Shown: in pieces, positions 1 to 64,000 of the stretch | How positions within the stretch are numbered: the first letter of the stretch is position 1 | How the letters are laid out: each line of letters starts with the position of its first letter | Assembly (NCBI RefSeq): GCF_017104565.1 | Contig: NZ_JAAGPD010000001.1 | Coordinates: 744,001-808,000, forward strand | DNA length: 64,000 bases | Reading direction: 5' to 3' | Origin: Paraburkholderia sp. Tr-20389 | GTDB lineage: Bacteria > Pseudomonadota > Gammaproteobacteria > Burkholderiales > Burkholderiaceae | The notes under the pieces: generated by a model | Databases searched by the model: none | Told to the model about the DNA's origin: nothing | What the model saw: only the letters and a program-made list of their open reading frames with translations | Position numbers and translations under genes: made by a program

Positions 1-2
1 AT

Positions 3-920
3 CTGTGGACGCATCTGCACTGGCTCACGATGCTCGCCGAACAGGGCACCTACACGGCGGCGGCCGCGCGCCTCGGCGTCAGCAAGGCGGCGATGAGCCA
101 GCGCATTTCCGAGCTGGAGCGCGCGGCGGGCATTTCGCTGGTGCAGCGCACCACGCGCAGCGTGCGCCTGACGGAAGCCGGCCAGCAGCTCGTCGACGCC
201 ACGCGCGGTCAATATGCGCAGATTGCGGCGAGCTTCGCGCAGGTGCGCGAACTGTCGGGCGTGCCGCGCGGACAGGTGCGCGTGACCGCACCCGTTGCAT
301 TCGCGCGGCAGCAACTGGTGCCGAAGCTGCCCGAGTTTCTGTCGGCAAACCCGGCCGTCCGCGTGCAGCTCGAAGTGTCGGACAGGCTCGTGTCGCTCGC
401 CACGGAAGGCTTCGACCTCGCGATACGCCACAGCGCGGAGCCGCCCGATACGCACGTCGCGTGGAAGCTGTGCGACACGCATTCCGTGATCGTCGCGACG
501 CGTGCCTACCTGCGTAAGCGCGGCACGCCGAAGTCGCCGGACGACCTCACCTCGCACGATTGCCTGTTCTATCCGCGCTCGATGGGCGAGCCGATGTGGT
601 CGTTCGAGCGCAAGTCGGCGCGCAAGAACGCCGCGCGGCCCATCACGTTGCCCGTGAAAGGCCCGTTTTGTGCCAACAACAGCGAGACGCTGCGCGACGC
701 CGCACTCGAAAGCCTGGGCATCGCGCTGGTGCCGGACTTCACCGCGCAGGCCGCCGTGCAGGCGGGCAAGCTGGTGGTCGTGTTGCCCGACTGGCGCGTG
801 ACGGGTGCGTTCGCCGAGCAGCTGTATATCGTGCGGCCTTACGCGTCACATGTGCCGCGCGCGGTCGGCCTGTTCGTCGGCTATCTGCGCGAGCGTTTCG
901 CGCAAGGTTTCCCCGTCTGA
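3..920 (+). CDS. LysR-family transcriptional regulator, 5' end cut by window
   Basis: DNA-binding transcriptional regulator of the LysR family. An N-terminal winged helix-turn-helix ([20 protein letters not shown]) is followed by a two-lobed effector-binding domain typical of the CrgA/AaeR-like branch. The frame is open through the left edge: codons from base 3 read [10 protein letters not shown], which is the usual beginning of the HTH in this branch, so the ATG at 30 is probably internal and only a few residues are missing. It ends 2 bases before the convergent XRE-type regulator. Its target is not visible because the divergent neighbour lies outside the window. Confidence 0.9.
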
Positions 921-921
921 G

Positions 922-1767
922 CTAGACGCCAACGCCATCCGCATAGCGGGAGATCAGCAACTTCACGCGCTCTTCGGCGACCTCCGATGCGGGCGTGTAG
1001 ACCACGAGGCTGAGATCCGGCCGCCCGTGCACCGCGAACGCCGAATATTCCAGCTCGATCAGCCCAAGCAGCGGATGCACGATCGTCTTCGTGCCTTCGT
1101 CGTTGGCGCGCACGTCATTGGCGCGCCACATCGCATCGAATTCGGGGCTCAGCTGACTGAGTTCATCGACGAAAGCCTGAATGGTCTTCGCCGCGCCGCT
1201 GCGTGCCGCATCGGCGCGAAACGCCGCGACCACGAAGCGCGCGACGCTCTCCCAATCCGGCTGCGCGGCGCGCACATGAGCATCGAGGAAGATCAGACGC
1301 AGGATGTTGCGCTCGCGGGGCGCAAGCGCCGCGTAGTCCGTCAGCACCGCTTGCGCCGCTCGATTCCACGCGACGATATCCCATGTGGAAGTTCTCACCA
1401 GCGCGGGACTGAACTCCATCGCATCGAGCACGCGCTGCATGCGCGGCGTCACGCCGTTGGGCGCCTGATAACGAACCTCCGGCGGACGCCCGAGGCCGAT
1501 CAGAAACAGATGCTCGCGCTCGACGTCCGTCAGCATCAACGCACGCGCGATGCGGTCGAGCACGTTAGCCGACGGCGCACCGCCGCGCCCCTGTTCGAGC
1601 CACGTGTACCACGTCGCGCTGACGTTCGCGCGCTGCGCAACCTCTTCGCGCCGCAAACCCGGCGTGCGCCGGCGCGTCACGGGCAGCCCCAGCGCCGCCG
1701 GATCGAGCTTCGTGCGGCGGTCTCTGAGGTACATCCCGAGCAGATTGTCGTTTGCGTCCATGCTCAT
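922..1767 (-). CDS. XRE-family regulator with MmyB-like C-terminal domain
   Basis: Transcriptional regulator of 281 residues. Residues about 10-75 form a lambda-repressor-like HTH ([20 protein letters not shown] followed by YTWLEQGRG), and the rest matches the MmyB-like ligand-binding domain found in many actinobacterial and burkholderial regulators. MmyB-type domains are thought to bind fatty-acid-like or other hydrophobic ligands; here that is family knowledge only. It is divergent from the epimerase-like gene at 1861 across about 93 bases, the usual arrangement for a regulator of its neighbour, so control of that gene is a reasonable inference. Confidence 0.88.
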
Positions 1768-1860
1768 CCTGTTAGTCCGTATACCTGTAAGACGTCACTA
1801 CTTCACCCCGATAAGCGATGCACCGATAGTAACGCTTCATCGATACAGGAGGATTTCATC

Positions 1861-2754
1861 ATGCGTGTGTTCGTGACGGGTGCAACGGGATTCGTCGGCT
1901 CGGCGGTGGTCAACGAACTGGTCGCCGCGGGGCATCAGGTGCTGGGACTCGCCCGCACCGATGCCGGTGCGCAAGCGCTCGCCGCAACGGGCGCGCAGGT
2001 GCAGCGCGGTACGCTCGAAGACCTCGACGGCCTCGAGCGCGGCGCAGCGGAAGCGGACGCCGTCGTTCACACCGCGTTCAACCACGACTTCTCGAAGTTC
2101 GTCGACAACTGCGAAACCGACCGGCGCGCCATCGAAGCGCTCGGCGCCGTGCTCGCCGGCTCCGGACGTCAGTTGCTCGTAACGTCGGGCCTGGCGCTGA
2201 ACGCGTCGGGCCCGCTCGCGACCGAGGACGACAATGCCGTGCCCCCATCGGCGGCCTATCCGCGTCTTTCGGAGGCGACGGCCGTTTCACTGGCGCAGCG
2301 CGGCGTACGGGTGTCGGTGGTGCGCCTGCCGCCCTCCGTGCATGGCGACGGTGACCATGCATTCGTGCCGCTTCTGATCGCACTCGCACGCGAAAAAGGC
2401 GTGTCGGCGTATATCGGCGAAGGGCTCAACCGCTGGCCCGCCGTGCATCGGCTCGATGCAGCGAGCGTCTATCGGCTGGCGCTGGAACGCGGCAACGGTC
2501 CCGCGCGCTATCACGCCGTCGCCGATGAAGGCGTGCCGTTCAAGGAGATCGCCGAAGTGATCGGGCGCCGCCTGAATGTGCCCGTGGTCTCGTTGTCCGC
2601 CGATGAAGCAGCGGCACACTTCGGCTGGTTCGCGGTCTTTGCGGGGATGGGCGTGCCGTCGTCGAGCGAGAAAACGCGCGCGCTGCTGGACTGGCAACCG
2701 AAGCAGGCCGGCCTGATCGCCGATATCGACCATCCGCGCTACTTCCAGGTGTAA
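1861..2754 (+). CDS. SDR-family oxidoreductase (NAD-dependent epimerase/dehydratase-like)
   Basis: Extended/atypical short-chain dehydrogenase of 297 residues with an N-terminal Rossmann motif [10 protein letters not shown] (residues 4-13). It resembles the putative NAD(P)-binding oxidoreductases often placed next to small HTH regulators. The usual YxxxK is not obvious (the region reads AAYPRLSEA), so catalysis may depart from classical SDRs. The start is set by an AGGAGG about 8 bases upstream of ATG 1861; an open frame extends far upstream to 805 but that part is antisense to the XRE regulator and is not coding. Substrate unknown. Confidence 0.85.
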
Positions 2755-2775
2755 TTCATTCGCCGACAAAGAAAC

Positions 2776-2800
2776 GATATGGGCCGTCACGGCCCATATC
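2776..2800. terminator. Bidirectional hairpin between convergent genes
   Basis: A perfect 11-base-pair stem (2776-2786 with 2790-2800) closed by a TCA loop lies between the stops of the epimerase-like gene and the binding-protein gene. Read on the minus strand it is followed by a T-rich GTTTCTTTG, so it fits best as the terminator of the minus-strand gene. Confidence 0.55.
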
Positions 2801-2877
2801 GCCCACTCAATGCATCGTGGGAAAAGTGCCGGCGGTGGAGACGCCTGCAAAAACGAGTTTGCTGAAACGATCGCGGC

Positions 2878-3921
2878 TTATCGGTACCGTCCCGCCAGCG
2901 CCGAAACCTGATCGATGTTCTGCGGCGTGATGAAGCCCGGCCCCGAACTGATGTTGCGCGCTTCGTAGACAGGTTTCAGCCCGTAGTCCTGCAGCCGTTT
3001 GATGAACTTCGCGTCCTTCTCCAGTTCGTTGCGGGCCTGCACGACATCCGTGTTGTGATTCCGATGCATGATCGCGAGCATCGCGACGGGGATATAACCC
3101 TGCAGATAAGGCTGCTGGTCGGTGCAGAACTTGATCGTGCCGTCCTTGATGCCCTTCGCGACATCCGTGTCGATATCGAACGTCGCGAACCAGATCTTGC
3201 CCGCCAGTCCCGCCTTCTTGACGGCGCGTAGGGTCGGGTCGGCAGATGTCGGACCGAGCGTGAGCACGGCCTGCGTGTTCGGATGCGAGCGCAGATACGC
3301 GCTGACCTTCGATTCGATATCCGTTGGATCCGTCCCTGCGTCGAGCACCGAAGTCTTCATGTCAGCGCCGATCGCTTCGGCGAAGCCACGGCAACGCTCG
3401 AACGACAGCGGGTTGGTCGCGTAATGGTTCACGCACAGAAACGTCCTGATGCCGTCGGCCTTCGCGCGCAACCCCGCTTCCTTGCCCGCCAGATATTCAG
3501 GCTGCCCGACGTGCAGCAACGCGCCGAGATCCGCGCTCTGCTTTTCCGTGCCCGTGTTGGCGGTGACGAACGGAATGCTCTTTGCCTTCAGACGCGAGAT
3601 CGAGCCTTTGAGCAGATCGTAATCGGCGATGGTCGTCACCACGCCGTCGTAGTTGCGCGCCGCAGCCTGATTCACGAGCTGAACCATGTCGGCGATATCG
3701 CCGCTCGGCGGATTGCGATAGTCGGTCTGCACGTTGAAATCTTCATCGGCCTGCTTGATGCCGTTTTTCACCGTGTTCCACCAAGCGTCCGAATCGGGCG
3801 CATGCGTGATGAAATCGAAGTGCGCGACGGGCCCGGCATGCGCGGCCGCGCACAACCCAATGCCCAGCACCGCTGCGGCGACACAGATCGCTTTCCTTGC
3901 CTTGCTGACGGATAATCTCAT
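2878..3921 (-). CDS. Periplasmic sugar/cyclitol-binding protein (Peripla_BP_4), MocB-like
   Basis: ABC-type substrate-binding protein of 347 residues. It has a clear Sec signal peptide (basic start, hydrophobic core, cleavage near AAHAG) and the ribose/inositol-binding fold with the DxxxGxxxG-like repeats of this family. The start at 3921 follows GGAGA at good spacing; the frame continues upstream but that part is antisense. No permease or ATPase gene lies nearby, so it either feeds a transporter encoded elsewhere or serves as a sensor. Placement beside a MocE-type ferredoxin and MocD-type oxygenase suggests a MocB-like role in binding a rhizopine or related cyclitol/sugar; this is inferred from context. 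Confidence 0.88.
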   Translation of the reverse strand: MRLSVSKARKAICVAAAVLGIGLCAAAHAGPVAHFDFITHAPDSDAWWNTVKNGIKQADEDFNVQTDYRNPPSGDIADMVQLVNQAAARNYDGVVTTIADYDLLKGSISRLKAKSIPFVTANTGTEKQSADLGALLHVGQPEYLAGKEAGLRAKADGIRTFLCVNHYATNPLSFERCRGFAEAIGADMKTSVLDAGTDPTDIESKVSAYLRSHPNTQAVLTLGPTSADPTLRAVKKAGLAGKIWFATFDIDTDVAKGIKDGTIKFCTDQQPYLQGYIPVAMLAIMHRNHNTDVVQARNELEKDAKFIKRLQDYGLKPVYEARNISSGPGFITPQNIDQVSALAGRYR

Positions 3922-3977
3922 CGTTGTCTCCATGATGTTGTGATGTGCCGATGCCGCGCGTCGGCGGAATGCTTCGA

Positions 3978-4301
3978 TCAGTCGGCGGCGAGACCGATGA
4001 ACACGTTGCCGTCTTCCGTCTTCACGGGATGCGTGACGAGGTTCACGCACACGGGCGCGCCCTTCGCTGCACCCGTGGGGATATGAAAGCGCCCCATGTG
4101 CATCGGGCATTCGATCACCTCGCCGAACACGAATCCGTCGGCGAGCCGCGCCGTTTCGTGCGTGCAGAGACCCGCTGTCGCGTAGAAGCCGGTGGCCGTG
4201 TGATAGACGGCGTACAGCTTGCCTTCGTGCTCGAACTCCATGACGTCCTCTTCGTCGATGTCGTCGCATGCACAGACCTGATGCCATTGCAGAATGTTCA
4301 T
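3978..4301 (-). CDS. MocE-family Rieske [2Fe-2S] ferredoxin
   Basis: Small soluble Rieske-type ferredoxin of 107 residues. The cluster ligands are visible as CTH (C46, H48) and CPMH (C65, H68), with 16 residues between H48 and C65, as in oxygenase-associated Rieske ferredoxins. Such proteins pass electrons from a reductase to an oxygenase. It starts at 4301 after an AGGAG motif and lies just downstream of the desaturase/hydroxylase-like gene, so the pair likely forms an electron-transfer couple as proposed for rhizobial MocD/MocE. No MocF-type reductase gene is nearby; the GbcB-like reductase at 10567 is the only candidate in the window. Confidence 0.9.
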   Translation of the reverse strand: MNILQWHQVCACDDIDEEDVMEFEHEGKLYAVYHTATGFYATAGLCTHETARLADGFVFGEVIECPMHMGRFHIPTGAAKGAPVCVNLVTHPVKTEDGNVFIGLAAD

Positions 4302-4339
4302 CGTGTGCTCCTGTGTGTTCGTGTGTATTCCGTTCAGGT

Positions 4340-5398
4340 TCAGCGTGGCTGGGCGACGAGCCGTTCGTCGCCGGATTGGGGCGTATTCGTTTCGAGTGTC
4401 TTGCCCGGCACGCGCGGCGTAATCATGAAACCGGGGTCGTGCCGCTGCATGCGCAGGAAGTGCAGAATCTCGCCCCACGCACTGAAGAGTCCGTCGTAAG
4501 CAGGCGGCAAATCCGCTTCGATCGCGCGGCGCAACTTCGGCAGCGCATGGAACGGCACGTTCGGAAACATGTGATGCTCGACGTGATAGTTCATGTTCCA
4601 GTAGAGCAATTGGAGAACGGGGTTCAGCCGGATGGTGCGCGTCGAGAAGCGATGGTCGAGTTCGTTTTCGCGCAGACCCGTGTGCTGCGTGATGGCCAGC
4701 AGCTCATGCAGCCACGCGCCATAAGCACGCGGCAACAGAAGGAACACGACGGGCAGCCAGCTATGCGCGGCGATCGACCACGCAATCACGGCGACATAGA
4801 GCGCGAGCACGATCCGCGAGTTTCGGCACATCGCGCGATATTCCGTCGGCGGCACGACGGCCTTCGCACTGCTCGACACGATGCCGAGGCTGTGCAGCAC
4901 GATATTGCCGAGATGATGAATGCCGTGCGAAACGCGCAGAAAGTCCGTCGCGAGCTTCAGATAGTTCGGCGGCCGCTTGACGGCGATTTCGACATCGGCG
5001 GGCACAGTCGCCGTCAGATGCGTGTACGTGTGATGTTGCGCATGCGACCAGCGGCTATAGATCTGCTCGCGCCACGTCATGAAGCAGATCAGCCAGTGCA
5101 CCGACGCGTTCAGCCACTCGCTGCGAAACGGCGTGCGATGGCGCAGTTCGTGTTCCATCGCCTCGGCGAAGGCATAGATCGTCCCGTACAGCAGGAATGC
5201 GGGCACGCACCACCACGTGCCGAGCGACAGCCAGGCCAGCACGCCGCTGCCCGCGACCAGCGCCAGAAAGCCGCCGAGGTAGAGGAGCGCATCGCGGTCG
5301 TTGCGCCGCGTGAGCTCCTTGAGCACCTTGCGATCGAGCGGGCATCTGTACCAGTCGTCCATCGTGATCGGCTTCGAGTTGTCTTGCTGGTCGGACAT
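4340..5398 (-). CDS. Membrane fatty-acid-desaturase-superfamily di-iron oxygenase, MocD-like
   Basis: Integral membrane di-iron enzyme of 352 residues. The three histidine boxes are intact: HELRH (83-87), HAQHH (119-123) and HVEHH (272-276). Hydrophobic segments lie around 38-80 and 198-225. The superfamily includes acyl desaturases, alkane hydroxylases and MocD of rhizopine catabolism. It is followed after about 38 bases by the Rieske ferredoxin and then by the periplasmic binding protein, all on one strand, suggesting a single operon. The combination argues for a hydroxylase/demethylase acting on a small polar substrate imported from outside rather than for lipid desaturation, but the sequence alone does not settle this. 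Confidence 0.85.
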   Translation of the reverse strand: MSDQQDNSKPITMDDWYRCPLDRKVLKELTRRNDRDALLYLGGFLALVAGSGVLAWLSLGTWWCVPAFLLYGTIYAFAEAMEHELRHRTPFRSEWLNASVHWLICFMTWREQIYSRWSHAQHHTYTHLTATVPADVEIAVKRPPNYLKLATDFLRVSHGIHHLGNIVLHSLGIVSSSAKAVVPPTEYRAMCRNSRIVLALYVAVIAWSIAAHSWLPVVFLLLPRAYGAWLHELLAITQHTGLRENELDHRFSTRTIRLNPVLQLLYWNMNYHVEHHMFPNVPFHALPKLRRAIEADLPPAYDGLFSAWGEILHFLRMQRHDPGFMITPRVPGKTLETNTPQSGDERLVAQPR

Positions 5399-5478
5399 GC
5401 GGGGCTCCCAGTGCGCGCCTGGCGTTTGACCGGCTGTCGGTCCGCCGGGGCATTGATCATCGGTGAGTCGATTAAAGA

Positions 5479-5597
5479 CTCATTATGAGCACACGTCAAA
5501 GTCATTTTTGCCTCATATTGAGCTACCAAGGGTAATCCATGAACCGCCCCAGCACGTTTCTCCGGTGTCTGCACAAACGCCTCAATATGAGGCAAAA
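5479..5597. promoter_or_regulatory. Three operator-like dyads between the moc-like operon and its LacI regulator
   Basis: The divergent intergenic region holds three 11-base dyads: CTCATTATGAG (5479-5489), CTCATATTGAG (5512-5522) and CTCAATATGAG (5581-5591). The second and third are exact reverse complements within a 17-base match (5506-5522 against 5581-5597). Centres are at 5484, 5517 and 5586, i.e. 33 and 69 bases apart. This is the pattern expected for a LacI-family dimer/tetramer that loops DNA to repress both directions. Confidence 0.65.
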
Positions 5598-5640
5598 TCG
5601 AGTCCATGCAACATCTCGACCCGCAGCGCCAGGAGCCACG

Positions 5641-6666
5641 ATGAAAAGCAAGCCGACGCTCAAGCAACTCATGGAGATCACGCAGCTGAGCCGCGCGACG
5701 ATCGACCGTGCGCTCAACGACCGGCCCGGCGTGCATCCGCGCACGCGCCGCGCGGTCGAAGCCGCGCTGAAGCAACTGGGCACGGGTTCCGCGGCGAAAG
5801 CGGCCGGCCGCGCAACGCAGAACGCGTTCGAATTCCGCCTGCTCGCCCAGGCGGGCGACGCCTTCACCGACGAACTGATGCGCACGGCGGATGCGCTCTC
5901 AACGGAGTTCGACGCGCGCGGCGTGCGGCTCGAAGTGGTGCGATGCGTGGGCGCATCGGATGACGAAGTCGCGGCCCGTGTCCGCCAGGCGACGGCTGAA
6001 GTGGACGGCATCGGCATCATCTGCACGAATACGCCGACGACGTCGTCGGCCTTGCGCGAATGCAAGGCGGCGGGCAAGTCGGTCGTCACGCTGATCACCG
6101 ACGTCGACGCCGACGCGCGTCACACCTACGTCGGCGTGAACAACCGCGCGGCCGGGCAAGCGGCCGCCTTTCTGATCGGACGTCATCTGCAGGCGCATCC
6201 CTCGCCCGATGTCGCGGTGATCGTGGCGACGTTTTCGTACACCTGTCACGAAGATCGCGAGATCGGCTTCCGTTCGCTATTGCGGCAGCGCTTTCCACAT
6301 GTGAACCTGGTCGAGGTGATCAAGGGCGCGGACTCGGGCGCCGCGACTTACGAAGCGACCACGCATTTCCTGAAGGCGCATGGCAAGCTCGACGGCATCT
6401 ACAACGTCGCGGGCGGCAATGAAGGGCTGGCGGCCGCGTTGCGCGAGCACGATCTCACGGGGCGCACGCTCTATGTGACGCACGAGGTCAACCGCATCAC
6501 CGAACCGCTGCTGCGCTCCGACGCGATCGACTATCTGCTGACGCAGGACATGCCTTTGATGCTGCGCACCGTTGTCGATCATCTGAAGGCCGCACGCGAA
6601 GGCTCTCCCGTGCCTTCGCAGGCCATCATTCCGATCGAAACGTATTCGCGCTATTCGCTGTATTGA
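5641..6666 (+). CDS. LacI-family transcriptional regulator of the moc-like operon
   Basis: Repressor of 341 residues. An N-terminal LacI HTH (LKQLMEITQLSRATIDRALN) leads into a hinge and a periplasmic-binding-protein-like effector domain, which in this subfamily senses sugars or cyclitols. The start at 5641 is preceded by AGGAGCC; an in-frame ATG at 5539 lacks such a site and would add unrelated sequence. The gene is divergent from the desaturase/ferredoxin/binding-protein operon, and the three dyads at 5479-5591 are its probable operators. The effector is unknown; a rhizopine-like compound is one candidate from context. Confidence 0.88.
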   Translation: MKSKPTLKQLMEITQLSRATIDRALNDRPGVHPRTRRAVEAALKQLGTGSAAKAAGRATQNAFEFRLLAQAGDAFTDELMRTADALSTEFDARGVRLEVVRCVGASDDEVAARVRQATAEVDGIGIICTNTPTTSSALRECKAAGKSVVTLITDVDADARHTYVGVNNRAAGQAAAFLIGRHLQAHPSPDVAVIVATFSYTCHEDREIGFRSLLRQRFPHVNLVEVIKGADSGAATYEATTHFLKAHGKLDGIYNVAGGNEGLAAALREHDLTGRTLYVTHEVNRITEPLLRSDAIDYLLTQDMPLMLRTVVDHLKAAREGSPVPSQAIIPIETYSRYSLY

Positions 6667-6960
6667 ACCTGAACGGCATGCATTTTTTATAACTGCCGCT
6701 ATCCGATGCACAGCGCGCCCTCCTCGCTGCCGAAGCCAAACTACAGCGCGACGACACGCGATACTTGACTCTGGCAACGACACGCGATGCTCGATCCGAA
6801 TAGCGCTATATCGCGCGCTTGAGCGCCCGCCGCGCAAGCGTGTATAACCGTTGAAACAGCGCTTCGCATCTCTATGCATGCTGCATGGGAATGCCGCATG
6901 CGAGCACTCACGATGTTTCCCACGCACGCGCCACCGACGTCGAACGGAGCTTGCCCCACG

Positions 6961-9498
6961 ATGAATGCCAGCCAGGACAGACAGATCGATACGACCGACA
7001 CCGCCGCCCTGCTCAATCGCGAGCGCTCGACGAATGCGCGTTTGAGAAAGCTGATTGACGCGCATTCCAGAATCGCCGCCGCGAAGCTGGATCTCGACCG
7101 CTTCCTGTCGCTCGTCACCGACGCGCTGCTCGAACTGGTGCCCGCCGCGCATGCGTCCGTGGTCGAATGGGTCGATGGCGAGGACATGGTATATCGCGCG
7201 TGCAGCGGCACCATCGCGCATCATGTCGGCTTGCGCCTCAAGCGCGACGGCAGTCTGTCGGGACTGTGCTCGGTTGAAAAGCATCTGCTGTACAGCGTCG
7301 ATACGGCGAACGATACGCGCGTCGATGCGGCCGCATGCAGGCGCGTGGGCGCGACGTCGATGATCGTCGCCCCGCTGCTCTATCAGTCCGAAGTGGCAGG
7401 CGTGGTGAAGCTGATGGCGGGCAGCCCCGGCGCATTTTCGAACGAGGACATCGAGACGCTCGAACGCATCACGTCGCTCGTCGCGTCGGGCATGGCGCAT
7501 CAGCGCGTGTTCGCGGAGAACCGCGCGCTGATCGAGCAGAACACCATCACCATCGCGCGGCTGCGCACCGAGATCAGCCTGCGCGAAGCTGCGGACAGCA
7601 AGCTCGAAGCGTCGCTGCGCCGCCGCCGTCTGGTGCTCGACACGACGCACGATGCGTTCGTGTGCACCGACGCGGACGGCATCATCATCGAATGGAACGA
7701 TGCCGCGACGCGCACCTTCGGCTACGCGCGCGATGCCGTGATGGGACGGCCGATGCTGGACGTGTTGGTCCCCGCGCGCTGCAAGGCGCGCTATGCCGAA
7801 CTCGACGTGTTCAGGATCACGCCGGAACCGAACGCCGATGTGCCCTCCAACCGCAGCCGCACGGAACTGATCGCGCAGCGCATCGACGGCAACGAGTTTC
7901 CTGCGGAACTGTCCGTGTGCCCCGTGCACTTCGACGGACACATCGAACTCGCCTACTTCATACGCGACGTGACCGAGCGCTTCAGCGCACGAGAACTCGA
8001 CAAGCGCTTTCGCGTGCTCGTCGACGCGATCAAGGACTATGCGATCACGATGCTCGACCCGCACGGCCACATCACCACGTGGAGCGCGGGATCGACCCAG
8101 GTGATGGGCTACGCGCCAGACGAAGTGCTCGGCCAGTCGGCCGCGCTCTTCTACACGCCTGAAGACGTCGCAGTGGGCAGGCCGAAACGCGATCTCGAAC
8201 TCGCCGCGCGCGAAGGCCGCATCGAAACGGAAGAGTGGCGCGTGCGCAAGAACGGCACGATCTTCTGGGCGAACATCATCACGACCGCGCTGCGCGATCC
8301 GAACGGCGCGCTGCAGGGCTTTGCGAAGATCACGCGCGACATGTCGCGGCGCCGGCGTCTCGAAGAACTCGAAGCATCGAGCCAGCGCATGAGCCAGTTC
8401 CTCGCGCTGCTCGGACACGAACTGCGCAATCCGCTCGCACCGCTGCGCAACGCCGTCAGCATGCTGCAGCTGAAGTCCGCCGATCACGATACCTTCGTGC
8501 CCGAGCATGAGCTGATCGACCGGCAACTGTCGCATCTCACGCGGCTCGTCGACGATCTGCTCGACGCCGGACGCGTGACGCTCGGGCGCGTGCAGATCGA
8601 GCCGAAGCCCGTGTCGATGCAGGCCATCGCGCAACTGAGCATCGAAGGCAGCGCGCCGCTTCTGGCGGCGCGCGATCAGACGCTCGACGTGGTGATGCCC
8701 GACACGCCGATGTATATCGAAGGCGATCTCACGCGCATGGTGCAGGTCGTGCAGAATCTGCTGAACAACGCGTCGAAATTCAGTCCGCCGGGCGCATCGA
8801 TCGGCTTGCAGGTGTTTCGTTCAGGGCGGCTGCTGGCGATACGCATCCACGATACAGGGCGCGGCATCGACCCCGATGCGATCGACGCGATCTTCAACCT
8901 GTTCGTGCAGGAAACGCCGACGGAAGAACAGGCCGACAAGAGCGGGCTCGGGATCGGGCTGACGCTCGCACGCGCAATCGTCGATCTGCATGGCGGCCAC
9001 ATCGACGCGCATAGCGAAGGACGCGGCAAAGGCAGCGTGTTCACCGTGTGGCTGCCGGAATGCAGCCACGCGATCGCCGACGAAGGCCCGCACGACGAAG
9101 CGCCCGCGCCCGCGCAGCCTGTCGATCTGAAAGTGATGGTCGTCGACGACAACATCGATTCCGCCGACAGCATGGCGACGCTCGTGCAGGTGCTCGGCCA
9201 CGAAGCGCACGCTGTGTACGACGGGGCGGCCGCGATCGAACTCGCTCACACGTTGCAGCCGCATCTCGTGTTGCTCGATCTGTCGATGCCGAAGATGACA
9301 GGCTTCGACGCGTTGCCGCATATCCGCAAGGCGCTCGCGGCGCCGGGCGCCGTGATCGCCGCGATGACCGGGCTCGGCACCAGCGAAGACCGCGCGCGGA
9401 CGGAAGCCGCGGGGTTCGACCTGCACTTGACCAAGCCCGTCGACCTGCCCGATCTGGAAGGCGTGTTGCAGATCGCCGTCGCACACGTGCGCGACTAG
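6961..9498 (+). CDS. Soluble hybrid sensor histidine kinase (GAF-PAS-PAS-HisKA-HATPase-REC)
   Basis: Hybrid two-component kinase of about 845 residues with no membrane segment, so it should sense a cytoplasmic signal. Order of domains: GAF (about 35-190), PAS (about 225-340), second PAS (about 350-465), HisKA with phospho-acceptor H486 in LGHELRNP, HATPase with N box (NNASKFSPPG) and G boxes (DTGRGID, GLGIGL), and a C-terminal receiver with phospho-acceptor D773 in LLDLSMP. ATG 6961 has only a distant GGAG; in-frame starts at 6874 and 6910 are possible but add composition unlike a domain. No response-regulator gene is adjacent, so output may go through an unlinked partner. Confidence 0.9.
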   Translation: MNASQDRQIDTTDTAALLNRERSTNARLRKLIDAHSRIAAAKLDLDRFLSLVTDALLELVPAAHASVVEWVDGEDMVYRACSGTIAHHVGLRLKRDGSLSGLCSVEKHLLYSVDTANDTRVDAAACRRVGATSMIVAPLLYQSEVAGVVKLMAGSPGAFSNEDIETLERITSLVASGMAHQRVFAENRALIEQNTITIARLRTEISLREAADSKLEASLRRRRLVLDTTHDAFVCTDADGIIIEWNDAATRTFGYARDAVMGRPMLDVLVPARCKARYAELDVFRITPEPNADVPSNRSRTELIAQRIDGNEFPAELSVCPVHFDGHIELAYFIRDVTERFSARELDKRFRVLVDAIKDYAITMLDPHGHITTWSAGSTQVMGYAPDEVLGQSAALFYTPEDVAVGRPKRDLELAAREGRIETEEWRVRKNGTIFWANIITTALRDPNGALQGFAKITRDMSRRRRLEELEASSQRMSQFLALLGHELRNPLAPLRNAVSMLQLKSADHDTFVPEHELIDRQLSHLTRLVDDLLDAGRVTLGRVQIEPKPVSMQAIAQLSIEGSAPLLAARDQTLDVVMPDTPMYIEGDLTRMVQVVQNLLNNASKFSPPGASIGLQVFRSGRLLAIRIHDTGRGIDPDAIDAIFNLFVQETPTEEQADKSGLGIGLTLARAIVDLHGGHIDAHSEGRGKGSVFTVWLPECSHAIADEGPHDEAPAPAQPVDLKVMVVDDNIDSADSMATLVQVLGHEAHAVYDGAAAIELAHTLQPHLVLLDLSMPKMTGFDALPHIRKALAAPGAVIAAMTGLGTSEDRARTEAAGFDLHLTKPVDLPDLEGVLQIAVAHVRD

Positions 9499-9603
9499 CC
9501 GTACGCGGGCGCCCTCGCCGCTCGCTTACCGATTCTTCCGAACGCTCAAGAAGCGCACTCCACGGACGTTACCGAAGACAGTACTTTCAAGCGAGGATCG
9601 AAC

Positions 9604-9852
9604 GTGGAAACAGTCAACCCTGAACTCATTGCGCGGCTCGTGAGGATCAACCCTGTCGTCATCGTCAACGGCGAGACGTCGCGCTCGCTGCGCTATCACG
9701 GCAAGCGCAATGTGCGCGCGCTGATGGGCTTTCTCGGCATGTATCGCGACATGCGCGCGCTCGTCTACAGCCATTCGGCAAGCGGCCGTCAGATGTGGCT
9801 CGACGTGCAGACCGGCCGCGAGTCGCAATTGCCCGTGCTGCTGCCTAACTGA
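9604..9852 (+). CDS. Small hypothetical protein, GTG start
   Basis: A protein of 82 residues that I do not recognise. It begins at a GTG preceded by GCGAGGATC. The sequence is compact and mixed in charge, with no signal peptide or membrane helix, and has good codon bias for this genome. It follows the hybrid kinase by about 105 bases on the same strand and may be co-transcribed, but there is no hint of function. Confidence 0.6.
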   Translation: METVNPELIARLVRINPVVIVNGETSRSLRYHGKRNVRALMGFLGMYRDMRALVYSHSASGRQMWLDVQTGRESQLPVLLPN

Positions 9853-9907
9853 CTGACGGCGTGACTGACGGCGGCGAAGCTGCCGCCAGTCCCATTGCTG
9901 GTTCTGC

Positions 9908-10333
9908 TCAGCTCGCGGCACCGGGTTCCCGCGCTGAACATCCGCGCAGAGCGCCTGCCGTCTGCATCTGCCCAACCCGCCGTAACGCTATGCTGACGAA
10001 GATGAGGGCGCTAGCCGCCATCTCGACCCGCCCGAACCGCTCGCCGGCAACCCAGCCAATCAACAGTGCGACGACAGGCGCAAGATAGTTCGCCGGCGGC
10101 AGGAAACGGCGAACGTAGATGTATGAAAGGCCCAGGATCATCGAGCTTGCGACCAGCCAGCAGTCACCGGCCAGATCGATCGTGCCGTCCGCCGCTGCCC
10201 ACGGGCGAGCAATCAGAACGATTCCGGCGAAGCCGACGGCAACACCCACAATACGTCTAACCAGGGAAGTTACTGAGTTAGACGGCTCGAACGGCGACGA
10301 AATCCGGCGCCGGCCAGCCTGCTGGCGACGCAT
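9908..10333 (-). pseudogene. Remnant of an EamA/DMT-family transporter
   Basis: The minus-strand frame carries two blocks of an EamA (drug/metabolite) transporter: one reading VGVAVGFAGIVLIARPW followed by a helix ending GLSYIYVRRF, then directly PVVALLIGWVAGE, which normally lies about 60-75 residues further on. The intervening helices are missing, the N-terminal half is absent, and the tail after the last helix is unrelated. I read this as a gene decayed by deletion. The rest of the stretch 9853-10566 shows no other recognisable gene. Confidence 0.6.
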
Positions 10334-10566
10334 AACTTAATGTAATAGCGCCACGAAAATAAAGCGCATTGACGCTGTTTTCCACGCCACCAATACTCAA
10401 GCCACAACACAGGCGGGCGTATCGTGCGAAGGCACTATCAGAAGAACGAGCCAGGCAACGGCGTCCCGACTTCAGGTTGAATCCGCGATTATGACAATGC
10501 ACGTTGCGCAGTTTCGCGCGGCTTCGCAGCCGGGTAGGCGCAAGGCGTTTCAAGAGATTTGATTCC

Positions 10567-11700
10567 ATGAACTCGGTAGAAAGAATGTTCGACCCTGCGC
10601 CGGAAGCCGAAGACAGACTGTCCAACGTCAGCACCTGGGAAAGCGGCGGCCGGCTCTGGCCGAGCAGCGAGCAGCAGAGCTTGACGTGTTGCCGCGTCGT
10701 CGACGAAACGCACGACGTCAAGACGTTTGAATTCCGCGTGGGCGACGGCTCGCCAGTCCGCTTCGAACCCGGTCAATTCATGACCGTGCAGGCGGATGTG
10801 CAAGGTCAAGCTGTCGAGCGCTGCTACACCATTTCTTCGCCCCCGACGCGCCCGTTTCTGCTGTCCATCACCGTCAAACGTGTGCCGGGCGGCACCATGT
10901 CCAACTGGCTTCACGACAACATGAAGGTCGGAGCCGGGTTGCGCGCGTATGGTCCGTCGGGCAGCTTTACAGCGACGGCGGCTCCCGCGAAGAAATCGCT
11001 CTACCTGTCCGCGGGTTCAGGCGTGACGCCGCTGATGTCGATGACACGTGCAAGCATCGACCTCGGCCTCGATCGCGACATCGTGTTCGTTCACAGCGCG
11101 AGAACGCCCGCCGATATCGTCTTCCGCAAAGAACTGGAGCGGCTCACGCAACTTTCACCGCGCCTTCGCACATTCTTCCTTTGCGAAGGCATCGGCGATG
11201 AAGAAGGCTGGCCCGCGCCCACAGGTCGACTCAGTCTCGAACTCCTGTCCGGATGGGTGCCTGACTATATCGAACGCGAAGTATTCACATGCGGCCCCGC
11301 CGGCTACATGAGCGCAGTGCGCGCACTGCTTCATCAAGGTGGACATGCGCCCGATCGTTATCACCAGGAAAGCTTCGACTTCGCCGCCGGCTCGGTGCCG
11401 GAGGCGCCCGCTGCACCGGAGAACGCCGCCACTCAGGAGACCTTCACCGTGAAGCTCTCGCGCTCTTCGAAGACGTTCACGATGAACGCCTCGGAGACTG
11501 TGCTCTCGGCAGCCAGAAAAGCCGGCGTCGCGATCCCGTCGTCTTGCAGCCAGGGCATTTGCGGAACCTGCAAGACCAAAGTGCTTGAAGGCACCGTCGA
11601 CATGAATCACAAAGGCGGCATCCGGGAGAGAGAGGTTCAGAAGGGACTTCGCCTGCTCTGCTGCAGCCGGCCGACATCGGACCTTGTGCTGGAACTCTGA
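10567..11700 (+). CDS. GbcB-like ferredoxin reductase (FAD/NAD plus plant-type 2Fe-2S)
   Basis: Electron-transfer flavoprotein of 377 residues with an FAD-binding domain (RCYTIS at 85-90), an NAD-binding domain (AGSGVTPLMSM near 149-159; TCGPAGYM near 241-248) and a C-terminal plant-type [2Fe-2S] domain with C327, C332, C335 and C365 or C366. This layout matches the reductase subunit of Rieske demethylases such as glycine-betaine GbcB. The matching oxygenase (GbcA-like) is not in the window. ATG 10567 was preferred over 10504 because the extra residues are basic and atypical. It leads a run of four same-strand genes that appear devoted to a methylated sulfonium or ammonium compound. Confidence 0.85.
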   Translation: MNSVERMFDPAPEAEDRLSNVSTWESGGRLWPSSEQQSLTCCRVVDETHDVKTFEFRVGDGSPVRFEPGQFMTVQADVQGQAVERCYTISSPPTRPFLLSITVKRVPGGTMSNWLHDNMKVGAGLRAYGPSGSFTATAAPAKKSLYLSAGSGVTPLMSMTRASIDLGLDRDIVFVHSARTPADIVFRKELERLTQLSPRLRTFFLCEGIGDEEGWPAPTGRLSLELLSGWVPDYIEREVFTCGPAGYMSAVRALLHQGGHAPDRYHQESFDFAAGSVPEAPAAPENAATQETFTVKLSRSSKTFTMNASETVLSAARKAGVAIPSSCSQGICGTCKTKVLEGTVDMNHKGGIREREVQKGLRLLCCSRPTSDLVLEL

Positions 11701-11828
11701 AACGCAGGCGCGGCTTCCGGTCAACCGGACCGCGATGGAACGCATGCTCCGGCGCCAACTTGCGCCCGAGCATGCCAGCCCGTTTCACTTCGTAGAACCC
11801 CACACAACAACGCCCCGGAGCGATAGAA

Positions 11829-13058
11829 ATGGCCGACGTACAGCTGTTTGATGCAGATTGCGCAGTCGAGCTTGGTGGAAGAGAACGGATCGTGCGGGAC
11901 GTGAGGGCGTATCGACTCGCTTGTGTGCAAGAGCAACTGCGCAAACACAAATGTCCCGCAATTCTGCTGTATGACCCGGTGAACATCCGCTATGCGACCG
12001 ACACCTCGAACATGCAGGTCTGGGCCGGCCGCAATCCTGCGCGATATGTGATGGTTTTCGCCGACGGTCGTATCGTCGCGTGGGAGTTCCACAGCAGCGA
12101 ACACGTATGGGACGGATTGAATCTCGACGTCGAACTTCGTGGCGCCGTCAGTTGGACTTTCTTCAATGCCGGCCATGAAGCCGAGCGGCGCGCTGAAACA
12201 TGGGGCGCGGAGATCGTCGACGTGTTCCGCCAGCATGCGCCCGGCGATCGCCTGCTGGCGGTCGACCGGCTCGACCCGTTCGGTACGGCGTACCTGGAAA
12301 AGCACGGCATCGCGTTGCTGGACGGACAGGCCTTGATGGAGACCGCTCGGCTCATCAAGTCGTCCGGTGAACTCGTGTTGATCGGCGAGTCGTTGCGCAC
12401 GGCCGAAAAAGGCATCGAGCGCATGCGGCGCGAACTGCGTCCTGGCGTGACCGAGAACGACATCTGGGCCAACCTGCATTACGAAAACATCCGCAACGGC
12501 GGCGAGTGGATCGAAACGCGGCTGCTCGCGTCTGGAGACCGGACGAATCCGTGGATGCACGAATGCTCTTCACGCGTGCTGCAAGACGGCGACCTGCTGG
12601 CATTCGATACCGACATGGTCGGGCCCAACGGCTATTGTTCGGACATCTCGCGCACATGGCTCGTCGGTGACGGCCGCCCGTCGGATGAGCAGCGCAAGCT
12701 GTACGAGCTGGCCTACTCGCAGGTCCATTTCAACATGGACCTCCTGCGTCCCGGCATGACGTTCCGCGAGTTCTCGGAAAAGGCATGGAAGATCCCGGAA
12801 CCGTTCATCAAAAACAGATACTGCTGCCTGGCTCACGGCATCGGCATGGTCGACGAATATCCGTCCATCGCGCACCAGGTCGATTGGGGCAGCGCAGGTT
12901 ACGACGGCATGTTCGAAGCGGGCATGACCGTGTGCGTCGAAAGCTACATCGGCGCAGAGGGCGGCACGCAGGGCGTCAAGCTCGAGCAACAGGTCGTTCT
13001 CACGGAGAGCGGTTGTGTGTCGCTGACAGATTGTAGTTTCGAATCCGACTGGCTGTGA
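11829..13058 (+). CDS. dddP: DddP-type M24-family DMSP lyase candidate
   Basis: A 409-residue 'pita-bread' M24 protein. M24 metal ligands are all present: D260, D272, H336, E371 and E386. From memory, the DddP DMSP lyase of Ruegeria lacuscaerulensis uses D295, D307, H371, E406 and E421; the spacings (12, 64, 35, 15) are identical, and its Y366 corresponds to Y331 here. Two further DddP-like blocks are visible: NIRYATDTSNMQVW (52-65) and GGEWIETRLLASG (224-236) followed by RTNPW. DddP cleaves dimethylsulfoniopropionate to dimethyl sulfide and acrylate. GGAG precedes the ATG. A creatinase- or Xaa-Pro-peptidase-like activity remains possible, but the DddP-specific blocks make it less likely. Confidence 0.75.
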   Translation: MADVQLFDADCAVELGGRERIVRDVRAYRLACVQEQLRKHKCPAILLYDPVNIRYATDTSNMQVWAGRNPARYVMVFADGRIVAWEFHSSEHVWDGLNLDVELRGAVSWTFFNAGHEAERRAETWGAEIVDVFRQHAPGDRLLAVDRLDPFGTAYLEKHGIALLDGQALMETARLIKSSGELVLIGESLRTAEKGIERMRRELRPGVTENDIWANLHYENIRNGGEWIETRLLASGDRTNPWMHECSSRVLQDGDLLAFDTDMVGPNGYCSDISRTWLVGDGRPSDEQRKLYELAYSQVHFNMDLLRPGMTFREFSEKAWKIPEPFIKNRYCCLAHGIGMVDEYPSIAHQVDWGSAGYDGMFEAGMTVCVESYIGAEGGTQGVKLEQQVVLTESGCVSLTDCSFESDWL

Positions 13059-13110
13059 GTGACAGCGCGAAAGATCACCTTCCAGTCTTTGCATAACATC
13101 AGGAGACAGC

Positions 13111-14313
13111 ATGTCAGGCAATCGTGGAGTGGTTTATGTGGCCCCCGGGAAAGTCGAAGTGCGCAGCATCGCCTTTCCCGAACTGGTCGACCCGTCGGGT
13201 CGCAAAGCGAATCACGGCGTCATCCTTAGAGTGGTCGCGACGAACATTTGCGGCTCCGACCAGCACATGGTGCGCGGCCGAACGACGGCGCCGGCCGGAC
13301 TCGTCCTCGGTCACGAAATCACCGGCGAAGTAATCGAAGTCGGCTCGGACGTCCTCACGCTGAAGAAAGGCGACCTCGTGTCGGTTCCGTTCAACGTGGC
13401 GTGCGGCCGGTGCCCCATGTGCAAGGCGCAAAACACCGGCGTCTGTCTCAACGTGAATCCCGCGCGTGCAGGCGGCGCCTATGGCTATGTCGACATGGGC
13501 GGCTGGATCGGCGGTCAGGCCGAGTACGTGATGGTGCCGTACGCGGACTTCAATCTGTTGAAGTTTCCGGATCGCGACCGCGCGATGGAGAAGATACGCG
13601 ATCTCACCTGTCTGTCGGACATTCTGCCGACCGGCTATCACGGTGCCGTCACTGCGGGAGTCGGGCCCGGTTCGACCGTCTATGTCGCTGGCGCAGGTCC
13701 CGTCGGCCTGGCGGCTGCGGCATCCGCGAGACTGCTCGGGGCGGCCGTCACCATTGTCGGCGACCTGAATCCGGTGCGGCTCGAGCATGCTCGTCGGGTC
13801 GGATTCGAAACGGTCGATCTCTCAGAAGATGCCTCGCTCGCCGAACAGATTGCCGATCTGCTCGGCGAAGCGGAAGTGGACTGCGCGATCGACTGTGTCG
13901 GCTTCGAAGCGCGCGGTCATGGTCACTCCGGTTCGCAGGTCGAGGCCCCGGCCACCGTCCTGAACTCGCTGATGGAAATCACGCGGGCCGCCGGCAAGAT
14001 CGGCATTCCGGGCCTCTATGTGACCGACGACCCCGGCGCGACCGATGCCGCCGCAAAGCACGGCAGCCTCTCAGTGCGCTTCGGCCTTGGCTGGGCGAAG
14101 TCGCACTCGTTCTTCACCGGTCAAACGCCCGTGATGAAATACAACAAGAATCTGATGCAGGCTATTCTGTGGGACCGGCTGAACATCGCCGAAGTCGTCA
14201 ACGTAACCGTCATCGAACTCAACCAGGCGCCCAGCGGCTACGCGGAATTCGATTCGGGCGTACCCAAGAAGTTTGTCATCGATCCGCACGGCAGTCTGAA
14301 AGCGGCGGCCTGA
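13111..14313 (+). CDS. fdhA: Glutathione-independent formaldehyde dehydrogenase
   Basis: Zinc-dependent medium-chain dehydrogenase of 400 residues, colinear over its whole length with Pseudomonas putida FdhA. Catalytic zinc ligands C47 and H68 and the structural zinc cysteines C98, C101, C104 and C112 are visible, with a Rossmann motif GAGPVGLAA near 195. It oxidises free formaldehyde (and formaldehyde plus alcohol by dismutation) with tightly bound NAD. A strong AGGAGA precedes the ATG. It follows the DddP-like gene by about 52 bases. Formaldehyde is the product of oxidative demethylation, which fits the reductase at the head of this gene run. Confidence 0.93.
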   Translation: MSGNRGVVYVAPGKVEVRSIAFPELVDPSGRKANHGVILRVVATNICGSDQHMVRGRTTAPAGLVLGHEITGEVIEVGSDVLTLKKGDLVSVPFNVACGRCPMCKAQNTGVCLNVNPARAGGAYGYVDMGGWIGGQAEYVMVPYADFNLLKFPDRDRAMEKIRDLTCLSDILPTGYHGAVTAGVGPGSTVYVAGAGPVGLAAAASARLLGAAVTIVGDLNPVRLEHARRVGFETVDLSEDASLAEQIADLLGEAEVDCAIDCVGFEARGHGHSGSQVEAPATVLNSLMEITRAAGKIGIPGLYVTDDPGATDAAAKHGSLSVRFGLGWAKSHSFFTGQTPVMKYNKNLMQAILWDRLNIAEVVNVTVIELNQAPSGYAEFDSGVPKKFVIDPHGSLKAAA

Positions 14314-14371
14314 CACAAGTTGCCGTAGCGACGAGAAAAGTTGCTTGCGTGTCTCCGAGGTGAGCTTTGCG

Positions 14372-14397
14372 GCCGGTCGAAAGACCGGCTTCTTTTT
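14372..14397 (+). terminator. Rho-independent terminator after fdhA
   Basis: A 7-base-pair stem GCCGGTC/GACCGGC (14372-14378 with 14383-14389) is closed by a GAAA tetraloop and followed by TTCTTTTT. It lies 58 bases after the fdhA stop and only 12 bases before the cupin gene start, so it should separate or attenuate expression of the two. Confidence 0.85.
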
Positions 14398-14409
14398 AGA
14401 GCGCACGAC

Positions 14410-15000
14410 ATGACTAATCGCCCCGAACACATTCAGACCTTCATTCGAATCACGGAGAGTCTCTTCCAGTCCGAAAAGCTCCCTTCAACTGGGAGGCAGG
14501 TCGCGTCCCGAGTCTTCGAGCGGCTTCGTACCCCGTCGGATGACGGCAAGCGACACAGCGCCCGCTATCCCGCATGCGACTGGATCGACGCGGCGCTGGC
14601 ACCCGTCCTGGACGAGCCGACTCAAATCGGCGCAGCCGCACGTGCAATCAAATCGCTCGAGCCGGTCTTGGGGTGGTCGCGCCGGACGTCTGGCTTACAC
14701 GGCAGTGAAAACTATGTCGAGGGACACGTGCACGGCATGATTTGCGGGCCAGGCGGCGCGGAAAGCCGCTACGACGTGCAACTCGGATTCTCGGTGATGG
14801 TTCCCAACGTCAGATACCCGGACCATAGCCATCCGCCGGAAGAGGCGTACGTGCTATTCACTGCCGGGGAGTTCCGTCAGAAAGACGGCGACTGGTTCGA
14901 CCCTGGCATTGGCGGCGGCATACACAATCCGCCCGGCAGCCCGCACGCGATGCGATCCGGCCCGGCGCCTTTCCTCGCCATCTGGTGCCTTCTGGTTTGA
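14410..15000 (+). CDS. Cupin DMSP-lyase-family protein (DddQ/DddL-like)
   Basis: A 196-residue single-domain protein with a C-terminal cupin. Motif 1 reads HSHPPEEAYVLF (H139, H141, E145, Y147) and motif 2 contains the downstream histidine H179 in GSPHAM; this H/H/E/Y plus H set is the signature of the DddL/Q/W group, where the tyrosine is the likely base. The length matches DddQ. It would cleave DMSP to dimethyl sulfide and acrylate, the same reaction predicted for the M24 protein two genes upstream. The start is the only Met before the domain, has a weak ribosome site, and sits just after a terminator. Many soil homologues are uncharacterised, so a related substrate is possible. Confidence 0.72.
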   Translation: MTNRPEHIQTFIRITESLFQSEKLPSTGRQVASRVFERLRTPSDDGKRHSARYPACDWIDAALAPVLDEPTQIGAAARAIKSLEPVLGWSRRTSGLHGSENYVEGHVHGMICGPGGAESRYDVQLGFSVMVPNVRYPDHSHPPEEAYVLFTAGEFRQKDGDWFDPGIGGGIHNPPGSPHAMRSGPAPFLAIWCLLV

Positions 15001-15024
15001 GCGAGACGCGCGGCAAACCCGGCG

Positions 15025-15354
15025 CTAAACCGAAGCGAACACCACAGCGCCCTTGTTGCCGACCTGAGTGAACGTTCGCACGAACCGGTAGGCGCCGCCG
15101 TTGACAGTCAGTTCGTTGAATCCGGACTGCGTCGACGCCAGAATGGCATCGGCGAGTTCATTCTGAATCGAGCCACATTTTTTCAGCTCGTCGTCCGACG
15201 CGCTGACGTCCCCGAGATACAGAGAACTGGTCCCGCTCTGACTTCTGACCATCACGAGATGTCCGCCTTTATCCAAGGCGAGTTCCAGGTATTCCGACAA
15301 AGTCGCCATCGCTTCGATGTTCGACACGGCACGGCGTTCAGACGTTGAGCCCAT
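15025..15354 (-). CDS. Hypothetical protein
   Basis: A 109-residue protein of unknown function. The start at 15354 follows a GGGGG run; the frame extends to 15525 but the extra part is Cys/Arg-rich and unlikely to be translated. No membrane segment or signal peptide is seen, and the last 40 residues look like a beta-rich fold. It is convergent with the cupin gene, 24 bases away, and divergent from the MFS transporter. Confidence 0.55.
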   Translation of the reverse strand: MGSTSERRAVSNIEAMATLSEYLELALDKGGHLVMVRSQSGTSSLYLGDVSASDDELKKCGSIQNELADAILASTQSGFNELTVNGGAYRFVRTFTQVGNKGAVVFASV

Positions 15355-15549
15355 GTAGCCCCCGATAATTTTTCCCACTGACAGCCATCGTACGCCAGAT
15401 GGCTGCCCGCCACACCTGTGAGATGTCCGTGCGTTCGAACGAAAACGATTAACTTCATAAACGCAAATCCGACCACCCACGGCACGCATATCCGGCATAC
15501 ATAGGCGAAAACACGTACTAGCCAAGCAGCCTCAAACCTTCTATTCTTA

Positions 15550-15563
15550 GAAAAACGTTTTCC
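15550..15563 (+). promoter_or_regulatory. LacI-type operator upstream of the MFS transporter
   Basis: The 14-mer GAAAAACGTTTTCC differs at one position from the perfect palindrome in front of the uronate dehydrogenase gene (18170-18183). A TATTCT lies just upstream at 15542-15547, the same relative layout as in the udh promoter. The remainder of the 330-base gap 15355-15684 is comparatively AT-rich and shows no gene. Confidence 0.65.
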
Positions 15564-15684
15564 AAACGTGACGGAAACATGCAAGCGCGCCGCCAGCCGG
15601 GCGCGACGCATCCCCGCCCCGGCGCTCGTCGCCGGCCATGAAAAGACCGCGGCGCGACGAGCGATGCCGCGAACGGAGACTTAC

Positions 15685-16974
15685 ATGCAATCTGCCGTCG
15701 TCGGCGTCGTACGCGCCGCCAGCCGCTTCCGCTGGACCGTCTGTGCGCTGCTTTTCTTCGCGACCGTCATCAACTACATGGACCGGCAGATCCTCGGTCT
15801 GCTCGCGCCGCTGCTCCAGCATGAGATCGGCTGGACGCAGGTGCAGTACGGCCGCATCGTGATCGCGTTCTCCGCGTTCTATGCAATCGGCCTGCTGTGC
15901 TTCGGACGCATCGTCGACTGGCTCGGCACGCGGATTTCATACGCGGGCGCGATGCTCATCTGGAGCATCGCCGCGATGCTGCACGCGGCCGTCGGCTCGG
16001 TGATGGGCTTCGCGGCCGTGCGCGCGCTGCTCGGCATCGGCGAAGGCGGCAACTTCCCCGCTGCCATCAAGACCACGGCCGAATGGTTCCCGCGCCGCGA
16101 GCGCGCGCTCGCGACGGGCATCTTCAACTCCGGCGCCAACATCGGCGCGGTGTTCGCACCCGCGATCATTCCGGCGATTGCCGTGATGTACGGGTGGCGC
16201 GCGGCGTTCGTCATCATCGGCGCGATCGGCATCGTGTGGCTGGCCGTGTGGCTCGCGGTCTATCGCCCCGCTGACCGCAGCGCGCAAGACGAAGCGTTCG
16301 ACGAACCGCGCGACGAAGTCGAAGCGCTCGACGCCCGCCACGCCAACGCCCGCGCGCCGGGCTGGGGCGAACTGATCAAGAAGCGCGAGACGTGGGCGTT
16401 CCTGATCGGCAAGTTTCTGACCGACCCGGTCTGGTGGTTCTACCTGTTCTGGCTGCCGAAGTGGCTCAACGAATCGCGCGGCATGGACATGCAGCACATC
16501 GGCTTGCCGCTCGTCATCATCTACGCGATCACGACGGTCGGCAGCATCGGCGGCGGCTGGATTTCGTCGACGCTGCTGCGCAAGGGCTGGACCGTGAACG
16601 CTGCGCGCAAGACAGCGATGCTGATCTGCGCGTGCTGCGTGCTGCCCATCGCGTTCGTGTCGCAAGCGGAAAACCTGTGGGTCGCCGTCGGCATCGTCGG
16701 CCTTGCAGCGGCTGCGCACCAGGGCTGGTCGGCGAATCTGTTCACCACGGCATCCGACCTCTTCCCGCGCCGCGCACTCGGCGCTGTAGTGGGCATCGGC
16801 GGGATGGCGGGCTCGATCGGCGGCGTGCTGTTCTCCGAAGTGATCGGCCAGGTGCTGCAACGCACGGGACACTACTGGGTGCTGTTCGCGATCGGCGCAC
16901 TCGCCTATCTGCTCGCGCTCGCGATCATGCACGTGCTGACGCCGCGCATGGCGCCCGCGAAGCTCGATGCGTAA
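15685..16974 (+). CDS. MFS transporter, hexuronate/anion:cation symporter type
   Basis: Twelve-helix major facilitator of 429 residues, closest in features to the ACS family (ExuT/GudP). The N-terminal NYMDRQILGLLAPLL and the loop-2/3 RIVDWLGTR motif are present. ATG 15685 is preceded by GGAGAC; the in-frame ATGs at 15568 and 15664 would add a hydrophilic leader and lack a better site. It probably brings galacturonate or glucuronate into the cell for the uronate dehydrogenase encoded at 18206, with which it shares an operator. Confidence 0.88.
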   Translation: MQSAVVGVVRAASRFRWTVCALLFFATVINYMDRQILGLLAPLLQHEIGWTQVQYGRIVIAFSAFYAIGLLCFGRIVDWLGTRISYAGAMLIWSIAAMLHAAVGSVMGFAAVRALLGIGEGGNFPAAIKTTAEWFPRRERALATGIFNSGANIGAVFAPAIIPAIAVMYGWRAAFVIIGAIGIVWLAVWLAVYRPADRSAQDEAFDEPRDEVEALDARHANARAPGWGELIKKRETWAFLIGKFLTDPVWWFYLFWLPKWLNESRGMDMQHIGLPLVIIYAITTVGSIGGGWISSTLLRKGWTVNAARKTAMLICACCVLPIAFVSQAENLWVAVGIVGLAAAAHQGWSANLFTTASDLFPRRALGAVVGIGGMAGSIGGVLFSEVIGQVLQRTGHYWVLFAIGALAYLLALAIMHVLTPRMAPAKLDA

Positions 16975-17035
16975 TCAGGCATCGCGCGCCGCCTCGCGCG
17001 GCGCGCTCTCCGAAGTACAGAGCATGAGCGAGGCT

Positions 17036-18028
17036 TCAGCCGCAGGCAGCCGTCGATTCGCGCACGATCAGCCGCGGCTCGAACATCGAATGCTCGGCCT
17101 CGCCGTGGCCCGCCAGTGCGTCGATGAGCTTCTGCATCGCCAGTTCGCCCATCTTCTCGCTCTGGATATCGACGGTAGTCAAGGCAGGCGCGGCGTACTC
17201 GCCATACGGCACGTTGTCGACGCCCGTCACGGAAACGTCGCGCGGCAGCTTGAAGCCGAGCGATGCCGCTTCTTTCATGAAGCCGAGCGCGATCAGGTCG
17301 TTGTAGCAGATCACCGCCTGCGGCCGCTGCGGCCCGAGCATCACGCGCGAACAGGCCTGCTCGCCGGCTTGCGCGGTCGGCGCGTGGGCATCGTGCACGT
17401 CGAGCGCGAGGCCCACTTCGTCGAGACATTCGCGCACGCCGCGAATACGCTCGTCGTTGATGCGCGCCTGGCCGAAGCCGAGATAAGCGATATGCCGGTG
17501 TCCGAGATTCAGCAGATGACGCGCGAGCATGTACGTCGCGAGCCGGTTGTCGATGCCGACGCTCGGAATCGGCAGGCCCGGACTGCGCCGCAACAGCACG
17601 AGCGGCTTGTTGAGGTCGAGCATCCACTGCGATTCTTCGTCGGGCATGCGCGAGCTGATGATGAGGCCGTCGACGCGCTGCGCGAGCGCCTCGATCAGCG
17701 AACGCTCGCGCGCCTGGTTCTCTTCCGTATCGACGAGCAGCAGCGTGTAGTCGTGCTGAAGTGCAACGCGATTCGCGCCCTTCACGACGTTCGTGAAGTG
17801 CGGATTGCTGATGTCGAGAATCGCCAGCCCGATGGTGCGCGTGCGGCCCGTGATCATCGAGCGCGCGAGCGGGTTCGAACGATAGCCGAGCCGCTCGATC
17901 GCCTCCTTGAGCCGCGCTTCGACGGCAGGAGAAAAGCGCTGCGCGCCGTTGATGTATTTGGACACCGTGGCGACGGACACGCCCGCCGCGACGGCCACGT
18001 CGCGAATCGTCGGGGAAACTTTTTTCAT
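17036..18028 (-). CDS. LacI-family repressor of the hexuronate module
   Basis: LacI-family regulator of 330 residues: HTH TIRDVAVAAGVSVATVSKYI at about 7-26, hinge NPLARSM, then a sugar-binding-like effector domain. The start ATG at 18028 lacks a purine-rich ribosome site because the upstream bases read ACCCTCCGG, so translation may be weak. The gene lies between the transporter and udh and is divergent from udh. Operator-like dyads precede udh, the transporter and, less perfectly, its own start, pointing to repression of all three. A hexuronate or its first metabolite is the likely inducer by context. Confidence 0.88.
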   Translation of the reverse strand: MKKVSPTIRDVAVAAGVSVATVSKYINGAQRFSPAVEARLKEAIERLGYRSNPLARSMITGRTRTIGLAILDISNPHFTNVVKGANRVALQHDYTLLLVDTEENQARERSLIEALAQRVDGLIISSRMPDEESQWMLDLNKPLVLLRRSPGLPIPSVGIDNRLATYMLARHLLNLGHRHIAYLGFGQARINDERIRGVRECLDEVGLALDVHDAHAPTAQAGEQACSRVMLGPQRPQAVICYNDLIALGFMKEAASLGFKLPRDVSVTGVDNVPYGEYAAPALTTVDIQSEKMGELAMQKLIDALAGHGEAEHSMFEPRLIVRESTAACG

Positions 18029-18033
18029 CCGGA

Positions 18034-18047
18034 GGGTAACGTTTTCG
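18034..18047 (-). promoter_or_regulatory. Degenerate operator in the lacI-type gene leader
   Basis: GGGTAACGTTTTCG matches the GGAAAACGTTTTCC palindrome at 11 of 14 positions and lies 6-19 bases upstream of the repressor's start codon, covering the place of the ribosome site. It suggests weak autoregulation. Confidence 0.45.
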
Positions 18048-18138
18048 TTTGCCTTGCACGATTGTCGCAGAAAATGCGTCGAGCGAAAGCATTGCAATAG
18101 TACGAGACCGCTTTACCAGTCGAATTGAACCCCGGCAA

Positions 18139-18183
18139 TTGACGCGTTCCCCGCCTCACCTTTATAGTTGGAAAACGTTTTCC
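18139..18183 (+). promoter_or_regulatory. udh promoter with overlapping perfect operator
   Basis: A sigma-70 promoter reads TTGACG (18139-18144), 18-base spacer, TATAGT (18163-18168). Directly after the -10, at the expected transcription start, is the perfect 14-base palindrome GGAAAACGTTTTCC (18170-18183), the typical position for repression by a LacI-family protein. Confidence 0.8.
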
Positions 18184-18205
18184 TGAATTTATCGAAGGAT
18201 CATCC

Positions 18206-19039
18206 ATGAACGAGACATCTTCCGTGCCGCGCAAGCCGTTCCGCCGTCTTCTGCTGACGGGCGCGGGCGGCAATCTGGGCCGCCAGCTGCGCGACGCGCT
18301 GGCCGCATGGGCCGACATCGTGCGCGTGAGCGACATCGTCGCCGTGAGCGCGGCGGCTGCGCACGAAGAAGCAAGCGTCGTCGATCTGGCGGACCGCGAG
18401 GCCGTGATGCACATGGTCGAAGGCGTGGACGCGATCGTGCATCTGGGCGGCATTTCGATCGACGCACCGTTCGACGATCTGATCGAAGCGAACATTCGCG
18501 GCACGTACAACCTGTACGAAGCCGCGCGCAAGCATGGCGTGAAGCGCGTCGTGTTCGCCAGCTCGAATCACGCGATCGGCTTTCATCCCGTCACGGAAGT
18601 GCTCGACACGGATGCGCCCCAGCGTCCCGACAGCCTGTACGGGGTGACGAAGTGCTTCGGCGAGTCGCTGTCGCGCTACTACTTCGATCGCTTCGGCATC
18701 GAGACGGTGTGTCTGCGAATTGGTTCGTCGTTCGAAGAACCGAAGAATCCGCGCATGCTCGTCACGTATCTGAGCTATCGCGACTTCATCGAACTGGTGC
18801 GCTGCTCGCTGTTCACGAACCGTGTCGGCCATGCTGTGGTTTATGGCGCGTCGGACAATCCCGTCAAGTGGTGGGACAACACGAAAGCGGGCTTTCTCGG
18901 CTTCCGTCCGCGCGACAGCTCGGTGCAGTTCGCGGAACGCTTCCCCGTCACCGCGCCGACGCCCGAATACGATGATCCGGCGCAACGCTTCCAGGGCGGC
19001 GCATTCGTGCTCGGCGAACCGATGGAACGCAAGGCCTGA
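18206..19039 (+). CDS. udh: Uronate dehydrogenase
   Basis: NAD-dependent dehydrogenase of 277 residues that oxidises galacturonate or glucuronate to the aldarolactone, the first step of the oxidative hexuronate pathway. It aligns by eye along its length with Pseudomonas syringae Udh: Rossmann motif TGAGGNLG (18-25), SSNHAIGF (119-126), catalytic YGVTK (Y145, K149) and the late block YGASDN followed by WWDN. GAAGGA precedes the ATG. The start lies 22 bases after a strong operator. Later pathway enzymes (lactone hydrolysis, aldarate dehydratase) are not in the window. Confidence 0.93.
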   Translation: MNETSSVPRKPFRRLLLTGAGGNLGRQLRDALAAWADIVRVSDIVAVSAAAAHEEASVVDLADREAVMHMVEGVDAIVHLGGISIDAPFDDLIEANIRGTYNLYEAARKHGVKRVVFASSNHAIGFHPVTEVLDTDAPQRPDSLYGVTKCFGESLSRYYFDRFGIETVCLRIGSSFEEPKNPRMLVTYLSYRDFIELVRCSLFTNRVGHAVVYGASDNPVKWWDNTKAGFLGFRPRDSSVQFAERFPVTAPTPEYDDPAQRFQGGAFVLGEPMERKA

Positions 19040-19237
19040 AGCACTTTCGGGCAGATAGAGGGTGCCGCGCAAGGCGGCATTCGGCAGTCAAATGGGCGCG
19101 CGGTGCAGGCACGGATCTGCATCGCGCGTCAACCTCGGATCGGCTGGTCTGATTTATTTTTCGCAGCCGCAATGCATTGCAGGTGAAGTTTCGCAGCGTG
19201 TACCATGTCACCAGGGCAAAACCCTTGGAGGATGATC

Positions 19238-19543
19238 ATGGACAGGCATGCAGTGCATTACAGGCGCCACGTCATCATCCCACTTGCGTCCGTGGGCGCT
19301 CGCGGATACGCGGCCAGCGTGTTCGTCACCGGCCCGAGCGGGCGGCGTAAAGCCTTTGGCATCCTCGGTTACTTTTCTTCCGAGGAAGAGGCGATCGAGT
19401 ACGCGACGTCATGCGCAAAAGCCCGCATCGAGGGCAATCTGATGCCGGGTTTGCCGCGCAAGCTCAGTGCGATGCGGCACTGGTTCCTGCGCCACGGCAT
19501 CCGCCGTCAAAACGGGTTGTCCGCAGCCAATCCCTGGGATTGA
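19238..19543 (+). CDS. Hypothetical protein
   Basis: A 101-residue basic protein that I recognise only as the kind of short protein common in Burkholderiaceae. The start at 19238 follows GGAGG by 6 bases; the nearer ATG at 19232 abuts the ribosome site. It has a beta-rich front half (VIIPLASVGARGYAASVFV) then FSSEEEAIEYA, resembling small stress-related DUF proteins. No signal peptide. It stands alone between udh and the repeat-containing membrane protein. Confidence 0.65.
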   Translation: MDRHAVHYRRHVIIPLASVGARGYAASVFVTGPSGRRKAFGILGYFSSEEEAIEYATSCAKARIEGNLMPGLPRKLSAMRHWFLRHGIRRQNGLSAANPWD

Positions 19544-19834
19544 TCGGACAATTTATCGTGCAATTAGCGCGTCATTTTTGACGCGCGTTCTCGACACGCA
19601 AACTAAACCGAAGCGTCCGACAATCAGAGAAGCTTCGACACGCCGCGTTGCATATGCATGGCACGCGTGGCGTTCATCGCCGCCCTGGCCCGCGTCGGGG
19701 ACTCGATTCTCTGGCTGTCGTCCGCCTGTTTTCCACCTTTCAGGCCTGCCAATTGCTGGTTTTTGTCTGAATAAAAGACGCGAGCAATCGCTTAAACTGG
19801 CCGGCTCACGTCATTCGAAACACTGTCAGTACGT

Positions 19835-20689
19835 ATGATGACCACCCGAAAGATATTGATGATTCTCGCCGGGCTCGTGCTCGGCGCGGCATTGACCACC
19901 TACCTCATGGTGCTTCAGGCGGATCGCCGCGCAACGGCCGAAGCCACAGCAGGCATGGATGAGACCGCGAGCCCTTCCGCCGCCGATTCGCGCGTCAGCG
20001 AAAATCATGTGACGGAAGGCAGCATCGGCTCGTCAACGCCGCCGCGCCCGCCCACGAAGAATGCAGCCGTCGCGCCGCAGCCGGTCATGCCTGCGCCCGT
20101 TCCGGCACCTGCACCGATGGCTGCCGCACCGGCAGCGCCCGCTCCGGCACCTGCGCCGAGCACCGCTATTACGGAGCAGGCACAACCGCAGCCGCAACCA
20201 GCGCCCGCGCCGTCGGCGGCCGTCGCTTCCGTGAACGTACCCAACGCAGCCACTCCGAAGGTCGTGCCGGCGCTGCGCGCGCAGCGTGGCCGCGACAACC
20301 TGGATCGCCGCTACTCGTCTCAGGGCGCGACACCGGAAACGGAAGAACTCGTGCGCCAGTCGTCCAAGCTCGATCCCTTGCTTCCGCCGCCCGCTTCGGC
20401 CGCGCCACCTAGCCTCAACAGCGCGAACATGGATCAGCACAACACGTATCGCGGTTCGTACCACTCCGGCGCTACGCAGACGGATCAGCTCGTGCACGAT
20501 TCGGCCAAGCTCGATCCTTCGCTGCCGCCGCCCGATATGGCCGCAGTACGCGCCGCGACGGAGAAGCAGCAACGCAGCACGACGAAGCCCGTTACGAATA
20601 CGAACACGAATCCCGTTGCCGCCGCGCTGACCGACCAGCTCGTGCGCGACTCGGCCAAGCTCGATCCGTCGCTTCCGCCGCCGAAGTAA
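19835..20689 (+). CDS. Membrane-anchored Pro/Ala-rich protein with three 18-residue repeats
   Basis: A 284-residue protein with an N-terminal hydrophobic anchor (about 6-26) and the rest predicted outside the cytoplasm. A Pro/Ala/Gln-rich stretch (about 68-130) resembles a periplasm-spanning linker. The C-terminal part contains three copies of an 18-residue motif of the form T-[DE]-[QE]-LV-x-x-S-[AS]-KLDP-x-LPPP at 169-186, 216-233 and 266-283, spaced 47 and 50 residues apart. I do not recognise the family. The ribosome site before 19835 is weak; 19838 is an equally good start. A strong terminator follows. Confidence 0.7.
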   Translation: MMTTRKILMILAGLVLGAALTTYLMVLQADRRATAEATAGMDETASPSAADSRVSENHVTEGSIGSSTPPRPPTKNAAVAPQPVMPAPVPAPAPMAAAPAAPAPAPAPSTAITEQAQPQPQPAPAPSAAVASVNVPNAATPKVVPALRAQRGRDNLDRRYSSQGATPETEELVRQSSKLDPLLPPPASAAPPSLNSANMDQHNTYRGSYHSGATQTDQLVHDSAKLDPSLPPPDMAAVRAATEKQQRSTTKPVTNTNTNPVAAALTDQLVRDSAKLDPSLPPPK

Positions 20690-20733
20690 CCGGCTTCAAA
20701 ACGGCAGCGCAGAAAGCCGTCGATTTCAAATCA

Positions 20734-20777
20734 CAACAGCGCCGTTGCATTCGCAGCGGCGCTGTTGTTTTTTGTTT
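20734..20777 (+). terminator. Rho-independent terminator
   Basis: An 11-base-pair stem (20734-20744 with 20757-20767, arms CAACAGCGCCG and its complement) is followed by TTTTTTGTTT. It ends transcription of the repeat-containing membrane protein, before the convergent SDR gene. Confidence 0.9.
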
Positions 20778-20815
20778 CGTCAGATCAATGACGATTCGTC
20801 TCCTTCACACCCTCA

Positions 20816-21673
20816 TCAAACCGGAAAGTCAGTGGATTGCGACAACGCTTTCCACGTCTCCGTTTCCGTCGTCACGAACGCGTTCTTTTCGGCAATCGCC
20901 TTCAACGTGTCGGTGCCGAGCGGCAAACGCAGCGGCGGCGTTTGCGCATCGACGAGCGTCACCATCGCCGTCGCGAGCTTGTCCGGATCGCCCGGCTGGT
21001 TGTGGTTCATGCCGACCGCAAAGCGGCGCACCTTGCCCGACGTATCGTCGTAGTCGTCGATGATTTCCTTGCCGACGACCAGCGACGACGCATCCAGGAA
21101 GTCCGTGCGGAAATAGCCCGGTTCGACGACGGTCGCGTGAATGCCGAGCGGCTTCAACTCCGCGTGCAGCGATTCCGTGATGCCTTCGACGGCGAACTTC
21201 GTCGAGCTGTACACGCCGAAGCCCGCACCCGCGCGGTAACCGCCGATCGACGACATGTTGATCACATGCCCCGAGCGCTGCTTGCGCATGACGGGCAACA
21301 CGGCGCGCGTCACATTCAGCAGACCAAAGACGTTGGTGTCGTACATGCGGCGCACGTCGGCATCGCTCGATTCCTCGACGGCCGCCAGCAGACCGAACCC
21401 CGCGTTGTTGATCAGCACATCGATCCGGCCGAACTTCTCGACAGCAGCTTCGACGGCCGCTTTCGCTTGCGCCTCGTCGGTCACGTCGAGCGCGACGGGC
21501 AACAAAGCAGGCGACTCGCCCAGCCGCTCGACGATCGCGGCTGCGTTGCGGCCCGCGGCGACGACGGCGTTGCCGTCGGCCAGCGCCGCCTTCGCGATCA
21601 GCGCGCCCAGACCGCGCGATGCGCCCGTGATGAACCAGACGCGCTTGAACTGCTGTTTCGTGACGTTGCTCAT
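20816..21673 (-). CDS. SDR-family oxidoreductase
   Basis: Classical short-chain dehydrogenase of 285 residues: TGASRGLG near 16-23, NNAG near 90, catalytic serine in NMSSIGG and YSSTK (Y and K of YxxxK). An AGGAG site precedes the start. The family reduces or oxidises varied carbonyls and the substrate cannot be named. It is divergent from the LysR gene at 21792, which probably controls it. Confidence 0.9.
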   Translation of the reverse strand: MSNVTKQQFKRVWFITGASRGLGALIAKAALADGNAVVAAGRNAAAIVERLGESPALLPVALDVTDEAQAKAAVEAAVEKFGRIDVLINNAGFGLLAAVEESSDADVRRMYDTNVFGLLNVTRAVLPVMRKQRSGHVINMSSIGGYRAGAGFGVYSSTKFAVEGITESLHAELKPLGIHATVVEPGYFRTDFLDASSLVVGKEIIDDYDDTSGKVRRFAVGMNHNQPGDPDKLATAMVTLVDAQTPPLRLPLGTDTLKAIAEKNAFVTTETETWKALSQSTDFPV

Positions 21674-21744
21674 TTGCTGCTCCTACGTTCGTGGTGAAAG
21701 TGAAACGAAGAATAGGACGTCCGATTCGCATAAACTAGCCATCT

Positions 21745-21761
21745 ATTACTGGAGTGATAAT
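21745..21761. promoter_or_regulatory. Possible LysR-type box in the SDR/LysR divergent promoter
   Basis: The sequence from 21745 to 21761 is an imperfect ATTA-N9-TAAT dyad in the 118-base gap between the divergent genes, of the T-N11-A form bound by LysR regulators. The rest of the gap is AT-rich, as expected for promoters. Confidence 0.4.
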
Positions 21762-21791
21762 CAACTTTAATTTGCTAATCGGAGAACGCAG

Positions 21792-22721
21792 ATGAACGAG
21801 GTCCGCGCCATCTCGATCTTTGTCCGCGCGGCGACGCTCGGCAATCTGCGCAAGGCCGCCGTCGATCAGGGCATTTCCCCGCAGGCCGCCAGCCATGCGG
21901 TGATGCAGCTCGAAAAGTCGCTCGGGGTGCGCCTGTTTCACCGGACCACGCGCAAGCTGAGCCTGACGGAAGAAGGCGAGCGCCTGCTGCAAAGCGTGGA
22001 GCCCGCGCTGGCGACGCTGTCGTCGGCTATCGACGACGCTCGTCGCGCGAAAGACGAAGTCGCCGGCCCATTGCGCGTGAGCGCGCCGATGGCGCTCGGA
22101 CGCGCCGTGCTGTGGCCGGCCGTTCTCGAATTCGCGGCGCTTTATCCCGACGTGCAGCTAGACGTGCGTTTCGACGATCACTTCACAGATCTCGTCAGCG
22201 ACCGCGCGGACGTGGGTTTTCGCGGCGGTTCACCGCCTTCGGGCGGCGCAATTGCGCGGCGGCTGCTGCCCATTCAATTGATCGTGTGCGCGTCGCCCTC
22301 TTATATCGAACGACACGGCAAACCGATGTCCGTCGACGAACTCGACGCGCATCGCTGCACCGGCTATCGACGCGCGAACACAGGCAAGCTGGCGCCGTGG
22401 GAATTTCTGATCGGCAATGAAATCGTCTATCGCGACGTGGCGGCGACGCTGTGTGCGAACGATATCGATGCGGAGACGGCGGCCGTGCTGGCGGGTTTGG
22501 CGATTGGTCAACTCGGAAGTTTTTCGGCCGTCGAGCACATACGCAGCGGCCGGCTCGTGCCGTTGCTCACGCAACACGTGACGCAGCGCGAATCGATCTA
22601 CATCTACTACCGACATCGCACCGAGCAGCCGCTGCGTGTGCGGACCTTCATCGACTTCATGATCGAGCGGCTCGCGGATAACCGGAACTACTTTCTCGAT
22701 TCCGCCGAACTGCGCGCGTAG
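21792..22721 (+). CDS. LysR-family transcriptional regulator
   Basis: LysR regulator of 309 residues. The HTH lies at about 17-37 (NLRKAAVDQGISPQAASHAV), followed by a substrate-binding-like domain. GGAGA precedes the ATG. Divergent orientation to the SDR gene suggests it regulates that gene and itself. The inducer is unknown. Confidence 0.92.
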   Translation: MNEVRAISIFVRAATLGNLRKAAVDQGISPQAASHAVMQLEKSLGVRLFHRTTRKLSLTEEGERLLQSVEPALATLSSAIDDARRAKDEVAGPLRVSAPMALGRAVLWPAVLEFAALYPDVQLDVRFDDHFTDLVSDRADVGFRGGSPPSGGAIARRLLPIQLIVCASPSYIERHGKPMSVDELDAHRCTGYRRANTGKLAPWEFLIGNEIVYRDVAATLCANDIDAETAAVLAGLAIGQLGSFSAVEHIRSGRLVPLLTQHVTQRESIYIYYRHRTEQPLRVRTFIDFMIERLADNRNYFLDSAELRA

Positions 22722-22724
22722 GGC

Positions 22725-22769
22725 AAAAACAGTCGCGCGCTTCCACGCAGACGGCGGGAAGCGCGCGAC
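22725..22769 (-). terminator. Terminator of the aminopeptidase gene
   Basis: A 13-base-pair stem (22732-22744 with 22757-22769) read on the minus strand is followed by TGTTTTTG. It lies about 25 bases after the aminopeptidase stop and just beyond the convergent LysR stop, so it may serve both. Confidence 0.8.
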
Positions 22770-22793
22770 ACGTTACGGCTCAGCCCATGCGCC

Positions 22794-24965
22794 TCACTGC
22801 GTCTTGCTACGCGGCTTCAGCTTGCCCTGATAACGCAGGATCGGACGAACCGTCTCGACCTGCGGCGCGACCAGCAACTGACGACGCGCCATTGCACTCA
22901 CAGGCGGCGTGATCGAGCCGATCGTCGTGGCACGCGACGGATCGGCGAGGCCCGAATTCACGAGCATCTTCGCTTCCATCTGCAGGTTGGTCAGCAGCAC
23001 GGGATCCGTCAACGCGCTGCTTTGCGCGAGCAACTGACTCCACGCGTTGTCGCCGTAGTTCGTCACGTAGTAGTCGAGTCCGCTCGGGTCCGCGACGACG
23101 GCCGAGCAGCCGTTGACCCGCACCTGCGTCTGCGTGTCCGACAGCGCGACCGTCTTGCGCCGCGCGAGACCTTCGCCGTATGCGAGTGTCAACGGAATCG
23201 TCCATTGAATGCCCGGATACAGGTTCTGGTTCGGATACGGCGACTGCTTGAGCGTGACGACCGTCTGGTTGCTGGTCAGATCGCACTGCGTATCGAGCGA
23301 CACGAGCGGCACGCCCGTTTGCCGCACGAAGCTGTCGCCGATCGCGACCATCGGCTCGCCGCTCACTTTCGCGAGTTCGTCCCACAGACGCTTCGGCGTC
23401 GAATTGCCGAGCGCGTAGTCGGCCAGATATGACTGCAGACCCTTGCGCATCACGCCGTCGCCGAGATAGTTCTCGAGCATCTTCAGCACGATGCCGCCCT
23501 TGTCGTACGTGAACGGGCTGGCGCTCAACACGAAGTCGTTCGACGCCCAGTCGTTGAAGTTCGGCTGCACCGGGAACGAGGTGTTTCGCAGATCGCGCGA
23601 CATCACCGCGTACTTGGTCTTCACTTCGTCGACCCAGCTGAAGCGATCGGGGAAGAACAGGATCTTCGTTCTGTTCTCGAAGTACGTCGCAAACGATTCG
23701 TTCATCCACACGTCGTCCCACCAGTCGAGCGTCACGAGATCGCCGAACCACTGGTGCGCGGCTTCATGCGTGAGCACCGTCACGCCATAGTCGGACATCG
23801 ACGTGCCGGGCGGCGGAAGGATGTCGTCGGCGAATTCGAGAATGGCGCCCCAGTTCTCCATCCCACCGAAGTTCAGATCCTTCTGCTCCTTGAACGCGTC
23901 GTTGGCGGCGATCGTGTCGAACTTCGTCAGCGGCAGCGGGATGCCCGTGTAGCGATAGTAGTAATCGAGCGCCTGCTTGGTCTGCTGCATCGCGGGCACG
24001 GCCCAGTCGCGCATGCCGGGCGGCGTGAAGATCCGCAGATGCAGATTCTTGCCGTCCTTCAGCGGACTCACGAAGTCGTCTTCAAGCGTATCGAACATGC
24101 CGCCGCCAAAGAACAGCAGATACTGCGGCATCGGCGGCGTCTTCTCGAACGTCACGCGCTTGTAGCCGCTGTCCACGTTGACGGACGGCCCCTCCGCGGC
24201 ATTCGACACGACGCGCCAGTTCTGCGGCACTTCCGCCGACACTTCATACGTCATGCGGAACGCCGGCTCGTCCCAGCCTGGAAACCATTGGCGCGCGAGA
24301 TTGGTTTCGCCTTGCGTGAGGATCGCACCGCTCGTCGTGCCGTCGGTTCCCTTCAGGTCGACGCGGAACACGCCTTCCGCTGCCGAGCAGCCGGGATACG
24401 GATCATCGCCGCAACTGCCGCCTGTTTTCGTTGCGGGGTCGTCGTAGGTCTTGAAGTTGATGATGCCGGACCATTCCATATGCAGCGAGTAGTTGCCGGG
24501 ACGAATCTGCCCGCTGATGGGCCGCAGTTGATAGAAGTCGCCGTCGTCCTGCGGCGTGGCGATCAACTGGATGTTGCCCGGCTGCAGCGTCGTCTTGCCG
24601 TTGACGAACTTGATGCGGTGCCCCGCAATCACGATCTGATCGACGCTCTTCGTCACCTTGATCTCGACATCCGCGCGGCCGTCGAAGGTCGACAGCGCGG
24701 GGTTCGGCCTGAACCACAGCTTGTAGTTGATCGGCTTGACGGTGTCGGGCAGCTCGACGGGCGGCACCGTCTTGTTGACCGACGCATCGGCGACGATGGG
24801 CGACGTCGGCGCCGCCAGCGCCGGTTGCGACGCGGGCACGGTCGCGCCCGTCTGCGCCGTTTTGCTCGACGTCATACCTCCATCGTCTCCGCCACCACAT
24901 GCACCCAATGCCAGCGTGGCAGCCAGCATCACGCACTGCACCTTTAACCGAAAACATGATCGCAT
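22794..24965 (-). CDS. M1-family zinc aminopeptidase, predicted lipoprotein
   Basis: Peptidase of 723 residues that would remove N-terminal residues from peptides. The M1 signatures are complete: GGMEN (367-371), HEAAH (400-404) and the third zinc ligand E423 in NESFATYF. The N-terminus is a lipoprotein signal with lipobox LGAC and lipidation at C23, followed by a Ser/Pro-rich linker, so it should sit in the envelope rather than the cytoplasm. It is shorter than E. coli PepN (about 870) and may lack part of the C-terminal domain. An AAGGAC site precedes the start. Confidence 0.92.
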   Translation of the reverse strand: MRSCFRLKVQCVMLAATLALGACGGGDDGGMTSSKTAQTGATVPASQPALAAPTSPIVADASVNKTVPPVELPDTVKPINYKLWFRPNPALSTFDGRADVEIKVTKSVDQIVIAGHRIKFVNGKTTLQPGNIQLIATPQDDGDFYQLRPISGQIRPGNYSLHMEWSGIINFKTYDDPATKTGGSCGDDPYPGCSAAEGVFRVDLKGTDGTTSGAILTQGETNLARQWFPGWDEPAFRMTYEVSAEVPQNWRVVSNAAEGPSVNVDSGYKRVTFEKTPPMPQYLLFFGGGMFDTLEDDFVSPLKDGKNLHLRIFTPPGMRDWAVPAMQQTKQALDYYYRYTGIPLPLTKFDTIAANDAFKEQKDLNFGGMENWGAILEFADDILPPPGTSMSDYGVTVLTHEAAHQWFGDLVTLDWWDDVWMNESFATYFENRTKILFFPDRFSWVDEVKTKYAVMSRDLRNTSFPVQPNFNDWASNDFVLSASPFTYDKGGIVLKMLENYLGDGVMRKGLQSYLADYALGNSTPKRLWDELAKVSGEPMVAIGDSFVRQTGVPLVSLDTQCDLTSNQTVVTLKQSPYPNQNLYPGIQWTIPLTLAYGEGLARRKTVALSDTQTQVRVNGCSAVVADPSGLDYYVTNYGDNAWSQLLAQSSALTDPVLLTNLQMEAKMLVNSGLADPSRATTIGSITPPVSAMARRQLLVAPQVETVRPILRYQGKLKPRSKTQ

Positions 24966-25534
24966 GATTCGTCCTTATCGGATAAAGCAGCTCTGGAAAT
25001 GTGTGGTTATGGCTCTCGCTTTTTAATTAGAAAAAATCGCGAAAAAAGGTCCCCCTCACGCGCTTTAAGGCGAATGAAAGAATTGCAATAAACAGACGAA
25101 AAAAGGCCTCGACCTGATTCGTCGATATTTACCGTTTAAAACGTGAGCTAGAGAAAAATTTACGGCGTGACGACGGCGAAGACCGCTTCCGCCGTACGTG
25201 TACAGACTCGCATGGCCGACCACGGGCGCATCACGATTGCGATATGCCCGCTTCTAATGACTGTCAGCTTACGATGAGCGGTAGATTAGTTGGCTAAACG
25301 TTAGCGTGTCAACTTTCATTACAAAATATTTCCCCATCTTTATTGCTATGCCTTTTGATTATTTTTTATTCCATCTGGATTAACCGTCCGGGTATCGATT
25401 TTGCGCGACGGGATTGGTCTATTTCCGGACCCGATTAAATCGGGTTTCTGTTCATTTTCAAATCCGCGCCAATGCGGGTAATCGCGATTAACAAAACGCA
25501 TTCGACAGCTCATGCACACTCCAATTGATCAGGA
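24966..25534. other. AT-rich intergenic region with a short hairpin
   Basis: This 569-base gap is clearly poorer in GC than its surroundings and contains no convincing gene on either strand. It must carry the divergent promoters of the aminopeptidase and EAL genes. A hairpin CCCGAT/ATCGGG (25430-25435 with 25439-25444) followed by TTTCTGTT lies about 90 bases before the EAL gene and could attenuate it; the stem is short and this is uncertain. Confidence 0.5.
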
Positions 25535-27256
25535 ATGCCACGCGAATCGGCCGCAGGTTTCGGGTCTCGCACGAAACAGTTTGCGAATGGGTCGCATGCT
25601 ATATTTATCGGACGAAAGCAGCACTGCTCCCACGCTCCGATACTGCCATCGGGCCCCGATGTGACCACGCTTTTTTCTTTTCGCAAATCGGCCGCAGTGG
25701 GTCGCGGCTTTACGCCAACGCTCGCGCTCGTCGTTGCCGTCGTGTGCGGCGCGTGCGTGCTCGTCACTGCCGCGCTGTGGGCGCGTCATGCAGACCAGGC
25801 GGCAATTCGCGAACGCGAAAGCCTGATTGCAGGCGACATGGTCGCGTCGATCGATCGCATTCTCGACAGCGTCGTGTCGCGCGCGCATCCCGGCTTGTCG
25901 ACCTTGCCGGGACGGCCCTGCCCGCTCGTCGAACATCGCCTGTCCGAGCTGGAGACCTACGTGCTGTATGTGCGCAGTGTCAACCTCGTAGCGAATCAGA
26001 CTATCTATTGTTCTTCGGCGCTGGGCAGTATCGATGTGCCGCTTGCCGCCTATCTGTCGCCCGCGCCTGCGCGCATCACGCTAGACCTGATCGCGGGCAC
26101 GCCGCAGCAGCCTCGGGCGCCCGTCATGCCGCTGTATGTTCCGACGAGCAAGGACACCGGCCTGCTGTACGTGGTGGAGGCCAGCTATCTCGCCGATACG
26201 CTAGCTCACGGCATGCGTTACGAAGCGGGTCAGGTGGTGCTCGTCGTATCGAATGCGCGCGCGCTCGACGCACGCGGCGAAGTGATTTCCGCCGACAGCG
26301 CCGCCGCGTGGAAAGGCACGCGCGCATCATCGCCGCGCTGGTCCTTCTCGATCGTCGTGGTCGCTGCGCCGGCGTTCGTTGCGCAAACACACTGGAAATA
26401 TGGGCTGCTGGCGAGCGCGGCCGCCATACTCGTGAATCTGCTGATCGCCGCGGCATATCTGATCGTGTTCGCGCCGCGCCGTCTGCTGCTGTCCGCCGTG
26501 CGCCGCGCATTGAAGCACGGACAATTGCACTTCGCGTATCAGCCCGTCGTCGAGATCGCCACGCGCCGCATCATGGGCGTCGAAGCGCTGATACGCTGGA
26601 CGCACCCACGCTGGGGCGCCGTGAGTCCCGCCGCGTTCATGACGGAAGTGGAGCGCAGCAGCCTGCTCGCGAGCGTCACGCGCTTCGCACTGGAGCGCAC
26701 GACCGAAGAAATCATGCAGAAGACCGATATCCGTCCCTTGCGTATCGCCGTCAACGTCGCGCCGATGGATCTCGAACGCAAGGACTTCGTCGCGGACGTG
26801 CTGGCCGTCCATGCAAAACTTCCCGCCGACATCACGCTCGTGCTCGAAGTGACGGAGCGCTTCCTGATCGACAAGCATCCGCGCACCGACGTGATCTTCA
26901 ACACGCTAAAGGCGCATGGCGTGCGCTTCGCGATCGACGACTTCGGCACGCAGCACAGCAACCTCGACCTGCTGGGCCGCTTCCCGTTCGACTACGTGAA
27001 GATCGACGGGCAGTTCGTGCGGCAAATCGACAAGCAAGGCGGCGAGCTGATTCGCGCCATCGCCGCCGTGTCGAAGCATTACGGCATGGAAGTCGTGGCC
27101 GAAGGCGTCGAAACGGAAGCGCAGCATGAAGCGCTGCGCGGCTTGGGCATTCCGTACGGACAAGGCTATTTTTATCAGCGCCCCGTGCCCGTCTCGCAGC
27201 TTTTCGTCGATACGCGCGCAAACGTGGTCGCGACGAGAACACGCGTCACGCCTTGA
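25535..27256 (+). CDS. c-di-GMP phosphodiesterase with CSS-motif sensor (CSS-EAL)
   Basis: Membrane enzyme that hydrolyses cyclic di-GMP. A first membrane helix (about 60-83) and a second (about 288-315) flank a periplasmic CSS-motif domain containing CPLVEHR and the CSS triplet (YCSSALG); in known members these cysteines form a redox-sensitive disulfide. The EAL domain follows with E350 in GVEALIRW, N in VNVAP, EVTE, DDFG and KIDGQF, so it should be active. The start is doubtful: ATG 25535 gives 573 residues with AGG only one base away, while GTG 25661 would place the first helix nearer the N-terminus. Confidence 0.88.
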   Translation: MPRESAAGFGSRTKQFANGSHAIFIGRKQHCSHAPILPSGPDVTTLFSFRKSAAVGRGFTPTLALVVAVVCGACVLVTAALWARHADQAAIRERESLIAGDMVASIDRILDSVVSRAHPGLSTLPGRPCPLVEHRLSELETYVLYVRSVNLVANQTIYCSSALGSIDVPLAAYLSPAPARITLDLIAGTPQQPRAPVMPLYVPTSKDTGLLYVVEASYLADTLAHGMRYEAGQVVLVVSNARALDARGEVISADSAAAWKGTRASSPRWSFSIVVVAAPAFVAQTHWKYGLLASAAAILVNLLIAAAYLIVFAPRRLLLSAVRRALKHGQLHFAYQPVVEIATRRIMGVEALIRWTHPRWGAVSPAAFMTEVERSSLLASVTRFALERTTEEIMQKTDIRPLRIAVNVAPMDLERKDFVADVLAVHAKLPADITLVLEVTERFLIDKHPRTDVIFNTLKAHGVRFAIDDFGTQHSNLDLLGRFPFDYVKIDGQFVRQIDKQGGELIRAIAAVSKHYGMEVVAEGVETEAQHEALRGLGIPYGQGYFYQRPVPVSQLFVDTRANVVATRTRVTP

Positions 27257-27286
27257 GCCGCGCGGCGTGAAGCATGCGACGCACCG

Positions 27287-27793
27287 TCACAGTCCGAGAC
27301 CGCTCAAGCCCGGATGATCGTCGGGACGGCGACCCAACGGCCAGTGGAACTTGCGCTCCGCTTCGGTGATCGGCATGTCGTTGATACAGGCAAAACGGCG
27401 CTGCATCAAACCGTCTTCGCCGAACTCCCAGTTCTCGTTGCCATACGATCGAAACCAGTTGCCCGCATCGTCACGCCACTCATACGCATAACGCACCGCA
27501 ATGCGGTTGCCGCCGAACGCCCACAACTCCTTGATCAGCCGATACTCGAATTCCTTACGCCATTTGCGCTCGAGAAACGCCTGCGCCTCCGCGCGATTGT
27601 TCGCGAACTCCGCGCGGTTGCGCCACTTCGTATCGAGCGAATACGCGAGCGCGACCTTCGCGGCATCGCGTGAATTCCAGCCGTCCTCGGCGAGGCGCAC
27701 TTTTTCTTTGGCCGATTCCAGCGTGAACGGCGGCAGCGGCGGACGCACTTCCTGCTGTTGTGTTGAGCGTTGCGTAGATTGTTGCGTTGACAT
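27287..27793 (-). CDS. NTF2-like protein (DUF1348) of the cyanate operon
   Basis: A 168-residue protein of the DUF1348/nuclear-transport-factor-2-like fold, with a Gln/Thr-rich leader (about 1-22) and a core containing [14 protein letters not shown] and [12 protein letters not shown]. Such proteins form small alpha+beta barrels, often of unknown catalytic role. It is the third gene of the cyanate operon, 58 bases after cynS, a position that suggests an accessory role there, but no function is established from sequence. Confidence 0.85.
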
Positions 27794-27851
27794 GTCGACT
27801 CTCCTTGACGAGGTCTACTGCGATGCGTTGATTGCAAGCGGGCTGGCGACT

Positions 27852-28322
27852 TCAGAACGGCTTCGTCGGCAGATACTTGCCGTCGAGCGTGATGACGGCG
27901 CGTTCGCCGCCTTCGGGATCCTTCACCTTCTTGATGTCGAGCTTGAAGTTGATCGCGCTGATGATGCCGTCGCCGAACTGCTCGTGAACGAGTGCCTTTA
28001 GCGTCGAACCGTACACCTGCACCATTTCGTAGAAGCGATAGATGGTTGGATCAGTCGGCACGCCGCCGGGAATACTGCCGCGCATAGGAATGGTCTGCAG
28101 CAGACGCACTGCGTCGTCATCGAGTCCGAGGCGTTCGGCAACCACCTTGGCGGCGCTCTCCGGCAGCGCGTGCTGGCCGAGCAGCGCAGCCGTCGTGAAG
28201 GCGATGCTCAGGCCCGTGCCTTCGTTGATTGCCTCGAACGTCAGGTTCCTGCGAGTCTTCGCGTCGATGATGGTTTCGGTCAGTGCTTCGCGTGCGTGCG
28301 GGGTAGTTTGCGATTGGGTCAT
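27852..28322 (-). CDS. cynS: Cyanate hydratase (cyanase)
   Basis: Converts cyanate and bicarbonate to carbamate, which breaks down to ammonia and CO2. The 156-residue length equals E. coli CynS and the catalytic residues fall at the same numbers, R96, E99 and S122. The N-terminal half is a degenerate HTH-like helical domain and the C-terminal half carries the decamer active site. It lies 30 bases downstream of cynT, which supplies bicarbonate. Confidence 0.97.
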
Positions 28323-28352
28323 GATGCTTGCTCCTTGAATGAACGGGATGAA

Positions 28353-29012
28353 TCAATGCGCTGCGACGCATTCGTCGGACGTCGCGGTGACATCCGGATG
28401 CGCAGACAGCGAAACGAACTGACGTGTCGAACTGTCGAGCGCGTCGATGGAACCGGATTCGATGTCGTAAACCCAGCCATGCAGCTTCAGGCGTCCTTGT
28501 GCAAGCGCCAGTGCAACGGAAGGATGAGTCTTGAGATTGTTGAGTTGCGCGATCACGTTCTCGCGCACCATCGAGTCGATGCGCTCGCGCTCGTTAGCGT
28601 GTTCGCGCGCGTCGTTGACGAGCCTCGCCGAATCGGCATAACGCAGCCAGTTGGCGACGGCAGGCATGTGATCGAGACACTTGCACGTCGCGACGGCCGT
28701 CATCGCGCCGCAATCCGAGTGGCCGCAAATCACCACGTCCGTGACGCCGAGAGCCGCGACTGCATATTCGACGGTGGCCGACACGCCGCCCGGTTCCGGG
28801 CCGAACGAAGGCACGATATTGCCCGCATTGCGGATCACGAACAGGTCGCCCGGTTCGCGCTGCGTGACCAGCTCCGGCACCATGCGGCTGTCCGAGCACG
28901 AGATGAACAGCGTGCGCGGCGTCTGGCTTGTCGCGAGCTTGCGGAACAGTTCCTTGCGCGCGGGAAACACGTCACGCTGAAACTTCAGAAAACCGTCGAT
29001 GATCTCTTGCAT
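28353..29012 (-). CDS. cynT: Beta-class carbonic anhydrase of the cyanate operon
   Basis: Interconverts CO2 and bicarbonate so that cyanase does not deplete bicarbonate. Starting at 29012 gives 219 residues, the same as E. coli CynT, and this ATG has GGAGAG at good spacing; the in-frame ATG at 29024 has none. Zinc ligands C39, H98 and C101 and the D41/R43 dyad (SCSDSR) are present, as is the long [10 protein letters not shown] block. First gene of a three-gene operon divergent from cynR. Confidence 0.96.
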
Positions 29013-29067
29013 GTTGCTCTCCATTCAGGCGCGCAGAGCGCTGCGTTGAATAGAGAATGGACGCGAT

Positions 29068-29108
29068 CTATCATAGTGTCCAAGACCGGTTTATGATGAT
29101 GTCTATAG
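29068..29108. promoter_or_regulatory. CynR-binding candidate dyads in the cynR-cynT gap
   Basis: The 131-base divergent gap contains the dyad CTATCATAG at 29068-29076 and a CTATAG at 29103-29108. These ATAG/CTAT half-sites are spaced as in LysR-type control regions. The assignment rests only on position and symmetry. Confidence 0.4.
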
Positions 29109-29143
29109 GCAGAACCAATAGTTATCTCGTACCTATCACCGCC

Positions 29144-30025
29144 ATGCTGCTACGTCACATCCGTTACTTTCTGGCCGTCGCGGAGCACCGCAACTTCACA
29201 CGCGCCGCCGAGGCGCTGCACGTGTCGCAGCCCACGCTGTCGCAGCAGATCCGCCAACTGGAAGACACGCTGCGCACGCAGCTGCTCGACCGCTCGGGCC
29301 GCGCGGTGCGATTGACCGATGCAGGCGAGGCATGGATGCGGTACGCAAAGCTCGCGCTGCAGGATCTCGACGCGGGGGTGAGAGCCATTCACGACGTCAG
29401 CGAGCTGAGCCGCGGCAACCTGCGGCTCGCCGTCACACCGACCTTCACCGCGTATCTGGTCGGGCCTGTGATCGATCGCTTCCATACGGCGCATCCGGGC
29501 ATCGCAATCGACATCCAGGAGATCACCCAGGATCAGATCGAAGCGCAGCTTGCCGACGACAAGCTCGACGCCGGCATCGCGTTCGAACCCGTGCTTGCGG
29601 CCGAGATCGAAAGCCAGCCGCTATTCGAAGAAACGTTGAGTCTGGTGGTGGGCGGCGGCCATGCGCGCGCGACGCGCCGCAAGCCGCTGGGCGCCCAGGA
29701 CTTCGCGAAAGAAAAACTGGTGTTGTTGAACGAGGCCTTCGCGACGCGACGCTATATCGACGAATACTGCGCGCAACAGCGCATCCGTCCGCAGGTTGTG
29801 GTCGAGGTGAGTTCGATCAGCGCGATCGTCGAGATCGTGCGCCGCGGGCAGCTTGCGACCGTGCTGCCCGACGGCATCGCGCGCGAGCATGACGGACTGC
29901 GCCCCGTCGCGCTCGATCCGCCGCTGCCCGCGCGCACGGCTGCGCTTCTGCGACGCAAGGACGCCTATCGCACGGCGGCGAGCAAGGCGTTCGTGCAAGT
30001 GTTGATGGAAAGCCTCAAACGCTGA
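29144..30025 (+). CDS. cynR: LysR-family activator of the cyanate operon
   Basis: Regulator of 293 residues, strikingly like E. coli CynR from the first residues (MLLRHIRYFLAVAEH) through the HTH (FTRAAEALHVSQPTLSQQIR) and the effector domain (LRLAVTPTFTAYLVGP; EKLVLL). CynR activates cynTS when cyanate is present and represses itself. The ATG at 29144 gives the family's usual N-terminus; the frame continues upstream to 29057 but that leader is AT-rich promoter DNA. Divergent from cynT. Confidence 0.93.
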   Translation: MLLRHIRYFLAVAEHRNFTRAAEALHVSQPTLSQQIRQLEDTLRTQLLDRSGRAVRLTDAGEAWMRYAKLALQDLDAGVRAIHDVSELSRGNLRLAVTPTFTAYLVGPVIDRFHTAHPGIAIDIQEITQDQIEAQLADDKLDAGIAFEPVLAAEIESQPLFEETLSLVVGGGHARATRRKPLGAQDFAKEKLVLLNEAFATRRYIDEYCAQQRIRPQVVVEVSSISAIVEIVRRGQLATVLPDGIAREHDGLRPVALDPPLPARTAALLRRKDAYRTAASKAFVQVLMESLKR

Positions 30026-30035
30026 AAGCGCATCG

Positions 30036-31389
<1,354 letters not shown>

Positions 31390-31400
<11 letters not shown>

Positions 31401-33285
31401 GAACCACCCTCTGCGACATCGCTGCCGCGAATTCGATCGTGAATTGTGCGCCGTTGCGCTCGCCGCTATCCGTGCCGCTATCCGTGCGATTCGCGGCCGA
31501 GATCTTCGCACCGAAGCCCTCGACGATACGCGACGTGATCGCGAGCCCGAGACCCAGTCCCTGCCCGCGCGGCTTCGTCGTCACGAACGGCTCGAACAGA
31601 TGCGCGAGCACTTCGGGTGCGATGCCCGGACCGCTGTCGGTGATGGTGAACAGCACACGGTCGCGTGCGTCGGGTTCGGCGGCATGAATGCGGATGATGC
31701 GCCGATGCTCGTCGTGCACCGCGTCGAGCGCATTGCCGAGCAGATTGACGATCACCTGCTGCAACTGACTCGATTCCGCCCACACTGTCGAGCCCGCCGG
31801 AATATCGACATCGAGCTGCACGCCTTCGTCGCGGATACGCGCTTCGTAGATGAGCCTTGCGTGCGCAACCGCCTCGGCCAGCGACACAGCCACGCGCTCG
31901 ACGTCCGGTTTGCGCGCGAACGCTTTCAGCTCGCCCGTCAGCACAGCCATGCTATCGACCAGTTTGGCCACGCGCTCCAGATTCGCCACCGCTTGCGCGG
32001 GCTGATTGCGCTCGAAGAACGTACGGGCGTTGTCGCATAGCGTGCGGATCGCGACGAGCGGCTGGTTCAGCTCGTGCGTGAGGCCTGCTGCCATCTGCCC
32101 GAGCACGGCGAGCTTGCCCGCGTGCACGACTTCCTGCTGCGTGTCGCGCAGACGCTGCTCGGTCCGCTTGCGTTCGACGATCTCCTGATGCATCCGCTCG
32201 TTGGTCGCCGTGAGCGCCGCCGTGCGCTGCGCGACGGTCATCTCGAGCCGGTCGTTTGCGATGCGCAGCGCGTCCTGCGCCTTGAGCTTTTCGGCGATTG
32301 CGCGGCGCCGCTGGGCGGCATACAACGCATACAACCCGGCGATCACGAACGCAGCCGTCACGAACGCGAGCGCAAGCTGCTGCTGGCGGCGCGCGCCCGC
32401 CACGTCGAGCAGCACCATCATGGAGTCGCCCGCTTGCGGCGCGGGCCGCGACATCACGAGAAATTGCGTGCTGCGGCCCGCGCGACGCCAGTCGGGAAAG
32501 CGCCCGAGCCAGGCCGAGCCGTTCCAGTCGTCGACACGGCGATAAGCGAGCACATCGACGTTGCGGCCCGCGTATTGCCGCGATGCCTGAATATCGCGTT
32601 GCTGTTGTGCAGTGATGGGCCGCAACGCGGTGAACTTCCACGCCGGCACCGTCGAGATGACGATCACGCCATTGCTGTCGATCACCATCGCCGCTTCTCC
32701 GGGTGCCCGCCATGCCGCTTCGAGCGCATCGACGCTCAGCTTCACGGCCGCCGCACCGATCGGTTTGCCGGCATCGCGCACGGCGCTCGCGAAGTACAGG
32801 CCCGGCATGCCCGTGTTGGTGCCGATGCCGAAAAAGCGTCCTGTGCCGTGCGCGAGCGCATCCTTGAAATACGGCCGATAGGACACGTTGGTGCCGACGA
32901 AGCTGAGCGACTGGTTCCAGTTGCTCGCGGCGATCACCTCGCCTTGCAGGTCGATCACGTCGACGGCAAGGCTGCCCGCGTCGTTGTTGACGGCTTCGAG
33001 ATAGGTGTCGACTTCGCGCACGAGGTCCGGCGAAGCACGCGAGCCCGCGCCCAGCATCGCGCGTACGCTATCTTGCCGCGCCACGATGGCGGGCATCATC
33101 TCGAAGCGTCCCAGCTCGCTTTTCAGGCTCGCCGCATACAGGTCGAGCCGATGCGCGCCGACTTCCGCGAGCGCGTCGATCGCGCGGTTCCACGCGAACT
33201 CGACGGCCGCTGCCGCCACGCCGAAATACAGCGCGGCGGCAGCGGCCCATGCCCACAACGGTATGCCTCTTATTCTCACGCGCAC
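31390..33285 (-). CDS. dctB: DctB-type sensor histidine kinase
   Basis: Membrane sensor of about 631 residues with two membrane helices (near 9-30 and 297-320) flanking a periplasmic dCache-like region typical of C4-dicarboxylate sensors, a coiled linker, HisKA with histidine in THELNQPL, and an ATPase domain (N box NLLGNALDA, G boxes DSGPGI and GLGLGLAI). A GTG start at 33285 preceded by AAGGA at 5 bases is chosen; there is no ATG nearby, and the open frame to 33375 would need a TTG inside the previous gene. It partners the overlapping sigma-54 regulator. The ligand may be citrate, malate or a similar acid. Confidence 0.88.
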
Positions 33286-33358
33286 GTTGATCCTTATCGA
33301 TGCCCGACGCCGGATGCCGCGTTGCGCGTCAGCCCGGCGCTCCGTCGGGCACGGCGCG

Positions 33359-34723
33359 TCAACCGAAGTGCGCAAGCAGGATCAGCGTCATCGTCACCAC
33401 GATCGCGCCGCCGATGCGCGTGGCGATCTGCGCGAACGGCATCAGCGTCATGCGGTTGGCCGCCGTCAGGATCGCGACGTCGCCCGTGCCGCCCTGGCCG
33501 CTGTGGCAGGCGTTCACGATCGCGGTGTCGATAGGGTACATCTTCAGGAAGCGCCCAACCACAAAGCCCGTGCCCATCAGCGTCGCGACCGTTATGACGA
33601 TCGTCACGATGTTGGCGAACGTGAACGCGGCGATCAGCTTGTCCCACGGCGTCATTGCCACGCCGATCGCGAACAGCAGCGGATAGGTGACAGCCGTCGA
33701 GAAGAACTTGTAGACGACGAACGCGCCTTCCTGCAACTGCGGCGACACTGCGCGCGCGAGCTTTACCAGCACGGCGAGGAACAGCATCGCGACGGGTGCA
33801 GGCAGACCGAACAGATTGCGGCACATCAGACCGAGCAGGTACAGCGTGATCGCGGTGATGCCGGCGGCGGCGATATGCGTCACGTCGACATGGCCGGTGA
33901 TTTCTTCCTTCACGGGGTCCATTTCATCCGTCTCGCCGACTTGCAGGCGACCTTCGCCCGTCAGATGCGGGAAGCGCTTGCCGAGCATGTCGAGCGCGCC
34001 GGACAGCACGATTGCCGTCAGGCTGCCGAGCATCACGGGCGGCAGCACCTGGGCGAACAGCTCGCCCTGCGGCAGATGCATGATTTCCGAGTAGCCGATC
34101 GACAGCGGAATCGCGCCTTCGCCGACGCCGCCCGCCATGATGGGCACGACGATATACAGCAGCGTGTGCCGCACGCCGAGTCCGAACGCAGCGCCGACAG
34201 CCGTGCCGACAATAGCCGCCGCAATCGAGCCCACGGCCAGCGGCACGAAAATCTTCAGAAAGCCCTGGATCAGCACGCGCCTGTCCATGCTCAGAATGCT
34301 GCCGACGATGATCGACGCGATGAACAGATACAGGAAGTTCGTCGACTTGGTGAACTCCGTCGTCAGATGGAGGATGGGCTTCGGCAACAGGTGGTAGTAC
34401 GTGAGCGCGGACGGCACGAAGGTCGCGCAGATCGCGGCGGCGCCGATGTTGCGCAGAATGGGCAAACGCTTGCCGAGTTCGGCGCAGGTGAAGCCGAAGA
34501 ACGCGAGCACGGCGATCGCCATCGAGATCTCGCCGGGCACCTTGCCCGTCACGGCGAAACCGACGATCAGCGCGAGCAGAACGAAGTAGACGGGCAGCGG
34601 AATGATGCCGATCCGGTATTCCATCAGCTTCCACCAGCCTTCCGGCCAGAAACGGGTCTTGCTGTCGGCTTGCTGCGCGGGCGCCGGCTGCGAATGGCCG
34701 GAGGCGTGAGGGGTGGTTTGCAA
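33359..34723 (-). CDS. 2-hydroxycarboxylate transporter family (CitS/CimH-like) symporter
   Basis: Polytopic cation symporter of 454 residues in the 2HCT family, which carries citrate, malate or lactate. The two GGxG-type re-entrant loops are visible as AGGVGEG and GQGGTGD. A TTG start at 34723 with AAGGAG 7 bases upstream fits the family length; the longer frames starting at 34759 or 34837 lack a ribosome site. It precedes the DctB/DctD-like genes on the same strand and has a sigma-54 promoter upstream, so the pair probably controls its expression in response to the substrate. Confidence 0.9.
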   Translation of the reverse strand: MQTTPHASGHSQPAPAQQADSKTRFWPEGWWKLMEYRIGIIPLPVYFVLLALIVGFAVTGKVPGEISMAIAVLAFFGFTCAELGKRLPILRNIGAAAICATFVPSALTYYHLLPKPILHLTTEFTKSTNFLYLFIASIIVGSILSMDRRVLIQGFLKIFVPLAVGSIAAAIVGTAVGAAFGLGVRHTLLYIVVPIMAGGVGEGAIPLSIGYSEIMHLPQGELFAQVLPPVMLGSLTAIVLSGALDMLGKRFPHLTGEGRLQVGETDEMDPVKEEITGHVDVTHIAAAGITAITLYLLGLMCRNLFGLPAPVAMLFLAVLVKLARAVSPQLQEGAFVVYKFFSTAVTYPLLFAIGVAMTPWDKLIAAFTFANIVTIVITVATLMGTGFVVGRFLKMYPIDTAIVNACHSGQGGTGDVAILTAANRMTLMPFAQIATRIGGAIVVTMTLILLAHFG

Positions 34724-34798
34724 AGCATGTCTCCTTGATTTGCGATGCGCGGGCGGCATCGCTTTTCGATGGCCAGACGGCCAGTGGACGCCTTTATC

Positions 34799-34814
34799 GC
34801 AAGGGGCATGCCAA
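34799..34814 (-). promoter_or_regulatory. Sigma-54 promoter of the 2HCT transporter
   Basis: On the minus strand the sequence reads TTGGCATGCCCCTTGC. The invariant GG and GC are separated by exactly 10 bases, as required for sigma-54, and 7 of the 8 bases in the -24 box match. Transcription would start about 12 bases further on, leaving a leader of some 64 bases before the TTG start at 34723. Confidence 0.8.
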
Positions 34815-34887
34815 TTCTTCAGCCAAGCATATACCACTGATTTTTAACGATTTTTCGGCGCAAGGATCGCTGCGGCCAGGCTATCCG

Positions 34888-34934
34888 TTCTGAGACCTCA
34901 GAATCGGCGAACGGGCCAGGCTGAGATTTCAGCC
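34888..34934 (-). promoter_or_regulatory. Two upstream activator dyads for the sigma-54 promoter
   Basis: TTCTGAGACCTCAGAA (34888-34903) and GGCTGAGATTTCAGCC (34919-34934) share the form CTGA-N4-TCAG and have centres 31 bases (three turns) apart, about 82 and 112 bases upstream of the -24 box. This is the usual distance for a DctD/NtrC-class activator. The remaining part of the gap 34724-35153 shows no gene. Confidence 0.7.
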
Positions 34935-35093
34935 ATTCGATGGAATCGCCGCGTCGCAAGAGATCGACCCGGCGGCAGGCCAGGGACGCGCTCCAGAGGC
35001 GTCTTTATGTTCGGAAGCGCGCCCTGATTGAGACTTTCGAAAACATGTGCAGATGTCCGCTGGATGATGTGAACCCCGAAGGGAATTAGACTC

Positions 35094-35111
35094 AATATGT
35101 CCGTACATATT
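35094..35111. promoter_or_regulatory. GntR operator palindrome downstream of the gntR gene
   Basis: AATATGTCCGTACATATT has perfect 7-base arms and matches the two palindromes on the other side of the gntR-type gene (35948-35987). It lies 43 bases past that gene's stop, on the side of the 2HCT transporter. Confidence 0.7.
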
Positions 35112-35153
35112 GGAGATCGAACACATCAATCAAATGCAGATAAGGGTAGCCCC

Positions 35154-35885
35154 TCACACCTCGGAGCGCTTCAGCCTCATCGACACTGCGAAGCGCTCAG
35201 CGGGATGCACACTCACCGACACCTCGAAGGCCACGCCCGTCGAATCGATATAGCGACGCACGATCTCCAGTGCCGCCGAACCGATGGGCATCTGAAGTCG
35301 ACCAGCCATCTCTTTCGTGACATTCACGGCCTGGACGTTTTGCTGGATTTCATCGACACAGCGGCCGTATCGCGCCTCGATCAACGAACTGATCAGGGTG
35401 TGGGGCGCGGTCTTCGCTTCCTCGGCGATTTCCGTGTAGGTCGGATCGATGTAGACGTCCGTCCAGCCAACCGGCGGACGCGAACTGTCGCGCTCGATAC
35501 GCAGGCTGGACACGCGCAGCCAGTGCGCGCCCTCCTCGCATTGCAGGACCTTGGCGAGCTTGCCGGCAACGGCGACCTCTTCCACCGACTGAATGACCCG
35601 CAGATGTTCCGAGCCGAACTGCACCAGATCCTCGACCGAACCGAGCGAAGGACGGAAATCGTTTTTCGGCTGCGCCGACTCGACGCGCGTTCCAGCGTTC
35701 TTCCGTCGCGACACGAATCCCAGTTGCTGAAGCTCGTTCAGCGCCGCGCGGATCGTGTGCCGGCTGGTGTTGTACTGGTCGCGCAGTTCCAGTTCGGTGG
35801 GCAGATAGGAGCCAACCGGAAAGCGGCCGCTGGCAATGCCCTCGGTCAGATCGCGAGCGATGTCGGCGTAATGGGGTCTGTTCAT
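35154..35885 (-). CDS. GntR-family (HutC/UTRA) transcriptional regulator
   Basis: Repressor of 243 residues: winged-helix DNA-binding domain at 1-70 (LPTELELRDQYNTSRHTIRA) and a UTRA effector domain (about 90-235). It is divergent from the lyase-dctA-fumC genes. Perfect palindromes of the form ATATGT-N4-ACATAT lie in front of those genes and on the far side of its own gene, so it likely controls both directions. The effector is probably a substrate or product of the lyase. Confidence 0.9.
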   Translation of the reverse strand: MNRPHYADIARDLTEGIASGRFPVGSYLPTELELRDQYNTSRHTIRAALNELQQLGFVSRRKNAGTRVESAQPKNDFRPSLGSVEDLVQFGSEHLRVIQSVEEVAVAGKLAKVLQCEEGAHWLRVSSLRIERDSSRPPVGWTDVYIDPTYTEIAEEAKTAPHTLISSLIEARYGRCVDEIQQNVQAVNVTKEMAGRLQMPIGSAALEIVRRYIDSTGVAFEVSVSVHPAERFAVSMRLKRSEV

Positions 35886-35947
35886 GCTGTACGAGGAATG
35901 GCGACACCGGGATCGATGCTCATCCAGGGTAAATCATAGCTTGAACG

Positions 35948-35987
35948 ATATGTTCGAACATATTATCTTTAATATGTCCGGACATAT
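35948..35987. promoter_or_regulatory. Twin GntR operator palindromes upstream of the lyase gene
   Basis: Two perfect 16-base palindromes, ATATGTTCGAACATAT (35948-35963) and ATATGTCCGGACATAT (35972-35987), have centres 24 bases apart in the divergent gap between the gntR-type gene and the lyase. Their arms are identical and only the central four bases differ. Confidence 0.85.
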
Positions 35988-36042
35988 AAGCCTATTTGTC
36001 CGGTTACTGCACACCCACGTTTGCTTGACCCAAGGCACTGAC

Positions 36043-37413
36043 ATGACGACCCGCACCACTCCGCTTTCCAGCACCGTCTTCGATTCGATCCTGTTTCGCG
36101 ACGCCTTCGGCACCACGAAGATGCGCGCCCTGTTTTCCGATCACGCGCTGGTGCAGCGCTACATTGACGTCGAAGTCGCGCTCGCGAAAGCGGAAGCGCG
36201 CGTCGGCGTGATTCCAGCCGATGCCGCGGAGGTGATCGCGCGCGAGTCGCAGATCGAGCGCATCGACTTCGAGCCCATGCGCGAAGAGACGGACATCGTC
36301 GGCTATCCGATTCTTCCGCTCGTGCACCAGCTTGTCGGCATGTGCGGCGAAGCGGGCCGCTACGTGCACTGGGGCGCCACGACGCAGGACATCATGGATA
36401 CGGCCGTCGCGCTTCAGGTCCGCGACGCGCTCGATTCGATCGATGTCGATATCCGCGAACTGCGCGGCATCCTCGTGGACCTGTCGAAGAAGCACCGCGA
36501 CACGCCGATGGCGGGCCGCACGCATCTGCAGCAGGCGCTGCCCGTCACCTTCGGCTACAAGACGGCGATCTGGCTCGCGATGTTCGACCGTCATCAGCAA
36601 CGCCTCGCGCAACTGCGCCCGCGCGTGGCCGTGGTCGAATTCGCGGGCGCGGCCGGCACGCTCGCCTCGCTGGGCGACAAGGGTTTCGACGTGCAGAAAG
36701 CGCTCGCCGCCGAACTGCAACTCGGCGTGCCCGAGACCACGTGGCACGTCGCGCGCGATGGCTTCGCCGAGGCCGTCAACCTGCTCGCGCTCATCACGGG
36801 TTCGCTGGGCAAGATTGCAACCGACATCATGATCATGGCGTCCAACGAATTCGGCGAGGTGTACGAGCCGTTCGTCAAGGGGCGCGGCGCGAGCAGCACG
36901 ATGCCGCAAAAGCGCAACCCCATTTCGAGCGAACTGATGCTTGCCGCCGCGAAGGCCGTGCGGCAGCAGGCCGGGCTGATGGTCGACGCGATGATCCAGG
37001 ACTTCGAGCGCGCAACGGGCCCTTGGCACGCGGAATGGATTGCGATTCCCGAGAGTTTCATCCTCGCATCGGGCGCGCTCCATCAGGCGAAGTTCGCGCT
37101 GGGCGGACTGATCGTCGACACGGACCGCATGAAGCACAACCTGGGCATCAGCAAAGGGCTGATCGTCGCCGAAGCCGTGATGATGCAGATGGCGCCCTAT
37201 ACAGGACGTCAGCAGGCGCACGACATCGTCTACGATGCGTGCCGCACCGTGAACGAAAGCGGCGGCACGCTGGCCGAAGCGCTGGCGGCACTACCCGAAG
37301 TCACGCGGCATTTCGATCGTAACGCGATCGACGCGATGACCGATCCCGCCAACTACCTGGGCCTCGCGCCGCAAATGGTCGATCGCGCCATCGCGCTGTC
37401 GAGCGAGATCTAA
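36043..37413 (+). CDS. Fumarase/aspartase-superfamily lyase (adenylosuccinate lyase/CMLE-like)
   Basis: Lyase of 456 residues with the superfamily's three signature blocks, including WGATTQDIMDTA, AGRTHLQQALPVTFG and the mobile loop GRGASSTMPQKRNP that carries the catalytic serine. It is closest in outline to adenylosuccinate lyase and 3-carboxymuconate cycloisomerase, but neither a purine nor a protocatechuate context is present. With a C4-dicarboxylate symporter and fumarase as neighbours, elimination of fumarate from an N-substituted aspartate (for example an iminodisuccinate-like or aminopolycarboxylate compound) is a reasonable guess. The start at 36043 has AAGG upstream; the longer frame from 35884 runs across the operators. 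Confidence 0.82.
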   Translation: MTTRTTPLSSTVFDSILFRDAFGTTKMRALFSDHALVQRYIDVEVALAKAEARVGVIPADAAEVIARESQIERIDFEPMREETDIVGYPILPLVHQLVGMCGEAGRYVHWGATTQDIMDTAVALQVRDALDSIDVDIRELRGILVDLSKKHRDTPMAGRTHLQQALPVTFGYKTAIWLAMFDRHQQRLAQLRPRVAVVEFAGAAGTLASLGDKGFDVQKALAAELQLGVPETTWHVARDGFAEAVNLLALITGSLGKIATDIMIMASNEFGEVYEPFVKGRGASSTMPQKRNPISSELMLAAAKAVRQQAGLMVDAMIQDFERATGPWHAEWIAIPESFILASGALHQAKFALGGLIVDTDRMKHNLGISKGLIVAEAVMMQMAPYTGRQQAHDIVYDACRTVNESGGTLAEALAALPEVTRHFDRNAIDAMTDPANYLGLAPQMVDRAIALSSEI

Positions 37414-37437
37414 CGAACGCGGTGGAGGAGCCACACC

Positions 37438-38826
37438 ATGACGAACGACAACACATCACTTAACGAGTCAGTCGCGCCACCGGCGAAGCGGCCGTGGTAT
37501 CGCAAGCTGGGCATGCAGGTGCTGATCTCGCTCGTGCTGGGTATTGCCGTCGGGCTGATCTTTCCGAAGTTCGGCGCACAGCTGAAAATTCTCGGCGATA
37601 TCTTTCTCGCGCTGATCAAGGCAGGCGTCGCACCGCTCGTGTTCCTCACCATCGTGCATGGCATCGCTTCAGCAGGCGACGTGAAGAGCGCGGGACGCGT
37701 CGGCTGGCGGTCGATCGTCTACTTCGAAGTCGTGTCGACGATCGCGCTGGCCGTTGGTCTGCTGGCCGGCAACCTGTTGCAGACGGGCAAAGGCATGACG
37801 GCGCTCATCCCCGGCGCGGTGCCGGTCATCGCGGCAAAGGCGGCACCGCAAGGCTTCACCGAATTCGTCATGCATCTCGTGCCGGACAACTTCATCGGCG
37901 CGTTCGCGAAGGGTGAACTGCTTCAGGTCGTCGTGCTGGCCGTCATGGTCGGTATCGGCATTCTCGCGATTCCCGAAAGCCGCCGCGTGCGCATCAACGA
38001 AGGGCTCGATCTCGTTTCGCAGGTGCTGTTCTCGTTCATCAACCTGGTGATGAAGCTCGCGCCGCTCGGCACTTTCGGCGCAGTGGCGTTCGCGGTCGGC
38101 AGCAACGGCACGGCCGTGCTGGTCGCGCTCGCGCAACTCGTGCTGAGCTTTTATGCCGTCATCGTGCTGTTCATCGTCGTCGTGATGGGCATCATCGCGA
38201 AGCTCGCGGGCTTCAGCATGTGGCGCTTCATGCGCTACATCAAGGATGAAATCCTGATCGTGCTGGGCACGGCATCGTCGGAAAGCGCATTGCCGCGGCT
38301 GCTCATCAAGCTCGAACGCCTCGGCTGCGCGAAACAGACGGTGGGCCTCGTGCTGCCGACGGGTTATGCATTCAACCTGGACGGAACGTCGATCTTCATG
38401 TCGATGGGCGTGATGTTCATCGCCCATGCGTACAACGTGCCGATTACGATCGAACATCAGATCGGCATTCTGCTGCTCATGCTGCTGACGTCCAAAGGCG
38501 CCGCGACCGTTTCAGGCGGCTCGTTCGTCGTGTTCGCGGCGACCGTCACATCGACGGGCATTCTGCCAGTCGAGGGACTGGCAGTTATTTTCGGCGTGTA
38601 CCGCTTCATGTCGATGGCAATCGCCACGTGCAACACGATCGGCAACAGTCTCGCCACCGTGGTGGTCGCGCGCTGGTCGGGCACATTCGACGCGGAAGTC
38701 GCGAAGCGTCATCTCTATCCTGAACTTTATCCGGAGGTCGCGGAAGCGGATGAACGCGCGACGGACGGGAATCTTTCGCCTGAAAACTTCAATCAGGTGA
38801 ACCCTCATCCGGCGACGCTTCGATAA
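37438..38826 (+). CDS. Dicarboxylate/amino-acid:cation symporter (DctA-like)
   Basis: Membrane symporter of 462 residues in the DAACS family. Characteristic elements are GTASSESALPRL (hairpin HP1), the NLDGT substrate/ion motif (FNLDGTSIFMS) and LLTSKGAATVSG (HP2). It imports succinate, fumarate, malate or related anions with protons or sodium. It follows the lyase by 24 bases with a strong GGAGGAG site, so the two are co-transcribed under the GntR operators. A terminator follows. Confidence 0.92.
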   Translation: MTNDNTSLNESVAPPAKRPWYRKLGMQVLISLVLGIAVGLIFPKFGAQLKILGDIFLALIKAGVAPLVFLTIVHGIASAGDVKSAGRVGWRSIVYFEVVSTIALAVGLLAGNLLQTGKGMTALIPGAVPVIAAKAAPQGFTEFVMHLVPDNFIGAFAKGELLQVVVLAVMVGIGILAIPESRRVRINEGLDLVSQVLFSFINLVMKLAPLGTFGAVAFAVGSNGTAVLVALAQLVLSFYAVIVLFIVVVMGIIAKLAGFSMWRFMRYIKDEILIVLGTASSESALPRLLIKLERLGCAKQTVGLVLPTGYAFNLDGTSIFMSMGVMFIAHAYNVPITIEHQIGILLLMLLTSKGAATVSGGSFVVFAATVTSTGILPVEGLAVIFGVYRFMSMAIATCNTIGNSLATVVVARWSGTFDAEVAKRHLYPELYPEVAEADERATDGNLSPENFNQVNPHPATLR

Positions 38827-38867
38827 CTGTAATGAGTCGAACACGCGGCACCGACGCATGACGAAAG

Positions 38868-38898
38868 CGGCTGGAATCAGTTCGATCCAGCCGTTTTT
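38868..38898 (+). terminator. Rho-independent terminator after the DctA-like gene
   Basis: Stem CGGCTGGA/TCCAGCCG (38868-38875 with 38886-38893) followed by TTTTT. It lies between the symporter gene and fumC, so fumC probably depends partly on its own promoter or on read-through. Confidence 0.85.
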
Positions 38899-38972
38899 CG
38901 CTTTCGAATGCGGAGTCATTCACTGAAGCGCGATGATCTCCACCGGTTCACACCTAACTGGAAATGCCCACC

Positions 38973-40388
38973 ATGAATACGCGAACTGAACCAGATGCGT
39001 TCGGCCCCGTGGAGATTCCCGCGCATCGCTACTGGGGTGCGCAAACGCAGCGCGCACTGGGCGTATTCGGCGCAGCGGAAGAGCGCTTTCCCGCAACGCT
39101 GATTCATTCGTTCGGTTTGCAAAAACGTGCGGCCGCGCGCGCCAACCGAGCATGCGGCGTCCTTGATCCGCGTCTCGCCGATGCGATCGAGGCTGCCGCC
39201 ACGGAACTGGGCGAGGGGAAATGGGACGAGCACTTTCCGCTGAGCATCTGGCAGACCGGTTCGGGAACGCAGACCAACATGAATGCGAACGAGGTCATCG
39301 CCAACCGCGCCAATGAACTGCTCGGCCAGCCGATGGGGGCGAAGTCGCCAGTACATCCGAACGATCACGTCAACGCGTCACAGTCCTCGAACGACAGTTT
39401 CCCGACCGTCATGCACGTAAGCGCAGCGCTTGAACTGACCGGGCGTCTGCGACCTGCGCTCGTATCGTTGCAGGCGTCGCTCGACGAACGCGCACGGGCA
39501 TTCGCCGATGTGGTGAAGATCGCGCGAACGCATCTCATGGATGCGGTGCCGACGACGGTGGGCCGCACTTTCGCAGCGTTCGCCCATCAAATGACAGCTG
39601 CGATTACCCGCATTGATGCAGCGCTGCCGCAACTCATGCTGCTTGCGCAGGGCGGCACGGCCGCAGGGACGGGGCTAAATGCACCGGCGCAGTTCCCTGA
39701 GCGCTTCTGCGCAGAACTCGCGGCCAGCACAGGCCTGCCCTTTCGAACGCATCCACACAAGCTGGAGGGCATGGCATCGCACGATGCATTGGTCGACCTC
39801 TCGGGTGTGCTCAATACGATTGCGACATCGCTTCTGAAGATTGCCAACGACATTCGCCTGCTCGGTTCGGGACCACGCTGCGGGCTCGGCGAACTGATCG
39901 TCCCAGACGACGGCCTCACTTCTTCGATCATGCCAGGAAAGCGCAATCCGACGATCGCCGAAGTGCTGGTGCAAGCCTGCTTCCAGACGATGGGCAATCA
40001 TCACACGGTGACGCTCGCAGGCGGTTCCGGTCTTTTCGAGTTGAACGTCGCGAAGCCCGTGCTGATCTACAACGTTCTGCAGGCGATACGCGTGCTGAGC
40101 GACGCATGTCGAAACTTCGACGAGCGCGTCGTGAAGGGACTTCGGGTCGACACAACGCAACTTGCAGCGAACGTCGAGAATGCACTGTTGTCGGTGACGG
40201 CGCTCAACCCCGTGCTCGGCTATGATGCCGTCGCGCGAATAACTGCGCTTGCGCTGCGCGAAGGCGTCACACCGCGTGCCGCAGCGTTGTCGCTCGGCAT
40301 CGTTGACGCAGAGCTGTATGACAGCGTCGTCGATCCAGCGCGTTTGGCGGGTGCGGAAAAATACTACGGGGATGAAAGCACGAGTTGA
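38973..40388 (+). CDS. fumC: Class II fumarate hydratase
   Basis: Hydrates fumarate to L-malate. The 471-residue protein has the class II signatures SGTQTNMNANEV, HPNDHVNASQSSND and the SSIMPGKRNPT loop with the catalytic serine. ATG 38973 with GGAA 9 bases upstream was chosen; 38964 is an in-frame alternative. It is downstream of a lyase that probably releases fumarate and a C4 transporter, separated by a terminator. Being a non-iron isozyme, it may also act as a stress-resistant copy for the central cycle. Confidence 0.93.
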   Translation: MNTRTEPDAFGPVEIPAHRYWGAQTQRALGVFGAAEERFPATLIHSFGLQKRAAARANRACGVLDPRLADAIEAAATELGEGKWDEHFPLSIWQTGSGTQTNMNANEVIANRANELLGQPMGAKSPVHPNDHVNASQSSNDSFPTVMHVSAALELTGRLRPALVSLQASLDERARAFADVVKIARTHLMDAVPTTVGRTFAAFAHQMTAAITRIDAALPQLMLLAQGGTAAGTGLNAPAQFPERFCAELAASTGLPFRTHPHKLEGMASHDALVDLSGVLNTIATSLLKIANDIRLLGSGPRCGLGELIVPDDGLTSSIMPGKRNPTIAEVLVQACFQTMGNHHTVTLAGGSGLFELNVAKPVLIYNVLQAIRVLSDACRNFDERVVKGLRVDTTQLAANVENALLSVTALNPVLGYDAVARITALALREGVTPRAAALSLGIVDAELYDSVVDPARLAGAEKYYGDESTS

Positions 40389-40682
40389 CGGTCAGTGGCC
40401 GCTTGTGGATACGACACATTGGGGACATCCCCGACGTCGGGTTCAGACGAAAAAATACATCCAGGAGCGAGGTCTTGTACTCGATGCCGAGAAGACGAGG
40501 TGCCGGCGTATGCGCTGAAAGCGTCCGGCCTCGTAACGACATCGACGCGCGGCGTGACTCGATTGCCCGGGCTAATCGACGGGAGTGTATCGTTGGGATC
40601 GGCTCGCGTCCGCAATGTTTGGGCGAACAGGTTGCGCCGCATGTCAAAGCCAGACCGGGTCAAAGCTTAACTTGACCGTGTG
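40389..40682. other. Intergenic region at the edge of the lower-GC island
   Basis: Overlapping short frames occur on both strands, but none has convincing codon usage and ribosome site, and I recognise no transposase, tRNA or repeat. It marks the change from GC-rich catabolic genes to the visibly more AT-rich segment beginning at 40683. Confidence 0.4.
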
Positions 40683-42068
40683 CTATTGCTGATCTTTTTT
40701 TTCAAGGTACTGGATCGTGACATTAGCCAGATCTATCGCAGGCGGCAGTAGCAGCATAACGTTACGAATCCATTGCAATCGTTCCCGGTCGATATCAATT
40801 AGCATGCCAAGGGAATTGATGGCCTTTTCGATCGTACCGTCATCGATCACATCAGCTCTCGACCGGAGCTCCTCCTGCAACGACGGAACGCTATCTACAC
40901 GTTGCTGGATAGTCTCTTCCGGTTCTAACCCAAGCACAGAACTTCCCTCCAAGGTCGACACCAGAAGCTCTCTTATTTGACCAAGCGATTCCTTAGTAAC
41001 GGCTAACCCCTCGAGTGGTATCGTGAGCACGTTTGCGACATCCTGGATTCCGGCGCTTGATGCGTTCACCTTTTCCATCGTCGCGAGCAATTGGACAAGC
41101 GATTGATGAAAATTCTCGCGGCTCCGCTTAAGCACCGATGGTCTGCCTTCCTGATACGCAAATATTACTTCGAGTTCGATCGAACCCAGATACATCTCTC
41201 GCCAGGTCTTTAACAACTCCGATCCGGTGATCGCCGAACTATTGATGTGGGTTGAATCTGCGCGTGTTCGGCCATTCGTGCGTCGGCGACGACCTCCTTC
41301 ATGCTTTTTCGACACAACCATTATTGACGTAGCAATCGCAATCTGATCCGACATTGTGCCGATATCGTGCAGAAACTCAGCTTCTTTCACACGAAAATTG
41401 CTCAAAGTCTCCGCAAGCGCTCGCGCCTGGTTCAATGGGCCATCCTTTAATGGAGACCCTGCGTTGCCTCGTTCCCAACAGAGCCCATACCGCATCATCG
41501 GAAACTGTATCCACGGAGTCACGCGCGTGAACGCGTCGATGTCCGCGGGTAAGCTCTTATCCGCTGGCTGCGCTGACGACTCGATCTCCAATTTCTCAAG
41601 CACTCTGCATACAAACTGCGAGCAGACTAGGCCCGATCCGTGAGTGAACCGCTCCCGTGCACGGACCAAAGCCCAAAGCGCATATCGTTGTTTCAGATAG
41701 AACCGTGCGTGCTGGAAAATTTTACGACGGGTTTCGGCATTTCGTTCGATATCCGGATGTCGCGCCACCCGGCACTCTTCAATGCTGAACTTGTCTGCAA
41801 TGTCGGCCCAACGCCGGAAACGCACGCCAACGCGAGGCATTGCATCTACAACGTAGGTGTCGTCTACAACGATCGCAACATGTGTGTATCTGGCAACTTT
41901 CCGCCGCATCGCCATCTGCGCGAGTCGATTGATAAGACGTGTTTTCCCTTTTCCGGACAGCAGCAACACATCTCCCGGAAGTGGTGAAATTCTTTCGCCA
42001 GTCGATCTGGACTCATCTTGCGATACAGGCTCGCGTGTGCCATGTGGCACCGACCGAGTTGATTCCAT
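40683..42068 (-). CDS. Permuted papain-like (NlpC/P60, YiiX-like) hydrolase with helical C-terminus
   Basis: A 461-residue protein. Residues about 28-190 show the circularly permuted NlpC/P60 arrangement: PGDVLLLSG, then the histidine H63 in YTHVAIV, then the late cysteine C149 in LVCSQFVCRVLEKL. Such proteins are amidases, peptidases or acyl-transferases. The remaining 270 residues are helical with a hydrophobic end (MLLLPPAIDLANVTI), and no known domain is recognised. It has no signal peptide. It lies 133 bases downstream of the membrane patatin gene on the same strand, in the same lower-GC segment, so the two may act together. GAGG precedes the start. Role unknown; an effector or envelope-active enzyme is possible. 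Confidence 0.7.
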   Translation of the reverse strand: MESTRSVPHGTREPVSQDESRSTGERISPLPGDVLLLSGKGKTRLINRLAQMAMRRKVARYTHVAIVVDDTYVVDAMPRVGVRFRRWADIADKFSIEECRVARHPDIERNAETRRKIFQHARFYLKQRYALWALVRARERFTHGSGLVCSQFVCRVLEKLEIESSAQPADKSLPADIDAFTRVTPWIQFPMMRYGLCWERGNAGSPLKDGPLNQARALAETLSNFRVKEAEFLHDIGTMSDQIAIATSIMVVSKKHEGGRRRRTNGRTRADSTHINSSAITGSELLKTWREMYLGSIELEVIFAYQEGRPSVLKRSRENFHQSLVQLLATMEKVNASSAGIQDVANVLTIPLEGLAVTKESLGQIRELLVSTLEGSSVLGLEPEETIQQRVDSVPSLQEELRSRADVIDDGTIEKAINSLGMLIDIDRERLQWIRNVMLLLPPAIDLANVTIQYLEKKDQQ

Positions 42069-42201
42069 TTCTTCTCGCCTCAGAAATCCTCAAATCCACA
42101 TCGAATAACCGTATGAGCGACCATGCACCGTTGAAAGAACGGGATTCGATTTACCCAGCTCACCATACAGACTTCTATAGCACGAGATGTCCCCGGCCTC
42201 T

Positions 42202-45200
42202 TTAGTCAGCAGGCACTTGTGTGGGCGGTGCTATCCACACTTCTATTGTTCTTCGTGCAGGCTTCAGTCTCGCGGACAATGGCTCAACCTTCCAGTCGGG
42301 GTGGCTGACGACGCTACCCAATACCTGTGCACATGCAATCGAATCGCTGTCGTGAAATCGCACGGTGGTTCGGGCCACTGGCATGGGACTTGATCGCCCG
42401 TCTCGCTGTGCGGTCGCCAGAACGTCTTCGATGGGCGGCACGCTTGCGCCAAGTCCCCGCCACGCGTCTCGGTATGCTCGAACCTCATCGCGTTGCGATC
42501 CGCCATAGATTTGCACGTAGACAGTCATCCCTTTGCACACATCCGGTTCTGTTGCAGCTGAGCCTGACTGATTTCCTGAACCTTGAATACGAACTGGCGA
42601 CGAGGCTTCCTGCGGAGCTGATGTCTGCACAGTCGGTTGGGAAGTCGCAGCACCTGACGATGCATAAGCATTCACGTGAACCTCATGATTGACATAAGCG
42701 CTCGCCGGAGATCCGCCTGTCGAAGCCGGTGCCGAGGCTTGCTGACCAGCCCCCGAGGCGGGTTCTGTGAGAGTAGCTGCCGGCTGCCCCGTCGTTCCTG
42801 CAGATTGTGCGTTCGAAGTCGGCGGTCCTTCATCTTGTACCAGTCTCTCAGCGACAGGAACGTTGCAGGTACGTACATCCGGGTCACTTCGTCCGGCATA
42901 ACTCGAACTGCTTTGTGGATCAGTCAAAACCTTGTACGTTAAGACATGCGCTGCCTCGTCGTGCACTAGTTGTGCACGAAGGGGATCACACGGATGCATC
43001 GCATCAAATCGTGCATCTCTCGAATAATCGTATGCCCAATAGCGGGGAGGCGGCACGGAGGACATCTTTTTTGCCTCCCACGCCAGGCAGGTAGGCAACG
43101 GGCCCTTAAGGTCGGGATTGGCGGCCTCGATGAGCACATGACATGAGTCGGTTCGAAGCGTGTAATCGAGCGCTCGACAGCCGCGCAGCGTGTCGCTGGA
43201 AATTCGCGCTGCCAGAGGGGACTTGATGAACCAACCCGCTTCATCTGAGGGACACAGCGTATCCGCAGTCCGCGCTAATGCTGCGGCGAGATTTCCGTAC
43301 GCCTGCGCGGCTGTTGCATCTAATGGCTTTAACTCATACCTTGGTGGGAGTTTTGTCCAAAGGTCGGTTAGCTCTTTCAACGCGGCTCGTTCGTCTGAAA
43401 TCTGCTTTGAATGTGACGTACGAACACTGTCGATCGCCTGCCATGCAGAGACCCCTATGGTAGCGACCGCACCAAGACCCAGTGTCGTACCAACAGCAGT
43501 TGCGCCTAATCTGGCCGGCAACCGGCGTGTCGTTGCGCTTCCGTTGCTGGAGTCACTGGTGACTGAATCACTTGTGTCAAACGGCGACCGCTCGTCATTC
43601 TCAAAATAGGCGCTGGGATCCTGGAGAAGCTCCTCGATGAACTCGCGACGCAGGTAGCCTCCCATGAATTGCCCAAGCAAGAAGTAGCTCTCCCATTGAG
43701 CTTCGGAGAAAAATTGGTCGGCGGTAGTCTGCTGTGGAAACTCCGGATTCTCCGCCTTGAAGTTCACGAGGTCGACGGGTAACCCGTCGCACAGGTTAGG
43801 TTTGACAACAATCAATATCCCCTTCGCCGGCTTTTCGCCCCGGTACACAATTTTCGCGAGCGCCAAGCAAGCGTTGCTGGCTGAAGACGCGAGATCGTTG
43901 AGCGAACCAAAAGCACTAAGCTCCTGTGGAGCTGTCTTCACAACGTGTCGCGCAAGACGATACATTTGCTCTAGTCGGACCGAATGCATCGACTTTGCTT
44001 CTTCTATCGGTTTTCTTTTCTGAAAGTAGATGTCGGCCTGAAGGTCGATCCGCGCCTTCCTCACAAGATTCTCCAGATCACCGAAAGAGTAGTCCGGGTC
44101 AGCTCCACAGTCTGCAAGCACTATCACCTCGGCACGTTCTGCCAAGAGCGCATAGGCGCCTGTGTTTTCAAAGTGACCACCGTCAGTCAGGAACCAGTCA
44201 GGACCATCCGTTCCTTTAAACACGCCGAAGGTTTCACTCAATATGCCTCTACTTTTGGCTAATAGCGGTGACTTGCCTGTCGCGGTCGTATTCGAACGTT
44301 CAGCCTGGCTCCACCAATACCCAAGCCGTAACCCGGCAAAACTCGCCAGCGCGGCGATTCCGCCTCGAGTCATGGCCCCAAGCCCCGGCGCCAATGCCGC
44401 GCCGGAAATCGCAACCCATGTGCCCAGGCTCAACGAAGCTGCCCCTTTCAGAGGGTGCCAGCCCTCCTGAGCCACCTGCATCATTCCGCCCGACACAACG
44501 GACAACGGAAGCCCTCGACGATCCTGGTTGAACAGCCGGCCGCGAGGATCTGTGGTCTGATTCACGCAGACATTGAGAATGTGGATCGGTCCGCCACATT
44601 TTTGCGGGGCATATTCGTCCAGCGGAAAATCTTCCCCCGGCCGCACATCGTTGACGGAAGCACTGACAGATCGGGTCGGCAAAGCCACTGATACACTGTT
44701 CAACGCGCCTAGCGGTCCCGCTTGTTTGAAACGCTCTTCATTTGCGGCGCCCAGATAGCTACGCGTGAGACGTCCCTTATAGAATGAGTGCAGCGAGGAA
44801 GAGTTGAGAAACTGGAAATTGCGTCCGGTTACGAAAATATACGTGATACCTGGAATGGCGATAAGCACCATCACTTTTACCGCATCCATATAATGCAATG
44901 ACCGCCCGGTGAAGAGCGCACCAAGTACCGCCTTTTGGACCAGCGATACCCACCAGGAGCACAAAACGAACGTTAGCCCATAGCCTAACAAGTGCACGAC
45001 TATCAAGATCCCATTTAGTCCACGTTTTCGTGGCAGGAAACCTGACAGCGTCGGTAATACCGTGCGCACTACCGCTGCTGCTATCGCCAGTGAAATGCCA
45101 GCCTCACCGAGTCCGTTCCACTCAAAGGCAAACAACCAGGCCGCTCGATCTACGACGCCTATTCCGATGATGATGCCACCGACCTGGAAGCATTGCGTCA

Positions 45201-46098
45201 ACCGTTTAGTGAGCTGGTTTCGAGCGACTGTCACTCGTAGTGCCAGCTCGTTGAAGTGCTGAGCCTTCGTGAGGCATTTTTTTGCTAAGGGTACAGCAAT
45301 GAGCCAAACGACAACCAGTCCACAGATCACCCACCACAGCGCATTACGCAGGTCGCTCCCGACCTCACTCGAATTGTTCCCAAAGGAATAACACAGGCGC
45401 ATCAAAACGACGATTCCGCACAGCACGGCGCCCCACATGAGTGGCCACTTTGGCGTGCTCGCCACCCATGGCACCGCCCAGTACGCAGCACTGCAAGCGG
45501 CTCCGGCAACGGCCACCAAAGGGAACAAGAACCAGACCACAGGAAGCCAAGCCGGAATCCATCGCAAACCGTTGAAAAAGTCCCTCGATGAAAACATGTA
45601 GCCAAGACTATCGAGCAGAGCCCAACCAGCAAGATCAACTGCGGAGAGTACTAATCCTAAGGCAATAGCGATAATCGCTAATTCAAAATGTATCCCTGCG
45701 AGATTCCGCAGAAAGAGAGCAAACGCATAAGCTCTGTCACGAGGCCCCCGAGGTATCAAATAACGACCATTCGCTCGGAGCCACCAAAGAAACCAGGTCG
45801 GATTTCCGTCACCAATGACTTCCTGAATGTGCTCGGCGTCGCCACGCGTTGATGCGCGCTTGAAAAGGCTTCCGATCGCAGCTCCGATGTATCCACCACC
45901 GGAAACCGTCGAAATCACATCGAACCTGAGCAGCGTTTTCCGACTGGCGAGAGCGCGGAGCAAGCCGAAGCTGAACGTAGCGCTCCGTATTCCGCCTCCA
46001 GATAACGCAAGCCCCCATTTCCGCGTTGCATCAGGAGGCAGGGACGTATCTCCTAAAGCGTTACGCCTGCTCTTCACCTCGTCGTCAAGTGAACGCAT
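42202..46098 (-). CDS. Large membrane-embedded patatin-like phospholipase
   Basis: A 1298-residue protein with a split patatin domain. The oxyanion block SGGGIRSAT (33-41) and nucleophile-elbow-like STVSGGGY (S66 as probable nucleophile) are followed by about eight membrane helices (roughly 125-445). The catalytic aspartate block DGGHFENTG (D639) comes only afterwards. Another hydrophobic segment near 890 precedes a long Ser/Ala/Gln-rich linker and a C-terminal alpha/beta domain (about 1185-1290) with VYVQIYGG and IEVWIAPP, seen in other patatin and caspase-like proteins. It would hydrolyse acyl esters at a membrane. GAGG precedes the start. GC is lower than in flanking genes. Confidence 0.82.
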   Translation of the reverse strand: MRSLDDEVKSRRNALGDTSLPPDATRKWGLALSGGGIRSATFSFGLLRALASRKTLLRFDVISTVSGGGYIGAAIGSLFKRASTRGDAEHIQEVIGDGNPTWFLWWLRANGRYLIPRGPRDRAYAFALFLRNLAGIHFELAIIAIALGLVLSAVDLAGWALLDSLGYMFSSRDFFNGLRWIPAWLPVVWFLFPLVAVAGAACSAAYWAVPWVASTPKWPLMWGAVLCGIVVLMRLCYSFGNNSSEVGSDLRNALWWVICGLVVVWLIAVPLAKKCLTKAQHFNELALRVTVARNQLTKRLTQCFQVGGIIIGIGVVDRAAWLFAFEWNGLGEAGISLAIAAAVVRTVLPTLSGFLPRKRGLNGILIVVHLLGYGLTFVLCSWWVSLVQKAVLGALFTGRSLHYMDAVKVMVLIAIPGITYIFVTGRNFQFLNSSSLHSFYKGRLTRSYLGAANEERFKQAGPLGALNSVSVALPTRSVSASVNDVRPGEDFPLDEYAPQKCGGPIHILNVCVNQTTDPRGRLFNQDRRGLPLSVVSGGMMQVAQEGWHPLKGAASLSLGTWVAISGAALAPGLGAMTRGGIAALASFAGLRLGYWWSQAERSNTTATGKSPLLAKSRGILSETFGVFKGTDGPDWFLTDGGHFENTGAYALLAERAEVIVLADCGADPDYSFGDLENLVRKARIDLQADIYFQKRKPIEEAKSMHSVRLEQMYRLARHVVKTAPQELSAFGSLNDLASSASNACLALAKIVYRGEKPAKGILIVVKPNLCDGLPVDLVNFKAENPEFPQQTTADQFFSEAQWESYFLLGQFMGGYLRREFIEELLQDPSAYFENDERSPFDTSDSVTSDSSNGSATTRRLPARLGATAVGTTLGLGAVATIGVSAWQAIDSVRTSHSKQISDERAALKELTDLWTKLPPRYELKPLDATAAQAYGNLAAALARTADTLCPSDEAGWFIKSPLAARISSDTLRGCRALDYTLRTDSCHVLIEAANPDLKGPLPTCLAWEAKKMSSVPPPRYWAYDYSRDARFDAMHPCDPLRAQLVHDEAAHVLTYKVLTDPQSSSSYAGRSDPDVRTCNVPVAERLVQDEGPPTSNAQSAGTTGQPAATLTEPASGAGQQASAPASTGGSPASAYVNHEVHVNAYASSGAATSQPTVQTSAPQEASSPVRIQGSGNQSGSAATEPDVCKGMTVYVQIYGGSQRDEVRAYRDAWRGLGASVPPIEDVLATAQRDGRSSPMPVARTTVRFHDSDSIACAQVLGSVVSHPDWKVEPLSARLKPARRTIEVWIAPPTQVPAD

Positions 46099-46644
46099 GG
46101 AGTTGCCCTCGTCAAAAGCAATGAGCCAGAATGTCTTCTGGCCGATCTCTCATGTTGTGATTGGCAGCCATCTGCATACGGAGATGCGCGGACGAAAGCC
46201 GGCATCCCCTTGCAATGACATGCCTCATTTATGCTGCCACTTATATTACGGCGAAGATCGGGTTGACCGATTTAAAGCAGATAGAAAGCAAAATTGAAAA
46301 TACACTAGTAGTCCGATTCTGCTTCCGCAATCCTGAGATGAACCATGCGTGCGGTAGACCTCATACACGCTTGTGCTGATACCTGCCTCATCGACCCAGC
46401 GGCAAATCGCACATGCTCGCTCAACAGTGCGAGGACGTTGAGCACCGTTTCTCTACTAGACCGACGCGCGACGCAATGTTCACAGAATCGCATCAATAAC
46501 GGGAGCATGGATCGAAACTCGCCGGCAAATCTCGCCGATCGGGCGGGACAATCTTCGCCATTGCAGTTCCCCGTGTTACTGCGTTACTTTTCCGACAACG
46601 TAGCTTGTCGCATTATGTGACCAGCGCTGACAAGGGAGGGGCAG
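46099..46644. other. Gene-poor divergent region between the patatin gene and a secreted-protein gene
   Basis: This 546-base stretch is relatively AT-rich and has only short frames on both strands, none recognised. It must contain the promoters of the two divergent genes. No inverted repeat long enough to mark an insertion sequence end was noticed. Confidence 0.5.
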
Positions 46645-47535
46645 ATGCAGTTACACATGCTGGTGACCCGCCCGATTCGGGCATGCGCGCTATCGGTGCT
46701 CCTCGCACTGCTTTGCGCGGACTCGAAGGTCGTTGGGCAGTGGGCTCGCGTCCAGTGGCCGATTCCATCGCAACCGGCGCCAAAGTACGTCCTCGGTATG
46801 CATCACGATGTCCGAACCCACGTGAAGCGTGTGGATTTTGTCCTCGATCGGGCGGCCCAGACAGAAGAAGAGGCGAAAAAGAAACGCAAGGCGGAGCAGC
46901 GCCACCCCGCAGCGTCTGGAGTCAAACCAGTTACAAAAGCCGCTTCTGCACCTGCGGCCAATTCCGACGCCGCTACACGGACGGAGCCTGCTGCGCAGTC
47001 CGCCGCGCCCAAGCCAGCGCCATCCGGAGGCGCTGCGCCCGCGACGTCTGATGCTCTGCTCAAGCCGGCGTCATCTGCTTTAGCCTCGTCTGCCGCTGGC
47101 GGTGCCGCGTCAGCCCCCACACGACTGCAAGAGACAAAACCGGGTGCAGCCGCAAACACGACACCGCAATCGGGCGGCCGACCTCCACGGCTTACCAGAG
47201 ACCAGTTAATGGCGTTGATACCCGGCGCCACCATCCTGAGAGAAAACACTGCGGGTGCGCTGCGACAATGGGTCGACGTCCCTGACGGCACACTGACTGT
47301 CTACTGGGCGGGCGGCGGTTTTCTGCAGTCGCAAAGCGCCAGCGGCAAATGGAGCGTGACCGATGATGGCCGCTTCTGCCTTCAGATTGACTGGAAAGAC
47401 AAGCCTGAAAACTGGTGCCGCTTTTTGGAGCGAACGCCCAAAGGCGCGTATCAACCGGTCCCGGACACGGCGGACGAAAACTGGACTCCACCGAAGGATC
47501 AAACAGATTGGCGGCCGCTGACCATTCGCCGCTAG
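46645..47535 (+). CDS. Secreted protein with Ala/Pro-rich linker and DUF995-like C-terminal domain
   Basis: A 296-residue protein with an N-terminal hydrophobic signal (about 8-24), a charged region rich in Glu/Lys (about 72-86), a low-complexity Ala/Pro/Ser linker (about 88-175) and a C-terminal beta-rich domain (about 180-285) with two cysteines near FCLQIDWKD and NWCRF, resembling DUF995-type periplasmic domains. The ribosome site AGGGAGGGG is strong. It is convergent with the T6SS operon end (23 bases) and divergent from the patatin. Function unknown. Confidence 0.7.
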   Translation: MQLHMLVTRPIRACALSVLLALLCADSKVVGQWARVQWPIPSQPAPKYVLGMHHDVRTHVKRVDFVLDRAAQTEEEAKKKRKAEQRHPAASGVKPVTKAASAPAANSDAATRTEPAAQSAAPKPAPSGGAAPATSDALLKPASSALASSAAGGAASAPTRLQETKPGAAANTTPQSGGRPPRLTRDQLMALIPGATILRENTAGALRQWVDVPDGTLTVYWAGGGFLQSQSASGKWSVTDDGRFCLQIDWKDKPENWCRFLERTPKGAYQPVPDTADENWTPPKDQTDWRPLTIRR

Positions 47536-47558
47536 CGTGCGTGCCAGGCCGACTGGCG

Positions 47559-48476
47559 TCATCGGTACGCCTCGGCGACTTTCCGCTGCAACTTGCCGCG
47601 AATCTTCGCAACATCAATCCCGGCCTGACCGGGCACGTCCGCAAATGGGATATATCGAGCAGGCGTATGCAGCAGATATGCCTGCGTCTCATCGATGACG
47701 ATCGTGTCGCTCGGGTCGTAGCCCATGTTTTCGAGCTGGCGAGTCAGCTCGGCGCGCTCCGCATAGCTGAGCTCGTGCCACCAGAACGAGCGGCACGCGT
47801 GCGCGTACGCATCGTTCGAGAAGTATTGCCAGTGACCGAGTTCATGGCTGAGGATCGCCGTCCGCACGGGCGCATCGATCGTCTCGCCGCCAGGCGTCTG
47901 GCCGAGCCCCGGAATCGTGACCAGAAAGTCGTGCGGGCTGCGCGGCTCCCATTTGCCGTTACGCTCGACAATCAGCCCCATCTGCACGATCACGCGTTGC
48001 AGCGTACGTTCGCCCGGTGTCAGTTCCAGATGCTGCTGGCGTGCCGCGTCGAAGAAGTGCGCGAGTTCGATCGCGCTGAAATTGTTGCCCGCCGTCAGAC
48101 CCGCCGGATCCGCGCCGAAGCGCCGCGCGTGATTCGCGATCGCCGCCATCGTGACGATACGATCGCGCGGCATATCGCGACGCTCGAACAGCGCGACCAC
48201 GCGTGAAAACATCGCGCCCTGCTCGGCCAGACCCGGCGCGTGCATCACATACAGGCCGGGACGGTCGGTAATCGCAAAGAGCGCGAGCGACGCATCGCCC
48301 GGCAGCGATGCGTCGAGTTGCGCAAGTGGAATGCGCCGCACCTCGACATGCTCGCTCTGAGTTTCGAGCCGCGCCATGCCCGCTTGCGCACGGGCGTCAT
48401 CTGCGAGGCATCCCGCGAGTAACAACAGCACGCAAGTCGCCGTCAGACCGATGCCGCGTGAGCAGGAATTTTTCAT
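47559..48476 (-). CDS. Predicted zincin-like lipoprotein at the end of the T6SS operon
   Basis: A 305-residue protein with a lipoprotein signal (LLLLAGC) and a late HELGH motif (in AILSHELGHWQYF) plus a downstream acidic residue in DETQAYLL, the pattern of a zinc metallopeptidase active site. I do not recognise a named family. ATG 48476 was chosen; a GTG two codons earlier (48482) is equally possible. It lies 24 bases after the OmpA-like gene on the same strand, the last gene of the T6SS run, so a role at the envelope, such as wall or protein processing for the apparatus, is plausible but unproven. Confidence 0.72.
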   Translation of the reverse strand: MKNSCSRGIGLTATCVLLLLAGCLADDARAQAGMARLETQSEHVEVRRIPLAQLDASLPGDASLALFAITDRPGLYVMHAPGLAEQGAMFSRVVALFERRDMPRDRIVTMAAIANHARRFGADPAGLTAGNNFSAIELAHFFDAARQQHLELTPGERTLQRVIVQMGLIVERNGKWEPRSPHDFLVTIPGLGQTPGGETIDAPVRTAILSHELGHWQYFSNDAYAHACRSFWWHELSYAERAELTRQLENMGYDPSDTIVIDETQAYLLHTPARYIPFADVPGQAGIDVAKIRGKLQRKVAEAYR

Positions 48477-48500
48477 TGCCACCGATACAACGGTTCTTAT

Positions 48501-49094
48501 CTAGTTCGTCACGGTCACGATCGTCACGCGGCGGTTTTCCGGTGCGGTCGGATTGCGCCTGTTCAGCGGCTCCGACGATCCCTTGCCGACCGACGTCAAT
48601 CGCTCGGGCGCGATCCCGTCCTTCTGCGTCAAATACTGGACGACAGCCGCGGCCCGATCTTCCGACAGCTTCATGTTCGCATCGGCCGCGCCGCGCGGGT
48701 CCGCGTGCCCTTCGACACGAAAGCGGTACGCCGCGAGCCGGTCCGATTGCAGCGCGTGAGCCACCTTGTCCAGCGCCGCTTGAGCGCTGTCCGTGAGTGT
48801 CGACGAGTTGGTGTTGAACGTGATCAGCATTTGCAGCGATGCCGCTTTCGCCGGGGCTGCGGGCCTCGCCGCCGCGCCGGGCTTGTTCGACAGCACGAAG
48901 CCGCGTGTGACGATGTTGTCGCCGTTGTCCTCCGGCGTGAGCGCTTTGGTCACCGAGTTTTCATCGATGTCCTGCTCCTTGACCACCGGGTCTTCCGCAC
49001 GCGCGACGTTCACGCATGCGATCACACATAGCGCGGCTATCCACGCCCCGCGCGCAGGGCGTCCCGTCAGAAGGGAAACGATTGAGCCAGACAT
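48501..49094 (-). CDS. OmpA-family peptidoglycan-binding protein of the T6SS operon
   Basis: A 197-residue exported protein with a signal peptide (cleavage near ARAE) and a C-terminal OmpA-like domain (about 90-197) with the peptidoglycan-binding pattern VEGHADPRG and NRRNPTAPENRRV. The start at 49094 has GGAGG 7 bases upstream; the ATG at 49112 would overlap that site. It likely anchors the secretion complex or outer membrane to the wall. It follows tagF by 113 bases. Confidence 0.88.
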   Translation of the reverse strand: MSGSIVSLLTGRPARGAWIAALCVIACVNVARAEDPVVKEQDIDENSVTKALTPEDNGDNIVTRGFVLSNKPGAAARPAAPAKAASLQMLITFNTNSSTLTDSAQAALDKVAHALQSDRLAAYRFRVEGHADPRGAADANMKLSEDRAAAVVQYLTQKDGIAPERLTSVGKGSSEPLNRRNPTAPENRRVTIVTVTN

Positions 49095-49207
49095 ACCCCG
49101 ACCTCCGATCAATGCCTACACTGTCCACCGCTTTCGACCTTCGAGCGGTTCTCGCACTGCAATTGCGATTGCCGTTTCAGGCACAAAGACATGCGCCATT
49201 ACAGGCG

Positions 49208-49960
49208 CTATACCTTGCGCAAGTCGACAACCGACCGCCACCCGCTGCGCGCCGGATCGAGCAGACCGACGAAGCGCTCGCCGTCCGGCAATCCCGGGCC
49301 GCCCAGCAGCACGGCGGGCATCGCGTCCGATCCTTCCGTCCACCACGCACCCGATCCCGGCGCCGCGTAGCGGGCGAGCAACGCGGAGAAGCAGTCGGAC
49401 GCGCCGTCAGCCTGCTCCGCTTCAATCGCTTCAATCGCTTCATTCGCTTCTTGCCCAGGCACCACCTGTTCCGCCGGACGAAGCCGCCACGCAGGCGCAG
49501 GTGTTTGCGCCGGCGCCGCTGTCAACGGCCCCCACGCATCGAGCTGCGCATCGAAATGCTCCAGCACGAAATCCGCGTCGAGCGTCGACAGCGCGCGCCG
49601 CGTGGCCTCGTCGTACCAGGCTTGCGCTCCGTCGAGCCAGTTCGCGACGTCGTCACGCGCAAGCGGCGCGGCGAGCGTGAACGGAAAATAGCGTCCCACC
49701 CGGTCGACACCCGGCATCAGCACACCCGCCCACGCCAACTCGCCGCACACGCCGGCGCCGAGCGCAAAACACCAGACCGGCGCATTCAGATAGACGGGGA
49801 GCCACTGTGCGCCGAACCATCGCTGCGCGTACAGCATGCCCTGCTGCAGACACGCATCCCACGGCGTGACGAATCCGGACGGCAAACGCCGCTTCACGAA
49901 GTCTCCATGCGTGCGCACCTTGCCGAAAAATCCGGGCGCCTGGGCGACGAACGCACTCAT
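49208..49960 (-). CDS. tagF: Type VI secretion-associated protein TagF
   Basis: A 250-residue cytoplasmic protein of the TagF/SciT family, recognised by the N-terminal GFFGKVRTHGDFVKRRLP and the FALGAGVCG and GRYFPFTLAAP blocks. In other bacteria TagF holds T6SS assembly in check post-translationally. Its start overlaps the tssM stop by 4 bases (ATGA), showing translational coupling. A linker of E-A-I/N repeats is encoded by a 9-base tandem repeat (49419-49451). Confidence 0.93.
   Translation of the reverse strand: MSAFVAQAPGFFGKVRTHGDFVKRRLPSGFVTPWDACLQQGMLYAQRWFGAQWLPVYLNAPVWCFALGAGVCGELAWAGVLMPGVDRVGRYFPFTLAAPLARDDVANWLDGAQAWYDEATRRALSTLDADFVLEHFDAQLDAWGPLTAAPAQTPAPAWRLRPAEQVVPGQEANEAIEAIEAEQADGASDCFSALLARYAAPGSGAWWTEGSDAMPAVLLGGPGLPDGERFVGLLDPARSGWRSVVDLRKV
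49419..49451. repeat. 9-base tandem repeat inside tagF
   Basis: CGCTTCAAT occurs at 49419-49427 and 49428-49436, followed by CGCTTCATT at 49437-49445 and a partial CGCTTC. It encodes the E-A-I/E-A-N linker of TagF; copy-number change would keep the frame. Confidence 0.8.
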
Positions 49961-52900
49961 AGCCGGTCAGGACAACGGAACTGTTCGAATACCCCTCTAC
50001 GGAACGGATTCGTCACGCTGCTCGCGTCCAGCTGCAGCACGAGCGGGTGGCCGTCCGACTCGAAGGTCGCCTTGAACCGGTCCGCCTGTGCGCTCGGCTG
50101 CAAGCGCGCGTTGTCCATCAGATGCAGCAGCGCCCACGGTCCATCCGCCCGCGCCGAGTCCCCCGATGGGTCGAAATCGACATGCGCCTGTCCCGTGCCT
50201 TTGCCGCTCGGCCACTGAAACACCATCGATTGATCCACGTGGGCGGCAACGAATTGCTGCCCGTCGATATCGATGGTGGCGTGGTCGATCGCAGGATCGA
50301 TGTCGAGTACCTTGAGCGTGAAGCGAACCGACACATCTCGCCCGCCCGCGCGGAAGAATGCATCCCTGATCTGCGCGGCCCGCTGGAACTGCACAAGCAC
50401 GTCCGCTGGAATACCCAGCGAATCGGCGCCCTGGCGCCAGCGCCATTGCGGTCCGGACATGTCGACCAGCGTCGCCAGGTTCTTCTGGAAGAAATCGTCG
50501 ATCAGGCCGCCTGGCGCGAGCACCCGTCCGAAGTCATCGGGCGCCGCATCGCGCGTGGAACTACGTACCAGCGGGTAGCGGCCATCGAGCGCCTGCCGGC
50601 ACAACTGCGCGACATTGGCCTGCCACAGCGCATTCAGCCGTGCGCGTTCGCCACCGACCATCAGCATCGCGCCGCCACTCGCGATGTCGTTGGCCACATT
50701 CGCCAGCGGTGCAGGCGCGCCCTGCGCGACGAGCTTCAGCTTGTTCAGCGCGTCGCCCGGCGGCGCGGGCAGTCCCTGCTTGCGCGCCGCGTCGGATGCT
50801 TCGAGATACGACGCCGCGTCCTTGAGCGCCGCGAGCTGCGTATCGAGCGGCACGGGCCCCGTCGCGCCGGGCTTGCCCGCGAGATCGTGCAGCGCCTGGA
50901 AGTGCGCATCGACGGGATTGACCTGAGCGGGCGGCGGCGCGGTCTCGTCCGGCTGGCTGCCGAGCGCGCTTTCGAGCCGCTTCTTCACGGCGTCGAGCTT
51001 GTTGTTCAACGCACTGACGCCCTGCTCGGCCAGCGAGCCGCCCGTCTTCACCGTGCCGAGCGTGGTCTCCTGGGCGGCCGCGAGCATGAATGCCTTCAAC
51101 GGCGAATCGGGCGCGCCGAGCACGTTCGCCACGCGCGCGCCCTTCTCCACGCCGTCGAACGGCACCACGGCGACATCCGCCAGCAGCGCGTCCCACTGCC
51201 TGATGTACTCGTCGTAGTAAAGCTGCGTCATCGTCGACTTCAGATCGTCGATGGCGTTCGGCGTCAGCACCGACTCCTCGCGCCCGAGCACCCAGTTGTC
51301 TCTCGCGACATCGACGACGGCCTCGTCGCGCAACTGGCCGAACTTCTGATAGCCGGCCCGCGTGTATGCGCCGGAGACGCCGCGCGTCAACGGCGCACCG
51401 CTCTTTCTGACCAGCACCAGCGACGCGTTGCGGCCGGCCGCGGCCGCAACGCTGAACGGCGGCAACTTCGCCTGTTCGAGATCGCGCGCGACGCGATTGA
51501 ACATGCGTTGCGCGAGCGGCATCCGCGCGAGCGTCGTGCGCGCCTGCGCGATCAGGTTCTTGTCGAGCGGCAGCGACGCATCGAACTGCGCGGGCTGGAA
51601 CAGCGCCGCGAGATGGCCGTCGATGTCGTTGCGCTGATCGTCGCTCGCATCGTGCAACGGCCCGCGCCGCCAGTCGATGTCGGCCCACAGCCGCACGGAA
51701 TCGGCGTCGAAGTGAGCCGGATCGCCGAGCATCAGGTACGCGCGCAGCACCTCGTACTGAAAGTCGGGGTTGTTCGCGTCGCCGCGCCGCAACTCGTCCT
51801 CCATCCTGCGCACGACGAGCGGCAGCAACGTCTGCTTCAACAGACGCCGGTAGCTCGCCTGCGCTTCGAGGCCCAGCTTGTCACCCTGATACAGCCCGAG
51901 CCGCGACAGCCACGGCACGCGCTTCTCGCGATCGGCGTAGCCGCCGGGCAGGTCGCGCGCCGCGTTGAGCAAGGGCAGCAGCGCGAGCGGATCGTCGCCC
52001 GCGCGAGTGTTCTTCGCGAGCTTCTGCAACTCGGTCACACGTTGCTCGACATTGCCGATATAGGCCTGGTTGCGCTGATAGCTGATGAAGAACAGCACCA
52101 GCGCAAGCACCGCGGCAATGCCGATCAGCCCGAGCGCGATGCGCTGCAGCCACGTGCGGCGGCGCTCCAGGGTCGGATTGGTGCCCGCCAGTCCGGCCTC
52201 CTGAAAGACGACGTCGCGCATCAGCCGCGTGATGAAGTACGCGCGCCCGCTTGCCGGGTCCGGCAACACGACCTGACGCTGCAAGCCGAGCGCCGCCGCA
52301 ACCGCGCTCATCACGCGGTCGATCGGCCGGCCTTCCTGTGTGCCGCTCGTGAAATAGACGCCGCGCAGCAGCGCCGCCTCATCGAAACGCGAGGTGCTGA
52401 AGGTTTCCTGCAGAAACCCCGTCAGCACGCTCTCGAGCCCCGCGAACTGCTGCGGGAAACCGTACACGAGCGCGCGGCGGCGCGTGTCCGTCTCTTGCTG
52501 CATGCGCCGCAACACGCGGGCCTGCAACTGCTTTTCCAGCGCGGCGAACTCGCCGGGAAATGACGCCAGTGCCTCGTCCGGTCCGCCTTGCGCCGCATAC
52601 GGAAACGTCACGCCCCACACCTGTTCGCGCTCGTCGCGGCCGAGGTCGTCGAAGAATTCCGCGAAGCCTGCGAGCAGATCGCACTTGGTCACGACGACGT
52701 AGACGGGAAAGCGCATCCCGAGGCGGGTGTACAACTCCTTCAGCCGTTCGCGTACAGCGCCCGCCTGCACCGCGCGCTGCGTGTCGGACAGTTGCAGCAG
52801 ATCCTGCACCGACAGCGCGACGATCACGCCGTTCAGCGGGCGTCGCGGCCGATATTTGCGCAGCAGTTGCAGGAAGCCGCTCCATGCGGCCTGGTCGGCT

Positions 52901-53484
52901 TCGGCGAAGCTGTCCTGCGTGGTGAAACGGCCGGCCGTGTCGAGCAGCACGGCGTCGTCCGTGAACCACCAGTCGCAATTGCGCGTTCCGCCGACACCCC
53001 CGACTGCCTGCTTGCCGAGCCGGTCGGCGAGCGGAAACTTGAGGCCCGAATGCAGCAGCGCCGTCGTCTTGCCCGTGCCGGGCGCGCCGACGAACATGTA
53101 CCACGGCAACTGGTAGACGTACTGACTACCGAAGCGCCCTTTCACGCGCGCCTTGCGCAGGATCGCCATCGCCTCGTCGAAGCGCTGCTTCAGCGCGGCG
53201 ACATCGGCTTCCGATTCCTTCCTGCCGGGTTGCGGTGCGGCCTCGGCAACCACGCGCGTGAATTTCACGTTCGCGAGCCGCACCATCAGCCAGCGCACGC
53301 CCCAGTACAGCGCCCAGAGCGCGAACAGCACCGCGATCACGATCCAGCGGTGCGCGGCCGATTCGAGCGGCGCCTTGCCCGCGAACGCGAGCAGCGGCCC
53401 TTCGATCCACACGATCAGCGCGAGCGCCAGTACGCCGAGGAACGACAGCACGATCGGCCGCCTGAGCCAGCCAAGCAGTTTCAT
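49957..53484 (-). CDS. tssM: T6SS membrane subunit TssM (IcmF)
   Basis: Inner-membrane component of the T6SS trans-envelope complex, 1175 residues. Two N-terminal helices (about 11-36 and 46-66) precede a cytoplasmic domain with an intact Walker A GAPGTGKT (133-140) and DTAGRF, then a third helix near 445 and a large periplasmic region. The start at 53484 has GGTGG 6 bases upstream; the longer frame to 53802 runs into tssL and is not coding. It lies between tssL (43-base gap) and tagF (4-base overlap). Confidence 0.96.
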   Translation of the reverse strand: MKLLGWLRRPIVLSFLGVLALALIVWIEGPLLAFAGKAPLESAAHRWIVIAVLFALWALYWGVRWLMVRLANVKFTRVVAEAAPQPGRKESEADVAALKQRFDEAMAILRKARVKGRFGSQYVYQLPWYMFVGAPGTGKTTALLHSGLKFPLADRLGKQAVGGVGGTRNCDWWFTDDAVLLDTAGRFTTQDSFAEADQAAWSGFLQLLRKYRPRRPLNGVIVALSVQDLLQLSDTQRAVQAGAVRERLKELYTRLGMRFPVYVVVTKCDLLAGFAEFFDDLGRDEREQVWGVTFPYAAQGGPDEALASFPGEFAALEKQLQARVLRRMQQETDTRRRALVYGFPQQFAGLESVLTGFLQETFSTSRFDEAALLRGVYFTSGTQEGRPIDRVMSAVAAALGLQRQVVLPDPASGRAYFITRLMRDVVFQEAGLAGTNPTLERRRTWLQRIALGLIGIAAVLALVLFFISYQRNQAYIGNVEQRVTELQKLAKNTRAGDDPLALLPLLNAARDLPGGYADREKRVPWLSRLGLYQGDKLGLEAQASYRRLLKQTLLPLVVRRMEDELRRGDANNPDFQYEVLRAYLMLGDPAHFDADSVRLWADIDWRRGPLHDASDDQRNDIDGHLAALFQPAQFDASLPLDKNLIAQARTTLARMPLAQRMFNRVARDLEQAKLPPFSVAAAAGRNASLVLVRKSGAPLTRGVSGAYTRAGYQKFGQLRDEAVVDVARDNWVLGREESVLTPNAIDDLKSTMTQLYYDEYIRQWDALLADVAVVPFDGVEKGARVANVLGAPDSPLKAFMLAAAQETTLGTVKTGGSLAEQGVSALNNKLDAVKKRLESALGSQPDETAPPPAQVNPVDAHFQALHDLAGKPGATGPVPLDTQLAALKDAASYLEASDAARKQGLPAPPGDALNKLKLVAQGAPAPLANVANDIASGGAMLMVGGERARLNALWQANVAQLCRQALDGRYPLVRSSTRDAAPDDFGRVLAPGGLIDDFFQKNLATLVDMSGPQWRWRQGADSLGIPADVLVQFQRAAQIRDAFFRAGGRDVSVRFTLKVLDIDPAIDHATIDIDGQQFVAAHVDQSMVFQWPSGKGTGQAHVDFDPSGDSARADGPWALLHLMDNARLQPSAQADRFKATFESDGHPLVLQLDASSVTNPFRRGVFEQFRCPDRL

Positions 53485-53527
53485 GGGCATCCACCTTCGA
53501 GGTGCGTCGTACGGAGCGCGAGCGGAT

Positions 53528-54817
53528 TCACGATGCCGCCCCCGGCGCGAGTAGGGTGATATCGACGCGGCGGTTCTTCGCGCGGTTCGCGGGCGAGTCG
53601 TTCGGCGCGATGGGCTCGGTGTCGCCGCGGCCTTCGGCTTCGAAACGCCCCGGCGTGCCCGTGCGCGCGGCGAGCATGTCCCGTACGACATCGGCACGTG
53701 CCTGCGACAGATGCCAGTTCGACGGAAAACGCGCCGACAGCAGCCGCTGGTTATCCGTGTGCCCGGCGACGACCACGTGGCCCGGCACGTCCTTGATCGC
53801 ATCGCCGATACGCTGGATCAACGGGATATAGCCCGATTCGAGCTCGGCGCTGCCCGACGCGAACAGCCCGTCGCCCTTGATCTCGACGACGGTCCGGTCG
53901 GGAAGTTCGGCGACATGCACGAGCCCTTGCGCGATTTCCGGTGCAAGAAACTGCGACAGCTTCGGTGCGAGCGCAGGCGGCGGCGCGGCCTTCGCGGCAG
54001 CGAGCGGCGGCGGTGCGACGCGCACGCCGTGCAACGCCGCGAACACGCGGTCGGACTCGTCGTTCAGGCGCAGGCTCAACACCAGATGCACGGCGACGAG
54101 CAACACGCATGCGATCGCCGCGGCGACCCACAGCGGCACCAGTTGCAACAGCGGCTTGCGCTCGGTCTTTTCGGGCAGCCAGTGCACCGACAGATCGCGT
54201 TCGGCGGCGCCGCGTTGCGAACGGATCATCGTTTCGAGGCGCTCGCGGATCGTGTCCAGCTGCGTGCGGCCACCGTCGATCAACCGGTAGCGGCCTTCGA
54301 AGCCCAGCCCGAGAATCACGTAGATCAGTTCGAGTACGTCGACGTTCCCGGTGGGGTTCTGAGCAAGCCGCTGCAGGATCAGAAAAAAGCGCTCGCCGCC
54401 CGACGCCTCGTTGTGAAAGGTCACGAGCAGGCTGCGGCTCGCCCACATCCCCGCGCCCCACGGCGTACTCGAAATCGCCTCGTCGAGAAAGGTGCACAGG
54501 CAATAGCGCGACGCGCCGAGCTTTTCGTCGTCGATGCCGCTCGCGCGCCCTTGCGTTTCGAACGTGCGCATCATCTGGATCAGCTGGGTGCGCAACTCTT
54601 CGACATTCGGATGGGTCGGCAGCTGGCGCAGCGGAACCGCCAGCTCCAGCAGCGGATTGGCCGCGCGCAACAGCGGATTGAGTCCGCCCGTCTGCGCCGG
54701 GATCGGCGCCGCCGTCGCCGCGGCCGCGACAAACGCGGCGCGCGCGCCGCCGGGCGTCGGAATCAGGATCGTCGCGCCAGGATCATCGAGCGGGCCGCGT
54801 GGTTCGTCTGGAGTCAC
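53528..54817 (-). CDS. tssL: T6SS protein TssL (DotU/IcmH) with OmpA-like C-terminus
   Basis: A 429-residue inner-membrane protein: cytoplasmic DotU domain (about 50-220), one membrane helix (about 228-252) and a periplasmic OmpA/MotB-like domain (about 300-425) with GHTDNQR, ending NRRVDI. It is therefore an evolved TssL with its own wall-binding part, unlike the short TssL of E. coli EAEC. The start is a GTG at 54817 with GAGGAC about 10 bases upstream. It forms the membrane complex with TssM. Confidence 0.96.
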   Translation of the reverse strand: MTPDEPRGPLDDPGATILIPTPGGARAAFVAAAATAAPIPAQTGGLNPLLRAANPLLELAVPLRQLPTHPNVEELRTQLIQMMRTFETQGRASGIDDEKLGASRYCLCTFLDEAISSTPWGAGMWASRSLLVTFHNEASGGERFFLILQRLAQNPTGNVDVLELIYVILGLGFEGRYRLIDGGRTQLDTIRERLETMIRSQRGAAERDLSVHWLPEKTERKPLLQLVPLWVAAAIACVLLVAVHLVLSLRLNDESDRVFAALHGVRVAPPPLAAAKAAPPPALAPKLSQFLAPEIAQGLVHVAELPDRTVVEIKGDGLFASGSAELESGYIPLIQRIGDAIKDVPGHVVVAGHTDNQRLLSARFPSNWHLSQARADVVRDMLAARTGTPGRFEAEGRGDTEPIAPNDSPANRAKNRRVDITLLAPGAAS

Positions 54818-54840
54818 GATGAGTGTCCTCGATCAATGCG

Positions 54841-56175
54841 TCAGCGGCGAATGGCCCAAAACTCCATCGCCAGCCCCGGAAAGTCGCCCGCGACGTGCAA
54901 CGCCATGCCGGCGGACGTCGCGAACTGCTTCCACAAATCGTTGCCGCGATCGAGCTCGAAGTACGTGAAGCCCGCATGAAACGGCAACTGGCGTGGCGCG
55001 ACAGGCAGCGCGCGCAGCCCGACGCCGGGCAACTGCAGGTTCACCAGATCGCGAATGCGCTCGATCGGCCCAATCTTCACCTGCGGCGCGAAGCCCGTCA
55101 GGATGTGCTCGGCCGGCATCTGCGCACGCACGGCCAGCACGAAGGTCGCCGAAGCGAACAGGTTCTTGTCCGGCACGAGCGCGACGCGCAGGCCGTACTT
55201 GCGCTCTTCGAGCGGAATCGACACGGCATGGGGGTCCATCACCATGCTGAGCGACGCACGCAAGTCGTCGATTACCGGCGCGAAGGTTTCCCGCAGGCGG
55301 TCGTGCCGGTACACGGGATACGTCGGCGGGCGCTTGCCCGGCTGGCTGAACGTCGCGAGTTCTCCCGCAAGCTGCACCGCGATCTGGTACAGCGCTTCCG
55401 GATGCAGTCCCGTCATCGTCGACAGATGCGCCGCCAGCGGCTCGTGGCGGTTGATCAGTTGCAGCAGCAGGAAGTCCGACACTTCCGCGACGCCTGTCAC
55501 GCCAGGCTGCGCAAGACGCGCGGCGAGCACCTCGCCACGCTGATGCAGCAGGCCGACGAGGTCGTCGACGAACGCGGCAAGACGCCGCCCGACCCGGTAG
55601 TCGAGACACGGCGGACTGTAGTCGTTTTCGAGCACGACGCGGTTGTCGGGCAACCGTTCGACGACGCGCACGACGCCAAGCACCGCATACGCATTCGCGA
55701 CGTCCGCTTCCAGCGCGAGCCGCACGCGCAGCTTGCCGATCTGCATCAGCGCCGGTTCGGCGTTCGGATCGTTGCTGTCGGCGACTTCGCGCTCGGCCAC
55801 GCGATGCCGCGCAAAGTTTTCTCCGCTGTCTTCGTTGCCCGTCTCGGCAACGCCCGGACGGCGCACCGGCAGCGCCAGCGCGACGAGCGTATTGCGTGTG
55901 CCTTCCGGAATATCGAGCGGTTCGGGCAGATCGTCGTCGGCGGGCAGATTGAACGGTGTGCCATCGGGCATCACACCCGCGCACGACAGCAGCGCAACCT
56001 TGCCGAGCTTGAGCAGTTGCTCGTCGATTTCGAGCGCGGTCAGCCCCCAGCTATACGGACGAAGACATGCGGCCCGCGTCTCCAGCTGGGTCTGCAGATA
56101 GCGGTCATGCTGCTGCAGATGCTGCGGCTGCAGGAACATCCCCTCCGACCAGATGACTTTGCTGTTCCAGGACAT
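54841..56175 (-). CDS. tssK: T6SS baseplate protein TssK
   Basis: A 444-residue cytoplasmic protein with the TssK start MSWNSKVIWSEGMFLQPQHL and conserved family blocks throughout. TssK trimers link the baseplate to TssL/TssM. It lies between tagH (56-base gap) and tssL (23-base gap) in the same operon. Confidence 0.97.
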   Translation of the reverse strand: MSWNSKVIWSEGMFLQPQHLQQHDRYLQTQLETRAACLRPYSWGLTALEIDEQLLKLGKVALLSCAGVMPDGTPFNLPADDDLPEPLDIPEGTRNTLVALALPVRRPGVAETGNEDSGENFARHRVAEREVADSNDPNAEPALMQIGKLRVRLALEADVANAYAVLGVVRVVERLPDNRVVLENDYSPPCLDYRVGRRLAAFVDDLVGLLHQRGEVLAARLAQPGVTGVAEVSDFLLLQLINRHEPLAAHLSTMTGLHPEALYQIAVQLAGELATFSQPGKRPPTYPVYRHDRLRETFAPVIDDLRASLSMVMDPHAVSIPLEERKYGLRVALVPDKNLFASATFVLAVRAQMPAEHILTGFAPQVKIGPIERIRDLVNLQLPGVGLRALPVAPRQLPFHAGFTYFELDRGNDLWKQFATSAGMALHVAGDFPGLAMEFWAIRR

Positions 56176-56231
56176 TTTTTCTCGTGTCTTCTCGTGTCTT
56201 TAGCGTGGCCTGTTCCCGCGACGGGAAACGG

Positions 56232-58016
56232 TCAATGGTGGCTGGTCGGGTCCGTCTTGCCGGTCTTGCGCGCGGTGTGCAGCGCGTCGATCTGCGCCTC
56301 GTACGCATCGTTGAACGCCTTGCCGAACAGCCTCTGAAAATCGTCCTGCGCTTCGCGTGCGACGTCTGCCTCCCGCTCTACGAACAGATCCCACAGCTTT
56401 GCCTTGCGGTTCGACAGCACCTTGTCGAGCACGCCACCCTCTTTCAACTGGGCCTCGATGCTGGCGGGATCGAAACGGCCGAGCACGTCGGCCAGCGCCG
56501 CGCGCATGCCGACGATCACCGCGAGTTCATGCGATTCGATGTCGTTGAACGCGCGTTCGAGCGCTTCGGCAGGCGGTAGATAACCGGCGCCGCGGCCCGT
56601 GAGCATCTGCGCGAGCGCGCTGTCGACATCGGGGAAAAATTTCAGCGGATTGTTGTCGCGCGCCACGATCAGCGTGACGTCGAGGCGCGCTTCGCGCCGC
56701 GCCATCGAACGGGCGCGCAGCACGGCCATCGTGCCGCGCAGCGCTTCGCGCAACATCGTGCCGACGAGCCGCGCGAGTTCCGCCGGCGGCAGGTTCGGCA
56801 TGCGCGAGGGGTCGAGACCTAGCCCTTCGAGCAGCGCCGCGTACGGATCGCCTTCCGAAGCCCTGTCGTGCGAGGCCGCAGGGTCGGGCCTGGCGGACGG
56901 AGCGGCCGCAGGCGTTGCCCTCGGCGCGGGCTCGGCCGTTGCAGCGGCGGCGCATGCAGGCTCGCGTTGCCTGGGCGGAGGCTGTTGCGCGGCCGGCTCT
57001 ACGGGAGCAGGAACAGGTTCGACGGGAACGGACATCGCCGCAGCCAGCGAAGCTGCGGGCGCGATCTCGGTGGGATCTTCCGGCACCAGCGGCGGCCCGG
57101 CGGCCGGTGCGAGCAGGTCGTCGAACGGTGTCGCGACGTCATGACCGGCAGGACCGTCGAGCAGGCCTCGTGACAAGCCCGTCGGGCCGCCCGGCGACGC
57201 GGGGACCGACGGCGCGGGGGCGTGCGCTGGGGCCACGCTCGGCGCAGACGTAAACGCATTGAACGGTGCATCGGACGGCGGCGCGGCGAAGGGTGGCGAC
57301 GCGTGCGCCGCTCCCGCCTGCACGCCGCCCGGTTGCACCGGCGTTTCCCATTGGGCGAGCGCATCCGCGAGCGGATCGTAGTCGGCGGGAATACCGCCCG
57401 ACGACGGGCTCGCGACACTCGGCACGACAGGCGGCATAGCCGCATGCGATGCCGGGCCCGGCGCGGCGAACGCCTGAAACTCCGGCGCGACATGATCGCT
57501 TTCCGACCCCGCGTAGCGCGGCGCCGACGCAATCGGCGGGCGTTCGCCAAACGCAGGCTGTCCGAGGGGATCGAGCGCGCCGAGACCAAACGGATCGCCT
57601 TGCGCATCGGCGGGCAACGGGCCGCCAAGCACCTTCACCGCCGCCAGCGGATCAGCCAGACCCGTCACGCTGCGCGCGCCCGTCGCGGCGCGTTTCGCAA
57701 TCGTCACTTCGAGCAGATAGGTGCCGATCATCAACCGGTCGCCATTCGCGAGCCGCGCCTCGCGCGTGCCGCCCAGTGCGCGCTGGTTCAGCACGCTCGG
57801 ATTGCTGCCGAGATCGCACAGCAAATACTCGCCGCCGCGGAATTCGATGCGCGCATGCACGCGCGAAATGGCGCGCTGCTGGTCGGGCAGCACCAGCGTG
57901 CAATCGGTCGCGCGGCCGATGGTCCCGCCCGTCGGTCCGAACTCGACCGCAATCGGTTCGGCGACCGGCTCGTCATTGAAGCGCACGACGCGCAACGAAA
58001 GAATCGGATCGTTCAC
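56232..58016 (-). CDS. tagH: T6SS-associated FHA-domain protein TagH
   Basis: A 594-residue protein with an N-terminal FHA domain (about 20-100; GRATDCTLVLPD, ISRVHARIEF), a long Pro/Ala-rich disordered middle (about 130-390) and a C-terminal TagH domain (about 400-590). FHA domains bind phosphothreonine and in some systems mediate kinase-controlled T6SS assembly; no PpkA or PppA gene is in view. The GTG start at 58016 has GGGGAG just upstream; the upstream TTG (58034) is less likely. Confidence 0.92.
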   Translation of the reverse strand: MNDPILSLRVVRFNDEPVAEPIAVEFGPTGGTIGRATDCTLVLPDQQRAISRVHARIEFRGGEYLLCDLGSNPSVLNQRALGGTREARLANGDRLMIGTYLLEVTIAKRAATGARSVTGLADPLAAVKVLGGPLPADAQGDPFGLGALDPLGQPAFGERPPIASAPRYAGSESDHVAPEFQAFAAPGPASHAAMPPVVPSVASPSSGGIPADYDPLADALAQWETPVQPGGVQAGAAHASPPFAAPPSDAPFNAFTSAPSVAPAHAPAPSVPASPGGPTGLSRGLLDGPAGHDVATPFDDLLAPAAGPPLVPEDPTEIAPAASLAAAMSVPVEPVPAPVEPAAQQPPPRQREPACAAAATAEPAPRATPAAAPSARPDPAASHDRASEGDPYAALLEGLGLDPSRMPNLPPAELARLVGTMLREALRGTMAVLRARSMARREARLDVTLIVARDNNPLKFFPDVDSALAQMLTGRGAGYLPPAEALERAFNDIESHELAVIVGMRAALADVLGRFDPASIEAQLKEGGVLDKVLSNRKAKLWDLFVEREADVAREAQDDFQRLFGKAFNDAYEAQIDALHTARKTGKTDPTSHH

Positions 58017-58049
58017 TTGTCTCCCCGGCCCCAACGGCCAAGCATCGCG

Positions 58050-60041
58050 TCATGATTTGAGCTTTTTCGTGCCATCGTCGGCGTCCTTCGGCGCGGTCGG
58101 CGCGGTCGGCGACGAGCCGCTGCCCGAGCCGGCCGAACCGCCGGAATTCAGCAGGATCGGCGTACCCGATACGGCGACGCTCGCGGGCCCCACCACCACG
58201 AACGCGCCGCCCGCCTTCAGCGTAATGCTGACGCCCGCTTCGATCACGACGTTCATCCCCGCCTTGATATGCACGTTCATGCCCGCATCGAGCGCGTAAT
58301 CCATGCCGACTTTTTCCTGCAACTTCTGGCTGACGTTCAGCGAATCGTTGCCGTCCACCTTGGCGTTGCGGTCACCCGTCACGCTGTCGTGCCGTGCGCC
58401 CGTCACGGCGATGAACTCGTTGCCCGTGACCTTCAGATGCCGGTCGTTGCCGACGTTCGTCAGCGTATCGTTCTTGATCCACGTTTCATGATCTTTTTCC
58501 GCGTGGAAGAACAGTTGCTCGCTGCCCTTCGTGTCGTCGAAACGCATTTCGTTGAACCCGCTGCCGCCTTTGGTCGAATTGCTCTTCAACGTCGACAGCG
58601 CGGAGTTCGCGGGCAGGTCGTACGGCGGCATCGTGTTCGCGTTGTACACGCAGCCCGTGACGAGCGGCCGGTCCGGATCGCCTTCGATGAAATCGACCAG
58701 CACCTCCTGGCCGATGCGCGGAATGAAGAACGTGCCCCAGCGCTTGCCTGCCCAACTGTGCGACACGCGCACCCAGCAGCGCTTCATCCGTTCGTTGGCG
58801 CCGGACGGAGGCGCGAACTGCTCCCAGTGAAACTGCACCTTGATGCGGCCGTATTTGTCGGTCAGGATCTCGTCGCCGTCGGGACCGACCACCATCGCGG
58901 TCTGCGGACCCGCGACAAGCGGGCGCGGCGTGATGCGTTCGGCGCGGAACTGGTTTTCCTTACGCAACGCGGTGAAGCTGCAATCGAAAAACGGCAGTGC
59001 GCGGTGATCGCTGTCGCTCGACACGTAGGTGTCGGAGTTGATCTCGTACTCGGCGCTCATCACGAGGTAGTCGTGGTTCTGCGCATCGCACACATGGTCT
59101 TGCAGCTTGAAGAGTCCGCCCGGCCACATGCCACGCGCACTCGTGCGTCCGCTGATGCTGTCGTTGCGCGCCTGGCGTATTTCCACGCCGACTTTTGCGT
59201 AGCGGTCGCCATCGCCCGACTCGACGTGACCGCTCAGATGTTCCTGCATCGTGTACACGGGCGGGTCGTAGACCTTCGGCCTCGTCGCTCGCGACAGCAA
59301 ACCCTGCTGGTTGCTCGACGACGGCTTCTCGAAGTCATACTCGTTGACTTCGTACTTGCCCGTCTGCAACTCCGCGCCCGACGACCATTGGTAGACGCAC
59401 TCCTTTTCCTGCTTCGGTTCGTACCAGCCGTCGTACGAGATCGTCGCGTAGTGATCGATCGGCGCATGGACGTCGGTGGAATCCGTCATCACCAGCGTGT
59501 GCTTGCCGCCTTTGTGCTCGAAGTAATAGTAGATGCCCTCGTGCTCCATCAGCCGGCTGACGAAGGCAAAATCGGTCTCGCGATACTGCGCGCAATGCTC
59601 GAGCGACGCATAGGTTGCCGAACATTTATTGCTCAGATCCACGTCGTAGTCCTGCAGCACTTTCGCGATGATGTCCGGCACCGTCATCTCGTGAAAGAAG
59701 CGGCAGTGGGACGCACGCGTCAGCAGCCACAGCCGTGGCCGCACCATTGCTTCGTAGCGCGCCATGCGGTTGCGCGTCTTGTCGCCGGGCGCGACGAGCC
59801 GGAATGCGGTGACGATGCCGTTGATCTGCCGCTCGCCATCGGACGGCAAGTCGATCGCCACCGAGATATCCTGGCCGAGCACGTCGCCGGGTTTCAGGTC
59901 GTTGCTCATGCTGAGCAAGTCCAGATGAAACTCGCTCAAGCGGCCCAGTTCCTCGCGGCCGGTCAGGCGCAGGAACAGCAGGTCGCTGCCGGCAGGTGCG
60001 CAACTGACGGTGACGTGTCGGGAAGTGTCCTGGCTGGTCAT
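58050..60041 (-). CDS. vgrG: T6SS spike protein VgrG (TssI)
   Basis: Trimeric spike of 663 residues with the gp27-like hub (about 10-370), the gp5-like OB fold (DKYGRIKVQFHWE near 405) and a repetitive beta-helix needle (about 510-630), ending in a Gly/Ser/Pro-rich tail. There is no extra enzymatic domain, so it is a structural rather than evolved VgrG. It follows the PAAR-like gene by one base. Confidence 0.97.
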   Translation of the reverse strand: MTSQDTSRHVTVSCAPAGSDLLFLRLTGREELGRLSEFHLDLLSMSNDLKPGDVLGQDISVAIDLPSDGERQINGIVTAFRLVAPGDKTRNRMARYEAMVRPRLWLLTRASHCRFFHEMTVPDIIAKVLQDYDVDLSNKCSATYASLEHCAQYRETDFAFVSRLMEHEGIYYYFEHKGGKHTLVMTDSTDVHAPIDHYATISYDGWYEPKQEKECVYQWSSGAELQTGKYEVNEYDFEKPSSSNQQGLLSRATRPKVYDPPVYTMQEHLSGHVESGDGDRYAKVGVEIRQARNDSISGRTSARGMWPGGLFKLQDHVCDAQNHDYLVMSAEYEINSDTYVSSDSDHRALPFFDCSFTALRKENQFRAERITPRPLVAGPQTAMVVGPDGDEILTDKYGRIKVQFHWEQFAPPSGANERMKRCWVRVSHSWAGKRWGTFFIPRIGQEVLVDFIEGDPDRPLVTGCVYNANTMPPYDLPANSALSTLKSNSTKGGSGFNEMRFDDTKGSEQLFFHAEKDHETWIKNDTLTNVGNDRHLKVTGNEFIAVTGARHDSVTGDRNAKVDGNDSLNVSQKLQEKVGMDYALDAGMNVHIKAGMNVVIEAGVSITLKAGGAFVVVGPASVAVSGTPILLNSGGSAGSGSGSSPTAPTAPKDADDGTKKLKS

Positions 60042-60042
60042 G

Positions 60043-60432
60043 TCACGGAATCATCGTCTTGACGGTGGCCGGGTTCACGATCGTGACCACGCCGCCCCAG
60101 TTGCACATGCACTTCGATACGTTGTCGAGCGACGGCTGGTTGCCGAGCAGCACCGTCGGCGCACCCGGCACCCACGGCGACATCGTCGCGGGCACGCACG
60201 GCATCGGCGTCAGCACGCCGAGCGCAGCAGTCGTCGCCGCGGCCACCGTCGGGTTCGCGAGCGAACTGCACACGCCGAACGGCATGATGTTGACGAGCGG
60301 CACGTGGTCCATGATGTTGGCCGCGGGCGGCCCCTCGCCCATCACGCGATTCACGGGCAGGACGACGAGTGTCGACGGCGCGGCGCCGAACGAGCATTGC
60401 AGCGTCGCGCCCATGCTGACCTGTTGCGGCAT
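60043..60432 (-). CDS. PAAR-like spike-tip protein (DUF4280/DUF4150 type)
   Basis: A 129-residue protein with the PAAR-like start MPQQVSMGATLQCSFG and cysteines near CSFG, FGVCSS, MPCVP and CMCNW that may bind the metal at the tip. Such proteins cap VgrG and carry effectors. Its stop is one base before the vgrG start, indicating coupled translation. No effector domain is attached. Confidence 0.88.
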   Translation of the reverse strand: MPQQVSMGATLQCSFGAAPSTLVVLPVNRVMGEGPPAANIMDHVPLVNIMPFGVCSSLANPTVAAATTAALGVLTPMPCVPATMSPWVPGAPTVLLGNQPSLDNVSKCMCNWGGVVTIVNPATVKTMIP

Positions 60433-60463
60433 ATGAATACTCCGTCAAACGTGCAGCGCGCAC

Positions 60464-63166
60464 TCAATCGAACGTGTAGACGAACTCGCCGTCGCGCGCG
60501 CCGATCTCCACCTTCGACACCGTCGTGCCGTTCATCATCCTCGTCAGGAACTCGTTGCTGATATGCGGCAGCAAGGTGTTCGTGAGGATCGCGTCGATCA
60601 TCCGGCCACCGCTTTCCAGTTCGGTGCAGCGGCTCGCGATGAGCTTCACGACGTCGTCGTCATACGCGAACGGAATCTTGTGCGTCGCGCGCACGCGCTT
60701 GTCGATGCGTCCGAGTTGCAGGCGGATGATCGCGCCCAGCATCTCGTCGGACAACGGGTAGTACGGAATCACGACCACCCGTCCGAGCAGCGCCGGCGGA
60801 AACACCTTCAGCAGCGGCTCGCGCAGCGCCTTGGCGATGCCCTCGGGCTCCGGCATCAGTTCGGGGTCTTTGCACAGATTCGTGATCAGGTCGGTGCCCG
60901 CGTTGGTCGTCAGCAGGATGAGTGTGTTCTTGAAGTCGATGACACGTCCCTCGCCGTCTTCCATCCAGCCTTTGTCGAAGACCTGGAAGAAAATCTCGTG
61001 CACATCGGGATGCGCCTTTTCCACTTCGTCGAGCAGCACCACGCTATAGGGCCGGCGCCGCACCGCCTCGGTCAGCACGCCGCCTTCGCCATAGCCGACA
61101 TAGCCCGGCGGCGCGCCCTTGAGCGACGACACCGTGTGCGCTTCCTGATACTCGCTCATGTTGATCGTGATGACGTTCTGCTCGCCGCCGTACAGCACTT
61201 CGGCGAGGGCCAGCGCGGTCTCCGTCTTACCCACGCCGGACGTGCCCGCGAGCATGAACACGCCGATCGGCTTGTTCGGATTGTCGAGGCCGGCGCGCGA
61301 CGTCTGGATGCGCCGCGCGATCATCTCGGTTGCGTGGCCCTGGCCGATGATCCGCTTGTTCAGGTTCTCGGCGAGCTTCAACACGTTCTCGATTTCATTG
61401 CGGACCATCCGGCCCACGGGAATCCCCGTCCAGTCCTGCACCACCGAGGCAACAGCCTGCTGGTCGACGGTGGGGAGAATCAGCGGATCGTCGCCCTGAT
61501 GTGCGGCGAGCTTCGCCTGCAATTCGCGCAACTCGGCAAGACGCGATTCGCGGGCGTCGTCGTCGGCAGGCGTCGAAGGCGCCGCTTCCGCCGCGCCTTC
61601 GACCTTGCCCGTCTCGTTGCGCAACTGCCCGCGCAAATCGAGGATGCGTGTCACCAGTTCCTTTTCCGCCTCCCAGCGCGCTTCGAGTTCGGACAGACGC
61701 GCTCGCTCGTCCGTCACGCGCGCGGTCGCCGTCGCAAGCCGCTCGCGGGTGTCGACGCCGACGGCCGTCTCTCTTCCGATGATCTCCAGCTCGGTTTCGA
61801 GCGCGGCGATGCGCTTTCTCGAATCGTCGACGGAAGGCGGCGTCGCGTGCTGGCTCACCGCGACGCGCGCGCACGCGGTGTCGAGCAGGCTCACGGCCTT
61901 GTCGGGCAACTGGCGCGCGGGAATGTAGCGATGCGACAGCCGTACGGCCGCTTCGAGCGCCTCGTCGAGCACCTGAACCTTGTGATGCTTTTCCATCGTC
62001 GACGTGATGCCGCGCATCATCAGGATGGCCTTTGTCTCGTCAGGCTCCGGCACCTGCACGACCTGGAAGCGGCGTGTGAGCGCCGGGTCTTTTTCGATGT
62101 GCTTCTTGTATTCGGCCCAGGTCGTCGCCGCGACGGTGCGCAGCGTGCCGCGCGCGAGCGCCGGCTTCAGCAGGTTGGCGGCGTCGCCCGTGCCCGCCGC
62201 GCCGCCCGCGCCAACCAGCGTATGCGCTTCGTCGATGAACAGAATGATCGGCTTCTCCGAGGCCTGCACTTCCTCGATCACCTGGCGCAGCCGGTTCTCG
62301 AACTCGCCCTTCATGCTCGCGCCCGCCTGCAGCAGGCCCACGTCGAGCGTGCGCAACTGCACGTCGCGCAGCGTCGGCGGCACGTCGCCCGCGACGATGC
62401 GCTGCGCGAAGCCCTCGACGACGGCCGTCTTGCCGACTCCGGCTTCGCCCGTCAGGATCGGATTGTTCTGGCGGCGCCGCATCAGGATGTCGACCACCTG
62501 GCGGATCTCCTCGTCGCGCCCGACGATGGGATCGAGCTTGCCGTTGCGCGCCTGCTCGGTCAGGTCAGTGGTGAAGCGCTTGAGCGCTTCCTGCTTGCCC
62601 ATCGCGGCGGGCGGCACGGTGCCGCCGTCATCGCCTGTATGGGCCGACTGGGCCGCGGCCTGAGAGCCGTCGCTCGCGGTCATCCCCGCTTCGGGCGAAC
62701 TGCCGAGCAGGCTGTCGAATTCATCGACGAGAGGATCGAGCTTGACCCGCTCGAACTGGCGCGAGATACCGTACAGCCCGTTGCGCAGCGACGGCGTCTT
62801 CAGCAAGCCGACCACCAGGTGACCCGTGCGCACCTGATACTCGCCGAACAGCAGCGAGCCGAACACCCAGCCGCGCTCGACGGCTTCCTCGACCTGCGAC
62901 GAGATATCGACCATCGACCCCGCGCCGCGCGGCAGCCGGTCGAGCGCTTCCGTCAGATCGCGCGCGAGCGCCGAGGGCTCGATGCCGAAGTGCTTGACGA
63001 TGCGGTGCAGATCCGAGTCCTGCAACTGCAGGATCTGATGGAACCAGTGCACAAGCTCGATATACGGATTGCCGCGCAACTTGCAGAACACGTTTGCGCT
63101 TTCGATTGCGCGATAGGCCAGCTTGTTCAGCTTGCCGAACAACGCTGCACGTCGGATTTCGGCCAT
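60464..63166 (-). CDS. clpV: T6SS ATPase ClpV (TssH)
   Basis: AAA+ unfoldase of 900 residues that disassembles the contracted TssB/TssC sheath. N-domain (about 1-155), first ATPase domain with GEAGVGKT (240-247), coiled middle domain (about 430-540) and second ATPase domain with GTSGVGKT, followed by the C-terminal ClpB-type domain. It starts 4 bases after the tssG stop. Confidence 0.98.
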   Translation of the reverse strand: MAEIRRAALFGKLNKLAYRAIESANVFCKLRGNPYIELVHWFHQILQLQDSDLHRIVKHFGIEPSALARDLTEALDRLPRGAGSMVDISSQVEEAVERGWVFGSLLFGEYQVRTGHLVVGLLKTPSLRNGLYGISRQFERVKLDPLVDEFDSLLGSSPEAGMTASDGSQAAAQSAHTGDDGGTVPPAAMGKQEALKRFTTDLTEQARNGKLDPIVGRDEEIRQVVDILMRRRQNNPILTGEAGVGKTAVVEGFAQRIVAGDVPPTLRDVQLRTLDVGLLQAGASMKGEFENRLRQVIEEVQASEKPIILFIDEAHTLVGAGGAAGTGDAANLLKPALARGTLRTVAATTWAEYKKHIEKDPALTRRFQVVQVPEPDETKAILMMRGITSTMEKHHKVQVLDEALEAAVRLSHRYIPARQLPDKAVSLLDTACARVAVSQHATPPSVDDSRKRIAALETELEIIGRETAVGVDTRERLATATARVTDERARLSELEARWEAEKELVTRILDLRGQLRNETGKVEGAAEAAPSTPADDDARESRLAELRELQAKLAAHQGDDPLILPTVDQQAVASVVQDWTGIPVGRMVRNEIENVLKLAENLNKRIIGQGHATEMIARRIQTSRAGLDNPNKPIGVFMLAGTSGVGKTETALALAEVLYGGEQNVITINMSEYQEAHTVSSLKGAPPGYVGYGEGGVLTEAVRRRPYSVVLLDEVEKAHPDVHEIFFQVFDKGWMEDGEGRVIDFKNTLILLTTNAGTDLITNLCKDPELMPEPEGIAKALREPLLKVFPPALLGRVVVIPYYPLSDEMLGAIIRLQLGRIDKRVRATHKIPFAYDDDVVKLIASRCTELESGGRMIDAILTNTLLPHISNEFLTRMMNGTTVSKVEIGARDGEFVYTFD

Positions 63167-63170
63167 TTTG

Positions 63171-64000
63171 CTAGTCCTTCGGTGAGTGTTGGGATGACGG
63201 CTCGCTCGCGCGCGCGTCGCTATGCGCGGGCTCGCCGGATCGTGCGGACAATGAAGCGGGATGCAAGCGCAGCTGACGCTGATCCTGCGTGACCGGGCCG
63301 CTCAACAGCCAGCTCGTGTAGCCGAGCCGCGCGCGGCGTCCCAGTGCAAGACGTGGCACATCTTCCTGCCTGAGCCACAGGTTCACGTCCCAGTCGAGAC
63401 CGTCGCGCACGTAGTTGCGCACCCAGTCGGTGAGGCGCCGCAGACTGTCGCCGCCGGGCAGAAAGCGTTCGTAATCGGCGAGCGTCAACGGCCCGACGAC
63501 GATGCGGAACTTGTGCTGGCAGTCCCACACGCGCGCGCCGAGCAGCGTCGAGACGCCGAGCCCCGACGAACCGTCTCGCGCGCCCAGGCGCGAGAGCGTG
63601 TCACGCGGCAGTTCCATCCAGTGGCCGACCCACTCCTCGATCCGCACCGGCAGGTTGAAGAAACGCGCGAGGATCAACTGCAGACCGGCGGCGGGACGTG
63701 TCGGGCCCGCCAGCAGGCCGGCGAAATGCAGCTTCGCGAAGTCGGGCACGGCGTCGCGCTCGCGCAGCGCCGCCTCGGCCAGACCGAACGTGCTGCCGAC
63801 ATAAACCGAAAAACGGTCGCGCTCCGGCCGGTCGAGACTCACGGCAGGCTGCGCATTGGCCCATGCCCGATAGAACAGCGACACCATCCGGTGCTGGAAG
63901 ATGTCGAGAAAGCGCGCAAAGGTCGGGTCGTTCGCGTTGCGCGCGCGATCGCGCACGTACTCAGTCAGATGCACGGGCAGCGGGCCATGCGGCCCCATCA
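63171..64000 (-). CDS. tssG: T6SS baseplate protein TssG, N-terminal part outside the window
   Basis: The visible 275 residues begin with MGPHGPLPVHLTEY, a block that is internal in TssG proteins (GxxGPxGPLP), so roughly 80-100 N-terminal residues lie beyond the right edge. Other TssG features follow, such as FARFLDIFQHR and the late PLTLADYERFLPGG. TssG joins TssF in the baseplate wedge; tssF is expected just to the right. Confidence 0.95.
   Translation of the reverse strand, partial: MGPHGPLPVHLTEYVRDRARNANDPTFARFLDIFQHRMVSLFYRAWANAQPAVSLDRPERDRFSVYVGSTFGLAEAALRERDAVPDFAKLHFAGLLAGPTRPAAGLQLILARFFNLPVRIEEWVGHWMELPRDTLSRLGARDGSSGLGVSTLLGARVWDCQHKFRIVVGPLTLADYERFLPGGDSLRRLTDWVRNYVRDGLDWDVNLWLRQEDVPRLALGRRARLGYTSWLLSGPVTQDQRQLRLHPASLSARSGEPAHSDARASEPSSQHSPKD

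Follow-up and report, generated by a model that had tools for sequence, protein, structure and literature searches.

A predicted promoter shared by Rieske demethylase genes and relatives of two DMSP-lyase families in Paraburkholderia

The new element in the window, i.e. the 64,000 nt stretch of Paraburkholderia sp. Tr-20389 DNA analysed here, is a predicted promoter at positions 10328–10397 that defines a small regulon. As judged from sequence, this one promoter type heads a Rieske oxygenase, a reductase, a DddP-like M24 or a cupin gene in 15 genomes, and the only two copies found in the host's own genome precede the reductase–M24–fdhA operon of the window and a Rieske gene on contig C24. There is thus a good, if not conclusive, case that the window holds part of a regulon for the degradation of quaternary-ammonium betaines, the likeliest substrates being the plant osmolyte proline betaine and/or hydroxyproline betaine. 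Within it, the M24 protein and the cupin probably contribute to the breakdown of nitrogen osmolytes, either instead of DMSP or in addition to it.

Gene layout and promoter

Positions 10567–15000 hold four intact ORFs, for a GbcB-type reductase, a DddP-like M24 protein, FdhA and a DMSP_lyase-family cupin (Table 1). The initial annotation was accurate in placing a demethylase-type reductase first and FdhA between the M24 protein and the cupin, as well as in taking the host for a soil- or plant-type bacterium. FdhA reaches 749 bits on TIGR02819 (fdhA_non_GSH; NCBIfam cut-off 637) and belongs to that family. The reductase carries FAD, NAD and 2Fe–2S domains (Pfam) and scores 338 bits on NF058606 (GbcB), below the NCBIfam cut-off of 500, making it a GbcB relative; its own relatives, at 54–80 % identity, lie directly 3′ of a Rieske gene in other genomes. 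Upstream is a remnant recognised through an EamA protein of another locus (L061), which itself has a Pfam EamA match. Rfam gave no match at gathering score in 8000–20000.

Table 1. Predicted features at and around the gene run, with their basis
Feature	Position	Strand	Basis or detail
EamA transporter gene remnant	9908..10249	-	58 % identity to L061 EamA protein over part
Predicted regulon promoter	10328..10397	+	Pattern at 30 sites in 15/99 genomes
Reductase of Rieske betaine demethylase, GbcB relative	10567..11700	+	Pfam FAD_binding_6, NAD_binding_1, Fer2
DddP-like M24 protein, betaine-associated clade	11829..13058	+	NF043017, PDB, tree, residues
Glutathione-independent formaldehyde dehydrogenase FdhA	13111..14313	+	TIGR02819
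Terminator-like hairpin after fdhA	14371..14396 (hairpin 14371–14390 plus T tail)	+	8-pair stem, GAAA loop
DMSP_lyase-family (PF16867) cupin, betaine-associated clade	14410..15000	+	Pfam, PDB, tree, predicted structure

The window promoter consists of a LysR-type box (GCAT-N11-ATAG) at 10330–10348, followed by a conserved GAAAATAAAGCGCAT block, and of a −35 element TTGACG (10369–10374) separated by a 17-base spacer from a −10 element AATACT (10392–10397). When 99 genomes were scanned, all 30 sites matching the pattern lay directly upstream of regulon genes, namely Rieske (18), reductase (5), M24 (4), EamA–cupin (2) and cupin (1). Nine sites fall outside every locus used to derive the pattern, and each of the nine precedes a Rieske gene. 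The reversed pattern, run as a control, returned no sites, and the pattern itself had none in 20 arbitrary control loci or in the 80 loci of the DddP-clade search. A generic sigma-70 scan of 9850–15650 picked out the window promoter as the sole match on the plus strand, although two matches in all against 1.1 expected are no evidence by themselves. Due to its absence from 13 plasmid regions scanned (11 from outside the Burkholderia group), the regulon is established for the Burkholderia group only; a candidate copy in Oceanimonas (L116) was a false match on inspection. Within the genus, nine genomes have a strong cupin, and the promoter site heads it in three of them (G020, G054 and G016), with no site at all in G023, G024 or G056; for G029, which has a window-type M24 gene, no site was found.

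This small regulon is probably under LysR control, with the box above as the putative binding site. LysR-type sites follow a T-N11-A rule, and CAT-N11-ATG is present in 18 of the 30 promoter sites, with a looser form, that of the window, in 28. A LysR gene of one type stands beside every one of the 18 Rieske sites and two of the four M24 sites, and at 10 of the 12 sites remaining after the Rieske ones none of the same type occurs within 1.5 kb upstream.

The window reductase has no adjoining oxygenase, and since the C24 Rieske gene bears the only other promoter copy found, its product is the likely partner, so that the shared promoter would resolve an orphan reductase by pairing it in trans. 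The C24 oxygenase is 74 % identical to the Rieske protein of G020, scores 391 bits against the NCBIfam GbcA cut-off of 670, and is encoded beside genes for ProXWV, DHDPS, DAO, ALDH and GlyA; the 40 kb read on that contig hold no close reductase. A second Rieske–reductase pair, on contig C31, is nearer to GbcA than the window/C24 pair is.

The four genes of the window are probably not one simple transcript, because a predicted terminator between fdhA and the cupin gene would part the latter from the operon. Terminator-like matches in the stretch are at chance level (5 against 5.7 expected), and the case for this hairpin (fold z −3.3) therefore rests on conservation, the stem being kept after fdhA in three other aligned copies of the module (L054, L066 and L067, the last with a weaker T run).

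Relationship to characterised lyases

The initial annotation ascribed DddP features to the M24 protein and DddQ/L features to the cupin, and both do belong to DMSP-lyase families with their active sites kept; its further reading of the two as DMSP lyases is demoted, however, as both lie outside the characterised lyase clades. On NF043017 (DddP) the M24 protein scores 380 bits (E=1.7e-113), below the curated NCBIfam cut-off of 600 that a positive control, the Oceanisphaera DddP, passes at 626 bits, and it matches the PDB DddP entries 4rzy/4b28 with E-values of about 1e-89 to 1e-90. All nine DddP catalytic positions checked are identical to those of Roseovarius nubinhibens DddP, comprising six metal ligands, Tyr366 and Asp377 as well as the tryptophan of NMQxW, whose position was set by motif (residue roles from PMC4108388 and PMC5395565). 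Four of the nine are missing from an M24 peptidase-like protein of the same genome (L004). Phylogenetically, the DddP clade of 30 rows (support 100/99) excludes the window protein, and joining the window M24 clade to it is rejected (p-AU 4.6e-7). This tree, in which R. nubinhibens is the sole row known to be characterised, leaves out fungal DddPs, L024, L026 and L027, as well as the long or divergent rows L032, L033, the second Terrarubrum protein, L087, L059, L023 and L029, and has eight DddP-clade rows thinned out. Other M24 clades have different neighbours, such as a HalD-like oxygenase and a GMC oxidoreductase.

The cupin scores 199 bits on PF16867 (DMSP_lyase; cut-off 27), has no NCBIfam match, and aligns with the DMSP lyase of PDB 5cu1 at E=2.3e-6. 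DddQ structures take ranks 1–6 among the matches to its predicted model, identity to the best of them being 16–22 %. The DddQ residues Tyr120, His123, His125, Glu129, Tyr131 and His163, a catalytic list taken from PMC4437653, are all six retained. They do not discriminate, because 42 of the 46 alignment rows shown keep the full set. In the tree, rows taken to be DddQ-type and DddL-like form two groups (100/100 each), and the window cupin falls in a third (97/97 and 99/93), joining neither R. nubinhibens DddQ nor the DddL-like rows; an acuI-like gene neighbours one of the latter (L201). Deep branches are long here, and none of the rows is a known DddW or DddK. In legume symbionts and soil bacteria, annotations label the cupin a DMSP lyase, and in 2018 Lei et al. 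reportedly noted many members of the cupin family with no assigned function.

Genomic context, proposed pathway and alternatives

Betaine appeared in the initial annotation as a bracketed alternative, and genomic context together with the shared promoter now favours it. Relatives of the window genes are found repeatedly in clusters that also encode Rieske demethylases, ProXWV transporters and enzymes of formaldehyde oxidation, alongside hydroxyproline-type genes. Among 28 Burkholderia-group M24 loci, a Rieske gene is found at 8, a reductase at 12 and ProX at 9, against none at 20 arbitrary loci, some of the reference proteins having been taken from the very loci counted; ProV (12/28 versus 4/20) and DAO (8/28 versus 3/20) show no clear difference. 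Clusters on Rhizobium plasmids hold Rieske, reductase and M24 genes in one run and flavin oxidoreductase, cupin, ETF and formaldehyde genes in another, alongside betaine ABC transporters, and that of R. phaseoli additionally includes 4-hydroxyproline epimerase and putA. Cupin, Rieske and reductase genes lie together in R. johnstonii 3841 (from which R. leguminosarum J391 presumably derives), with no M24 gene at that place, and S. meliloti pSymB and Phyllobacterium have a flavin oxidoreductase–cupin pair, the regions read there containing neither Rieske nor M24 genes. Of nine other in-genus cupin loci, five have betaine-type genes within ~10 kb and four do not. A betaine substrate is suggested by such neighbours, and several of these fall short of their NCBIfam cut-offs.

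On this basis, proline or hydroxyproline betaine would enter through ProXWV-type transporters, the window reductase would pass NADH-derived electrons on to the Rieske oxygenase of C24, and the latter would remove an N-methyl group as formaldehyde, which FdhA would convert to formate, with the DAO, DHDPS-family and aldehyde dehydrogenase proteins of C24 leading the ring product into central metabolism. Less firmly, the M24 protein, with its two-metal site, and the cupin, with a site for one metal, might each bind the betaine carboxylate on metal, the DddP/DddQ base (Asp342; Tyr147) then taking the alpha proton, with epimerisation or elimination on the N-onium substrate or a demethylated intermediate as the outcome. 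A replacement of hydroxyproline epimerase by the M24 protein or the cupin was considered and is weakened by eight proline-racemase-family genes in the same genome. L112, a mandelate-racemase-family protein chosen to stand in for the epimerase of the Paracoccus and Rhodobacter betaine pathway, has only weak matches there (best E 1.6e-17, 29 %). The two folds, initially thought to serve the same reaction, are, given the shared promoter and on present evidence, members of one demethylation regulon and not two routes to one product.

Cleavage of DMSP might be a secondary activity, and in sequence terms the active-site residues of the two proteins do not separate DMSP from an N-betaine as substrate. 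It is unlikely that both function as DMSP lyases within a regulon serving mixed onium osmolytes, with DMSP entering by the betaine transporter and yielding DMS and acrylate whilst the Rieske branch handles N-betaines. The complete DddP and DddQ residue sets and the ranking of the cupin model would fit such a role, as would the Oceanimonas locus, where a member of the DddP clade has BCCT, Rieske, ALDH and DAO genes nearby, and an AcuI/YhdH protein above the family cut-off elsewhere in the host genome. The last says little, since 2 of 14 control genomes also pass that cut-off, and both proteins stand apart from the characterised lyase clades. Moreover, no acuI-like gene occurs within ~10 kb of the window M24 gene or at any of the 28 Burkholderia-group M24 loci, against 8 of the 80 loci of the DddP-clade search (one a partial match; Fisher p 0.11, not significant), and R. 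leguminosarum J391 served as library host in a DMSOP-lyase screen, according to PMC10686828. A marine-type DMSP island was set aside, there being no acrylate genes nearby and the trees speaking against it.

Less probable still is a prolidase- or ectoine-hydrolase-like M24 protein releasing a betaine or an imino acid from conjugated form ahead of demethylation. The M24 fold, five standard metal ligands and the hydroxyproline-type genes adjoining relatives would accommodate this, but the protein has Asp297, the additional ligand specific to DddP, together with the Tyr366 and Asp377 positions, all missing from L004, and PMC5395565 reports no measurable Val-Pro peptidase activity for Ruegeria lacuscaerulensis DddP. 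That the module landed by chance beside an unrelated cupin is very improbable. The hairpin between them would agree with it, as would G020, in which the cupin is found at the corresponding syntenic position, the other three genes being absent there, with only the promoter before it and the module ~90 kb away. Yet that same promoter on the cupin of G020 and, behind an intervening EamA gene, on those of G054 and G016 contradicts chance as to regulation. Both proteins also share one cluster in two annotated Rhizobium plasmids, and six of the nine same-genus genomes with a strong cupin have a window-type M24 gene, compared with 13 of 59 overall (p 0.002, kinship ignored).

Beyond the betaine regulon itself, we tentatively propose, at somewhat less than even odds, that the DddP and DddQ folds include a broad terrestrial branch that natively serves nitrogen-betaine catabolism, co-regulated with Rieske demethylation, and that in it two unrelated metal enzymes abstract the alpha proton from an N-onium carboxylate. 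If so, marine DMSP lyases would have branched off from betaine enzymes or be their siblings, which would go some way to explaining the millimolar Km values of the lyases, and homologue surveys at an identity of at least 40 % would score some betaine enzymes as dddP. The betaine reading gives two enzyme groups a concrete, testable function. Nothing connecting DddP-like proteins or DMSP_lyase cupins with a Rieske/betaine regulon was found in the literature searched, which was largely limited to non-subscription papers and included passages of PMC4108388, PMC4437653, PMC10686828, PMC5395565, PMC12239276, PMC11337228, PMC3338564, PMC3017554, PMC11306096 and PMC11306105; no claim of absence from print is made.

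Comparison with known systems

With the DddP proteins of Roseovarius nubinhibens, Ruegeria lacuscaerulensis and Roseobacter denitrificans, the M24 protein has in common the fold, the six metal ligands, Tyr366 and Asp377. It differs in its shorter N-terminus, its separate clade and a promoter and context shared with a Rieske demethylase, and is 37.8 % identical to R. nubinhibens DddP (the survey threshold being 40 %) and 45 % to that of Oceanisphaera. The cupin belongs to PF16867 like DddQ, DddL, DddW and DddK, with a predicted structure nearest DddQ, but to a separate clade together with rhizobial cupins positioned after a flavin oxidoreductase.

Stachydrine demethylase of the Stc2 type is likewise a Rieske system, and GbcAB and Stc2-type enzymes resemble the window/C24 pair in combining a Rieske oxygenase with an FAD/2Fe–2S reductase near betaine transporters. 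Here, however, oxygenase and reductase are encoded on different contigs, and both subunits score below the GbcA and GbcB cut-offs. The proline-/hydroxyproline-betaine pathway of Paracoccus and Rhodobacter, reportedly described by Kumar et al. in 2014, likewise has genes for a betaine transporter, a demethylase, DAO, a DHDPS-family protein and an aldehyde dehydrogenase; in place of its epimerase, for which the stand-in is only weakly matched, the present regulon has the M24 and cupin genes.

The four-gene cluster and its two lyase-family proteins

The four genes of the initial annotation, encoding a GbcB-type reductase, a DddP-like M24 protein, FdhA and a PF16867 (DMSP_lyase) cupin, have intact open reading frames and lie where it had placed them. 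The window covers positions 744001-808000 of contig C19 in a genome of 9 Mb. The left flank carries a histidine-kinase-like gene, recognised by eye, and the right flank an MFS transporter, a LacI regulator and an epimerase-family dehydrogenase, with both appearing ordinary. Elsewhere in the window, a candidate type VI secretion locus was noted by eye from IcmF-, VgrG- and ClpV-like protein starts.

Coordinates of features in the window and in comparison loci
Feature	Location	Position
Regulon promoter	window	10328-10397
GbcB-type reductase gene	window	10567..11700
DddP-like M24 gene	window	11829..13058
fdhA	window	13111..14313
Terminator-like hairpin	window	14371-14396
PF16867 cupin gene	window	14410..15000
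Segments matching the G020 promoter-cupin place	window	10306-10398 and 14402-15000
Segment matching the three-gene module	window	10317-14397
Candidate type VI secretion locus	window	49957-63998
Tandem second cupin, R. phaseoli	L090	10364-11056
Tandem second cupin, R. johnstonii	L248	
PhyH-family oxygenase gene	L106	17043-17924

The M24 protein retains all nine positions compared with R. nubinhibens DddP, namely six metal ligands, Tyr366, Asp377 and the NMQxW tryptophan (residue roles from excerpts of PMC4108388 and PMC5395565). An M24 peptidase-like protein of the same genome (L004) is without Asp297, Tyr366, Asp377 and the tryptophan, and L079 and L059, each standing for a more distant M24 clade, have Gly at the Asp377 position. 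Two more DddP-like genes (47 and 48 %) lie on contig C13 of this genome. The proposed membership of the M24 protein in the DddP lyase clade was not borne out by a 54-row tree, in which eight DddP-clade rows were thinned and L024, L026, L027, L032, L033, the second Terrarubrum protein, L087, L059, L023 and L029 were left out. Here the DddP clade, including R. nubinhibens, has support of 100/99, the window protein groups with Paraburkholderia, Rhizobium, Terrarubrum and Pseudomonas MPC6 proteins (100/97), and a topology joining the two clades is rejected (p-AU 4.6e-7).

The cupin keeps all six DddQ catalytic residues (roles from excerpts of PMC4437653); however, as 42 of 46 aligned cupin rows also keep them, they cannot separate a DMSP lyase from another enzyme. 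Its predicted model (mean pLDDT 81) has DddQ for its six best structure matches. Its assignment to a DddQ/DddL clade likewise fails, as a tree with some long branches groups it with Burkholderia-group and rhizobial cupins, separate from the R. nubinhibens DddQ rows and from the DddL-like group. Within the betaine clusters of R. phaseoli and R. johnstonii, a second PF16867 cupin has lost the equivalents of five of the six residues (Tyr120, His125, Glu129, Tyr131 and His163), and is probably a catalytically dead paralogue retained in tandem with an intact cupin.

Occurrence and gene neighbourhood in relatives

Amongst 99 genomes, Tr-20389 included, an M24 protein of at least 60 % identity occurs in 13, with G021 additionally carrying a broken fragment; a strong cupin match occurs in nine, one bearing an internal stop. 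Neighbourhoods of ~10 kb at 28 loci with DddP-like M24 genes from several clades, the window included, were compared with 20 arbitrary 20 kb loci of the same genomes. Rieske oxygenase (8/28), reductase (12/28), ProX (9/28) and DHDPS-family genes (8/28) were found near M24 and in none of the 20 controls, with no clear difference for ProV (12/28 vs 4/20) or DAO (8/28 vs 3/20); the p-values are only a guide, because some reference proteins come from counted loci and the genomes are related. Betaine-type genes also lie near the cupin in five of nine other in-genus cupin loci, and in four there are none nearby.

Plasmid pRphaR650d of R. phaseoli unites both M24 and cupin types with two betaine transporters, Rieske, reductase, putA, a flavin oxidoreductase, ETF, three formaldehyde genes, DHDPS, ALDH, DAO and a 4-hydroxyproline epimerase. 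Rhizobium AB2/73 has a similar cluster, its Rieske, reductase and M24 genes forming one run, and in all seven rhizobial plasmid regions examined the gene immediately after the flavin oxidoreductase is the cupin.

A DddP-clade alignment search yielded 80 loci, many on short contigs, where betaine-type genes are scarce (Rieske 4, DAO 4, ProX 1, MttB 8). An acuI-like gene stands beside M24 in eight of these (one a partial match) vs none of the first 28 (p 0.11); in Puniceispirillum, acuI lies upstream of dddP (excerpt of PMC3338564). Several other arrangements were observed: DddP-like genes beside a HalD-like Fe/2-oxoglutarate oxygenase, mostly also with ProXWV-type genes (L079, L082, L085, L086, L088, L089); divergent DddP-like genes accompanied by a GMC oxidoreductase (L059, L081, L087), the first two also having a gene that resembles, by eye, a betaine-binding protein; and an Oceanimonas DddP-clade gene (L116) near BCCT, Rieske, aldehyde dehydrogenase and DAO genes, as in the Pseudomonas MPC6 cluster.

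A shared promoter and a probable Rieske partner in trans

The window operon is preceded by a stretch of ~70 bases that is found again 5′ of Rieske, M24 and cupin genes. Its core pattern has 30 sites in 15 of 99 whole genomes (reversed pattern, 0), every one directly upstream of, and correctly oriented to, a Rieske (18), reductase (5), M24 (4), EamA-cupin (2) or cupin (1) gene. Nine sites fall outside all loci used to make the pattern, and all precede Rieske genes. There were no matches in 20 arbitrary loci, the 80 DddP-search loci or 13 scanned plasmid regions, and two in L093, a plasmid region of Caballeronia grimmiae. Each of the 18 Rieske sites has a LysR gene of a single type beside it, as do two of the M24 sites; at the other ten, none of this type was found within 1.5 kb upstream. 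An upstream palindrome outside the pattern, CAT-N11-ATG, accompanies 18 of the 30 sites, and a looser form 28, the window site among them. Whilst 12 of 13 genomes with the window-type M24 have a site (the exception being G029), in the nine with the cupin a site heads that gene in three and is missing genome-wide in three; these counts speak against full coverage by the regulon.

At this stringency, Tr-20389 has two sites and no more: that of the window and the promoter of a Rieske gene on contig C24. The 20 kb surrounding the window reductase gene contain no Rieske gene of the cluster-associated type, and the C24 gene is the best match of the genome (74 % to the G020 protein). It neighbours GlxA-type and LysR-type regulators and ALDH, DAO, DHDPS, GlyA and ProXWV genes, with no close reductase in the 40 kb read. 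The sole close paralogue of the window reductase in this genome (53 %) adjoins a different Rieske gene on contig C31. Several relatives carry the Rieske, reductase and M24 genes as one run. A PhyH-family oxygenase gene is convergent with the C24 Rieske gene, and recurs in G020 (L278, 79 % identity).

At the syntenic place in G020, only promoter and cupin are found. The module of the other three genes, hairpin included, matches G005, and also a second G005 copy and a G020 copy, in two pieces. The simplest inference is that the module was placed between promoter and cupin via recombination at the shared promoter; alternatively, G020 may have lost it. With insertion in Tr-20389, the predicted hairpin retained after fdhA now precedes the cupin, and cupin expression in this strain may therefore be reduced.

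A betaine-demethylation reading of the cluster

The pairing of two lyase-family proteins in one cluster is real and not due to chance, and a betaine-demethylation regulon that includes two members of DMSP-lyase families accounts for it better than a DMSP locus does. Sequence comparison establishes the families, residues, trees, co-occurrence and shared promoter. Under LysR control, the window reductase would pass electrons to the C24 Rieske oxygenase for N-demethylation of a betaine, putatively proline betaine or hydroxyproline betaine, and FdhA would oxidise the formaldehyde. Least certain are the roles of the M24 protein and the cupin, which may catalyse epimerisation or elimination on the N-betaine or a demethylated intermediate. 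This chemistry was chosen because both lyase mechanisms, as proposed for DddP and DddQ in excerpts of PMC4108388 and PMC5395565, begin with alpha-proton removal, which follows metal binding of the carboxylate. The Km values for DMSP excerpted from PMC5395565, 14-17 mM for DddP and 22 mM for DddQ, would allow the wider families to have native substrates other than DMSP.
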